NCBI GenBank assembly: GCA_937981585.1
Contig: CALJOA010000037.1
Coordinates: 1-43,037, forward strand
Reading direction: 5' to 3'
From: an uncultured Pirellulaceae bacterium
Lineage (GTDB): Bacteria > Planctomycetota > Planctomycetia > Pirellulales > Pirellulaceae
DNA length: 43,037 bases
Positions 1-43,037 of the stretch are shown piece by piece. Under the pieces are notes generated by a model, which had not been told where the DNA came from, made no database searches, and worked only from the letters and a program-made list of their open reading frames with translations. A program made the position numbers and the translations under genes. The stretch's first letter is position 1, and each line of letters begins with the position of its first letter.

Positions 1-42
1 AGTGTTCCGTCTCAGTCGCTTGCGCTCCTTCAACGGAACACT
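1..42. repeat. Short inverted repeat (hairpin)
   Basis: The bases AGTGTTCCGT at 1-10 are matched exactly by their reverse complement ACGGAACACT at 33-42, leaving a 22-base loop. It lies just upstream of the broken epimerase fragment and may mark the point where that gene was cut. The left edge is the window edge, so the element may extend further. Confidence 0.6.
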
Positions 43-98
43 GCCGGAAAAACGATCAATCACACGAAGAAGTTAACCAACCCGTACTCTCATAACTG

Positions 99-578
99 TT
101 GGTACAGAAAATGGGGGCATTCCAAGCTCACAAAGCTGCAATTGAAAAATTTGTTCACAGCTATGGTTTGGGACTCGGGTTTCCAATTTGCGCAATTCGA
201 CCTACCGGCGTTTACGGCGTCGCGCATCCTCGGGAACGTTCCAAGTGGTACAGTTTGGTAAGTGATATCAAGGATGGCAAGGCTGTGGAAGTCAAACGCG
301 GCGGCAAGGAAGTCCACGTGAGCGACGTTGGCAAGGCGATTCGAATTCTGTTGAATGCTGACTCGGTCGCTGGCCAGGCTTACTCCTGCTACGACCGCTA
401 CATTTCCGAATTCGACGTTGCCAATATGGCAAAGGAAATTTGTGGTAGCGACAGCGAGATCATCGGAGCGCAAAAGAGACCCCAGCACGAGATCGATTGC
501 TCAAAGATCCGTTCCTTGGGAATGGAGTTCGGGGGTGAACAGCTGCTGCGAAAAACGTTGGTTAAGATGTTAGATTGA
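99..578 (+). pseudogene. Truncated NAD-dependent epimerase/dehydratase (extended SDR) remnant
   Basis: The open frame matches only the C-terminal half of an extended SDR (UDP-sugar epimerase type). It keeps the helix after the active site (KAAIEKFV), the substrate-domain motif RPTGVYG and a conserved-looking HVSDVGKAI stretch. The nucleotide-binding Rossmann half (GxxGxxG) is absent. An in-frame TAA lies at 93-95, directly before the first possible start (TTG at 99; the first ATG is at 111). The catalytic YxxxK motif reads FQAHK, so the Tyr position is Phe. Without a cofactor domain and the Tyr it should have no dehydrogenase activity. I call it a decayed gene. A short gene of new function is possible but I see no good ribosome binding site. 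Confidence 0.6.
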
Positions 579-714
579 GAAGGAAGCGATCGAAATTTTA
601 ACGCGAGCGGGGAGCATGGCCGCAAACACCGACCAGACCAGATCCGGGAGCATATCGGTTTTTGCGTGATACTGGGTGCTAATTGCCCTGCGTTGATTGC
701 GTGGATTCTTATTT

Positions 715-767
715 GGTAACCCGAAGCGTTAGCGAAGGACCGTCCCTCGCTAACGCTTCGGGTTACC
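715..767. repeat. Palindromic repeat, CCCGAAGCG family
   Basis: Two 26-base arms (715-740 and 742-767) are reverse complements with one mismatch around a single-base centre. The core is CCCGAAGCGTTAGCGAAGGA. Related palindromes occur at 16017-16089 and, split by another repeat, at 6817-6981. This is a REP/MITE-like intergenic element with no coding capacity. Confidence 0.85.
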
Positions 768-866
768 ATTGCCGGATTGCCCGGCCTGCACGACACCTTT
801 GGCTTTTTGCCGATCACGCATTCGGTGGCGCATCACCGACTATCGGATGCTAGGTACTTTGCGTCC

Positions 867-899
867 AAAAAAATGTGAGCGAAGGAACCCTCGCTCACA
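867..899 (-). terminator. Intrinsic terminator of the helix-hairpin-helix repeat gene
   Basis: On the minus strand, 30 bases after the stop of the 962-residue gene, a 12-bp stem (arms 874-885 and 888-899, one mismatch) with a two-base loop is followed by seven T residues (plus-strand A-run 867-873). This is the classic form of a Rho-independent terminator. Confidence 0.8.
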
Positions 900-928
900 C
901 TTGGTTTTATCGCTTATCAGAGTGGTCT

Positions 929-3817
929 CTATCGCCGCTGGACTAAACGCTGGGCTTGGACCACCCATTGATCCTGATCGATGCGCCCATCCAAGTTCAG
1001 CAATTCGTTAACCGCAACAATGTTTGTCGCCGTCCAATTGGCAATTTGATCGAACTGATAGATTCCAATGCGATTCAGATCATGCTCCGTTGGGCCTCCA
1101 ATGCCGTTGATGTCCGAAAGGTCATCGACACGAGTTGGACGGATTGCAAATACGTGGCCAAAGTCCTTGTCAGTCGGGACAGAGTCCATTGAGCTGAGCC
1201 AGCCAAATGACTGGGTAAGGTCGACACCAAAACGCGGACCGGCAAACCATCGAGTGAGCATCCTCCGAGCGTCATGGCCCAGATTCTCCAGTTGATGTCG
1301 GTTGTACAGCCCCATGCGATACAACTCATCGCGCGCTTCGGGAGTAACGCCCGTCAAGTGAACGGCAAAATCGTCGATATCATGCGGAACACCGTAGCTG
1401 AAAATTGGATTGCCTCTCAATTCCCATTCGGATTGTTCCCAGTCAGTTCGCTCACCACCACCGAATCCTTTTCGATCGCGCTCCTGATAGATTTCAAAGG
1501 CTTTTCGTTGGATGTCTTCAATCGAAGGATGCTCGGTGTTTCCTTCTGACGCAATTCGCCACTGGTCCATATCGAGCCGCCATCCGCGTTGGCGGAAAAT
1601 TCCTTGGAGCTTTGCTTGGTCTTCAAGACTGAGGTTGTGAAGCTGAGTGAAATTGAAGATTCCCATCTTCTGAAGCTCCGCAGCTTGCGGCCCTTCGATT
1701 CCATCGAGAAGCGTAAGGTCATCCTTGAACTCTGGTTTGTCCCCCTGAAGCGTTAGTGAAGAAGAACCGGATTGGCTCGTTCCAGCTGCAAAATCATTGC
1801 CTTGTTGAGTGTCACGGTTCTCAGGATGGCTTGAAGTAACGGTGTATCGAGCCTCCGACTGCTCCTGGCCGGCAAGGGATGTTTTCCATGTTCCAAGGCG
1901 ATTCCAATCCCACATCAGGCCTTTGGATCTCATGTTGGACTCCAGTTTTTGCCGGTCCTCGAAGGAAAGCGATTCCAACTGCTGAACGTTCTGGATGCCA
2001 AGGTTCTTCAACTCTTTCGCCAAATCAGCATCGACGCCTTCCAAGTCAGACCAGTCGACCTGCGGCCCATTGACTGGCGGAAGACTCAGCGAGAATCTGG
2101 GCTCACCGGATGTGGACTCTTTTGAACCGGATTGTGAATTGCTCACCCCGGCCGCAAAGCCACGCACAGGTTTCACAACGGTTGATGGTGAACGTTCTGT
2201 CCGGTCGCCTGTTTGGCTGGCTTTGTTAGTTTTCTCATCAGACCGGCGCGAGCTAAACTGCTGGTTCCATGCAGACAAACTCGATTTCGGTGAGTCTGAT
2301 TGCGATCCGACATCCTCCGCAGTCGGAACGGTTGCTTCATCGTTGTCTTTGTCACGTGTACCCCAGCCGATCGCACCGGCGAGGCCTGCAAGTCCGGCGT
2401 TCCAGCTGTTCAGCCAGCCCCAGTCCCACGCAAGTCCCTTTGATTTGAGCCGAGCTTCGAGTGCTTCTCGATCGGACTCCGAAAGCGACTCAAGCTGCTC
2501 AACGTTCTTGATACCAAGAGTACAGAACTCTGCCGCGAGCTTTGGATCGACGCCTTTGACGGTCGACCAATCGACCTGGGGTGAAGAGTTGGGAGTCAGC
2601 GACAATGAGGCGTGCGAGGCGTCCGGCTTGCTGTCCTGAGTTTCGCTTGATTGGCGCTGAGCGTGATAGGTGAAAATGCCAGATCCGGAATCTCGATCTT
2701 CCGTTGGCTTAGTTTCGTCTTTCTTGTCGCCAGTTCCCCAACCGATTGCACCGGCTGTGGCAGCGGCGAGGCCTGCAAGTCCAGCGTTCCAGCTGTTCAG
2801 CCAGCCCCAGTCCCACGCAAGTCCCTTTGATTTGAGCCGAGCTTCGAGTGCTTCTCGATCGGACTCCGAAAGCGACTCAAGCTGCTCAACGTTCTTGATA
2901 CCAAGAGTACGGAACTCTGCCGCGAGCTTTGGATCGACGCCGTCTACTTTTGACCAGTCGACCTCGGGGGCACTATTGCGCGGAATCGTCAATTCGAACG
3001 GAGCGCGACGGTCACTAGGCCAGCCCGGATTGCTGGACGAAGTAAAGGTACCCTGGTTCTGATCTTGCCGCTGTCCGTCAGAAACAGAAGCAGGGTTCTC
3101 CTGCTGGTTATTCGTTTCATCCACGCTGCGTCTTGTGGCGGCGTAACCTGCGGCACCTGCTGCTCCCGCAGCCAGTGTCGACGCACCAGTCTTCCAGTTG
3201 GTCAGCCAATCCCAGTTCCAACTATGTCCTTCGAACGCAAGTTTGGCTTCGAGTGATTCCCGATCCGCAGGAGAAAGCGATTCAAGGTGTTCGATGTCTC
3301 GAATTCCCAAGTGATTCAGTTGAGCGGCTAACCTCGGAGTGATGCCATCGACTGATTCCCAGTTGAATTGGTCGCCCCCCGATGCATGGGCGCCCGTAAT
3401 TTGAGTTGTGGATTGCGAGGTGGTTGAATCGGAACCTTGAATTGAAGTCGTGCGATCCTGTGCGTAACCGGATGATTTGGAACTTGAGGATTGAGAGTAC
3501 GATCCCGATGACTGACGTTGCTTCTGGAGCTTGTTCGACGCTTCTTTGGCCACCGAGGCTTCCATCTTGTCCAAGGCAGATTTGCGATTGTCGGACCAGA
3601 CAAGCCGCTCACTCAACGATTGGTTTTCGGCAGAGAGTTCTCGAAACTCCGCGTTAAGCCGTCGCTTTGCACTTTGCGTCCGATTGAATCGTAGCAAGTG
3701 TCGAAACCAAAATACGAAAGCCAAGATAAGACCAAGCAGCAGTCCTAGGTAGGCGAACATACCTGAAAAAGAAAATGGAGTTAGGCTTTCGAAAAGTTCT
3801 GGCAGGTTCTGAAACAT
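929..3817 (-). CDS. Membrane-anchored protein with seven helix-hairpin-helix-like repeats
   Basis: The 962-residue product has an N-terminal membrane segment (about 18-40), a basic coiled coil (about 45-75), a Ser/Gln-rich linker (about 85-145), then seven units beginning near residues 150, 285, 414, 585, 693, 815 and 894. A typical unit reads VDWSKVDGVDPKLAAEFRTL followed by GIKNVEQLESLS. This 'G-[IV]-x-x-x-x-A-x-x-L-x-x-LGI' pattern resembles the helix-hairpin-helix fold of RuvA/DUF4332-type and 'flap endonuclease-like' domains. Units 1-4 also carry a WDWxWLxxW tail and, in units 1-3, Ala/Gly-rich stretches that could be weak membrane segments. Units 2 and 3 are almost identical in DNA. It follows the small membrane gene at 3901-4116, probably in one operon, and ends at a strong terminator. 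No nuclease residues are visible. A protein-protein or DNA-tethering role at the membrane is only a guess. Confidence 0.75.
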   Translation of the reverse strand: MFQNLPELFESLTPFSFSGMFAYLGLLLGLILAFVFWFRHLLRFNRTQSAKRRLNAEFRELSAENQSLSERLVWSDNRKSALDKMEASVAKEASNKLQKQRQSSGSYSQSSSSKSSGYAQDRTTSIQGSDSTTSQSTTQITGAHASGGDQFNWESVDGITPRLAAQLNHLGIRDIEHLESLSPADRESLEAKLAFEGHSWNWDWLTNWKTGASTLAAGAAGAAGYAATRRSVDETNNQQENPASVSDGQRQDQNQGTFTSSSNPGWPSDRRAPFELTIPRNSAPEVDWSKVDGVDPKLAAEFRTLGIKNVEQLESLSESDREALEARLKSKGLAWDWGWLNSWNAGLAGLAAATAGAIGWGTGDKKDETKPTEDRDSGSGIFTYHAQRQSSETQDSKPDASHASLSLTPNSSPQVDWSTVKGVDPKLAAEFCTLGIKNVEQLESLSESDREALEARLKSKGLAWDWGWLNSWNAGLAGLAGAIGWGTRDKDNDEATVPTAEDVGSQSDSPKSSLSAWNQQFSSRRSDEKTNKASQTGDRTERSPSTVVKPVRGFAAGVSNSQSGSKESTSGEPRFSLSLPPVNGPQVDWSDLEGVDADLAKELKNLGIQNVQQLESLSFEDRQKLESNMRSKGLMWDWNRLGTWKTSLAGQEQSEARYTVTSSHPENRDTQQGNDFAAGTSQSGSSSLTLQGDKPEFKDDLTLLDGIEGPQAAELQKMGIFNFTQLHNLSLEDQAKLQGIFRQRGWRLDMDQWRIASEGNTEHPSIEDIQRKAFEIYQERDRKGFGGGERTDWEQSEWELRGNPIFSYGVPHDIDDFAVHLTGVTPEARDELYRMGLYNRHQLENLGHDARRMLTRWFAGPRFGVDLTQSFGWLSSMDSVPTDKDFGHVFAIRPTRVDDLSDINGIGGPTEHDLNRIGIYQFDQIANWTATNIVAVNELLNLDGRIDQDQWVVQAQRLVQRR
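2379..2941. repeat. Near-identical internal duplication (2379-2554 and 2766-2941)
   Basis: Two 176-base segments inside the helix-hairpin-helix repeat gene, 387 bases apart, differ at only two positions by eye (in the GTCC[G/A]GCG and GTAC[A/G]GAA contexts). They encode the cores of units 2 and 3. The other units are far more diverged, so this is a recent duplication or gene conversion. Confidence 0.9.
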
Positions 3818-3900
3818 CTTTGTTTTCCGAGTTTGAGACTGGGGGCACTAAAGCAAGCAAGTCAGGGTGAAAATAAACAGGTTTGCAGCACTACTAATAA

Positions 3901-4116
3901 TCAGGAGCGTCCAGCGAGCTGAGTTTTCAGCTCTCTATTTTTTGCTCTCAGATTTTTCAAGTCGGCACTGATTCGCTCCAGCTGGTGCTGTTCACGGTCG
4001 GCGCGGCCACGGTAGGTTCCCCAAAAAAGGTAACCAAGTAGCATTCCCAAGAGGAAGCCAATCAAGATCATGAGGAAAACCAGGGCAGGAGAATATTCGA
4101 GGAAAAAAGGAGGCAT
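3901..4116 (-). CDS. Small membrane/coiled-coil protein
   Basis: This 71-residue protein has one membrane segment (about 8-33, ending FLLGMLLGYLFWG) and a charged C-terminal coiled coil (about 36-70). I chose the ATG at 4116 because AAAGGA sits nine bases upstream; a TTG nine codons earlier is also open but has no such site. Its layout, and a match of LLGMLLGYLFW to LLGLILAFVFW, repeat the N-terminus of the large protein encoded 83 bases downstream. The two may therefore share an ancestor or associate through their coiled coils. No known family is recognised. Confidence 0.75.
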   Translation of the reverse strand: MPPFFLEYSPALVFLMILIGFLLGMLLGYLFWGTYRGRADREQHQLERISADLKNLRAKNRELKTQLAGRS

Positions 4117-4444
4117 GGTTGAGATTCCTTTGGTACGAGACAAACCGGAGATAGCCGTAGCATACTTGGTTATATCGCTAACGGATCGATAGACAAGTTT
4201 TAGTTTTGCACCAAATTAAAATCGACCCAAACGCTTGGATTTGCAACGCGACACTTTAAAACAGAGCAAGACTTTTTCGGGGATGTTAATCTGGCGAGGA
4301 TTGTCCCGTGTCCTCCCTAGGTTTCCGCTCCAACTTCAAACGTCGGAAGGACTTCAAGCAGCTGCAACAACCGCTTGCGCATTAAAAAACGACCAGACTC
4401 GAATGAGTCGGTCGTTGGAGCTTCAGAATGTTGTTCAGCAAGGT
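4117..4444. other. Intergenic region, one terminator
   Basis: The stretch separates two minus-strand genes. The only clear feature is the terminator at 4381-4416. The rest should hold the promoter for the gene pair at 4116-929, but I see no convincing promoter boxes and no coding sequence. Confidence 0.5.
4381..4416 (-). terminator. Intrinsic terminator after the Fe-S carrier gene
   Basis: Arms AACGACC-GACTC (4388-4400, one bulged A) and GAGTC-GGTCGTT (4405-4416) enclose a four-base loop. Read on the minus strand the hairpin runs into a T-rich tract (plus-strand ATTAAAAA). It begins 28 bases after the stop at 4445. Confidence 0.85.
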
Positions 4445-4777
4445 CTAGGTGCTGAATGAGTTTCCACAACCACAGGTTTTCTTGGCGTTGGGATTGTGGA
4501 ATTGAAAACCACGTTGCTCGATGCCTTCGTAGTAGTCGACCGTAGTTCCATCAAGAAACAGATCGCTCTTCTTGTCAACAACAACTGCAACACCATGTTG
4601 TTCAGTTTTGTTGTCTTTGGTTTCATCGTAGTCTGCGGCAATGTTCAATCCGTAATTGAATCCAGAACATCCGCCACCGGAGACTGAAATACGGAGGCAG
4701 GCACCTTCGTCGTATTCACCTTCTTCAATGAATCGCAGAACTTCTTTTGCAGCCTTTTCGGTTACCGTAACGCTCAT
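4445..4777 (-). CDS. HesB/IscA/ErpA-family iron-sulfur cluster carrier
   Basis: This 110-residue A-type carrier should receive Fe-S clusters from the assembly machinery in the cytosol and pass them to apo-enzymes. The three family cysteines are in place: C37 in GGGCSGF and C102/C104 in TCGCGNSF. Length and the LRISVSGGGCSG region fit the IscA/ErpA/SufA group. I cannot separate ErpA from IscA by reading, so no symbol is given. No isc or suf genes adjoin it, and it has its own terminator, so it appears to be transcribed alone. Confidence 0.93.
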   Translation of the reverse strand: MSVTVTEKAAKEVLRFIEEGEYDEGACLRISVSGGGCSGFNYGLNIAADYDETKDNKTEQHGVAVVVDKKSDLFLDGTTVDYYEGIEQRGFQFHNPNAKKTCGCGNSFST

Positions 4778-5019
4778 TTTCGCTCAATTCTCCAGAATAA
4801 ATATTCTCTAGCGCATCGTCCAAGACGCTCGTTCCGATGCCCTTAACTGTCTATCGTCATTTTTTGTAACTGGCGTTTAATTGTCCAGAGCTTTTGTCAG
4901 CAAAGCAGACAGTTTTCCCCAATGATTGTCGGTTTGAATCGCTCAAACTCGATTTGATGCGGTTTCCTGACGCCAAGATCCATGTAATCGAATGTGAAGT
5001 GTTGGACTGACAGCAGGAA

Positions 5020-5634
5020 TTACTTCGCAAAAAGGCTTTTCAAGCAGATCTGCGACCAAGTCTCGTAAGAATCCAAATCCGCCAGAATCTCATCCGCAGG
5101 AAGAAATCCAGCATCGGAAATCTCGGCTTCCCGGGCGCTGACTTTTGGTTGATCGACATCAAAAATATGGACGATACCCAAGTGGACTTTGCCCACATCG
5201 TTTTGGTCGTCGTTGATAAGCCCGACAAGTTTTTGCGTGAACTGACAATCGATGTCAATTTCTTCTTCGAGTTCGCGCTGCATTCCTTGGTCGTAAGGCG
5301 AGTTTTCGTTTGCATCGACCGTTGAAATATGTCCACCGATGCCGATGCTCTTTTTGGCTCGAAGCCGCGACTCTCCCCCGCCCTTGCCTCTGGTGTATTG
5401 AAACACGTGGGTGTTTCCCTCAGCGTCGGTATATCGAAAAAGACAATACGGTATCAACTGCTTGAATCCGGGATCTTCTTCCATTTCACTTCGCGGAAGG
5501 TACTGCGTGTTGGCTTCATCAAGCAGCGTTGCCAGATACTTCTCGGTTTCGGGGCAGAATCCTTGGAAGTAGCCACACGAGTGAAAAAGCTCAGTCTTGA
5601 CGACCATCACCTGCTCTGTCTGTACCGTCGACAT
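5020..5634 (-). CDS. Nudix-family hydrolase
   Basis: The 204-residue protein has a Nudix box in its centre: GGH at 100-102, then REL-EEE at about 120-125, which would bind the metal used to split nucleoside diphosphate-linked substrates. The spacing between the Gly and the REL is about five residues longer than in the standard box, so the loop is expanded. Around it, FQYTRGKGG and SIGIGGH fit Nudix strands. An N-terminal extension of roughly 60 residues has no assigned role. The substrate cannot be read from the sequence. Confidence 0.8.
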
Positions 5635-5744
5635 TTGTTTGTTCCTTCAATTTATCCAGTGCGATAGATGCGGCTCATCGTTTGGGCGGCGCTTGTTTGA
5701 GCCTGTTCATCTTAAACGATTTATTGCCCTGTAGTAAACCAGAG

Positions 5745-6683
5745 CTACAACCCCAGTCGGTCTTTGGAAAATCGCTCAGACGCAATCTCAATCGTTTTGA
5801 AATGAATGTCGACAATGTCTTCAATTTCTGGAGCGTAGCCACCTGCCATCGAGATCGCGATTGGAATTTCGAGGTCACGAAAGTAATTTATCACCAGCTC
5901 GTCCCTTCGACGCAGACCGGGCTTGGTCAAACCAAGTTTGCCTAATCGGTCCCCAACAAAGGGATCCGCACCAGCAATGTAGAAAATGAAATCAGGAGTC
6001 ATCTGATCCAACGCTGCGTCGATTCCCGTTTTCAATTGGTACAGGTACTCGACGTCTTGTGTGCCGGGTGGCAACGCGATGTCCAAATCACCATCTGTTT
6101 TTTGAAACGGGTAGTTTTCGTTGCAGTGAACCGAGAAGGCAAACAAGGTTGGATCGTTACGAGCGATTCCCGACGTTCCATTGCCTTGATGAACATCGCA
6201 ATCAATCACCATCACTTTCTTGATCGATTGGTGCTGGCGCTGAATTGCTTTTGCCGCGACACAGACATCGTTGAATACGCAGTAGCCCTGCCCGCTGCCC
6301 GCGAACGCGTGATGGGTGCCTCCGGCGAGGTTTGCCGACAAGCCATCATTGACAGCCGAGAGCGCCGCCGAGATAGTTGCACCCGTGGAACGCCGTGATC
6401 GCTCAACCATTTTTGGGGACCAAGGGAATCCGATCCTCCTGAGTTGGACCGAAGTGAGCTGTCCTGATTTGATTCGATCAAGGTAGTCGGCGTCATGGAC
6501 CAAGAGAATCTCGTCGTCGCTAGCCGGTGGAGGCACACGCAGTTCGCAATGGCTGGCTAAATCGCCGCTCGCGATCCGCTGACGCAGCAAAGTGTACTTG
6601 GCCATCGGAAAGCGATGATTCTCCGGCAGTGGCAGCTCGAACGTATCGCAATAATAGAGTTTGAGTTTCTCGGATGTTCGCAT
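5745..6683 (-). CDS. Histone deacetylase-family hydrolase (AcuC/HdaH-like)
   Basis: The 312-residue protein belongs to the zinc-dependent deacetylase superfamily, which removes acetyl or related groups from lysine or polyamines. Key residues are all present: HH at 124-125 in GGTHHAF, zinc ligands D163 and H165 in DCDVHQGNG, D240 in AGADP, and the transition-state Tyr Y283 in AGGYAP. I chose the ATG at 6683, with GAGAG about ten bases upstream, because 16 further upstream codons add nothing family-like. The cytosolic substrate in bacteria is often unknown. Neighbours (Nudix, QueD) do not point to one. Confidence 0.9.
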   Translation of the reverse strand: MRTSEKLKLYYCDTFELPLPENHRFPMAKYTLLRQRIASGDLASHCELRVPPPASDDEILLVHDADYLDRIKSGQLTSVQLRRIGFPWSPKMVERSRRSTGATISAALSAVNDGLSANLAGGTHHAFAGSGQGYCVFNDVCVAAKAIQRQHQSIKKVMVIDCDVHQGNGTSGIARNDPTLFAFSVHCNENYPFQKTDGDLDIALPPGTQDVEYLYQLKTGIDAALDQMTPDFIFYIAGADPFVGDRLGKLGLTKPGLRRRDELVINYFRDLEIPIAISMAGGYAPEIEDIVDIHFKTIEIASERFSKDRLGL

Positions 6684-6816
6684 GTCAAACTCTCTCGACA
6701 ACGAGCAGGTCAATCGCCCATGCAGGTCCAAGCAACAATCGCACTAGCTGGACAGCCACTCTTTCGTTGGATTGTAGTGGCAAGCTTCAGCTCGCAAGTG
6801 TTTGCCTTGGCAAATT

Positions 6817-6981
6817 GGTAACCCGACTAGCTTTGCTACAGCTTAGTTTTAGGATTAGCCGTTTTTGGCGTTTTGGCGCTAGCCACGGATGAGCATGCAA
6901 TAACCGTGGCTAACGCCAAAACGGCTGATGTTGTTAAGCAATGTTTTGAAAAAAATCACAGCCTCGACGCTTCGGGTTACC
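6817..6981. repeat. Palindrome split by a second repeat
   Basis: GGTAACCCGA at 6817-6826 is exactly complementary to TCGGGTTACC at 6972-6981, the outer arms typical of the CCCGAAGCG palindrome family (compare 715-767). A copy of the GGCTGTGATTTT family fills the space between them. The simplest reading is insertion of one element into another. Confidence 0.5.
6854..6964 (+). repeat. Dispersed palindromic repeat, copy A
   Basis: The element contains ATTAGCCGTTTTTGGCG, GCTAGCCACGG, AACCGTGGCTAACGCC, AAAACGGCTGATGTTGTTAA and ends AAAAATCACAGCCTC. The internal arms GCGCTAGCCACGG and CCGTGGCTAACGC are nearly complementary. The left terminal repeat is degenerate here. The other four copies are at 10756, 11364, 38643 and 41283. 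Nothing codes for protein between the histone deacetylase-like gene and queD. Confidence 0.85.
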
Positions 6982-7031
6982 GTTGAGGGCCAAAGATCGC
7001 GCTACGCCATCAAAAAAGCCAAGCGTTCTAA

Positions 7032-7526
7032 CTAATTCAGATTCGACCGCTGGACCTGCCGAAGCATCGCGTCGGCTTGGTTGCGACTAGAGTCAACGGT
7101 TACTTCGGCCGAAGCGTTCTCGGTTTCCCAAACTACAACCTTAGTTAGTCGCAGGTCGTAGCCTTTGATTGTCGAAACCAATCCGGGGCCGACCTCGTTG
7201 AGCAGGTAGCGGGCCATATTTTCGGCGGTTGGGTTGTATGGCAGTCGATAGATCTTGTTGGGTCGGACCTGTTCCAGCGCGTTAAGCGCGTTGCTGTCGG
7301 CATCCCAGATGATGAAGCCATGATCCCAGTGGTCGTCGATCCAGCCTTTGAAGAGTTTGTTGATCACACCAAAGTCAACGACTCGACCGAGTTCATCAAT
7401 CTCGTTTCCAGTAATGTGAAACTGAATGAGATAGTTGTGTCCGTGTAGGTTGGCACACTTGCCTTCGTGTCCCAGTAGGCGGTGACCCGCACAAAACTTC
7501 ACCTGCCTCATTACCGTGATACTCAT
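7032..7526 (-). CDS. queD: QueD / 6-pyruvoyl-tetrahydropterin synthase family
   Basis: The enzyme (164 residues) converts dihydroneopterin triphosphate to 6-carboxy-tetrahydropterin, an early step to queuosine. Zinc ligands are H15 (CAGHRL) and H28/H30 (LHGHNY), the catalytic Cys is C24 (GKCANLHGH), and the general-base His is in DHWDHGF near 69. The late WETENA motif supplies the substrate-binding Glu. I placed the start at the ATG at 7526, preceded by a GAAGAAG site; the frame is open for 12 more codons. A eukaryote-like PTPS role cannot be fully excluded. No other queuosine gene is in the window. Confidence 0.88.
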   Translation of the reverse strand: MSITVMRQVKFCAGHRLLGHEGKCANLHGHNYLIQFHITGNEIDELGRVVDFGVINKLFKGWIDDHWDHGFIIWDADSNALNALEQVRPNKIYRLPYNPTAENMARYLLNEVGPGLVSTIKGYDLRLTKVVVWETENASAEVTVDSSRNQADAMLRQVQRSNLN

Positions 7527-7618
7527 ACGCTTCTTCTTCGATTTGATCTTGAAAGGACTCAATGATTGCCTAGCACTACGGGCGTCCGCCGGTCGCTCCA
7601 GACGAATATAACTCGCGA

Positions 7619-8011
7619 TTATTGTAACTTGGGATTGCTCTTGTGGCGGGTTAAATCCCGATTTGTTTTCTTGTCCAGATTCTTGCTAAGAGCAGACGTC
7701 AAGTCGACTCCGGTTTGGTTGGCAATGCAGATTAGGACAAACAAAACGTCAGCGAGTTCGTCTTCGAGCGATGATTCTTTATCAGAATCCTTAAAGCTCT
7801 GCTCGCCGTAAGTCCTCGACATAATCCTAGACAGCTCTCCAACCTCCTCGACCAGCTGGGCGAGATTGGTAAGCTCCGAAAAATATCGTACGCCGACATC
7901 CTTGATCCAGTCGTCGACGATCGCTTGAGCCTGCCCGATCGACAAAGGCTGGGAAGTTTGGTCGTTTTCCCACTGGCGTTTTGAGGAGCCACTACTATCG
8001 CTGTTAGTCAT
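7619..8011 (-). CDS. MazG-like nucleotide pyrophosphohydrolase
   Basis: The 130-residue product has the all-alpha NTP-pyrophosphatase signature LVEEVGELSR and, about 30 residues later, EDELADVLFVL. Their Glu and Asp residues bind the Mg ions used to cut (d)NTPs or other nucleotides to monophosphates. It is a short single-domain form, not full MazG. The ATG at 8011 is preferred to an upstream TTG at 8044. It lies 92 bases upstream of queD on the same strand and may be cotranscribed with it. Confidence 0.82.
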   Translation of the reverse strand: MTNSDSSGSSKRQWENDQTSQPLSIGQAQAIVDDWIKDVGVRYFSELTNLAQLVEEVGELSRIMSRTYGEQSFKDSDKESSLEDELADVLFVLICIANQTGVDLTSALSKNLDKKTNRDLTRHKSNPKLQ

Positions 8012-8198
8012 TTCGATTTTGGTTTGTAAGCAATGGTGATCCAAATTGCGAATAAAATGTTGCTACTTGGTGAACGTTATTGGACATCACTGGCGTGGCC
8101 AGTCAACAGGCCACAGTGTAGACCTGATATCGGGCCTTGATTTAACTTCTTTTTCAGTTCAATTGGTCTCTGATCTTTTCGAACGAAGCCTCTGATAA

Positions 8199-9200
8199 AT
8201 GACCCCAAAAACAATCGTAACCTGTTTCCCGCTTGACGACTCACACGTTGAGAGGATCCGCAAGACCTCCAAGTCTGATTTCGAGGTCGTCGTGTCCGGG
8301 CAAGACAAAATCGCTGATGACATTTTTAAAGCCGACATCTTCTGTGGTCACGCCAAAGTTCCAGTCGATTGGAAATCGGTCGTCGACCAAGGGCGCTTGG
8401 TTTGGATACAGTCGTCTGCGGCTGGATTGGATCATTGCCTGACTCCGGCTGTGATTGATTCCTCGATCGTCGTCAGCGGGTGCTCAGGGTTGTTCGCTCC
8501 ACAGGTCGCCGAGCAGATGATGTCCCTGTTGATGGGGTTGGTCAGACGGTCTCCCGTGTTCTTCAAAGCACAACAGATCAAGGAGTATGTTCGACGCCCA
8601 ACGGATGATATTTTTGGAAAGACGATCGGCATTGTTGGAATGGGCGGTAACGGACACCGGATCGCCCGAGTGCTTCGTCCGATGGTCGGCAAGATTATCG
8701 GGACGGACCAATTTCCCAACGCCTGCTCAAAAATCGTCGCGGAAAAGACGGTTGAAAAAGTCTTCCCAGCTGATGAGCTCGAGTCTTTCCTGCCGCTTTG
8801 TGATGTCGTCATCGTTACCTTGCCGCTTTCCGAAGCCAACGAGAAACTTATTTCAGACGACCAGTTCGCGTTGATCAAAGCTGGCACTTATTTGATCAAT
8901 GTTGGACGGGGATCAGTAGTCGACACCGATGCCTTGGTGCGAGCCCTTGCCCGGGGGCATCTTGGAGGAGCGGGAATTGACGTAGTTGATCCTGAACCGC
9001 TGCCAACCGACTCGCCCCTGTGGGAATTGGACAACGTGATTATTTCTCCACACGTTGGTGCTCAATCGCCGTTACGCATTCCAACAACCATCGACTTGTT
9101 TTGCGAGAATCTGAATCGATTCCGCAGCGGTCAATCGCTGCTCAATCTGGTTGACAAAAAACTTGGCTATCCGCGGCCTGAAAACCGGATTGATTTTTGA
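8199..9200 (+). CDS. D-2-hydroxyacid dehydrogenase (NAD-dependent)
   Basis: This 333-residue enzyme is a complete member of the D-isomer-specific 2-hydroxyacid dehydrogenase family. The Rossmann motif GIVGMGGNG is at about 144-152, with the cofactor-selecting Asp at D170 (KIIGTD), which favours NAD. The catalytic trio is R237 (NVGRGS), E266 (DPEPLP) and H285 (SPHVGA). Substrate is not predictable; serA, gyaR and ddh relatives all share this form, and no ACT regulatory domain follows. It is transcribed away from the mazG-like gene across a 187-base divergent gap. Confidence 0.9.
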   Translation: MTPKTIVTCFPLDDSHVERIRKTSKSDFEVVVSGQDKIADDIFKADIFCGHAKVPVDWKSVVDQGRLVWIQSSAAGLDHCLTPAVIDSSIVVSGCSGLFAPQVAEQMMSLLMGLVRRSPVFFKAQQIKEYVRRPTDDIFGKTIGIVGMGGNGHRIARVLRPMVGKIIGTDQFPNACSKIVAEKTVEKVFPADELESFLPLCDVVIVTLPLSEANEKLISDDQFALIKAGTYLINVGRGSVVDTDALVRALARGHLGGAGIDVVDPEPLPTDSPLWELDNVIISPHVGAQSPLRIPTTIDLFCENLNRFRSGQSLLNLVDKKLGYPRPENRIDF

Positions 9201-9529
9201 GAGTTTGAGTTGCAGCAGCGGGGCGATTTTCAGTGGCTCTGGCATGAGTGGATCGCCCGCTTTCACATCAACCGGTCTGTCTTGCTTGTATCCTTGCAAT
9301 CACTCCAATTTCGCGTTTCGGGGTTAATGGCGTTCGTCCCGCACAATAAACCGCCAATGGTAGGTATCTCTTCCCAGTAACATTGGTGGGAGGGATGATG
9401 TTGCTAGGGGAATGTTGGCTTTGACCCATAGCGGTTATCGAGAATAAGATAGTTTACCTCGACGAGCTCTAGCCAACGTTTGGCCCGGGCTGGGTTTGAG
9501 ATCCCTGTGATAGTTCAATAGCGGCCAAA
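9201..9529. other. Intergenic region, nothing recognised
   Basis: No gene, repeat or terminator is evident between the dehydrogenase and the kinase. The promoter of the kinase should lie here, but I could not pick out a convincing one. Confidence 0.5.
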
Positions 9530-10717
9530 TTGCGTAATCAGGATTTAGATTTGGAAACCGACGATACGCTCTTCAATAATAGTGCGGCCGACGAAGACCT
9601 TTCTCCGACTATAACCCAAGACGGAGAGATGGCCGTCAACCAGTGCGCCAAGTTGTGTGAGCGCTACCAGGACATTCTTCGGGAAAAGCGACACAGCTGG
9701 ACGACTCACTTGCGGCTGTTGAAGAAGCTTGGATCGGGCGGTCAAGGCGTTGTCTATCTGACTGAGCGTCGTGGCTCGGACGGTTTCACATTGCCCGTTG
9801 CGCTCAAAGTCTTTTCCCCAGAGCGGTATGCGACGCCGATTCATTACGACTCCGATATGGCTCGGATGGGGCGAGTTGCCGCGCGTGTTGCTCGAATTCA
9901 ACATGAAAATCTGTTGGTCGTCGAGAACTTTCTAGACCGGGACCGGATCCGGTTGATGGTGATGGAGTGGGTTGAAGGGTTTGACCTGCGGCGTTTGTTG
10001 ACGCCTAAAATGTTTGGCGTGGTGAAGGAACGATTCAGCCGTAAACGTTGGGAACACGTCAACGAAGTACTGATTACCGCCGGACCTGAGCAGCCGAGGT
10101 TCAAAGCCGGTGTTGCGGTCGCGATCGTTAGAAATTGCCTTGAGGCACTCGCGGCAATGCACCGGCAGGATATCGTCCATGGCGACGTCAAGCCCGGAAA
10201 CATCATGCTCAAACGGAGCGGCCATTCGAAAATCATCGATATCGGATCGGCTTTCGAAATCGACGACCCACCACAGCGCCGCGCCTGCACGCCAGCCTAT
10301 GCAGCGCTAGAAGTCCTCGAAGGAAATGAGAACACGCCGCTGAGTGACTTGGCCAGTCTTGGATATGTGACGATCGAATTGCTGGCTGGCAAGCCCGTCT
10401 TCGGTGGCATCAACGACTTACAGGAGCTGCTCGAAGCGAAACGGACGCTTAGTGATCGCTTGGAGGAGTTCCTGCCTGAAGACGTCGCTTGTAATGAACT
10501 GCTGATGGCGTTCTGCCGTGGGTTGATCGCGCCCAATCCAGCCGACCGTTTCCCCAGTGCTGAAGAAGCTGATTTGGTCGACGTCGGTGCGGCAGCCTTT
10601 CATCGCCAGTTGGTGAAGAACGATATGGCCAGCGAATACGAGAATGACATTCGCATCTGGATCGACGAGTTGTTCGAGATCGAAGCCGCTAATCCTGGTT
10701 TTCTTACACAGCAGTAG
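9530..10717 (+). CDS. Cytosolic Ser/Thr protein kinase (Hanks type)
   Basis: The 395-residue protein carries one kinase domain (about 62-350). It has the Gly-rich loop GSGGQGVVY (68-76), ATP-binding K93 in VALK, catalytic D219 and N224 in HGDVKPGN, and the Mg-binding D237 in DIG. HRD has become HGD, so this is a non-RD kinase, DFG has become DIG, and the APE motif is weak (YAALE). A long insert after FDLRRLL (about 155-190) is unusual. No membrane segment or sensor domain follows, unlike most planctomycete kinases. The start is uncertain: TTG at 9530 gives the full frame, and ATG at 9629 (residue 34) is the first ATG. Confidence 0.88.
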   Translation: MRNQDLDLETDDTLFNNSAADEDLSPTITQDGEMAVNQCAKLCERYQDILREKRHSWTTHLRLLKKLGSGGQGVVYLTERRGSDGFTLPVALKVFSPERYATPIHYDSDMARMGRVAARVARIQHENLLVVENFLDRDRIRLMVMEWVEGFDLRRLLTPKMFGVVKERFSRKRWEHVNEVLITAGPEQPRFKAGVAVAIVRNCLEALAAMHRQDIVHGDVKPGNIMLKRSGHSKIIDIGSAFEIDDPPQRRACTPAYAALEVLEGNENTPLSDLASLGYVTIELLAGKPVFGGINDLQELLEAKRTLSDRLEEFLPEDVACNELLMAFCRGLIAPNPADRFPSAEEADLVDVGAAAFHRQLVKNDMASEYENDIRIWIDELFEIEAANPGFLTQQ

Positions 10718-10755
10718 ATCAATGGCAAACCGGATTGGTCCGCAGAGCACGGTTA

Positions 10756-10867
10756 GGTTGTGATTTTTTCAAAACACTCCTTAACAACATCAGCCGTTTT
10801 GGCGATAGCCACGGTTAATGGTAGTTCAACCGGGGCTATCGCCCAAACGGCTAATAAAATCACAGCC
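10756..10867 (-). repeat. Dispersed palindromic repeat, copy B
   Basis: A 112-base copy in reverse orientation. It starts GGTTGTGATTTT and ends AAAATCACAGCC, so the terminal inverted repeats match at 11 of 12 positions. Inside, CCGTTTTGGCGATAGCCACGG and CCGGGGCTATCGCCCAAACGG-like arms form a second stem. It lies between the kinase gene and a convergent small gene and could also act as a transcription end. Confidence 0.9.
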
Positions 10868-10881
10868 TCGGTGAGTTTTCG

Positions 10882-11112
10882 TTAGCCAGCCCAATCAAAT
10901 CCAGTGGTTTCCTTGATGCGATCCTCGAATTTTCCGAGCAAGCCACCGATAACGTCCCATTTGTGCGCTCGTCGCACTTCGATGTCGCCTTGTTGATTCA
11001 CTCGGACGATTGAGTCCGGTTTGACCCCGGCCCCATCAAGATCCTGAACGTGCAATTCGCCGTCGTTGATGATTGAATCAAGCGTTGCGCCTGTCATTTC
11101 GATAAATTTCAT
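10882..11112 (-). CDS. Small conserved-looking hypothetical protein
   Basis: This 76-residue acidic protein has no cysteines, signal peptide or membrane segment. Its sequence alternates strand-like stretches (SIVRVNQQGDIEVRR) with a helical end (IGGLLGKFEDRIKETTG). Start is the ATG at 11112. I do not recognise a family. It stands alone between two copies of the dispersed repeat. Confidence rests on regular codon use and plausible protein composition rather than homology. Confidence 0.55.
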   Translation of the reverse strand: MKFIEMTGATLDSIINDGELHVQDLDGAGVKPDSIVRVNQQGDIEVRRAHKWDVIGGLLGKFEDRIKETTGFDWAG

Positions 11113-11514
11113 ATTTCGATCCAGTCGTCATCGTTTTCGACTGCTTTGAGCCGGGAGCTGTTGCTTCGAATCAAGTAGGTTCAGAGAGTAAGACTTCCGA
11201 CTCAGTTTAACATCGATGTCTAAGCTACAGTACATACGAGAGCGCAAAACAGCCGCTTTTTCAAGGCGCGGCATTGCAGTACGAAAATACTTTTCCTGCG
11301 AAGAGAAAATTGGGCAACAAACAGCGACTTTGTCTCCACCATGCCGTGAGTGCTACCCGGAGAGCTTGTGATTTTATTAGCCGTTAGCCACGGTTGAATT
11401 GCAGTTACCGTGACTAACGCGAAAACGCCAAAACGGCTTGGTGTTGTTAGGGCGTGTTATGAAAAAATCACAGCCCGGAGTGAGCGTTACCGAGAACAGG
11501 GGGTGCAAACTACT
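11113..11514. other. Intergenic region holding repeat copy C
   Basis: Apart from the repeat at 11364-11475 I see no gene or regulatory element. The 250 bases before the repeat are unremarkable. Confidence 0.5.
11364..11475 (+). repeat. Dispersed palindromic repeat, copy C
   Basis: A 112-base copy in forward orientation, from GCTTGTGATTTTATTAGCCG to GAAAAAATCACAGCC. The middle has drifted (GCCACGG / CCGTGACTAACGC) but the GTTGTTAGGG segment and both ends are kept. Confidence 0.9.
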
Positions 11515-12195
11515 TTAACGTGGTCGGACTTGTCCAGAGACAGTGCCGGATTGATCGCCAAAATCCTGGAGCGTTTGGTCGACTAGGTTTTGTGACTGAG
11601 CAATCGACTTTTTGAAAAGTTCCAGGGCATCGATTTTTTCTTGCTGTCGTTGAAAGAAATCAGCAATCCAGTCAGTGATTTCGCTTTCGCTGAGTTGCTT
11701 TTCTTCGCGAACCTGCTTGATGGAGCTGGATCTAGTCAAGATTCGTCGAACAACCGCGTCACGATATTTCTCGGAGTACCTCTGTAAGCGAGTGGACTTC
11801 ATCAGCAATGAAGAATCAGTCTTGATGAAATTACCGACCGATTCTGCGGGCTCTAGTTCAGCTTGCACAGAAGACTGGGTGGCAGACGAGGGTGCCAACT
11901 CAGCGGGTTCAAACTCCGAAGAGTTTGAGTTGACTTTCTCCCGCCGTTTCTCGGGGGCAATTTCATTACCCAGTGCCGCGGAGCGATAGTCTATCGCGTC
12001 GGGACGGCGGAGAGGCAACAGGGTTGCTCGGCGGTCGCAGTGAACGCAATACCATGGTCCAATTCGCAGCAAGCGTCCGATGCGAAGTGTCAACAAATCA
12101 AGGACCAGCAAAACTGGATGCCCAATCCAACGCCGATGCGGAACGTTCTTGTGGCAACTGCTACAAAAACCGCTGGTGTATTTCTTTAATGACAT
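11515..12195 (-). CDS. Zinc-ribbon protein with helical C-terminal domain
   Basis: The 226-residue product starts with two CxxC knuckles (C11/C14 and C50/C53) framing a hydrophobic stretch (HPVLLVLDLLTL, about 26-38), a layout often seen in planctomycete zinc-ribbon proteins. A low-complexity Ser/Glu linker (about 70-125) leads to a helical region with RYSEKYRDAVVRRIL and QLSESEITDWI. The latter resembles the helix-turn-helix of transposase or transcription-factor families. I chose the ATG at 12195 because GGAGA lies seven bases upstream. The function is unknown; a nucleic-acid-binding role is inferred only from the ribbon and possible HTH. Confidence 0.65.
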   Translation of the reverse strand: MSLKKYTSGFCSSCHKNVPHRRWIGHPVLLVLDLLTLRIGRLLRIGPWYCVHCDRRATLLPLRRPDAIDYRSAALGNEIAPEKRREKVNSNSSEFEPAELAPSSATQSSVQAELEPAESVGNFIKTDSSLLMKSTRLQRYSEKYRDAVVRRILTRSSSIKQVREEKQLSESEITDWIADFFQRQQEKIDALELFKKSIAQSQNLVDQTLQDFGDQSGTVSGQVRPR

Positions 12196-12374
12196 GGTAG
12201 ATTCTCCACTAGTGCTCACCGAGCTCCAGCATTATTTAGGAGATTCGGTAACGACATATTACCCGCTTTTTTGCAGCAATTCCAGAAAAAAGCCTCCCAT
12301 CTCTACCGATAGCCAGTTTGCCCCGACGGGCTGTGATGGTTTTTGGTGTATTTAGTTAGATTGAGTAAGCTCTA

Positions 12375-13394
12375 ATGCCTTCAAATTCCGACCAAGACGG
12401 CAACAGTTCAAGTTCGGGCTGGCAGGTTTTGACCGTTGAACCGTCCGAAGAAAACGAACGGCTCGATGCTTTTCTAGTACGACATTTTTCTAACTTCAGT
12501 CGCGTCAAGCTTCAACGAGCAATCGCGAGCGAGAACGTGCTGCTGGATGAAAAGAAGGCAAAGTCCTCGACACGTTTGCGCACCGGACAGTTGGTTCGGT
12601 TTCTTCCGCCTGAGCCTGAAGCCGAAGGTTCAATTCCTGAAGACATTCCGCTTGATATTCTTTTCGAAGACGAGCACCTGGTGGCCATCAACAAACCACC
12701 GGCGATGGTAGTGCATCCGGCCAAAGGACATTGGTCGGGAACGCTGACGGCCGGGCTCGCATTCCACTTCAATCAACTCAGCACTGTCGGAGGACCGACT
12801 CGGCCAGGAATTGTTCACCGGCTTGATCGCGATACCAGCGGTGTGATTCTGGTCGCCAAAACGGACCAAGCCCATCACGCTTTGTCGGCTCAGTTTCAGG
12901 ATCGCGTCGTCGCCAAAGAGTATTTGGCCATCGTCAGCCCTGCCCCGGATCGCGATCGTGACGTGATCGACAAGCCGATCGGTGCCCATCCTTATCAACG
13001 TGAAAAGAAAGCGATCCGCGAAGGCCACTCGACTAGCCGAAACGCTTACTCGCAATACGAAGTCCTCGAGCGGTTCGCCGGGTTTGCAACCGTGTTGGTG
13101 AAACCAAAAACTGGCCGCACGCATCAAATTCGGGTGCACCTAGGCCACATCGGCTGCCCGGTTTTATGTGATCGGCTTTACAGCGGCAGGGCAGCTCTGA
13201 GGTTGGACGAGCTAACTCGCAAGAGTTCAAACAAGCAAAACGATGACGCGGTGCTGCTTGATCGGCAGGCGCTTCACGCACTGCGGATTAGTTTTGCCCA
13301 TCCCGAGAGCGGCGAGCCGATGGAGATTTCGGCGCCATTGGCGAGCGACATCGAACGAACGATAAATGCCCTCCAGGCTCACCGGCCGATTTAA
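12375..13394 (+). CDS. rluD: RluA/RluD-family 23S rRNA pseudouridine synthase
   Basis: The 339-residue enzyme isomerises specific uridines in large-subunit rRNA. An N-terminal S4 RNA-binding domain (about 25-80) is followed by the catalytic domain with HRLDRDTSG, in which D151 is the nucleophile. Later motifs LVKPKTGRTHQIRVHL and FAHPESGE are typical of the family. Length and domain order match RluD (U1911/1915/1917) best, though RluC-like specificity cannot be excluded. It converges with the secreted-protein gene at 13402, leaving only seven bases. Confidence 0.9.
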   Translation: MPSNSDQDGNSSSSGWQVLTVEPSEENERLDAFLVRHFSNFSRVKLQRAIASENVLLDEKKAKSSTRLRTGQLVRFLPPEPEAEGSIPEDIPLDILFEDEHLVAINKPPAMVVHPAKGHWSGTLTAGLAFHFNQLSTVGGPTRPGIVHRLDRDTSGVILVAKTDQAHHALSAQFQDRVVAKEYLAIVSPAPDRDRDVIDKPIGAHPYQREKKAIREGHSTSRNAYSQYEVLERFAGFATVLVKPKTGRTHQIRVHLGHIGCPVLCDRLYSGRAALRLDELTRKSSNKQNDDAVLLDRQALHALRISFAHPESGEPMEISAPLASDIERTINALQAHRPI

Positions 13395-13401
13395 CGGCGT
13401 A

Positions 13402-14097
13402 CTAGTTTTCGACTTTTAAGCTTTCGATCATCGACTTGAAATGCTCTTCGTTCTTGTCGATCGTTGCCTTGGGGCCGTAGAGCTTGACGAAATAATTACC
13501 ACTGGCCGGTGTCTGAATGATGGCGGCAAGCATTCGATAATTCTCACGCTCAACTTTTGGTTGACCACTGAAGGGACCGCCGGGCGAGTCGATGAAGGTA
13601 CCGCTGATGTCCACAATGTTGACTTTCTGGCCAGCGATCGTTCTCTCTTCGGTCTTGGTTTTCTCGGCAGTGCTGCTTCCGTCGGCTTGTTTGAATTGAT
13701 TTTGCCAACGGAGAATGTTGGCTTTGATAGAGCCGCCAGCTCCCATGATTGTCAGACGTCCGTCGGCTGCATCGGTTCCAACGCGATTGATTCGAATTTC
13801 CGCTTCAAGCATTCGGCTGCGCGGTGGCACAGCTGCCCAAGTTCCACTGGCGGAGAATTTGATTTTGTTTTTTGCGACGGCGACTTCAAATGGCTCGGGC
13901 GCTTCATTCGAACTTTCTGAACTCTCAGCAGCTTCAGCGGCAGGTTTCTCTTCCGCCTGTTTTTCCTGAGCTTTAGTTTCTTCCTGTTTCGGAGCCGGTT
14001 TGGTTTGGGTTGCCTGTCCGGTTGCGACGCCGGAGAATGTGCCGACGGCAGCAATCAAAGCCAAAATCAAAAATTGATCAATCAAAGTCATCTTCAT
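13402..14097 (-). CDS. Secreted hypothetical protein
   Basis: This 231-residue protein has a signal peptide (about 1-27, hydrophobic core FLILALIAAVGTF, likely cut near GQA), then a long Lys/Glu/Ala-rich linker (about 30-65), then a globular domain of about 160 residues. I chose the ATG at 14097, preceded by GAGGAAAG, over an in-frame upstream start. No catalytic motif stands out. It probably sits in the periplasm. I do not recognise the domain. Confidence 0.75.
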   Translation of the reverse strand: MKMTLIDQFLILALIAAVGTFSGVATGQATQTKPAPKQEETKAQEKQAEEKPAAEAAESSESSNEAPEPFEVAVAKNKIKFSASGTWAAVPPRSRMLEAEIRINRVGTDAADGRLTIMGAGGSIKANILRWQNQFKQADGSSTAEKTKTEERTIAGQKVNIVDISGTFIDSPGGPFSGQPKVERENYRMLAAIIQTPASGNYFVKLYGPKATIDKNEEHFKSMIESLKVEN

Positions 14098-14269
14098 TTC
14101 TTTCCTCGGTGGCGAATTACCCAATGAATAGTCGGGCCGCCAGTATAACAAAATTTAGCGGAGCAAGACGTGTCGTTTGTCGTTCAAAAATGGCAACAAA
14201 ACTGGTGCTCCCGAGCGACAGACCGCTTTAATTCTCTCAGCACAACTGATGCAAACTTAAGCCGCTAAA

Positions 14270-15031
14270 TTAATCAGCCAATAGCTTAATCAGAACAAAA
14301 ATCAGTACACCAATTAACAAAATTCCGCCCGCAATCGCAGCGATGAACATCCGATTTCTGAACCTGCGCCGGCGATTTAGCTCTGAATGAGGATTAAACT
14401 CATCCGGGATTTTGTAATTGGCGTCTTTGAAAGCCCGATCGACGCGGTCCTGTTGCTTCATCTTTTTGGCTTTGGCGGCCAATGATGGAAAAACCTTTTC
14501 CGCTCGCAGCCAGTCTTCCCAGTCCTCACGCCAGACGATGCAACCGACCGTGACGTCGCCTTTTTCGAGATGCTCTCTCATGGCTTTGGCGCGAAGTGGG
14601 CCCCGTTCGCCAATCTCTTTGCTGCGAAAATACCAAACCCGTTTTGGAGCTTCCGCGATCGGATCGACTTTACCAAGCGAATCGGGCGGGCCTGGTTTGT
14701 CGAGTTCAAAAACCTCTGAGCTCGAACTTGAATTAGTAGGCTTTCGTTGCACCGAAGAACTTGCGGTGGGCGAAGCTGTTTCCTGATTCAATGCCGGTGC
14801 GCCGATCGACGGATCTTTCTCGGCGTCAAGCAAACCGATTACAGAATCAGATCCGGTGTGTGATGGTCGCCGTCTGGGGCGACTGGATTTCTCCAGCTCA
14901 CTGGGAATCGTTGATTTGGTCGGCACCGTTAAGGTTTCGCCGCAATGCGGACAGTCGCCTTCTTGGCCCGCCTGAGCCGTCTTGACGTTCAGACGTTTCT
15001 CACAGTGGTGGCAAAGAAAACGAATTCCCAT
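14270..15031 (-). CDS. Tail-anchored zinc-ribbon / GYF-like protein
   Basis: The 253-residue protein has a zinc ribbon at the N-terminus (C7, C10, C27, C30), a low-complexity Ser/Pro linker, and a domain around 130-190 (VWYFRSKEIGERGPL … TVGCIVWREDWEDWL) that fits the GYF_2-type fold, which binds proline-rich peptides in eukaryotes. A single C-terminal membrane helix (about 229-251) ends the protein, so most of it should face the cytosol. Such ribbon-GYF-membrane combinations are common in planctomycetes with unknown roles. Confidence 0.75.
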   Translation of the reverse strand: MGIRFLCHHCEKRLNVKTAQAGQEGDCPHCGETLTVPTKSTIPSELEKSSRPRRRPSHTGSDSVIGLLDAEKDPSIGAPALNQETASPTASSSVQRKPTNSSSSSEVFELDKPGPPDSLGKVDPIAEAPKRVWYFRSKEIGERGPLRAKAMREHLEKGDVTVGCIVWREDWEDWLRAEKVFPSLAAKAKKMKQQDRVDRAFKDANYKIPDEFNPHSELNRRRRFRNRMFIAAIAGGILLIGVLIFVLIKLLAD

Positions 15032-15125
15032 AATTCAAAGGCGAGACGATTTGGAGAATGGTTCTAACAGTAATTGGAAAGTTCACTTCAGTATAACCGA
15101 CGTTCTCTCGATCAGAAGTCGCGAC

Positions 15126-15932
15126 TTACTGGTTGTCCATCACTGTTTTGACAATCTCGCTATCGAAATAGTTGGTCGACATTGCAGCGTCGATCACCAC
15201 GAGCTGGGAGTTGATCCCCGAGGATCGCGGGCTGAGAAGAAAGCACGCTGCATTGGCGACTTCCTGAGTCGAAACTGCTCGGCCGCGCGGAATCACTTTC
15301 TCGGCATACAGATAGTTGTCAACGTAGCCGGGAATCCCAGCTGACGCCGACGTCTTGAGCAAGCCGGGGGCAACGGCGTTAAAGCGAACCTCAGAAAACC
15401 GGCTGAAGCTCTTTGACAGGAACGCCAACGAGCTGTCCAACGCCGCTTTCACGGGCGCCATAAAGCCGTAACTTTCACTGGCCATCGTAGTTGTCGAAAT
15501 CGAGATCGTGATGACCGAAGCATCTTTAACCAGAATGTCTTTGAACGCGTTGGCCAGCGCGACAAATGAGAAACAGGAAATGTCGATCGTGCGGAGAAAT
15601 TGTTGCTTGGTCGTTTCGTGAAACGGGCGAATTCCGGCTTCGTCATACGCAGCAAAGGCGATCGAGTGGACCAAGCCATGAATCTCGGGAAACTCGGCGG
15701 CGATTTCGTCGCGGACACGGTCGATCTGGTCTTCGAATTCGACATCGCAAATGAAGCACGGTCGCTCACCCATGAGCTTGGTAACCGACTGGCGCCGTTC
15801 GGGGCTGCGGACCACGTAGACGACGCGGGCGCCGGCTTCTTCAAGCGTCTTGCCGATGTGCCAAGCGACGCTTTTCTTGTTGGCGACACCAAACACAACG
15901 ATCGTTTTGCCAGAGAGTTGTAGAAAGTCCAT
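15126..15932 (-). CDS. fabI: Enoyl-[acyl-carrier-protein] reductase, FabI-like
   Basis: The 268-residue short-chain dehydrogenase matches FabI, which reduces the enoyl double bond in the last step of each fatty-acid elongation round. Evidence is the [10 protein letters not shown] nucleotide motif (15-24), the HSIAFA stretch (89-94), and the Y155-x6-K162 catalytic spacing that sets FabI apart from other SDRs. The C-terminal part (about 185-250) holds the substrate loop and VVIDAAMS. Start is the ATG at 15932 with GGAAA upstream. It is the last gene of the fabZ-like and CrtI-like set, from which it is separated by a 189-base gap with a palindrome. It may serve that pathway and not bulk lipid synthesis. 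Confidence 0.85.
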
Positions 15933-16016
15933 TTGGTTTCCAATGCCTAGTAACTCAGATTGAGCAGAACGTACGTTGATTCGATTTTCACGTGCTTAAC
16001 GAATTCTCCAAAGCAC

Positions 16017-16089
16017 TAATACCAGCCCGAAGCGCCAGCGAGGGAGCGTCGAACGGAGGAACCCTCGCTCGCGCTTCGGGCTGATATTA
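16017..16089. repeat. Palindromic repeat, CCCGAAGCG family
   Basis: Arms 16017-16044 and 16062-16089 are 28 bases each with two mismatches; the core is CAGCCCGAAGCG…AGCGAGGG. The element lies between the fabZ-like and fabI-like genes and could weaken read-through or protect the upstream mRNA, as REP elements do in other bacteria. Confidence 0.85.
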
Positions 16090-16121
16090 CTAACTTTAAC
16101 ATTGAAGGAAACTGGAAACGT

Positions 16122-16574
16122 TCATTCTGAGTGGTTATTTGGCGGCGCGATCGTGCAGGTGAAGCCCAGCCTCGCGGCCAGTTTGCCGTCGCATTTGACT
16201 TGCCCGGTCAGGTAGTAAGCCGTCGAAACGACTTCATCAAGTTTGACATGCATTTCAATCGTGTCACCCGGATGTACCATCTTTTTGAATTTGACGTCGC
16301 CCATCCGCGTTAGCACAGGGACACCATCGTCGGTAGACACGATGTCGGCCAACAACACAGCACCGGATTGCACTGCGGCTTCGCAGAGGATGACGCCCGG
16401 AACCAACGGATGACCGGGGTAATGACCTTGGAAAAAGTACTCATCGGCATGAAACGATTTGCGGCATACGATCGAGTTCTCTTCTTGCGAAACGATCTCG
16501 TCGACCAGCAACATTGGCGCTCGATGTGGAATCGAAGCGTGAATTTTTTCAAGCGTCGGATGAGATGCGGGCAT
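16122..16574 (-). CDS. fabZ: 3-hydroxyacyl-ACP dehydratase, FabZ-like
   Basis: This 150-residue hot-dog-fold enzyme removes water from 3-hydroxyacyl chains on acyl carrier protein. The active-site His is H51 in GHYPGHP and the acid is E65 in LVPGVILCEA, both in family-typical positions. It starts 21 bases after the CrtI-like gene, so the two are surely cotranscribed. Being tied to a desaturase-like enzyme, it may belong to a specialised chain-building pathway. The genome may hold another fabZ for normal lipids. Confidence 0.88.
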   Translation of the reverse strand: MPASHPTLEKIHASIPHRAPMLLVDEIVSQEENSIVCRKSFHADEYFFQGHYPGHPLVPGVILCEAAVQSGAVLLADIVSTDDGVPVLTRMGDVKFKKMVHPGDTIEMHVKLDEVVSTAYYLTGQVKCDGKLAARLGFTCTIAPPNNHSE

Positions 16575-16595
16575 GGTGGGGCTTTCAGCTGATTG

Positions 16596-18041
16596 TTAGC
16601 TCGACGCAACCGGTGACGTTGCGGGCATGCTCGACAAGTGATTGATCACATCGTTGGCGACGATGACGCCATAGTTGATCGTGCCGAGCCAACCCGACAT
16701 GATGATCCCGCAACTTCCGGCGTGATACAAACCTCGAACCTGTTGCGGAAGCGAACGGCTAACGGCCAGTCCCTCGAACTTGGTTCCAAAACTCGCCCCG
16801 TCGAGATGTTTCGTGTAATGCTCAAACGTAATTGGCGTGGCGGCTTCAGCGTGTACGATTCGCTCGCGGCAGTTGGGTACGTACTTTTCAAGTGCATCCA
16901 ACGTCGTCTCGACTAGATCCTGCTTGGAGGCTTCGTACTCTTCTTTCGACATCCCGGCCCAGTCATCGAAATTGGCGTTGGTGCTCGAAACGATCAGCGT
17001 TCTGCCTTTTCCTTCAGGCCGGGTGTCGGGATAATAGAACGAAAACGTGCGGCTGGTGATGTCACGGCTGAGAAGCAAGTCCGTTTGGAATCGTTCGGCG
17101 GTGCTGGAGAATAACAGGTCTCCGGTCTCTCGCGGAACCGTGTCCTCGGGATGCATCGCCATGTAAACCTGCGTGCTTGAATTGTTCAATCGGACTGCTT
17201 TGGCGTCATCAATGAACGAACCGTCGAATTTGTCTTCGCCGATCAAGTTGAAAATCGTCGAACGCAGGTTGGCGTTGGATACGACGGCGTTTGTCTTGAT
17301 CGTTTTTCCGTTTACCAGGACCGACTCAATTCCGTCGGAGCCGACATTGATTTTTTCAACGTCGCAATTGATTCGGACGTCGACTCCGTTGGCCTTCATT
17401 TCCTTTTCCATCGACTTGACGAGCTTGTCAGTGCCGCCTTGGAAAACGAAAACGCCTTTGGACATGAAATTTGAAAACACGATGCCGTAGGTCAGCGCGG
17501 GATCTTCAAGCGTCGATCCGTTGGCGTACGTGATCGGTTCCATCAGCAATCGAATGACATCCTCGCGACCGGGAAAGTACTCTTCGAATAGCTCGCGAGT
17601 CGTCTTGGTCTGGTCGTCGTAAAAGTTCATGTTCCGCGCGGCGTCGAAAAACTGATCTACATTCTCCTGAGCAACTCCGAAATCGGTGGTCAGCAGGCGG
17701 GTGAAGTCTTTCCGGTCGAACGTCGTGGTGAGCGAGAACATCGGATTGTCGAACCGAACGCCCTCCAGTTGCACAATTGAGTCGGCGATCTCCTTGGACC
17801 AGTAGCGGCGGCAGCTTTTCACCATGCCGTACGGAAAACCGTGCAGCGAGATATCAAAGATGTGCCCGCCAGGTCGTTTGAACCAAGTCGCCAGTCCGCC
17901 GAGTTTGTAGTGCTGCTCAAGCAGCAGGACCGAGAGCCCTTCTCTGGCAAGAATATTGGCAGACGTCAGTCCGCCCAAACCGCTTCCAATGACGACAACG
18001 TCGTAGCTGTCGGCGGCACCCTTGAGGAAATCTTTTGGCAT
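16596..18041 (-). CDS. CrtI/phytoene desaturase-like FAD oxidoreductase 1
   Basis: The 481-residue flavoprotein has the dinucleotide fold at the start ([15 protein letters not shown], then [16 protein letters not shown]) and the family's C-terminal FAD contact ([17 protein letters not shown]). Relatives include phytoene desaturases, carotenoid isomerases and the CrtI-like genes found in anammox lipid clusters. It is followed at once by FabZ-like and FabI-like genes, not by carotenoid genes such as crtB. That favours an acyl-chain or polyene substrate over a carotenoid; this is inference. The direction of the redox change cannot be read from the sequence. Confidence 0.82.
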
Positions 18042-18239
18042 GAATGGGCAAGCAAAATTCGTGGTTTGGTTTCAATTCGGTAGGTCCACAAGATAGATCA
18101 TCACCTCAGATTCTTCAATGGTCCGGGTGCTGTTTTGCAGCGATCGTTTAAGATTGCCGAGACGGAATAATTGCTGAGTTCGACAATTGGTGTCTGGCCC
18201 AACACTGGGCTATGAAGTCTGATCAAATAGGAGTTTCAA

Positions 18240-18413
18240 ATGGAGATTGAGAAGCAAGAGTATGAACGAATTGCGAGCGAGATTCACAGCGACACAAGTC
18301 CCGTAGGAATCGATGCCAAGAAAACACACATTTTGATTCTAGCGATGCTGCAGAAAATGAACGATCGCTTGGACGCGATGGAGCAAAAGATCCACGAGCT
18401 GGGGAGCAAGTAA
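18240..18413 (+). CDS. Small 57-residue protein with coiled-coil end
   Basis: An ATG at 18240 preceded by AGGAG (seven bases away) opens a 57-codon frame. The product is charged, with a likely C-terminal helix (LAMLQKMNDRLDAMEQKIHE) of heptad form. Divergent from the CrtI-like gene and about 155 bases ahead of the transporter gene. The strong ribosome site and amphipathic pattern support a real gene. I know no family for it. Confidence 0.6.
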   Translation: MEIEKQEYERIASEIHSDTSPVGIDAKKTHILILAMLQKMNDRLDAMEQKIHELGSK

Positions 18414-18424
18414 TTTGAGATGAC

Positions 18425-18508
18425 AGTACCAAGTACCAAGTACCAAGTACCGAGTACTGAGTACTGAGTACTGAGTACTGGGTACTGGGTACTGGGTACT
18501 GGGTACTG
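18425..18508. repeat. Heptamer tandem repeat (12 units)
   Basis: Twelve 7-base units run without a gap: three AGTACCA, one AGTACCG, four AGTACTG and four GGTACTG. The ordered drift along the array suggests growth by slippage. It sits in the leader of the transporter gene, ending 60 bases before its ATG. Heptamer arrays of this sort are known from cyanobacteria (STRR sequences). Confidence 0.95.
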
Positions 18509-18568
18509 ACTCAGTGCAGTCTGCGGCCCCGATGACTTTCTGGTTCGCCTATCAAAACAAGGCAGAGA

Positions 18569-19996
18569 ATGAACACGACCAAAGATCCTTATCAACTCGA
18601 TCCTTCAATGATCAGAGAGCCGCCCTCGGGGCTGATTGATAGTTTCAAATATCTCGGCCCTGGATTCATTTTGTCGGCTTCGATCGTCGGGTCAGGCGAG
18701 TTGATCGCGACCACGATCGTTGGAGCCAAAGCAGGTTTTGTGCTGCTGTGGTTCATCATTTTCAGCTGCATCGTCAAAGTCGCCGTGCAACTCGAGTTCG
18801 GAAAGCACGCGATCAGCTCCGGCGAAACAACAATGGCGTCGCTGAACTCCTTGCCTGGTCCGCGGTTGGGAAAAGCCAACTGGTCGATCTGGTCATGGTT
18901 GGTGTTAATGTTGATTAAGACAGTCCAACTGGGTGGAATCATCGGCGGTGTTGTCTTGGGGGCTGAGCAGTTGTTTCCTTGGCTGGGGACCGCGAACCTG
19001 ATCCAAACCGAGTCCATGACGATCCCGGTTCGGTATCTGACGACGCTTTTGATCGGGCTGTCCGTTTCGGTTCTGGTCTACCGCGGCTACTACCTCCTGC
19101 TGGAGAAAGCTTCTTTGATCATGATCGGGTTGTTTACCGTCATGACTTTGGTTTCATTGATCATGTTGCAGACGACCGAGATGGCCGTGACAGGCGCGGA
19201 GCTTGGCACGGGGTTGACGCCCAGCATTCCTTCCGAAGCGGCGCTGTTGCTGGTCGCCATGGGCGCGTTTGGAATCACCGGCGTCGGTGGCGATGAAATC
19301 ATGGCTTACAACTATTGGCTGATCGAAAAAGGCTATGCTGCCTACACCGGACCTCGAGACGACTCGCCCGAGTGGACTCGCCGGGCCAAGGGCTGGATTC
19401 GCGTGATGTACTGGGACGCGATTCTGGCGATGGTCTGTTACACGTTGATGACGTCAATGTTTTATTTGTTAGGTGCGGCGATCCTGCATCGCAATGCAAT
19501 GGTGCCTCAGAACGACGAACTGATTTCGACGCTTGGCACAATGTACACGCAGACGCTCGGCCCGGGAGCGAGAGTCGGGTTTGTGCTCGGCGCCGTTGTG
19601 GTGCTTTACTCGACGATGTTCGCGGCTCTGGCGGCCTGGACTCGCCTGTTTTCCGACGCGTTTAGTCAGATCGGTATGTTCGATTTTCGAAACTCTGTTT
19701 CAAGACGACGGGCGATCGGATTCCTCGCCTGGGTGTTCCCCGTGTCGTGGACGTTCTTGTTTCTGTTCTTCAAGAAACCCGGGTTGTTGGTGATCATTGG
19801 AGGAGTGATCACTGTTGTCATCCTTCTAATTGTTGTTTACGCGGCGCTTTACTTTCGCTATCGACGACTTGATGAGCGGCTTAAGCCCAGCCGGATCTAT
19901 GACGTGACGCTGTGGATCAGCGCGTTGGCGATCTTGGTCGTTGCAGGGTTGTCTGGGTCCAAGGTGATCACGGAACTCATTGGCTGGGCGCGGTAG
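18569..19996 (+). CDS. Nramp-related membrane transporter
   Basis: The 475-residue protein has about eleven membrane segments and aligns by pattern with the Nramp metal-ion transporter superfamily: GPGFILSASIVGSGELIATT for the first helix and MGAFGITGVGGDEIMAYNYW for the sixth. The usual metal-binding DPGN and MPH motifs are absent, replaced by IVGSGE and GVGGDE. So this is probably a divergent Nramp-related carrier; Mg, or even a non-metal substrate, is possible. An AAGG site precedes the ATG. The heptamer array lies in its leader. Confidence 0.78.
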   Translation: MNTTKDPYQLDPSMIREPPSGLIDSFKYLGPGFILSASIVGSGELIATTIVGAKAGFVLLWFIIFSCIVKVAVQLEFGKHAISSGETTMASLNSLPGPRLGKANWSIWSWLVLMLIKTVQLGGIIGGVVLGAEQLFPWLGTANLIQTESMTIPVRYLTTLLIGLSVSVLVYRGYYLLLEKASLIMIGLFTVMTLVSLIMLQTTEMAVTGAELGTGLTPSIPSEAALLLVAMGAFGITGVGGDEIMAYNYWLIEKGYAAYTGPRDDSPEWTRRAKGWIRVMYWDAILAMVCYTLMTSMFYLLGAAILHRNAMVPQNDELISTLGTMYTQTLGPGARVGFVLGAVVVLYSTMFAALAAWTRLFSDAFSQIGMFDFRNSVSRRRAIGFLAWVFPVSWTFLFLFFKKPGLLVIIGGVITVVILLIVVYAALYFRYRRLDERLKPSRIYDVTLWISALAILVVAGLSGSKVITELIGWAR

Positions 19997-20232
19997 TGAT
20001 GTACGCAGCGATTTAAAATCAATTCGAATTCGCACAAACTTACGATTAGAGATAAGGCGCATCCAGGAAGCAGTCTTTGCGGATTAGGGAAGCGAGCCGT
20101 CCGTCAGGTTCGCCGATTCGTTCGTGGCGATCCGTTGGCGCCGACACAACTTTAACTCTCGCCAATCTACGCTTCATCAGCGACAATGGAGGCTTGAAAA
20201 AACATGGGTTCATGGGATAGGAAAGGCCGATT

Positions 20233-23200
20233 ATGCTGGGCAATCAGGAGCAAATTGAAACACTGGAGCGGACTACCTTTCCCGGCAAAGCCGGCGAGCA
20301 ACAGCTAGTTGAATATCTCAACTTGAAACTTGCGGCCAACAATCTGCCGACGTTTGGTTCGCTTGAAGATTCACCGCTGCTTCAGATCGGCGGAGCCCTT
20401 CTTACGAGCATCCGTGAGAAGAATAAGGTGTTGGCTGCTCATCTATGTCCCGTAGACCAGTACATCAATGACTTTTTGTGCGAATACCTGAGTGACGTGG
20501 ATTCGAACGATCGTTGGTTGCCTTCGCCTGCATTTAATCTGGAGCGTCATGGATTGGCGCGTGTCTTGTCGTTGCCTCCAGATAGCGACCATTTCAGTTC
20601 GGACATCGTCAAATCGTATCGAGTTCACCAGGGAGTGCTCCACAATCCAGACAAAGACCGCCGTACGACCGCTGGTGTGTTTCACGTTTGCGAAGGCGGA
20701 TTGCCGATCCCGGCAGACAAGAAGTCTGTCCCTAAGAACACTTTCGCAGCGCTTCTCAAACGCGCCCTCGATCCTCCTCGCGAGTTGATGCGATTGCCAT
20801 TCACGTCGACGCAAGAAGAGCAAGCCGAAACGTTTGTGTCGTTGATGTTGCGGCCGGTTATGTGTCCTGAAGTCACTGGATTTACAAGCGAGAAACGATG
20901 TGAAGTCCGATTCTTTGTACCCGGAAATCTGGTCAGCAATCTCGATTTCGTGGAGTCAATTTTTGGCAACGCCGGCGACCCTACCCTCGCCAGCAACGAC
21001 GCGAGACTTGATGTTGAACATTGGTCGGGGCATACCGGCTGTGTGATCCTCGCTCCGCATCTAATTCGGTTGACGAAAAAAGAAGTCGGTTTGCCGCACG
21101 TCAACGATGCCACCGATTTGCAAAAACGGGACGGCATGTGTTGGGAGAATGAGTCGGAGCTTTACAACGACGGCACGGCTTTCAAAATCGTCTGCCGAGA
21201 CCATCGCGGAGTCGCAGTCACAGTAATTGCTGACAACTACTTCGGTTACTGCAAGAAGGAAGTCAAATCAAACATCAGCTATGCAGCCAACCTGATGGGT
21301 TTGTGCGAAGAAGAACACGGTGGCGGAGCGTTAGCGTTTCCGCGATTCGATCTGGGCGAGAACGTTGAGCCAAGTAACTTTCGCCAAAACGACCCCCACA
21401 ACTTCCAGGAACTGACTGAGTTGCTGGGCGACCGCATCGTTGTCAAACCCGAAGGCTACGCTGTTGACGCCAAGTATGCGGATGTCGTGTATATCCCCGA
21501 AAATTCCAACATTCGGCTGCGACAACAAACGATCCGCTGGGAGTCTGATGGGCAAGAGCAAACGCTGAAGCTTCAGCCCGAGGTGACCTACGTCTTGCCA
21601 TCCGGCTATCGCATAGAAATGGTTCGTCCGGATCAACGGCAACGCTGGCGGTTGGTTGGAACCAACCCAGAGGGCACGCTTTGCCACAAGCCCTGCACCG
21701 TCTCGGGTGGTGGTAAGTCGGAAATCTCCAAGCCGATTGAGGATGCGATCATCAATGGCCCGATCATTACGGCTGATTTCAAAGAAGATTTTGCTCGAGT
21801 CGTTGAGCTTACCAAGAAGAAATACGATGGCCGTCACAAGAATCCGTACCAACCGGTCAAGCCCAGTCGTCCACTGCTCAGCCCTGAGCGAACGCTGGGT
21901 TCTGCTGTTCGATTGCTGACGCCCAGCGACGAATATACCGATGTTTATAACGATTGGCTGCGCTCGATTCCGCGAACGATTCGGGATATGGTTCTGGTTG
22001 TCAAGCGATTTTACCGGCCCGAGTGGGGCGACGACTGGATGTCTCGCTTCAGCGTTGACAGTGTTAACGGACTGCAGGGGTTTGAGCTGAAGTACCGCAA
22101 GGAGAAACTTCGTTCGACCTACGTTCGCGTCGGTTTCGAAGAAGACGGATCCTGGCGTACGTTCGCGCTGCGGAAAGACTTCTTCCCGGCGGAGAAGATT
22201 CAGGTTGAAGATGACATTACGGCTTCCGTCGTCGTTCCGGCGGATCGGTTGAAGCATCTTCATCCGGACCTCAAGCAGGACGCTTACAAATTCGTGATGA
22301 ACTGCGAGCATCGGTTGTTCCAGCGGCCCGACGAAGCCATCGTCCGCGGCTACGACAAGACAACTGAAAGAGACTTTTCGGCAACAGGAAACTTTTTCGC
22401 CAACTACGAACCGCTTTCGCTCGAAACGGCCGAGGCGATGGTCGAAGATACGATCCTGTTCGGGCATTTTAGCCAGCCAATTCAGAACAGCATCAATGAG
22501 TTCGTTGAGTCAAAAGCTGATTTCTGCGTTTCGACTTCTCACCCGAGAGTCGTCAACGGCAAGCCATCGAAGAACCCTCGTTATCTTCAGGATCGTCCGG
22601 ATCTTGAGGACCCGCGTTCAATGTATCTGGCGGAGCTGGGTGCACGGCTCAATCGTCGTGTCCCGCTGTCCGACGCAGTTCTCTTCCCCGTCAACTCTGT
22701 TCTTCCGGGGCGGCGTAACAACCCAGCGGATCACCAAGCAGGGATTCGACCGCTGGCTGTTTACAATCCGATTCACTTTCAAGAGTGGCCCGAGTTGTTC
22801 ATGGAGTTCATCGCGAGTCTGACTGGAAAATCGCCTTCAACAACCGGTGCTGGTTCCGAGGGCGCGTTGACCAAGGGGCCGTTCAATTCGCTTCCGCCGA
22901 TCATTGATCTAAACAACGCACTGGTTAGTTACTTGCTCACCAACAACCGTTGCTTTACGACCTCGGCTGGATTCATTGGTCCGAAGTATCGTTTCGATCA
23001 CGATATCAGTCTTTTGATTCCCGAGGTCTGGTCGCGAATGTTCATCAACGAGCGTGAGCCGGAGTATTTGATCGAGAATGGCTACATGGAAAAGCTTGAA
23101 GACTTTGAGCATGAGGGCAAAACCGTCTTGGCCAGTCGGCTTGGTTACCGAATCACGGACCGCTTTGTGAACCAGTTCTTTGGTCGCGTGTTCAGCGACT

Positions 23201-23712
23201 CTTCGAATGTTTTCACCGAGGAAATGCTCAAGCCGGAATTGCAAAGCATGGGCGATTACGTAGACGGGATCGACAATATCGTTTCAACTCAAAACCGAAT
23301 CGCGAAGCTTTATCTCGAAGATGGTTCAGTCGAGCTGGCGATCCCTCCATTGAAAGTTCTGTTGACGATCATGGCCGAAGGAAGTCACGAAGGTCGCGAC
23401 GTGCATCATCCTGAGGTTCGTCAGATGTTCACCAAAGAAGCCATGTTCAACAGTCAGTGGTACCAAGAGCGGTTGCTTGCTCGCAAGCAAGTCGACCGAA
23501 TTCAGACGACGCGTCAAATCGATTATCTGCAACGTCGGCTCAATCAAGGCGAATTGCCAAACGAGGAAGCCCACAATCTGGAGTCTTCGATCGCTTCACT
23601 GAAGGAAAAGCTCGCTTCGATTGATACGCCGGAGTATTGGGAGTCGCTTGGGAATACCTTGGGTACTGATCCAGCCGTTTTGGCGCCGGTTGAAGCTGAG
23701 ATGATGAGCTGA
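20233..23712 (+). CDS. Large cytosolic protein, possible PPi-type PEP carboxykinase
   Basis: The product has 1159 residues and no signal peptide, membrane segment or repeat. Strikingly conserved-looking blocks are RDHRGVAVTVIADNYFGYCK (about 320-340), HGGGALAFPRFDLGEN (about 360-376), and LTGKSPSTTGAGSEGALTKG (about 862-881), the last being Gly/Ser/Thr-rich and phosphate-loop-like. From memory, pyrophosphate-dependent PEP carboxykinases are of this length and carry a similar late block; they interconvert oxaloacetate and PEP with PPi. That is a hypothesis, not a match I could test. A charged coiled coil (about 1095-1140) ends the protein. The ATG at 20233 has AGGAAAGG upstream. Confidence 0.6.
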   Translation: MLGNQEQIETLERTTFPGKAGEQQLVEYLNLKLAANNLPTFGSLEDSPLLQIGGALLTSIREKNKVLAAHLCPVDQYINDFLCEYLSDVDSNDRWLPSPAFNLERHGLARVLSLPPDSDHFSSDIVKSYRVHQGVLHNPDKDRRTTAGVFHVCEGGLPIPADKKSVPKNTFAALLKRALDPPRELMRLPFTSTQEEQAETFVSLMLRPVMCPEVTGFTSEKRCEVRFFVPGNLVSNLDFVESIFGNAGDPTLASNDARLDVEHWSGHTGCVILAPHLIRLTKKEVGLPHVNDATDLQKRDGMCWENESELYNDGTAFKIVCRDHRGVAVTVIADNYFGYCKKEVKSNISYAANLMGLCEEEHGGGALAFPRFDLGENVEPSNFRQNDPHNFQELTELLGDRIVVKPEGYAVDAKYADVVYIPENSNIRLRQQTIRWESDGQEQTLKLQPEVTYVLPSGYRIEMVRPDQRQRWRLVGTNPEGTLCHKPCTVSGGGKSEISKPIEDAIINGPIITADFKEDFARVVELTKKKYDGRHKNPYQPVKPSRPLLSPERTLGSAVRLLTPSDEYTDVYNDWLRSIPRTIRDMVLVVKRFYRPEWGDDWMSRFSVDSVNGLQGFELKYRKEKLRSTYVRVGFEEDGSWRTFALRKDFFPAEKIQVEDDITASVVVPADRLKHLHPDLKQDAYKFVMNCEHRLFQRPDEAIVRGYDKTTERDFSATGNFFANYEPLSLETAEAMVEDTILFGHFSQPIQNSINEFVESKADFCVSTSHPRVVNGKPSKNPRYLQDRPDLEDPRSMYLAELGARLNRRVPLSDAVLFPVNSVLPGRRNNPADHQAGIRPLAVYNPIHFQEWPELFMEFIASLTGKSPSTTGAGSEGALTKGPFNSLPPIIDLNNALVSYLLTNNRCFTTSAGFIGPKYRFDHDISLLIPEVWSRMFINEREPEYLIENGYMEKLEDFEHEGKTVLASRLGYRITDRFVNQFFGRVFSDSSNVFTEEMLKPELQSMGDYVDGIDNIVSTQNRIAKLYLEDGSVELAIPPLKVLLTIMAEGSHEGRDVHHPEVRQMFTKEAMFNSQWYQERLLARKQVDRIQTTRQIDYLQRRLNQGELPNEEAHNLESSIASLKEKLASIDTPEYWESLGNTLGTDPAVLAPVEAEMMS

Positions 23713-23783
23713 GCTAGAGGTCGTTCAGATCTTAGTTGGCGGGTGTCGGATCTAAGTGCCAGTTTCTGGGATTGGATTGGTAA

Positions 23784-23846
23784 AGTAGCACGGCTGTCCC
23801 AGCCGTAAACACGCTGCATCAACACGGCTGGGACAGCCGTGCTACT
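23784..23846. repeat. Perfect 23-bp hairpin
   Basis: Arms 23784-23806 and 23824-23846 (AGTAGCACGGCTGTCCCAGC…) are exact reverse complements. It lies just after the large 1159-residue gene and before the DUF1559 gene. GTAGCACGGCTGTCCCAGCCGTG is a sequence I associate with dispersed planctomycete repeats. Only this copy is in the window. Confidence 0.9.
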
Positions 23847-23874
23847 ATCGATAAACGCTCAGTTTGAGTCAGCC

Positions 23875-24906
23875 ATGTCAAATTCCAACCATTCGAAACC
23901 GCGAAGTGCTGACGATTCGCCGTCGTTTCGATTTGGTATTTGGCACCTGCTTTACGGAACGGCTTTGATTGCTTCTGGGCTAGTCGTTGCCGGTCCGTGG
24001 AGTCTGTTGATTTCCGGTGTCGTTTTAGCTGGATGGTTTATCGCATACCGCGAAGATTCGGGCTGTTTGAATATGGTTATCTTCCTGGCAGTTTCGGTTG
24101 TTCTGATTGGGCTTTTTCTACCTGCGGTTGAAGTGTCCCGAGGCCCCTCCAGAAGAATCGTATGCCTCAACAATATCAGGCAGTGCATGTTGGCACTGCA
24201 CAGCTACGAATCAGCCTACACGCATATGCCCGAGGCTTATTCGGTTGACGATCAAGGGAGGCCGATGCACAGTTGGAGAGTTCGCATCCTCCCTTTTTTC
24301 GAGGAGGATTCCTTGTTTGCTTCCTATGATTTCAAGGAGCCTTGGGACGGCCCCAACAACTCTAAACTTGCGAACCAAATGCCTAGCGGTTTCCGTTGCC
24401 CTTCGATGCCCGACTCAAATAGCGAGACGACTTACAAACTCGTTTCTGATCCCGAGTCATTTTTCGATGCTGACAAGCGGCGCGATCTTGAAGATGCAGT
24501 TGACGGTAGTTCATGCACGATCGTGATGGTGGAAGATTGCAACAATCCCGTGAATTGGATGAAACCAGAAGGGATTTCGATTGAGGCTGCTATTGCTGGC
24601 ATCCTGTGCTCGGAGGGTTGCCACTGTGATCGTGAGGAGACGCTTCTTACCACGACCTACTTTGGGCCGGCCGTGGGTGTGCTTGACGATTCGGTGCATC
24701 GAATCGCGCCCAACGCAGATCCTGAGTCGCTTCGGCAAGCGTTAAGATTTGCCGACGGCCATTCGCCTGACGTGTCAGATTTCACTGGAACGCATGTCGT
24801 TCACAAGCCGCAGGGCTACATAGCGCTGGGCCTTTACCTGTTTCTGCTCGCACTGCCTGGCTGGTTTTGGCTAAGCCGAAAACGAATTCCCAAGCAGTCA
24901 GTGTAA
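23875..24906 (+). CDS. DUF1559-type prepilin-like membrane protein
   Basis: This 343-residue protein has three hydrophobic segments near the N-terminus (about 20-88), then the DUF1559 hallmark: RRIVCLNNIRQCMLALHSYE (a type II secretion G-like start) and the WRVRILPFFEEDSLFASYDF block. A C-terminal H-x9-DG-like element is seen near FADGHSPD, and a last membrane segment lies at about 318-336. Planctomycetes hold dozens of these proteins, of unknown function. I chose the ATG at 23875; an earlier GTG falls inside the hairpin. Confidence 0.78.
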   Translation: MSNSNHSKPRSADDSPSFRFGIWHLLYGTALIASGLVVAGPWSLLISGVVLAGWFIAYREDSGCLNMVIFLAVSVVLIGLFLPAVEVSRGPSRRIVCLNNIRQCMLALHSYESAYTHMPEAYSVDDQGRPMHSWRVRILPFFEEDSLFASYDFKEPWDGPNNSKLANQMPSGFRCPSMPDSNSETTYKLVSDPESFFDADKRRDLEDAVDGSSCTIVMVEDCNNPVNWMKPEGISIEAAIAGILCSEGCHCDREETLLTTTYFGPAVGVLDDSVHRIAPNADPESLRQALRFADGHSPDVSDFTGTHVVHKPQGYIALGLYLFLLALPGWFWLSRKRIPKQSV

Positions 24907-24923
24907 GGTTGGCGTGGTTGCTC

Positions 24924-26327
24924 TCAGCCCCTTAGGCAGTGCATATTCGCCATCGATATCCCGCTCATCATCGCACCGATGATTCCCACAAATCCCTGAT
25001 CGGTTCCACACAAAAACAGATTGTTCAAATGGGTCCGTCCGTCGAGGACCTTGTCTGGCGATCCGTAAACGGCGCCATTGTCGTGCCACGTGAACCGATT
25101 GATTGTCGTCGGCGTAAACAGATCGGTGTCGATAACGTAAGGACGGAAGTCGGGCGTGTACTTCACACTGGCAGCGACACTGCGATCGTACCAGCGAAGT
25201 TTCTCCCGTTGGTACTCTTCCTCTGACAACCCCGCCCAGCGATCGTAATCCGCAATCGTAGTGATCCGCACGACACCGTCAGCAAGCTGGCCCTCTTCGT
25301 CGGCGTAGACGTAGTTGTTGGGCGAGCAGACAACGCCAGTTCGCGTATCACAAAGCTCGTCAGCAGGTCGCTCCCAGTGGAACTTCTCAGAATCGTTATA
25401 AAAGACGATTGTGTCATCGTTTCCGATCGACGATGGCTCACGATCCAAAACTGAAATCGACTCGATGAACGTCAGTTGGCCGGCCAGACGCGGGTCAAGT
25501 TCGCTGGTGTCGGAGCACATTCGCATCGTCTCCAGGCGCCCGGCTGAGGAAAGGATCCGCTTACCGGTCAACTGCTCGCCGTTATCGAGTTCGACACAGA
25601 CGGCTTGTTCGTTTTCCACGTGGATTGTCTTGACGCCCTTCCGGAGCTTCAACTCACCGCCAAGCCCTCGAAACCGTTTGACCAGGTGCTTCAGGATCAA
25701 GCGAACGCCTTTGTATGGTCGCGCGAATCCTTCGAGAAAGATGCTGCGAAACATGATGCAAAACTGCCCCCAAGCCATGTCGTGCTCGGCTGCGTTTCCG
25801 TACCACATCAGTGGACACAGGATCATCTCGATTAAAAGCGGATCAGAGATGGTGTCGCTGAGAACCTGTCGCCCTGAGATTTCGAATGCGGCTTGGTCGA
25901 GGTCATCGTAGTCGGCGATCTTGGCGACCAAGGCTTCGAAGTTATCGACTTGGCCGGGAAAGACTTTTTTGACTTCGCTGCGCAGCAGATCCAGCTCGTT
26001 GCTGAATCGCAGTTCGTGATCAGGAAATGCAATTCGTGAACCCTTCTGGGGAGCAAGAGCGAAGTCGTCGTACTTGAATCGCAGTTGCCGAAGGATTCGC
26101 GCCAGCGGGCCCTTCTTGGTACCCTTCTGAGTGAAGTTCGTGACCGCGTGCAGACCGACGTCGTAGTTGCGACCGTTGACGCGGTAGAACGAATTGAGGC
26201 CACCGATCGTGTAATGTCGTTCAAGAATGCAGACACGTTGATCGTAGTGCGCAAGCCGAATTCCGGCGGCCAAGCCCGACATTCCAGCGCCGATAATGAT
26301 TGTGTCGTAGGGTTGGTTGTCGGACAT
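24924..26327 (-). CDS. CrtI/phytoene desaturase-like FAD oxidoreductase 2
   Basis: This 467-residue flavoprotein is a paralogue-like partner of the one at 16596. It has TIIIGAGMSGLAAGIRLAHY and ILERHYTIGGLNSFY at the N-terminus and the C-terminal FAD contact NLFLCGTDQGFVGIIGAMMS. It begins 26 bases after the acyl carrier protein gene, in line with the ketosynthase, so these three form an operon. The pairing with a carrier protein suggests the substrate is an ACP-bound chain. No carotenoid genes adjoin. Confidence 0.83.
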   Translation of the reverse strand: MSDNQPYDTIIIGAGMSGLAAGIRLAHYDQRVCILERHYTIGGLNSFYRVNGRNYDVGLHAVTNFTQKGTKKGPLARILRQLRFKYDDFALAPQKGSRIAFPDHELRFSNELDLLRSEVKKVFPGQVDNFEALVAKIADYDDLDQAAFEISGRQVLSDTISDPLLIEMILCPLMWYGNAAEHDMAWGQFCIMFRSIFLEGFARPYKGVRLILKHLVKRFRGLGGELKLRKGVKTIHVENEQAVCVELDNGEQLTGKRILSSAGRLETMRMCSDTSELDPRLAGQLTFIESISVLDREPSSIGNDDTIVFYNDSEKFHWERPADELCDTRTGVVCSPNNYVYADEEGQLADGVVRITTIADYDRWAGLSEEEYQREKLRWYDRSVAASVKYTPDFRPYVIDTDLFTPTTINRFTWHDNGAVYGSPDKVLDGRTHLNNLFLCGTDQGFVGIIGAMMSGISMANMHCLRG

Positions 26328-26353
26328 TGTTGCTTCGTCGAAAATCGACTTGC

Positions 26354-26614
26354 CTATGACGCCACGCAGTCAACCATTTTCGGCGTCAGATAGTTGACGG
26401 TGCTGAACATCGAGGCCAACTCAGGATAGTCCTGCTCTGGAACGTTGACTTTGTAGCGCTTGCGAAGCTCCATCACGATGTCCAAAAAATCCATGCTGTC
26501 GAGTTCAAGCTGATCTCGAAAGTTGACTTCGTCTTTAAGATCCGTCAAGTCTTCATCGGGAGCGATGTCGGTCAAGATATCAAGGATGACGTTTTTAATT
26601 TGTTCAGGGGCCAC
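26354..26614 (-). CDS. Acyl carrier protein
   Basis: The 86-residue carrier has the phosphopantetheine site S40 in LELDSMDFLD and helical flanks. The start is a GTG at 26614, chosen because GGAG lies six bases upstream and the product then opens MAPEQIKNVI; a TTG eight codons earlier is also open. It is a second-type, pathway-bound ACP in form (DSMDFLD instead of the DSLDTVE usual in AcpP). It sits between the ketosynthase and the CrtI-like oxidoreductase and would hold the growing chain. Confidence 0.88.
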   Translation of the reverse strand: MAPEQIKNVILDILTDIAPDEDLTDLKDEVNFRDQLELDSMDFLDIVMELRKRYKVNVPEQDYPELASMFSTVNYLTPKMVDCVAS

Positions 26615-26733
26615 AATGTTCTCCAATCCATACGTCAATCCGAACCATCCAAACTCAGGATCATCCCAATCGACGACTACAAACGTTGACCAACAGCAAA
26701 CAGCCGATCAACGGAGTCTTTTAGTTACGCTAA

Positions 26734-27993
26734 CTACATTCGCTTGATTACGGTTGCTGAATTGATGCCCAGCATCCCAAACGAGTTGTTCAAAATATAG
26801 TCGATTTTTTCGATTTCGCGAGGCTCGTTTTTCACCAAACCGGGGAGTTCACACTCCGGGTCCAAGTCGTCAACGTTGATAGTTGGATGGACGACACGAT
26901 CTTCAAAAGCGACCAGATTTCCCGCCAATTCTAACGCACCTGCGGCCCCCATCGTATGCCCGATGAAACTTTTGGCGTTATTTACGTACGTTTTTTCTGA
27001 CGCACCGAACACACGTCTGACAGCATCGCACTCCAAGGCGTCTCCCATCCCCGTTCCGGTAGCGTGAGTGCTGACGATATCCACATCCTCGGCATTGATG
27101 TGTGCTCTGGACAACGCCATGTTCATGCACTGCGATTGACGTTCAGGATTGGGCAATACGAAATCAGTCGCGTCGGTATTGATTGCGTAACCGACAATCT
27201 CGCCGTAGATTTTTGCGGAGCGGGCTTTGGCGTCCGACAAACGTTCGAGCGTGTACAAACATCCGCCTTCGGAGACGACGATCCCGTTGCGATTCTTGTC
27301 GAACGGACGCGAGGCCTTGGTCGGATCATCGTGAGTTGCCAGTGCGCCCTGGCTGGCGAATCCAGCGAAAATTCCAAACGTGTGAATGCTCTCCGAAACA
27401 CCGCCAGCGATTGCAAGGTCGCATTCGTTCAAGCGAAGCATCTGCAAGCCCTGAATCAAACCGGCGTTGCCAGCCGCACAAGCCGCCCCAATCGTGTAGT
27501 GAGGCCCTGTGATCCCCAGGTTCAGCGCCACCTCTCCGGCCGGATTGTTTGCGACAGTTCGCGGATTGTGGTGATGCGACCAGACTTTCACGTCGTAGTC
27601 GAAACCACGAATCTCGTGAATTTCGGATTCGGTTTCCACGTTGCCGTGTTCCGTCACGCCGACGTACACGCCAACTCGCGAGCGATCCGTGTTTTCCCAA
27701 TCGATTCCCGAGTCGTTGATGGCTTCGTGAACGCAATAACAACCGACGCTGCCGGCGCGGGTTCCACGACGAGCGTCTTTGCGAGTTTGATACTTGCGAA
27801 CGTCAAAGTCGCAGACTCCAGCGATGGTTTTACCAAAGTAACGGATTTCGTAGTCTTCGACGCCGCTTTTACCATTAAGAAGCGACTCGCGAAACTCGCC
27901 AAGCGTGTTTCCGTTGGGGGACGTTAATCCGATTCCAGTAATCACGACTCGCTGGGAATCTGGAAGCTCGTCAGGTTTAGGGTAGGAAATCAT
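26734..27993 (-). CDS. Beta-ketoacyl-ACP synthase (KAS II-like)
   Basis: This 419-residue condensing enzyme has the complete Cys-His-His active site: C172 in GAACAAGN, H310 in STHATGTGMGD and H346 in SFIGHTMGAAG, with the conserved K341. It joins malonyl-ACP units to an acyl chain. By sequence it resembles FabF, but its acyl-binding parts (HHHNPRTVANNP, 140-151) look unlike housekeeping FabF. As first gene of the ACP/CrtI-like operon it probably makes a special chain. The ACP gene follows after 119 bases. Confidence 0.88.
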   Translation of the reverse strand: MISYPKPDELPDSQRVVITGIGLTSPNGNTLGEFRESLLNGKSGVEDYEIRYFGKTIAGVCDFDVRKYQTRKDARRGTRAGSVGCYCVHEAINDSGIDWENTDRSRVGVYVGVTEHGNVETESEIHEIRGFDYDVKVWSHHHNPRTVANNPAGEVALNLGITGPHYTIGAACAAGNAGLIQGLQMLRLNECDLAIAGGVSESIHTFGIFAGFASQGALATHDDPTKASRPFDKNRNGIVVSEGGCLYTLERLSDAKARSAKIYGEIVGYAINTDATDFVLPNPERQSQCMNMALSRAHINAEDVDIVSTHATGTGMGDALECDAVRRVFGASEKTYVNNAKSFIGHTMGAAGALELAGNLVAFEDRVVHPTINVDDLDPECELPGLVKNEPREIEKIDYILNNSFGMLGINSATVIKRM

Positions 27994-28976
27994 TTAATCG
28001 GTTTCGCAAGGTTATCGCGCGAATCAATCAGGCCACGGAGTCAGATCAATCGAACCAGAAACAGTTTTCGGGTGTCATGGAACAAGCGACAAAACGGAGG
28101 CGTTTGCACCAAGAAAAGTTACCGCGTGGGCCATTTTTAGACAACCGGCGCTGGCGAATTGGGTAAAGATAATCACGCGAATATTACCTGAGCATAACCT
28201 AACCCGAGTTTAGTTCTGATTGGGGTTCGGGTTGCTGGTGGTCGAGCCCAAACGAGCCCCCAGTTTTCAAAGCCAGAACGAACCCTCAGAATCTGGGGCT
28301 GCTCGCTCTTGCCTCGCGATTCGACCCCCGCCACCAGGCTCGTCGCGTGATGAAAACCTCTTAGATTCGTTGGGAGTGAACCGCTAATGTTGAGTTTGTC
28401 GCGCGTGCAATAAAAAGACTGAGTTCGTCCCACTTCCATGCGATCTCGGATAGTCATTCCCTCGCAGGCGCGCTTGAATCGACCGTTTGGGCAATATTGG
28501 AGGCATGGTCGTCGCGATGAGCCAAAAGGAGATGTCGTCGCGTGAGCTGGCCAATTCAGACAGCACGATCTGACAGAAGAATCTGATTTAAAAGTTGGCT
28601 AGCGGGCGACTGCTACAAAGCGATGCATCAAACGCTGAATCTAGTGGTGCTATCTTCAACCGCAAGATGGGTGGTTACCAGCGTTTAGGCAAAACGAAAT
28701 CAAGGAATCCAGCGCTATAGTCAATCAAGGTTTCTCGGTTTAACGCTGCATCTTGCCCGCAGAAAGTGATTGCAAGCTAGTCGGGTAATTTGAGAAAGCC
28801 CTCTTTTTAACTGCGGTAGCTCGAAGCTGTTGCCGATCAATCAAACACGGTTAGCTCAATCCTATTACCTCTACTTTCCGCAATAGTGCGTTTTCTATTG
28901 GGATCGGGAATGGTAGAGCGAGCCGCAAAACGATTATGAGTCAAGCAACACCTTCACCTCTGAATTGCAGAAAAAC
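27994..28976. other. Long non-coding gap (983 bases)
   Basis: The left part should contain the promoter of the ketosynthase operon, the right part that of the PEP-CTERM gene. The only structure I see is the nested inverted repeat at 28235-28337. Short open frames exist but have no support. Confidence 0.5.
28235..28337. ncRNA. Candidate structured element (nested stems)
   Basis: CTGGTGG-TCGA (28235-28245) pairs with TCGA…CCACCAG (28321-28337) around a six-base bulge, and inside it CGAGCCCCCAG (28253-28263) pairs with CTGGGGCTGCTCG (28293-28305). Two coaxial stems of this length are unlikely by chance. It may be a structured RNA, a leader, or one more intergenic repeat. The orientation is not known. 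Confidence 0.35.
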
Positions 28977-29681
28977 ATGAACAGAATTACACAACTCGCC
29001 GTCATTGCTGCGGTCACTTTGATGTGCAGCACATCTTTTGGACAGTTCACTTTCATTACCCCAAACAACCTCAGTCCCTCACAAGGTGTCGGGGTTGGCC
29101 CACTTGGAAGCACTGGAAGCACCGTCAATTTCGATATCAGCAGCAACCTCGGCCTATCGACCGGCTCGGTCATTCTAGGGGTTGATAATGGTTTCACCAA
29201 CGCCACACTTTCAGCCGCTGGCAATAGCGTGTGGACGGTCAGCGATGATGAAGAAACCACTTTCACTTTGAGTGGTTCGGTTCCAGTTCGCGCACAGGTT
29301 AGCCACGGACGATTCCTCGGATCAGATGTTGCCGCAAACGGGACTCAAGCTCGCGACGGAATCCGGACTCCAGCCACTGAAAGTTGGGTATTGGTTTCGA
29401 ATCTGGATCCTGACTATCAGCAAGGATCGTTTCAGCCTGGCGCTGTAACTACGCAGTTTGTCGATCACATTAACACGTCCTCCACCATCATTGAGAATAA
29501 TTCAACCGATTTCTTGTGGGAATCGACTCAGGCCGTTTCGACGTTTACTGTGTTTTCAAATAACACAACTGCTTTGAACAACAACTACTCTGTTGCATTC
29601 TCAGCTGTTCCCGAACCAGCCAGTGGAATGTTGATGACTTTTGCAACGGGTTTGTTCTTCCTTCGTCGCAAGCGTAGCTAA
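28977..29681 (+). CDS. PEP-CTERM secreted protein
   Basis: The 234-residue protein has a signal peptide (MNRITQLAVIAAVTLMCSTS, cut near SFG) and a C-terminal sorting tail: VPEPAS, a hydrophobic helix and RRKRS. Exosortase-type enzymes cut such tails and hand the protein to the envelope or extracellular matrix. The middle part is a Ser/Thr/Asn-rich beta-type domain with no recognised enzyme motif. The ATG at 28977 is chosen over a TTG four codons earlier. A strong terminator follows at 29751. Confidence 0.85.
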   Translation: MNRITQLAVIAAVTLMCSTSFGQFTFITPNNLSPSQGVGVGPLGSTGSTVNFDISSNLGLSTGSVILGVDNGFTNATLSAAGNSVWTVSDDEETTFTLSGSVPVRAQVSHGRFLGSDVAANGTQARDGIRTPATESWVLVSNLDPDYQQGSFQPGAVTTQFVDHINTSSTIIENNSTDFLWESTQAVSTFTVFSNNTTALNNNYSVAFSAVPEPASGMLMTFATGLFFLRRKRS

Positions 29682-29750
29682 CCAGGCGTGCCTGAACAGC
29701 GGGCCCTGACCTAATGGTTGTTACGAATCAGAGGCCATAATCGAAACTCA

Positions 29751-29776
29751 AAGCCCGGTCGATGACTGGGCTTTTT
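29751..29776 (+). terminator. Intrinsic terminator after the PEP-CTERM gene
   Basis: AAGCCCGGTC (29751-29760) and GACTGGGCTT (29764-29773) form a ten-pair stem with one G-T wobble and a three-base loop, followed by T residues (29772-29777). It is a textbook plus-strand terminator, 70 bases after the stop. Confidence 0.92.
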
Positions 29777-29799
29777 TCATGCGCATTGCATTGAAGAGC

Positions 29800-30810
29800 T
29801 TAATCCCTTGTTGAGCTGTATTTATGTGCAAGCGAATCGCCAAGCCGCTTCATTCCCTCAGAATTGGAAACACGCGGGTAGTAGCCAAATTCGTCTTTCG
29901 CTCGGCTGATGTCAAAATAATGGTTTTTCGCCAATTGAGCGGCGAGGAATCGAGTCATTCGTGGCTCCGATTTCAAATTACCCAGCTCATACAGCGACTC
30001 CAGTGCGTAACCCAACCGATAGGCCCAGTAATAGGAGATCGACTGACGAACTCGAGGCAAACCGGCCAAACCAAGGACTTCGTTGATCCAGCCCCAGCAG
30101 TTGACCGGATCGTCTTGCGATAGAAAGTAAGCACTCCCGCAAACTGGCGAATCGGGGCCCATTGCCTCAGCGGCCTGGATGTGAGCCATCGCAGCGTTGT
30201 CAATGTAAATCGTGTCGACTTGGTTGGTACCGTCCCCAACCCGCCTAAGCTGTTTGGATTTGGCTCGTTTGATCAATCGCGGAATCAAATGCCGATCGCC
30301 CGGCCCCCAGATTAGATGTGGGCGAAGCGCACAAGTCATCAAGTCGTAATGATCGTTGGCTTCAAGAACATACTTTTCGGCCAGAGCCTTTGAATGCGGG
30401 TAATGGCAAAGCCACTTTCGCGGATACGGCGCCGACTCGTTCACGTTGGCTTGGTGCTCGCCGTCGAACGTCACGCTGGGGCTGCTGGTGTAGACCAGTC
30501 TGCGGACTTTGTTTTGGATACACGCCTCGACGACGTTGCGAGTTCCAATCGTGTTGGTGCCATGGAAGAGTTTCCAAGGGCCCCAGATTCCGGATATCGC
30601 AGCCGTGTGGAACACCACTTCCTGGCCTTCGCAGGCTTGCAGAACATTTTCGAAACTGCGGATGTCACCGTGAACGGCGTTGACATTGAGTCCGGGCGGA
30701 ACGTCTTCGCGACGCCGCGTCATCGCGGTGACTTCGTACCCTTGCTCAAGCAACTGCTGAACCAATTTTGAGCCAAGGAATCCATTGGCCCCAGTGACTA
30801 ATGCCTTCAC
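29800..30810 (-). CDS. Extended SDR, 3-beta-hydroxysteroid dehydrogenase/OleD-like
   Basis: The 336-residue protein has the extended-SDR nucleotide motif TGANGFLG (7-14) and the active site YTSSPSV with Y-P-H-S-K (YxxxK, near 137). The family includes NSDHL-like sterol enzymes, sugar epimerases and OleD, the beta-keto acid reductase of long-chain olefin synthesis. The SSPSVTFDGEHQ region resembles OleD and 3-beta-HSD more than sugar epimerases. No oleA, oleB or oleC is nearby, so the role stays open. The start is a GTG at 30810. Confidence 0.78.
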   Translation of the reverse strand: MKALVTGANGFLGSKLVQQLLEQGYEVTAMTRRREDVPPGLNVNAVHGDIRSFENVLQACEGQEVVFHTAAISGIWGPWKLFHGTNTIGTRNVVEACIQNKVRRLVYTSSPSVTFDGEHQANVNESAPYPRKWLCHYPHSKALAEKYVLEANDHYDLMTCALRPHLIWGPGDRHLIPRLIKRAKSKQLRRVGDGTNQVDTIYIDNAAMAHIQAAEAMGPDSPVCGSAYFLSQDDPVNCWGWINEVLGLAGLPRVRQSISYYWAYRLGYALESLYELGNLKSEPRMTRFLAAQLAKNHYFDISRAKDEFGYYPRVSNSEGMKRLGDSLAHKYSSTRD

Positions 30811-31123
30811 GTGTTACTCAATGTCCGAAAATCAGATGTCAATCAAAGTGAACGTCGTCGGTGGTCTCTCGAAGCAGATGATATCGTAACCACAAACGAA
30901 GCTACAAACGACCCGCTTGGGACGCGACTTTCGAGCCGAGGTTGCTGCCAAGCCGGTCGAAGCTGCCTACCGACGCTGCGTCTGGCTCAAATCGCTCGGG
31001 AGGGTCGTTCGAGGCCGTGTATGAGTTTGGACAGGATAAACATGATTGGCACGATGTGCACAATATCTTGTCAATCATGTAAATCCTGTCAAAAAATTCC
31101 TTGGTTAAACGAATCTGGGCAAT
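30811..31123. other. Intergenic region with a hairpin
   Basis: Two minus-strand genes flank this stretch. It holds the inverted repeat at 31029-31090 and no coding region that I can support. Confidence 0.5.
31029..31090. repeat. Inverted repeat, ACAGGAT type
   Basis: GACAGGATAAACATGATTG (31030-31048) and CAATCATGTAAATCCTGTC (31072-31090) pair at 17 of 19 positions. ACAGGAT…ATCCTGT intergenic repeats occur in many bacterial genomes. It carries no gene. Confidence 0.8.
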
Positions 31124-31900
31124 TCAGCTTGTTTCACCAACGTTTTTGAATTCAACCCAGCGACCGTCGATCAATCGTTCGTTGGGAGCGAATCGGGATT
31201 TGTATTCCATGTGGCGAGAACCAGCGACGTAGTAGCCAAGATAAAGAAACTTCATGTTCTTCTGTTGGCAGTGCTGTATCTGTTTGAGAATCGAATATGT
31301 TCCCAGACTGTCGGAGCTGAGGTCAGGATCAAAGAAAGTGTAGACTGCCGAAAGCGTCTTTTCGCCTTGGTCGCAAACGGCCAGACAAACCAGTTGATCG
31401 TCCAACCAATACGTAATTTCAAACGAGTCAAAACAGCTTCTTACAAATCCCCAAACGTACTCGTCAGCATCGATATCGGAATCTCGTTTTGCCAATCCTC
31501 TCAACCTGCGGTGGCGATTGAATAGGCTCAACCGTTGAGGGTCAGATTGGAGCGGTCCGATCTTCTGAGTAAATTTCTGATCGCCCTTGCTAATGCGCCG
31601 ACGTTGATTTCGACTGAATTGATAGTCAAAGCAATTGAGTCGAATCGCTTGGCAAGCGTCACAAGTTGGACAATTGGTTTGGTATATAAACTCACCGGTC
31701 CGACGATTCCCTTCAGCAAGCCGCTTATCGACTTGATCTGGCTTGATTCGCTCCAATGGCATGCGCAGTGGCATCCGGGCCGTTTGTCCGTCCAAATATG
31801 GGCAAGACTCCGTCTCGTCGATGATTACGATGTCGGTGGCTTCAGTTGCCTTCATAAGCCTTGCGATCGGTCCATTTGATTCTGTGATAACACTCACCAT
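31124..31900 (-). CDS. bpt: Aspartate/glutamate leucyltransferase (Bpt/Ate1 family)
   Basis: This 258-residue enzyme moves leucine (or arginine) from tRNA to N-terminal acidic residues and marks proteins for ClpAP degradation by the N-degron pathway. Hallmarks are NCPTCDACQAIRL (about 82-94), the Y-x-WGFV region and YLGYYVAGSRHMEYKSRF near the end. It matches the bacterial Bpt form in length. Start: the ATG at 31900, or the ATG at 31855, which better fits the short N-terminus of relatives. It is divergent from the subtilase-like gene. Confidence 0.87.
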   Translation of the reverse strand: MVSVITESNGPIARLMKATEATDIVIIDETESCPYLDGQTARMPLRMPLERIKPDQVDKRLAEGNRRTGEFIYQTNCPTCDACQAIRLNCFDYQFSRNQRRRISKGDQKFTQKIGPLQSDPQRLSLFNRHRRLRGLAKRDSDIDADEYVWGFVRSCFDSFEITYWLDDQLVCLAVCDQGEKTLSAVYTFFDPDLSSDSLGTYSILKQIQHCQQKNMKFLYLGYYVAGSRHMEYKSRFAPNERLIDGRWVEFKNVGETS

Positions 31901-32070
31901 CCATTTTAAGGGTGTCCAACTTCTATAATCGTTTTTACTCGAAAATTGTCAAGTAAATCCAACAAGCCAAGCCGGTTCCGCAAACTCGTTTTTCCTTGTT
32001 AAAACGAGGGCAACTTTATCCGAAGTAGTTGAGTTTTGAACTATTCCAATTTGAATTGCAGGAGGTTGCG

Positions 32071-33572
32071 ATGTATCCTATCCCGGAAAGTGCCTCCCCG
32101 ATTCCCTACCCTTTTGGAGAAAACCGTATGATTTGCCGTTATGATACCTTGAGTTTGACATCATGTCTTACTGTGCTCCTTTTGACTGGACTTGTTGCTT
32201 CTCCATCGATTGCTGTCGCTCAAACTTGGCAAGATCAAATTGGGCTGACGGATTTGATCGCTGAGAAGGGGGCGGCTCTTGAAGACGGCTCTGGTGTTCG
32301 AGTCGGACTAGTGGAAGCTCAGGCTAGTCCTACAAATATCAACTATTTCCCTAACTCCGCGTCTTCACAGTTCACCGGAAAAGTAATTTCTGATGTCTCT
32401 TCAGGGTTCGGAGGGGCGACTGGAACCAGTTCTCACGCTACCACCGTGGCCACTAGATTATTTGGGAACACTGGGGGAGTAGCGCCAGGGGTGACTGATG
32501 TCTCTGTTTACCAGGCATCCGATTTTCTTAACAATTATCTTGGAACTGGGGGCAGCGCTCCAGGCACCGCTGCATTCGATGTGACTAACCACAGCTACGT
32601 TTCGAATGGAAACACTGCAGGAGCTATAGAGAACGCTTCGCAACGCTTGGATTATGTGATTAACCGAGATAATACCTTTGTTGCTGTAGGCACCAATAAC
32701 GGGAGCGGGAACAGTACTCCAGAGTTGTTGGCTTCGAGTTACAATGCAGTTACTGTTGGGTTGACGAATGGGGGGCATGCGCGAGGCGAAACCGTTGCGG
32801 TTGATATAAACGGTAACTCGGTTAATTATGGTGTTGGGCGAATCAAACCAGATATCGTGGCGCCCGAGGCGGCTACTAGTTTTGCAACTCCTTTGGTTTC
32901 TGGTTCGGCAGCAATATTAAAGGAAGCTGGGGCTGGGACCAACGCTGCTGAAAACGAAACAGTTAAGGCAATCTTGTTTGCTGGAGCTACGAAGGAAGAG
33001 TTTAGCGGTTGGGACCGAACAATTGATCGGCCAATAGATGAAGTTTTTGGGTTTGGTGAACTGAATATTCGAAACTCCTACAACATTTTTGAAGGTGGGG
33101 AGTTTGAGGGAGTAAAGACAGGGGTTGGGAGTGGGACCGACATTGGGACCAACGGTTATGATTACGATCAGTTCGATGGTGACTCGGGTGCCGATGATCT
33201 TTTTTATGACTTTTCAGTTTTCGCCGATGGTGGATCGTTGTCAGCGGCACTAAATTGGAATGCGGAAATAACAGACGGTAATAACAGCCCATTTGCGTTT
33301 AGTCCTTCGTTCTCCGGTTTGGCGAATTTAGATCTCGCGTTGTTCGATTCATCCGGAACGTTGGTCGATCAGAGCATCAGCACTGATTACAACTTGGAGC
33401 ATATCTATCAGCCGGACCTTGCCGCTGGAGACTACACACTTCGAATCAGTGGTGATAGTGCGACCGACTTTGGACTCGCGTGGCGTATTCAAGCTGTTCC
33501 AGAGCCGTCAAGTGCACTATTTATCTTGGGCGTTGGATTGATGTTGGTATCAAAGCGACGACGAGACATCCC

Positions 33573-33576
<4 letters not shown>
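32071..33576 (+). CDS. Subtilisin-like (S8) PEP-CTERM protein with altered catalytic triad
   Basis: The 501-residue product has a signal peptide (about 20-50), an S8-type domain (about 75-330), a beta-sandwich domain (about 340-470), and a PEP-CTERM tail (VPEPSS, helix, KRRR). The S8 triad can be traced: E82 in VGLVEA where Asp is usual, H122 in SSHATTVA, oxyanion N173 in TNHSY, and S270 in TSFATP. So one residue is changed and activity is uncertain. AGGAGG five to six bases before the ATG at 32071 fixes the start; ATG at 32128 has a GGAGA site and a neater signal peptide. Its stop overlaps that of dnaB. Its base use (more A/T) differs from neighbours. Confidence 0.82.
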
Positions 33577-35021
<1,445 letters not shown>

Positions 35022-35050
35022 TCCGTTGTTCCTTCATTGAGTCTTCTTGT

Positions 35051-35155
35051 TCAGGAAGGAGTAGAAACGCGGAGGCGCGGAGAGCGCAGAGTTTCCTTCA
35101 TGAACTTTCTCTGCGATCTCTGCGCCTCCGCGTTTCAAAATCGCGTTTTCCTGAA
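35051..35155. repeat. Long inverted repeat (CGCGGAGGCGC)
   Basis: GAAACGCGGAGGCGCGGAG… (35064-35091) pairs with …CTCTGCGCCTCCGCGTTTC (35109-35136) with two mismatches in 28; outer arms TTCAGGAA (35051-35058) and TTCCTGAA (35148-35155) extend the symmetry. CGCGGAGGCGCAGAG-type elements are dispersed in many genomes. It lies in the gap between dnaB and rplI (35022-35324), in which I see no gene. Confidence 0.9.
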
Positions 35156-35265
35156 CCTTGGATTCGGTTAAAAATCGAAACCTTAAAATAGAACCTTGGG
35201 TCCGAGACAATCTTAAGGCAGCTTGGCCTAATCACAAGTCTCAAATGTTCGTTTGTTGATTGCAC

Positions 35266-35297
35266 AAAAAAACGGGACCAGGTAAAACCCAGCCCCG
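35266..35297 (-). terminator. Intrinsic terminator of the ribosomal operon
   Basis: On the minus strand CGGGGCTGGG (35297-35288) pairs with CCTGGTCCCG (35282-35273) over ten positions using G-U wobbles, with a five-base loop, followed by seven T residues (plus-strand A-run 35266-35272). It sits 28 bases after the rplI stop and probably ends the rplY-to-rplI transcript. Confidence 0.85.
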
Positions 35298-35324
35298 ATC
35301 ATGATTTTGAAAAGCTGTCGAAAC

Positions 35325-35861
35325 CTAGCTCGCGTCGCCTTCGACCGTTGGAACCACCCAGACTTTCATCTCAGTTTCGATTTCCTGATGCAAGTGAACT
35401 TTGACCGTGTAAAGTCCAAGCTCTTTCAAGACACCTTCGAGGCGAATTTGATCCTGAGTCAAGTTGATCTCGTTTTGCTTCAGAGCACTGATGATTTCCG
35501 CCGCACCGACACTACCGTAGAGGTGTCCTTCTTCGTTGGCGTTGGCTTCGATGGTGATGCTTTGCTTGGCAATCAGCTTGGCCTGATCCTTGAGATCTTT
35601 CAATCGACCTTGCTCAATTTCCTGCAGCTTGGCCTTATGCTTTTCGACCATTCGCTTGTGGTGGTCGCTGGCAACAGTGGCCAAGCCCTGTGGTAACAAG
35701 TAGTTGTTGGCAAAACCGGGTTTCACTTCGACAACCTCGCCCTGCTTTCCCAAGTGATCGACCGACTGGATCAGCAGAAGCTCAATCCCGCCGTTCTCAC
35801 CACGCGGAAGGCGTGAAAAGTTGACTTTGTTGCGACGTTGTTTTTTCAGTTTGGATGGCAT
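35325..35861 (-). CDS. rplI: 50S ribosomal protein L9, N-terminally extended
   Basis: L9 binds 23S rRNA domain V. The 178-residue protein shows the L9 pattern IELLLIQSVDHLGKQGEVVE and GFANNYLLPQGLA, with the long connecting helix and C-terminal domain ending in a charged tail. Bacterial L9 is normally about 150 residues; here a basic leader of about 25 residues (MPSKLKKQRRNKVNFSRLPR) precedes the usual start, and no later start codon would restore the standard length. Part of the rplY-pth-rpsF-ssb-rplI operon, of which it is the last gene. Confidence 0.94.
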   Translation of the reverse strand: MPSKLKKQRRNKVNFSRLPRGENGGIELLLIQSVDHLGKQGEVVEVKPGFANNYLLPQGLATVASDHHKRMVEKHKAKLQEIEQGRLKDLKDQAKLIAKQSITIEANANEEGHLYGSVGAAEIISALKQNEINLTQDQIRLEGVLKELGLYTVKVHLHQEIETEMKVWVVPTVEGDAS

Positions 35862-35931
35862 CGAAATTTCTCTCTATGTTCAAGTCGAAATCCGTTCGAC
35901 ATTCAGTTTGTGTCTTGTTCAAGCGTGATGT

Positions 35932-36372
35932 TTAAAATGGCACTTCGTCATCTGGCGGAGCACTTTGTGTGGGGGCTGCTGCAGCGACTGGTTGAGGCGC
36001 TGAAGAGTTTTGATTGCCCGAATGTGGACCTGACGATGAACCACCCCCCTTTGATCCGAGCATCTGCATTTTCTCGCCGACAATCTTGATCTTGCTTCGC
36101 TTCTGACCGTCTTGCTCCCAGCGATCGAGTTTCAAGCGACCTTCGACGAGAACCGGCGATCCCTTGGAAAGGTATTCTGCCGCAATTTCGGCTGTTCGTC
36201 CCCAGAGCGTTACATCGAAAAAATGGACTTCGTCGGTCCACTGATCATTTTTCTTGACTCGTTCGTTAACCGCCAGAGGAATGTCGGTTACTGCTGTGCC
36301 CGAAGGTGTGTATCGAAGCTCAACATCACGAGTGAGGTTGCCCATTAGTACGACTCGGTTGTAACTTGCCAT
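35932..36372 (-). CDS. ssb: Single-stranded DNA-binding protein
   Basis: The 146-residue SSB has the OB-fold (about 1-105: [20 protein letters not shown], then WGRTAE), a Gly/Ser/Pro/Ala-rich tail and the acidic tip DDEVPF that recruits partner proteins. The ATG at 36372 has GGAGA upstream; a start four codons earlier is less likely. The usual rpsR gene between ssb and rplI is missing. ssb follows rpsF after 172 bases. Confidence 0.95.
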
Positions 36373-36544
36373 TTCATTCTCCAAAAAACTTTAAACACGC
36401 CAAAAATTAATGCCCGTTGGGGCCGAATCCCTGGCGGAGGTTTAGGCGGTTTTCAATCCCTTGTTTCCGCATCAAAAGGAAAACCTCTTGATGATTGTAC
36501 GTAGACCCGATGACTCGTTAGGTCACCAGTGTCGAAGTTTCAGC

Positions 36545-36952
36545 TTATTCAGCCGCTGCTGCGACTGTCTCAGCGGGTTTCTTGTCTTCAGCAGCTGGGG
36601 CTTGTTCAGCTTCCGCTGGCACTTCGCCTTTGGCGACTGCAACCATTGGCTCGACTAGGCGAGGGTCCAACTTGATCGCCAAGTGCCGAAGCACTGTATC
36701 GTTTAGTTGGCATGAACGATTGAACTTCGTCATTTTGGACGAGTCAATTCGGAAGTAGGTCAGCCAGTATGCACCTTTGCGATGGCCGTTGATTGGATAA
36801 GCAAGTTTTTGCTCGTTCCAAAGCCGACTGGCAAGCAGCTCACCTCCGACTGATTTTACCATCTCTTCGACAGAGTTGGCCGCGCCGGTTGGATTGCGAG
36901 CGTAAGCGTTCGCATTAAAGATGAACATGCATTCGTAAACATTCTCAGCCAC
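36545..36952 (-). CDS. rpsF: 30S ribosomal protein S6
   Basis: This 135-residue protein has the S6 core (YECMFIFNANAYARNP … YWLTYFRID … LRHLAIKLDPRLVEP) and an Ala/Glu-rich C-terminal tail of about 30 residues that is longer than normal. The start is a GTG at 36952, with AAGGGA upstream, only 14 bases after pth. It binds 16S rRNA with S18, whose gene is not in this cluster. Confidence 0.94.
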   Translation of the reverse strand: MAENVYECMFIFNANAYARNPTGAANSVEEMVKSVGGELLASRLWNEQKLAYPINGHRKGAYWLTYFRIDSSKMTKFNRSCQLNDTVLRHLAIKLDPRLVEPMVAVAKGEVPAEAEQAPAAEDKKPAETVAAAAE

Positions 36953-36966
36953 GTTCGAATTCCCTT

Positions 36967-37638
36967 TTAATCTTCGTTTGGTTGTGTTGTTTGAGTTAAG
37001 TCGCCTGCCAACTGGTCTGGAATTTCTGAATCCAGATTTTGTCGCTTTTTATCTTGTTTCTTTTTCGGCTTGTTAGGGTCTGCATTGAACTGATTCATTG
37101 CGGGCTGAATTCCTTCAGCTACCCAAACTTCTACGGCCTTGGTTGCTCGAGCAACCGAAAGCTCCATTTCACCGGCTTGTTCCTGAGAAAATTTCCCAAG
37201 GACATAATCGGCGACGTCCCACTGTGGCGGAGGACGTCCAACTCCGACTCGCAATCGCCCAAACTCTCGAGAACCAAGGCGATTGATGATGTCTTTAAGT
37301 CCGTTTTGTCCGCCTGCGGAGCCACTAGGTCGAAATCTCAACCGTCCGGCATCCAAATTTATGTCGTCGCAGATGACCAGAATATCGGCCAAAGGCAACT
37401 TGTAGAAATCGACCGCCGCCCTCACGCTTTGACCACTAAGGTTCATGAACGTAAGCGGGCTAAGCAAAATCGTTTTCTGATTGTTAATTATTGTTTCGGC
37501 GACCTCCGCGTTGAATTTCGCTTTGGGCCGTCCGACATCATAACGTTCAGCCAAAAAAGCCAAGACTTCAAAGCCAATGTTATGACGCGTTGCGTGATAT
37601 TGTTTTCCGGGGTTACCCAGTCCAACGACAAGTTTCAT
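36967..37638 (-). CDS. pth: Peptidyl-tRNA hydrolase
   Basis: Pth frees tRNA from peptides dropped by stalled ribosomes. The 223-residue protein shows GLGNPGKQYHATRHNIGFEV (N9 and catalytic H19), the FMNLSGQSV motif and the ICDDINLDAGRLRFR block with the catalytic Asp. After about residue 190 a Lys-rich tail (PKKKQDKKRQ) is appended, which is not part of the usual enzyme. It lies between rplY and rpsF, with a 14-base gap to rpsF. Confidence 0.95.
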   Translation of the reverse strand: MKLVVGLGNPGKQYHATRHNIGFEVLAFLAERYDVGRPKAKFNAEVAETIINNQKTILLSPLTFMNLSGQSVRAAVDFYKLPLADILVICDDINLDAGRLRFRPSGSAGGQNGLKDIINRLGSREFGRLRVGVGRPPPQWDVADYVLGKFSQEQAGEMELSVARATKAVEVWVAEGIQPAMNQFNADPNKPKKKQDKKRQNLDSEIPDQLAGDLTQTTQPNED

Positions 37639-37697
37639 TGATCTGTTACCCTTTGACCTCAGCTAAATTGCACACCTTGATGCAATCCAGTCGTTGG

Positions 37698-38312
37698 TCA
37701 TTCCTCTTCGTCTTTCTTTCCGATAATCTCTGGTTCGTCGGCACCACCTTCAGCATCCTCGCCGGCTTCTTTCTCGACCAAGACAGAGCAGGAAACGATC
37801 GGTGTCGTCGCGGCTTCGGCCAATGTGGCACCTGCAGGCAGTTCGACATCACCAGCCGAGATTGACTGCTCAACCTCAAGGTCGACAATTTTGATTTCAA
37901 GTTTCTCAGGCAGCATGTTGGCCGGGCAAAGAATGGTAAGTTCGTGTTGGTGGAAGTTAAGAGTTCCACCTTGTCGCGTACCGGCTGCTTCGCCTTTTAG
38001 TTCAATCGGCAACGTGACTTCAACGGCTTCGTTGGCGTCAACCCGAGTTAGGTCTAGGTGCAGGACTTTGACTCCAAAAGCGTCCCACTGAACCTCTTTG
38101 ATCAATGCGCTTTCATTCGCGCCGCCTTTAAGATTAACGATATGACTACCTTGATCGATCGCCTTACTCAGGTCGCGCTCGCTTACCGACAACATGACCC
38201 CTTCCTCGCCATGCCCGTAAAGCACTGCAGGAATCTGTCCGGTCTGACGCAACCGTTTCATTCTCAATGATCCGGTCTGCTCTCGTTTGGTAACGTTAAG
38301 TACTTCTGCCAC
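37698..38312 (-). CDS. rplY: 50S ribosomal protein L25 (Ctc/TL5 form)
   Basis: The 204-residue protein has the 5S-rRNA-binding L25 domain (about 1-90: REQTGSLRMKRLRQTGQIPA and VLYGHGEEGV) plus the C-terminal beta domain of the long Ctc/TL5 form, ending in an acidic tail. In Bacillus, the order is glmU-prs-ctc-pth; here a GroES-like gene on the other strand splits prs from rplY. The promoter for the operon should lie in 38313-38640. Confidence 0.93.
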   Translation of the reverse strand: MAEVLNVTKREQTGSLRMKRLRQTGQIPAVLYGHGEEGVMLSVSERDLSKAIDQGSHIVNLKGGANESALIKEVQWDAFGVKVLHLDLTRVDANEAVEVTLPIELKGEAAGTRQGGTLNFHQHELTILCPANMLPEKLEIKIVDLEVEQSISAGDVELPAGATLAEAATTPIVSCSVLVEKEAGEDAEGGADEPEIIGKKDEEE

Positions 38313-38921
38313 TTGAATGACCCAAAAAAATGTCTCTTAGAATTGTATTTACAGACAGATACCCAAATGTTGATTGGGAACTGTCGCGGCCCACGATCCA
38401 TCTGGACCCATCTTGCACAAGCTCTGGCAAGGACGAAATGACTTTGCTGGCTTGCTGAAAAAATGTGCTGTCTTGGACTCGGCATTTTGGCAGAATTTGT
38501 GGCTTTTACAAGCCCAAGTTGAGTTTTTGCAAGCTTTTCAAAGCCATTGGTGTGAAAGTGCATCGGCAAACGTGCTTGGGAGATTCGCCCAGCAGTGTTG
38601 GGTTGGGTTTGCGTGGTCGATGCCAAAACGATCTGCGACCGAGCCTGCGGTTTTTTCAAAACATTCCTCAACAGCATCAAACCGGGGCTATCGCACAAAC
38701 GGCTAATGAAATCACAACCTAAAAAATCACAACCCTACCCCCCACTCCATGGCCTTGATGCTGACGCAGACGGCAGATTGACCAAGCAACAGAACAGTCC
38801 ACACGAATCGGCTTTTAGACCTCGACTCACAGAAAAAACAAGCGATAATCGAGCCGAATTGAAGCTTCGCAAGGAGCTTTCGCGCAGTTAAAACAATCAC
38901 CTTTTGAAGAGGATACAGGGA
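38313..38921. other. Gap between rplY and the GroES-like gene
   Basis: The region should contain two promoters, one for each strand. It carries the partial repeat copy D at 38643-38734. Open frames on both strands look like chance: they run through the repeat and have odd composition. I see no RNA gene. Confidence 0.5.
38643..38734 (-). repeat. Dispersed palindromic repeat, copy D (deleted)
   Basis: In reverse orientation it reads GCGGTTTTTTCAAAACATTC, CTCAACAGCATC, then jumps to AACCGGGGCTATCGC, ACAAACGGCTAATGAAATCA and CAACC. Compared with copy B, about 35 bases between GCATC and AACCGG are missing. A second half-end (AAAAAATCACAACC) follows directly, as if two ends lie in tandem. Confidence 0.75.
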
Positions 38922-39266
38922 ATGGCAAAGAAAGAGCCAAGCAAAAGTGCTCGTGCTCAAAAGTTCGAATACGTCGAACCGATCGGCTTGCGCGTGTTGG
39001 TCCGTAAAGACGAACCGAAGAAGAAAACCAAAGGCGGCATTGCTCTGCCCGACTCTGCCGAGATTCCCACCATCACCGGACGAATCGTGACTATCTCTGC
39101 GGCAATCGAACACGACGAAGACTTGCCGCTTCGCCAATATGACAAAGTTCTTTTCCACCCGGGAAATGCGATTCCTGTTGATTTCGAATCCGACAACCAG
39201 CTTTTCGTCGTTCCAGCCGAAGACGTCGTTGCAGTATTTCGTCGGGACGAACCGACGCGGGACTAG
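38922..39266 (+). CDS. Divergent GroES-family co-chaperonin-like protein
   Basis: The 114-residue product follows the GroES plan: P-I-G-L-R-V-L-V-R near residue 20, the mobile loop KKKTKGGIALPDSAE, TGRIVTIS, YDKVLFHPG and a final PAEDVVAVF strand pair. The sequence differs strongly from standard GroES and no groEL is adjacent. An N-terminal Lys/Ser-rich leader of about 20 residues is added. It is transcribed against the prs and rplY genes. I chose the ATG at 38922, preceded by GAGG, over a start six codons upstream. Confidence 0.75.
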   Translation: MAKKEPSKSARAQKFEYVEPIGLRVLVRKDEPKKKTKGGIALPDSAEIPTITGRIVTISAAIEHDEDLPLRQYDKVLFHPGNAIPVDFESDNQLFVVPAEDVVAVFRRDEPTRD

Positions 39267-39306
39267 CGATTTCAAGTCTCCATGCTAAGTCTGCCCATTC
39301 GTCTGG

Positions 39307-40308
39307 CTAACTATCGGAGTCGGCGAGCGAAGAGCCAAAAATCGCGCTGATGGATTTGTGCTGGTGGATTCGCTTGATCGCTTCGGCGAGAATCGGGGCT
39401 ACCGACAACACCTTCATGTTGGGCAGCCGCTTTTCAGGCGGGATTGGAATGCTGTCGGTCACGACGATGCTGTCGATCGGGGCTTCGCGAAGCCGTTTGA
39501 TTGCCAGGTTCTCTTCTTTGCCACTGGCTTCATCAACAAGTGTTCCAGCGAAGATTCCGTGTGAAGCCGCCACGTGAATCTCTTTGGCGCCATTTTTCTT
39601 GACTAGCTCTGCGGCTCCGCAAATCGACCCAGCCGTACTGATCATGTCGTCAAACATCAGGGCGATCTTTCCCTCGATCGGTCCGCCGATAATGTTCTCT
39701 TGGGATACCTCATCGGCTGACAAACGACGCTTGTCGATGATCGCAATGTTTCCACCAAGTCTTTTGGCATGGCCGACTGCGCGCTTGATGCTGCCCTCGT
39801 CGGGACTCACGATCACCAAGTCTTCGTTGGGGATTTTCATTTCGCGAAAGTGATTGTTCAGCACTCTCGCGGCGTACATGTGATCGACAGGAATATCGAA
39901 AAAGCCCTGAATCTGAGCGGCGTGCAAGTCCATCGCGAGAACGCGATCGGCTCCAGCCCGGGTGAGCATGTTGGCGACCAGTTTGGCGGTGATTGGAACA
40001 CGACCTTCGTCTTTTCTATCTTGGCGCGCGTATCCATAATACGGAATAACCGCAGTGATTCGCTCGGCGCTGGCTCGCAGGCACGTATCGATCATGATCA
40101 ACAGCTCCATCAACGTGTCGTTGACCGGAGGCGATGTCGGCTGGATCAAGAATACATCCCGACCTCGAACGTCTTCGATCTTGCAATGGAATTCGCCGTC
40201 AGGAAAAGTCGAAAATCGACACTGGCCGATGTCCAAGTGCAGGTAATCGGCAATACTCTTGGCAAGTTCCGGATGGGCTCGGCCGCTAAAGATCTTCAGT
40301 TCACGCAT
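39307..40308 (-). CDS. prs: Ribose-phosphate pyrophosphokinase
   Basis: The 333-residue enzyme makes PRPP from ribose 5-phosphate and ATP for nucleotide, His and Trp synthesis. It shows the ATP-loop region RQDRKDEGRVPITAKLVAN, AMDLHAAQIQGFFDIPVDH and the PRPP-binding signature LMFDDMISTAGSICGAAE. I chose the ATG at 40308 with GAGGAAG upstream; a TTG six codons earlier is less likely. It follows glmU after 42 bases. Confidence 0.95.
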   Translation of the reverse strand: MRELKIFSGRAHPELAKSIADYLHLDIGQCRFSTFPDGEFHCKIEDVRGRDVFLIQPTSPPVNDTLMELLIMIDTCLRASAERITAVIPYYGYARQDRKDEGRVPITAKLVANMLTRAGADRVLAMDLHAAQIQGFFDIPVDHMYAARVLNNHFREMKIPNEDLVIVSPDEGSIKRAVGHAKRLGGNIAIIDKRRLSADEVSQENIIGGPIEGKIALMFDDMISTAGSICGAAELVKKNGAKEIHVAASHGIFAGTLVDEASGKEENLAIKRLREAPIDSIVVTDSIPIPPEKRLPNMKVLSVAPILAEAIKRIHQHKSISAIFGSSLADSDS

Positions 40309-40350
40309 AGAAAAACACTTCCTCAAGAGCGTTGCTGCAAACGACGTAAA

Positions 40351-41094
40351 TCAGTTGGCCATATCCTTCATCGCTTTTTCAACATCGGCTAGATGCTCTA
40401 CCGTGTTAACGCTAAGTGCTTCAATCGGCTTCAAAACCGGCAACGCTCGCACGTCTTCGTCATTGCCCATCAGGATCTTGGGCAAGTCAGTAATGTAATA
40501 CTCTTTTTGTTTGTTGTCGTCGGTCAAACTATCCAAAGCCCCCAGCATTTTCTGGCAGTCGAAAACGTAGGTGCTCATGTTGACTTCTGCAATCTTTCGC
40601 TGCTCGTCGGTCGCGTCTTTGTGTTCCACGATCCCAGTGAATTTGCCATCGGAATCTCGCACAATTCGGCCAAGTCCTTCTGGGTTCTCGTGGATCAAGG
40701 TTCCGAGGATACACGCGGGGTTGGTCTCCTGGAAATCGTCAATCAGGGCTTTGATCGACGAAGCCTGCATCATCGGCGAGTCACCGGCGACTACAACAAC
40801 AGGACCATTGTGGCCGGCCAATTGTTCACGGCACATCATGACGGCGTGGCCGGTTCCAAGCTGCTCAGATTGCAGGGCAAACTGGATCGAGTCGTCGTTG
40901 CCGAGCTTTTCTTTCACAAGTTCGGCTTTGTATCCGACGACGACCACCATTTTTGATACGCCAGCGGTTCGCAATGCGTCGAGTACATAATCAACCAGCG
41001 GACGTCCGTTAGCCTCGCAGAGAACTTTGGGCAGTTCAGATTTCATCCGGGTGCCCTTGCCGGCGGCCATGACAATTGCGATCGGTGCGTCCAT
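40351..41094 (-). CDS. glmU: Single-domain NTP transferase, GlmU N-terminal-like
   Basis: This 247-residue protein has the uridylyltransferase part of GlmU: IVMAAGKGTRMKSELPKVL (7-25), VVVAGDSPM and IVEHKDAT, with a helical end (LADVEKAMKDM). Normal GlmU has about 450 residues and adds a left-handed beta-helix acetyltransferase domain; none follows here. So the enzyme would make UDP-GlcNAc from GlcNAc-1-P only, or act on another sugar phosphate. The other half-reaction needs a separate gene. The glmU-prs neighbourhood supports the name. Confidence 0.82.
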   Translation of the reverse strand: MDAPIAIVMAAGKGTRMKSELPKVLCEANGRPLVDYVLDALRTAGVSKMVVVVGYKAELVKEKLGNDDSIQFALQSEQLGTGHAVMMCREQLAGHNGPVVVVAGDSPMMQASSIKALIDDFQETNPACILGTLIHENPEGLGRIVRDSDGKFTGIVEHKDATDEQRKIAEVNMSTYVFDCQKMLGALDSLTDDNKQKEYYITDLPKILMGNDEDVRALPVLKPIEALSVNTVEHLADVEKAMKDMAN

Positions 41095-41501
41095 TTTGAT
41101 TTCTTCCGGAGGTATTGCTTTGGTCTAAGCGTCAGCGTCGCGGCGTTGGAGCCCCACGACAATTGAGTTGCTCCATCAAACCTTATTGCTCGTTCTTTTT
41201 CCAGACCCCTGCCCAGATTAAACGTTGCTATGTCGTGTCCAGGGGCAGGAGGAATTGGGAAGCCTACAGGCTTGCGCGTTGAGGCTGTGATTTTATTTGC
41301 CATTTGGCGATAGCTCCGGTTGAACCGGCATTAACTGTGGCTATCGCCAAAACGGCGGATGTTGTTAGGGAGGGTATTGAAAAAAACACGGCCTCTTCGA
41401 GCCTCGCACGGCATCCAGATCCGCGCCTAGTATTTCATTTGTTTCTTAGATCCGACCAATTGGCCCACGGGCGCTAGGCGACGAGTTTTCCCAAAGCACA
41501 A
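41095..41501. other. Intergenic region holding repeat copy E
   Basis: Upstream of glmU on the minus strand and downstream of the HAD gene. Apart from the repeat at 41283-41393 there is no recognisable gene or structure. Confidence 0.5.
41283..41393 (+). repeat. Dispersed palindromic repeat, copy E
   Basis: A complete 111-base copy in forward orientation. It opens GGCTGTGATTTTATTTGCC and closes GTTGTTAGGGAGGGTATTGA then AAAAAACACGGCC. Internal arms GGCGATAGCTCCGGTT and ACTGTGGCTATCGCC pair. Just outside, GA and TC extend the terminal symmetry to GAGGC…GCCTC. Confidence 0.9.
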
Positions 41502-42158
41502 CTAAGCGAAGAGTTTCAGTATTGCTTCATCGTCCAGCCGTTTGGCAACATGGTCAACGTGTGAAAAATCCATTTCCATGCTGTGCTTGGTCGGAACCGC
41601 AACGGTGTAGGCTCCCGCTGCTGCAGCGGCGGTACTTCCCGTGAAACTGTCTTCAAGCACCAACATTGAATCGGGCTCAACGCCCAGCCCTGAAGCAGCT
41701 GCTAAATAAACTTCCGGATGAGGTTTGCCGTTAACGACGTCTTCGGCGGTCAAAACAAATTCGAACCTTGGTTCAAATTCAAAGAAACCAAGCGCTCGGG
41801 CAGCGAAATGTCGATGGCTGCTGGTCGCCACGCACTTGGGGACTTTCTTGCTTTCAAGCAACTCCAGCAACGACTCCAATCCGGGCATCGTTTCGATTCG
41901 AGTTGGAAGCATATATTCAAAGATTGTGTCGCATTCGGATTGCAGCTCGGCGATCGAATCAGCCAAACCGCAACACTCTCGCATGATCTCGAAGGCTTTG
42001 TTGCCTGGCAAACCCATCATGGCCAGTTTTAGCTCCCGAGAGAATTTCTGGCCTCTTCGGTCAAGCAAAATCATCCCGACTTCGTCGTAAAGGTCTTCCG
42101 TGTTGAACATCAAACCGTCCATGTCGAAAGCCACGGCTTTAATCTTGTTTGGGGGCAT
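41502..42158 (-). CDS. HAD-superfamily hydrolase (beta-phosphoglucomutase-like)
   Basis: The 218-residue protein has the HAD nucleophile motif FDMDGLMFNTE (D12 nucleophile, D14 acid/base), a helical cap (about 17-80) with the four-helix layout of the sugar-phosphatase group, the Thr/Ser motif VATSSH and the acidic motif LVLEDSFTG. Such enzymes dephosphorylate small sugar phosphates or interconvert glucose phosphates. The exact substrate is unclear. It ends 123 bases before repeat copy E and starts after an unusual leader hairpin. Confidence 0.88.
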   Translation of the reverse strand: MPPNKIKAVAFDMDGLMFNTEDLYDEVGMILLDRRGQKFSRELKLAMMGLPGNKAFEIMRECCGLADSIAELQSECDTIFEYMLPTRIETMPGLESLLELLESKKVPKCVATSSHRHFAARALGFFEFEPRFEFVLTAEDVVNGKPHPEVYLAAASGLGVEPDSMLVLEDSFTGSTAAAAAGAYTVAVPTKHSMEMDFSHVDHVAKRLDDEAILKLFA

Positions 42159-42230
42159 TTCGTCGTCTGGATTGCAGATATGCTGGAGAGTTGGTGAAGA
42201 CTATTGGAGCCAGGCAAGAGTGGTTGCAAC

Positions 42231-42271
42231 AAAAAATGCAGGAAGCTCCACCGTAGTGGCGTTTCCTGCAT
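42231..42271 (-). terminator. Terminator-like hairpin in the leader of the HAD gene
   Basis: ATGCAGGAA-CCAC (from 42237) and GTGG-TTTCCTGCAT (to 42271) pair, with a short internal mismatch, and on the minus strand the stem is followed by six T residues. It lies 73 bases upstream of the HAD start, with no minus-strand gene before it. Confidence 0.65.
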
Positions 42272-42504
42272 AATGGGTTTGCTTCGACGGACTCGCGTCA
42301 ACATCGACTCAAACTCCTTCGGCCTCGTTACTGGACATTTTGATTAATAAGACTTCAGTGGTCAATGATCGTTTGAGGATAACCTTTAAAACAATGGCTT
42401 TAAGCACTTTTTGGCAAGTCGGTAATCTGAGCAATGTGTTTCTTCATACCGATCTAATGTTCAAACTGAGAGATGGGCTATGGGCTCGCGGGAGAGGCAT
42501 GCAA

Positions 42505-42647
42505 TAGCGCCTAATGCCCAATGGCCCTTACTTTGTAGCGGTGGAGCGCAAGCTCCCCGGTTTTATTCAAGCGGAACTCTGAGAAACCGGAGGGCTCGCG
42601 CCCAAACGCTACAATTTTGCAGGCGAAGTAAGGGCCATTGGGCGCTA
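42505..42647. repeat. Nested 143-base palindrome
   Basis: Outer arms TAGCGCCTAATGCCCAATGG… (from 42505) and AAGTAAGGGCCATTGGGCGC… (42626-42647) pair, and an inner pair TGTAGCGGTGGAGCGCAAGC… (42534-42564) and AAACCGGAGGGCTCGCGCCC… (42584-42613) continues the stem. It is a MITE-like folded element lacking a gene. Confidence 0.88.
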
Positions 42648-42699
42648 GCCTTAAGCCGGAAATTACGAAACAGGCTTACTGCTTACTCACGGAAAATCA

Positions 42700-43037
42700 A
42701 TGTTCCAGCAAACTCGGGCATCTATCGACTTGATCGCAGGGCTTGTCGGTTGGTTAGATTTGGTAAGCGGTTCACTTCTGTTTTTATTTGGGTTTGCTCT
42801 GGTCGTCGGCCCGTTCATTTTCGCGATCTACATCCTCCTGCAATTGGATCGAGCAGCAAAGGAACGCAAGAAGACGTATGGGCAAGCGAATTTTCGCTTC
42901 ATGATCGTTGACTTTCTCAGCTTGATCTTGCTCGTTCAGATGCCCTTCAGCTTTATTGGGTTCGACCCGCGGGATCAGACGAGTATGGTCCTGATCGGTT
43001 TGTCCCTTGTTGCGATCTTGTTGGTCTGGCTTACGAC
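42700..43037 (+). CDS. Partial membrane protein (continues beyond the window)
   Basis: An ATG at 42700, with a GGA site upstream, opens a frame that stays open to the window edge (112 codons). The product has hydrophobic stretches around 23-47 (LLFLFGFALVVGPFIFAIYI), 68-90 and 95-112, with a basic loop (RAAKERKKTYG) between the first two. No family is recognised. The 3' end is missing. Confidence 0.65.
   Translation, partial: MFQQTRASIDLIAGLVGWLDLVSGSLLFLFGFALVVGPFIFAIYILLQLDRAAKERKKTYGQANFRFMIVDFLSLILLVQMPFSFIGFDPRDQTSMVLIGLSLVAILLVWLT

Follow-up and report, generated by a model that had tools for sequence, protein, structure and literature searches.

A CrtI-containing operon linked to ole genes in Planctomycetota, a candidate type II synthase of polyunsaturated chains

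Results

The window, meaning the whole stretch of DNA analysed here, comprises 43,037 nucleotides from an uncultured Pirellulaceae bacterium (contig CALJOA010000037.1, assembly GCA_937981585.1). An initial annotation had named six genes of acyl-chain metabolism in it, all on the minus strand; an ORF check of the window found each of them in place, and Pfam agrees with every name. The features are as follows.

26734-27993, minus strand: KAS, a FabF-type ketosynthase, gene 1 of the conserved six-gene set (Pfam ketoacyl-synt, 136 bits)
26354-26638, minus strand: ACP, a dedicated acyl carrier protein with a D-S-M-D-F site (Ser48; Pfam PP-binding, 29.7 bits)
24924-26327, minus strand: CrtI1, a CrtI/amine-oxidase-type flavoprotein (Pfam Amino_oxidase, 50.9 bits)
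16596-18041, minus strand: CrtI2, a second CrtI-type flavoprotein (Pfam Amino_oxidase, 71.4 bits)
16122-16574, minus strand: FabZ, a hot-dog 3-hydroxyacyl-ACP dehydratase (Pfam FabA, 68.3 bits; NCBIfam FabZ model, 113.7 bits, cut-off 113)
15126-15932, minus strand: FabI-like enoyl-ACP reductase, divergent (Pfam adh_short_C2, 189 bits; best curated model 164 bits, cut-off 362)
29800-30810, minus strand: OleD-like reductase, assigned to head-to-head hydrocarbon synthesis and lying 1.8 kb upstream of KAS (359 bits to NCBIfam NF042423 and 355.5 bits to NF042422, each with a cut-off of 580)
18042-24923, no strand: interruption of about 7 kb separating the operon halves, with three ORFs, all on the plus strand
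18569-19996, plus strand: Nramp transporter, in the interruption (Pfam/NCBIfam scan)
20233-23712, plus strand: 1159-aa protein without a family match, in the interruption (Pfam/NCBIfam scan)
23839-24906, plus strand: 355-aa ORF, in the interruption (ORF list)

Catalytic residues are conserved across the set. Cys172, His310, Lys341 and His346 of KAS and Ser48 of the ACP are near-invariant among 36 orthologues, as are His51 and Glu65 of FabZ among 37 sequences. The FabI-like reductase retains Tyr155 and Lys162 across 28 sequences and holds Ile-Ser at what we take to be the position of the second Tyr of the classical FabI motif. Apart from CrtI1 and CrtI2, every component falls in a FAS II family, and the six might thus be housekeeping genes brought together by chance. 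We regard this as very improbable: KAS and FabI score below the curated NCBIfam cut-offs for FabF and FabI, 32 of the 117 genomes sampled from the window's order lack KAS, CrtI1 and CrtI2 alike, and the source genome holds seven KAS and three FabZ copies, of which the operon contributes one each, which for KAS and FabZ answers a concern raised with the initial annotation that these might be the only housekeeping copies.

CrtI1 and CrtI2 both belong to the CrtI/amine-oxidase superfamily, matching PF01593 above its cut-off. Identity as carotenoid enzymes (CrtI, CrtD or CrtISO), which the initial annotation had recognised as a threat to its reading, was rejected because both miss the curated cut-offs. 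The best curated carotenoid-family score is 83.9 bits for CrtI1 (cut-off 586.9) and 104.8 for CrtI2 (cut-off 549.7), and the crtI_fam model gives 45.7 and 87.9, respectively, against 238.1. For the AlphaFold models of both proteins (pLDDT 90 and 87), the nearest solved fold is the gamma-carotenoid desaturase 4rep, with TM-scores by query length of 0.76 and 0.71.

Relatives show how the two halves belong together. Across 117 sampled genomes of the order, searches for KAS, CrtI1 and CrtI2 were genome-wide and scored the best first-look candidates in each genome, while ACP, FabZ and FabI were tracked in 20 fetched neighbourhoods of about 20 kb each, drawn from the 83 genomes with CrtI1. The order KAS-ACP-CrtI1-CrtI2-FabZ-FabI on one strand recurs at 14 of these 20 loci, and at 10 the six genes, with CrtI1 followed by CrtI2, lie without any gap of at least 400 bp. 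A KAS orthologue was found in 82 of the 117 genomes, all three tracked genes in 80, and at least one of them in 85; these and the other co-occurrence counts ignore relatedness, except in the within-family contrasts. The six genes thus appear from gene order to be a single conserved operon, split by 7 kb in the window, so that the genes of the earlier description stand, while its division into two operons gives way to one operon with an interruption in this genome. The expected co-occurrence in related genomes was borne out. The remark that only a ketoreductase is lacking fits the window, where the operon has no FabG, but at 9 of 20 loci taken from farther afield in the phylum a FabG ketoreductase sits between CrtI2 and FabZ. 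A single-sequence query run against genome contigs gave 15 loci, every one of them planctomycete, with no named Desulfotalea or Rhodopirellula locus among them. Assemblies titled Gimesia carry KAS-ACP-CrtI1-CrtI2-FabZ, and the cultured Thalassoglobus neptunius KOR42 has CrtI2 at least.

A further association is with the ole genes, whose OleABCD head-to-head olefin pathway was previously reported from Planctomycetes (PMC7158056). OleA or OleC is present in all 85 genomes of the order that carry an operon marker (any of KAS, CrtI1 or CrtI2), and 83 of them have an OleA orthologue, against none of the 32 others; the match is also seen within three mixed families (f2, f10 and f17). OleD lies immediately before KAS at 11 of the 20 loci of the order. 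In other classes the ole genes and the operon can form a single run, such as OleA-OleB-OleC-OleD-HTH-KAS-ACP-CrtI1-CrtI2-FabZ-FabI on one strand (locus L122) or KAS-ACP-CrtI1-CrtI2-FabG-FabZ-FabI-OleA-OleB-OleC (L124). Homologues of OleA, OleC and OleD are all present in the source genome, with OleA, OleC and the operon each on different contigs. Its OleA shares 59% identity with a protein of locus L045 that passes NCBIfam PRK09258, and its OleC 55% with an L045 protein that passes PRK09274; OleD- and OleC-specific models were matched with scores under cut-off. Taken at the level of gene content, the link between operon and Ole appears strong, and the initial annotation, which omits it, understates what is present.

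The association has exceptions. No Ole gene was found at 12 of the 20 phylum loci, nor at the Gimesia-type loci L111, L112, L133 and L146, where the retrieved sequence reached up to 10 kb on either side, and five genomes with neither operon nor PfaD (G059, G073, G100, G104 and G108) carry a divergent OleA or OleC. At L045, a 368-aa gene with only a weak zinc-ribbon match lies between OleD and OleC. A pairing of OleC with RimK was considered as part of the system and dropped, as it probably reflects an H4MPT (C1) gene neighbourhood.

OleB is distributed differently. None of the 20 neighbourhoods of the order contains an OleB-like match above 200 bits to distant-class queries, and an OleB motif scan gave no match; a family search of flanking ORFs recovered OleB in other classes. 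In the window's order, where no OleB was seen close by, the operon could feed Ole to give a polyunsaturated beta-lactone as end product, and oleACD clusters without oleB are held to give beta-lactones (PMC7064751). We think this unlikely, however, since 7 of the 20 phylum loci have an OleB-like hydrolase next to Ole genes and L121 adds an eighth, some 6 kb away from its operon, and in genomes of the order OleB may sit beyond the neighbourhoods covered.

The known polyunsaturated feeder of Ole is Pfa. In Shewanella, C31:9 requires Pfa, and OleA condenses the predicted 16:4 chain of Pfa, with which it interacts, most likely via the Pfa ACP domains; Pfa loci are at times adjacent to ole (PMC6463001). 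In a sample of 294 genomes, 43 carry PfaD and 66 carry CrtI2 (scored on the best first-look candidates, as few as five per genome), and none carries both, where 9.7 would be expected. Within family f21, CrtI2 occurs in 14 of 16 genomes and PfaD in the remaining two. The PfaD model TIGR02814 had no match in the source genome, and no genome with the operon in either sample gave one above cut-off. This mutual exclusion suggests that the operon makes a product of the same kind as Pfa's. At 10 loci around PfaD in eight genomes there are no ole genes, and only two of the three PfaD genomes of the order have OleC, so that the idea of Pfa and the operon both feeding Ole is only loosely shown in the phylum.

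The initial annotation had proposed a special kinship with the ladderane cluster of anammox planctomycetes. Because the hydrazine-synthase model for picking anammox genomes was unspecific (57 of 294 matched, one of them in the window's order), the comparison set was taken as 10 genomes of families f62 and f93, picked by size and number of hydrazine-synthase matches; nine had a CrtI match. The proposed tree, once built, did not bear the kinship out: CrtI1 and CrtI2 each form their own clade, separate from anammox CrtI (100/100, 100/100, 100/99), and full-length pairs share about 23-28% identity, on which grounds orthology was rejected. Among the matches listed, anammox CrtI scores higher to a Bacillaceae plasmid protein, and searching plasmids for CrtI and KAS references with names turned up distant proteins only. 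The best solved relative of FabZ is 7qv0, presumably an anammox FabZ, at 76.0 bits versus 75.4 for 4h4g, which indicates no special anammox affinity.

Some features do favour a relative of the ladderane machinery that makes a cyclised chain: the fetched anammox-type clusters, ordered ACP-FabZ-KAS-KAS-CrtI, draw on the same gene families, and although the free KAS tree separates operon from anammox KAS, a grouping with one anammox KAS is not rejected by the AU test (p 0.39). Set against this, besides the separate CrtI clades, the operon has a single KAS with active-site Cys, His and His, while the second anammox KAS leaves the Cys pattern unmatched at four of four loci, in line with the Val at the Cys position described for Kuste3606. 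No radical-SAM gene was found among those window genes that a Pfam or NCBIfam scan covered (13.4-35.0 kb, some of the small ORFs included), and the operon's strong tie is to ole, no OleA or OleC being found in five fetched anammox loci. Such a relative therefore seems most improbable, and on the sequences compared the ladderane comparison holds at the family level only. The specialised chain of the initial annotation, probably a polyunsaturated one, is still the best reading; its ladderane-type relation is not.

Discussion

We consider it probable that the operon encodes a dedicated type II (dissociated) fatty-acid synthase, which would use the operon's ACP to carry a growing polyunsaturated acyl chain and then supply that chain to OleA, giving a C31:9-type hydrocarbon without Pfa. 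This reading draws on the gene order, the co-occurrence with ole, the mutual exclusion with PfaD and the conserved catalytic residues; that the product is polyunsaturated, how long it is and what the CrtI proteins catalyse are predictions from the genes. KAS would extend the chain, FabG (within the operon at some distant loci) would reduce the keto group, FabZ would dehydrate, and FabI would saturate in those cycles that keep no double bond. In the remaining cycles, CrtI1 and CrtI2 may fix or move the double bond, by FAD-dependent desaturation or redox-neutral isomerisation, the pair thus standing in for the dehydratase/isomerase domains of Pfa. OleA would then join two chains head to head, OleD would reduce the beta-keto acid, OleC would form the beta-lactone, and OleB would remove CO2 to leave a long-chain polyunsaturated hydrocarbon of C31:9 type.

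Perhaps, instead, the operon makes another special chain for Ole (branched, monounsaturated or hydroxylated), with the CrtI proteins performing some other redox step. Ole accepts saturated, monounsaturated or branched chains (PMC6463001), the Xanthomonas Ole uses ordinary ones, and the chemistry of CrtI1 and CrtI2 is itself a prediction. Yet a private KAS, an ACP and two desaturase-like proteins would seem needless for ordinary chains, and the exclusion of PfaD speaks for a product like Pfa's; we hold this alternative to be rather doubtful.

If the polyunsaturated-chain reading is true, the operon would be a new source in nature of both polyunsaturated chains and hydrocarbons, and the compact, conserved gene set points to a chain supplier in planctomycetes. 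It is tempting to go further, although we would put the chances as evenly balanced, and to see here a second, independent polyunsaturated-chain route, in which a dissociated type II synthase with two CrtI-type flavoproteins placing the double bonds (one possibly a redox-neutral isomerase) takes the place of Pfa in feeding OleABCD in much of the Planctomycetota, and which offers a tractable model of the desaturation that has been proposed in ladderane lipid synthesis. Among the papers listed by literature searches, titles and abstract openings gave no description of the CrtI-FAS-ole combination. C31:9 has been reported from Planctomycetes and Desulfotalea, the latter with FabF/CrtI-like clusters and no Pfa; the source of its C31:9 was a question left by that 2009 study (PMC2649909). 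With operon genes in Gimesia-titled assemblies and CrtI2 in T. neptunius KOR42, both this question and that of the reaction of the anammox CrtI-like proteins become testable.

Several known systems resemble the operon in part. The anammox FAS II clusters (kuste3603-3608 and kuste3335-3352) likewise hold ACP, FabZ, KAS and CrtI-like families together, and kuste3336 and kuste3607 gave no lycopene when replacing CrtI in E. coli (PMC4790861); unlike the operon, they have non-orthologous CrtI proteins, a non-canonical KAS in addition to the first, and radical SAM enzymes. The FAS II/CrtI cluster of Desulfotalea psychrophila (C31:8 and C31:9, no Pfa), compared here by its description, shares CrtI-like proteins and FabF paralogues but also holds radical SAM enzymes (PMC2649909). 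The OleABCD pathway has relatives of OleA, OleC and OleD in the source genome, OleD lying in the window; its described chain sources, however, are an ordinary synthase or Pfa, and not a private CrtI-containing type II synthase. Pfa with OleABCD (Shewanella and Photobacterium; product C31:9) is likewise a dedicated polyunsaturated-chain synthase coupled to OleA, but Pfa is multidomain, whereas the operon encodes separate type II proteins and two CrtI-type flavoproteins.

One operon, interrupted in the window

The initial annotation had named six genes of acyl-chain assembly on the minus strand, and all six open reading frames were confirmed at the following coordinates, with Pfam families that agree with the proposed gene names:

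26734-27993, minus strand: ketosynthase (KAS)
26354-26638, minus strand: carrier protein (ACP)
24924-26327, minus strand: CrtI/amine-oxidase flavoprotein (CrtI1)
between CrtI1 and CrtI2, plus strand: Nramp transporter, 1159-aa protein (20233-23712) and 355-aa ORF
16596-18041, minus strand: CrtI/amine-oxidase flavoprotein (CrtI2)
16122-16574, minus strand: FabA-like dehydratase (FabZ)
15126-15932, minus strand: FabI-type reductase (FabI)

Alignments revealed near-invariant residues in KAS (Cys172, His310, Lys341 and His346; 36 orthologues), ACP (Ser48; 36 sequences), FabZ (His51 and Glu65; 37 sequences) and FabI (Tyr155 and Lys162; 28 sequences). The FabI-like protein falls far under the curated FabI cut-offs (164 bits vs 362 for the best model), and carries Ile-Ser at the site of the second conserved Tyr in the classical motif.

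Among 117 genomes of the window's order, presumably Pirellulales (the order sample), searched for orthologues, CrtI1 was found in 83, CrtI2 in 84 and KAS in 82; at least one of the three occurs in 85 (hereafter operon genomes) and all three in 80, so that the expected co-occurrence in relatives is borne out for these genes. For 20 of the 83 genomes with CrtI1, chosen with a preference for long contigs, stretches of ~20 kb were fetched. In 14 of these order loci the genes run KAS-ACP-CrtI1-CrtI2-FabZ-FabI on a single strand, ten of them without any gap of at least 400 bp and four with gaps of 1.0-4.3 kb; CrtI2 was absent from the fetched stretch in 5 of the 20. Because the six-gene order is intact in 14 of 20 loci, the window, which the initial annotation had divided into two operons, is best read from its gene order as a broken copy of one operon, split between CrtI1 and CrtI2 by the three plus-strand genes. 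The same junction is broken in another genome of the order (G091), where the halves lie ~56 kb apart and OleA is near the CrtI2-FabZ-FabI half.

Other features were also noted. The 1159-aa protein inside the interruption matched nothing in Pfam or NCBIfam at E 0.001. The plus-strand gene at 32029-33576 encodes a protein of the subtilase family that carries a PEP-CTERM sorting motif; another ORF, lying between KAS and OleD (28965-29681), also appeared PEP-CTERM-like by eye. Contig C15 of the source genome (80% complete, 158 contigs) holds a second FAS II-like set (locus L186, 5933-8969), with a FabA/FabZ-fold protein (Pfam), weakly matched ACP-like and FabZ-like ORFs, and then a KAS.

Association with Ole genes

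Going upstream from KAS, the first conserved gene in the window lies 1.8 kb away, at 29800-30810, and has its best match in OleD (359 bits; curated cut-off 580), a member of the head-to-head hydrocarbon pathway OleABCD. OleD stands directly before KAS in 11 of the 20 order loci, and 14 of the 20 hold one or more of OleA (8 loci), OleC (10) and OleD (11); locus L045, for example, reads OleA (opposite strand), then FabI-FabZ-CrtI2-CrtI1-ACP-KAS-OleD-unknown-OleC. In the source genome, OleA and OleC lie on contigs C144 and C154. The presence of ole genes in Planctomycetes was already known (PMC7158056).

Across the order sample, an OleA orthologue was detected in 83 of 117 genomes, every one of them carrying the operon (85 genomes in all); it is missing from the 32 operon-less genomes, four of which hold an OleA relative at 35-36%. 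OleC was found in 81 (75 with the operon and 6 without), and OleA or OleC in 85/85 operon genomes; these counts are inflated by the relatedness of the genomes, and the match persists within the mixed-state families f2, f10 and f17.

Three operon-less genomes of family f8 without PfaD (G059, G100 and G104) carry a divergent OleA (35-36%) and OleC (37-40%) a few kb apart, the OleC frames being ~900 codons long. On C154 (locus L185, 8322-13106), OleC lies beside a RimK-like ligase, a methenyl-H4MPT cyclohydrolase and a dihydrouridine synthase; the OleC-RimK-like adjacency is seen again in relatives, with tetrahydromethanopterin:glutamate ligase as the best model there.

CrtI2 was found in 66 of 294 genomes of the phylum sample, with as a rule five first-look candidates scored per genome, and the surrounding region was fetched for 20 of the 66. 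Locus L122 encodes, on one strand, OleA-OleB-OleC-OleD-HTH regulator-KAS-ACP-CrtI1-CrtI2-FabZ-FabI, and L124 reads KAS-ACP-CrtI1-CrtI2-FabG-FabZ-FabI-OleA-OleB-OleC. OleB-like hydrolases of the haloalkane-dehalogenase type occur in 8 of these loci, in 7 beside Ole genes; no Ole gene was found in 12 of the 20, Gimesia-type loci included, several stretches being short or ending at a contig edge. FabG, the ketoreductase described initially as missing, stands between CrtI2 and FabZ in 9 of the 20 phylum loci (L115, L116, L118, L120, L121, L124, L127, L128 and L129) and was seen there at none of the 20 order loci. A small MarR/ArsR-like helix-turn-helix protein, possibly a regulator, is encoded between OleD and KAS in L122 (5571-6173) and L119 (14664-15518), loci of another class.

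Mutual exclusion with Pfa synthase

The marker of polyunsaturated fatty acid (Pfa) synthase, PfaD (TIGR02814, counted above cut-off), occurs in 3 of the 117 order genomes, all three operon-less. G008 and G026 hold an OleC relative at 47% identity, and in G021 no OleA or OleC passed the limits used. In the phylum sample, PfaD was found in 43 of 294 genomes with no overlap with the 66 CrtI2 genomes, against ~9.7 expected (Fisher p 1.3e-5, relatedness ignored). Family f66 contains both genes in separate genomes, and in f21, which by contig match includes Gimesia and Thalassoglobus, the 16 genomes divide into 14 with CrtI2 and two with PfaD. Planctomyces (Gimesia) maris is reportedly a producer of C31:9, an observation attributed to Sukovich 2010. 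Two points count against the exclusion argument: ole genes were absent from all 10 loci fetched around PfaD (8 genomes), and CrtI2 was scored on few first-look candidates, generally five per genome.

A role for Pfa in supplying Ole has been described in Shewanella, in which C31:9 requires Pfa synthase; a predicted 16:4 product of Pfa is the chain that OleA condenses, and OleA interacts with Pfa, most likely via the Pfa ACP domains (PMC6463001). Shulse and Allen suggested the pfa-like clusters of some planctomycetes as a source of olefin precursors (PMC3098273), and Rattray and co-workers noted C31:9 in planctomycetes, and C31:8 and C31:9 in Desulfotalea, with FAS II/CrtI-like clusters and without Pfa (PMC2649909). 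The operon fits the part of the missing supplier of chains for Ole. Its private KAS and ACP would supply the acyl chain, FabG (where present), FabZ and the divergent FabI may perform the remaining chain-building steps, and the two CrtI flavoproteins could account for the double bonds. That the CrtI proteins might be isomerases is a guess, because the fold nearest to both models is the gamma-carotenoid desaturase 4rep (TM 0.76 and 0.71, 16% identity) and CrtI1 matches its top-scoring NCBI model, the carotenoid isomerase family, far under the cut-off.

Comparison with the anammox ladderane genes

Anammox genomes were sought with a hydrazine-synthase model, which was not specific, with matches in 57 of 294 genomes, and ten genomes of families f62 and f93 were picked by match size and number. 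This choice is supported by 4 of the 5 loci fetched from the set, which show ACP-FabZ-KAS-KAS-CrtI in a row, the published order of kuste3603-3607 (PMC4790861). A CrtI2 search matched 9 of the 10 genomes. In the CrtI tree, CrtI1 (18 rows), CrtI2 (21) and anammox CrtI (7) form three clades (support 100/100, 100/100 and 100/99), with long branches among the reference rows and an unsure deeper order. Against a Pseudalkalibacillus plasmid protein, two anammox CrtI proteins among the matches listed reached 226 and 241 bits; their scores against CrtI1 or CrtI2 did not exceed 149. The free KAS tree separates operon KAS from anammox KAS, and a grouping with one anammox KAS was not rejected (AU p 0.39). 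The Cys pattern was unmatched in the second anammox KAS in a pattern scan; Kuste3606 is described as having Val at the active-site Cys position (PMC2649909).

The plasmid protein, from Pseudalkalibacillus hwajinpoensis (L180), was the best match of anammox CrtI among the six reference proteins used, and belongs to an acyl-chain cluster (1-4428) of HAD-IIIC, ACP, E2-like, CrtI-like, enoyl-CoA hydratase and FabZ genes.

Membership of the operon in the ladderane cluster was not borne out, given the separate CrtI clades and the second anammox KAS without the Cys pattern. The likeness to ladderane genes drawn in the initial annotation holds for the protein families, which the operon shares with the anammox cluster, with CrtI1 and CrtI2 outside the anammox clade.
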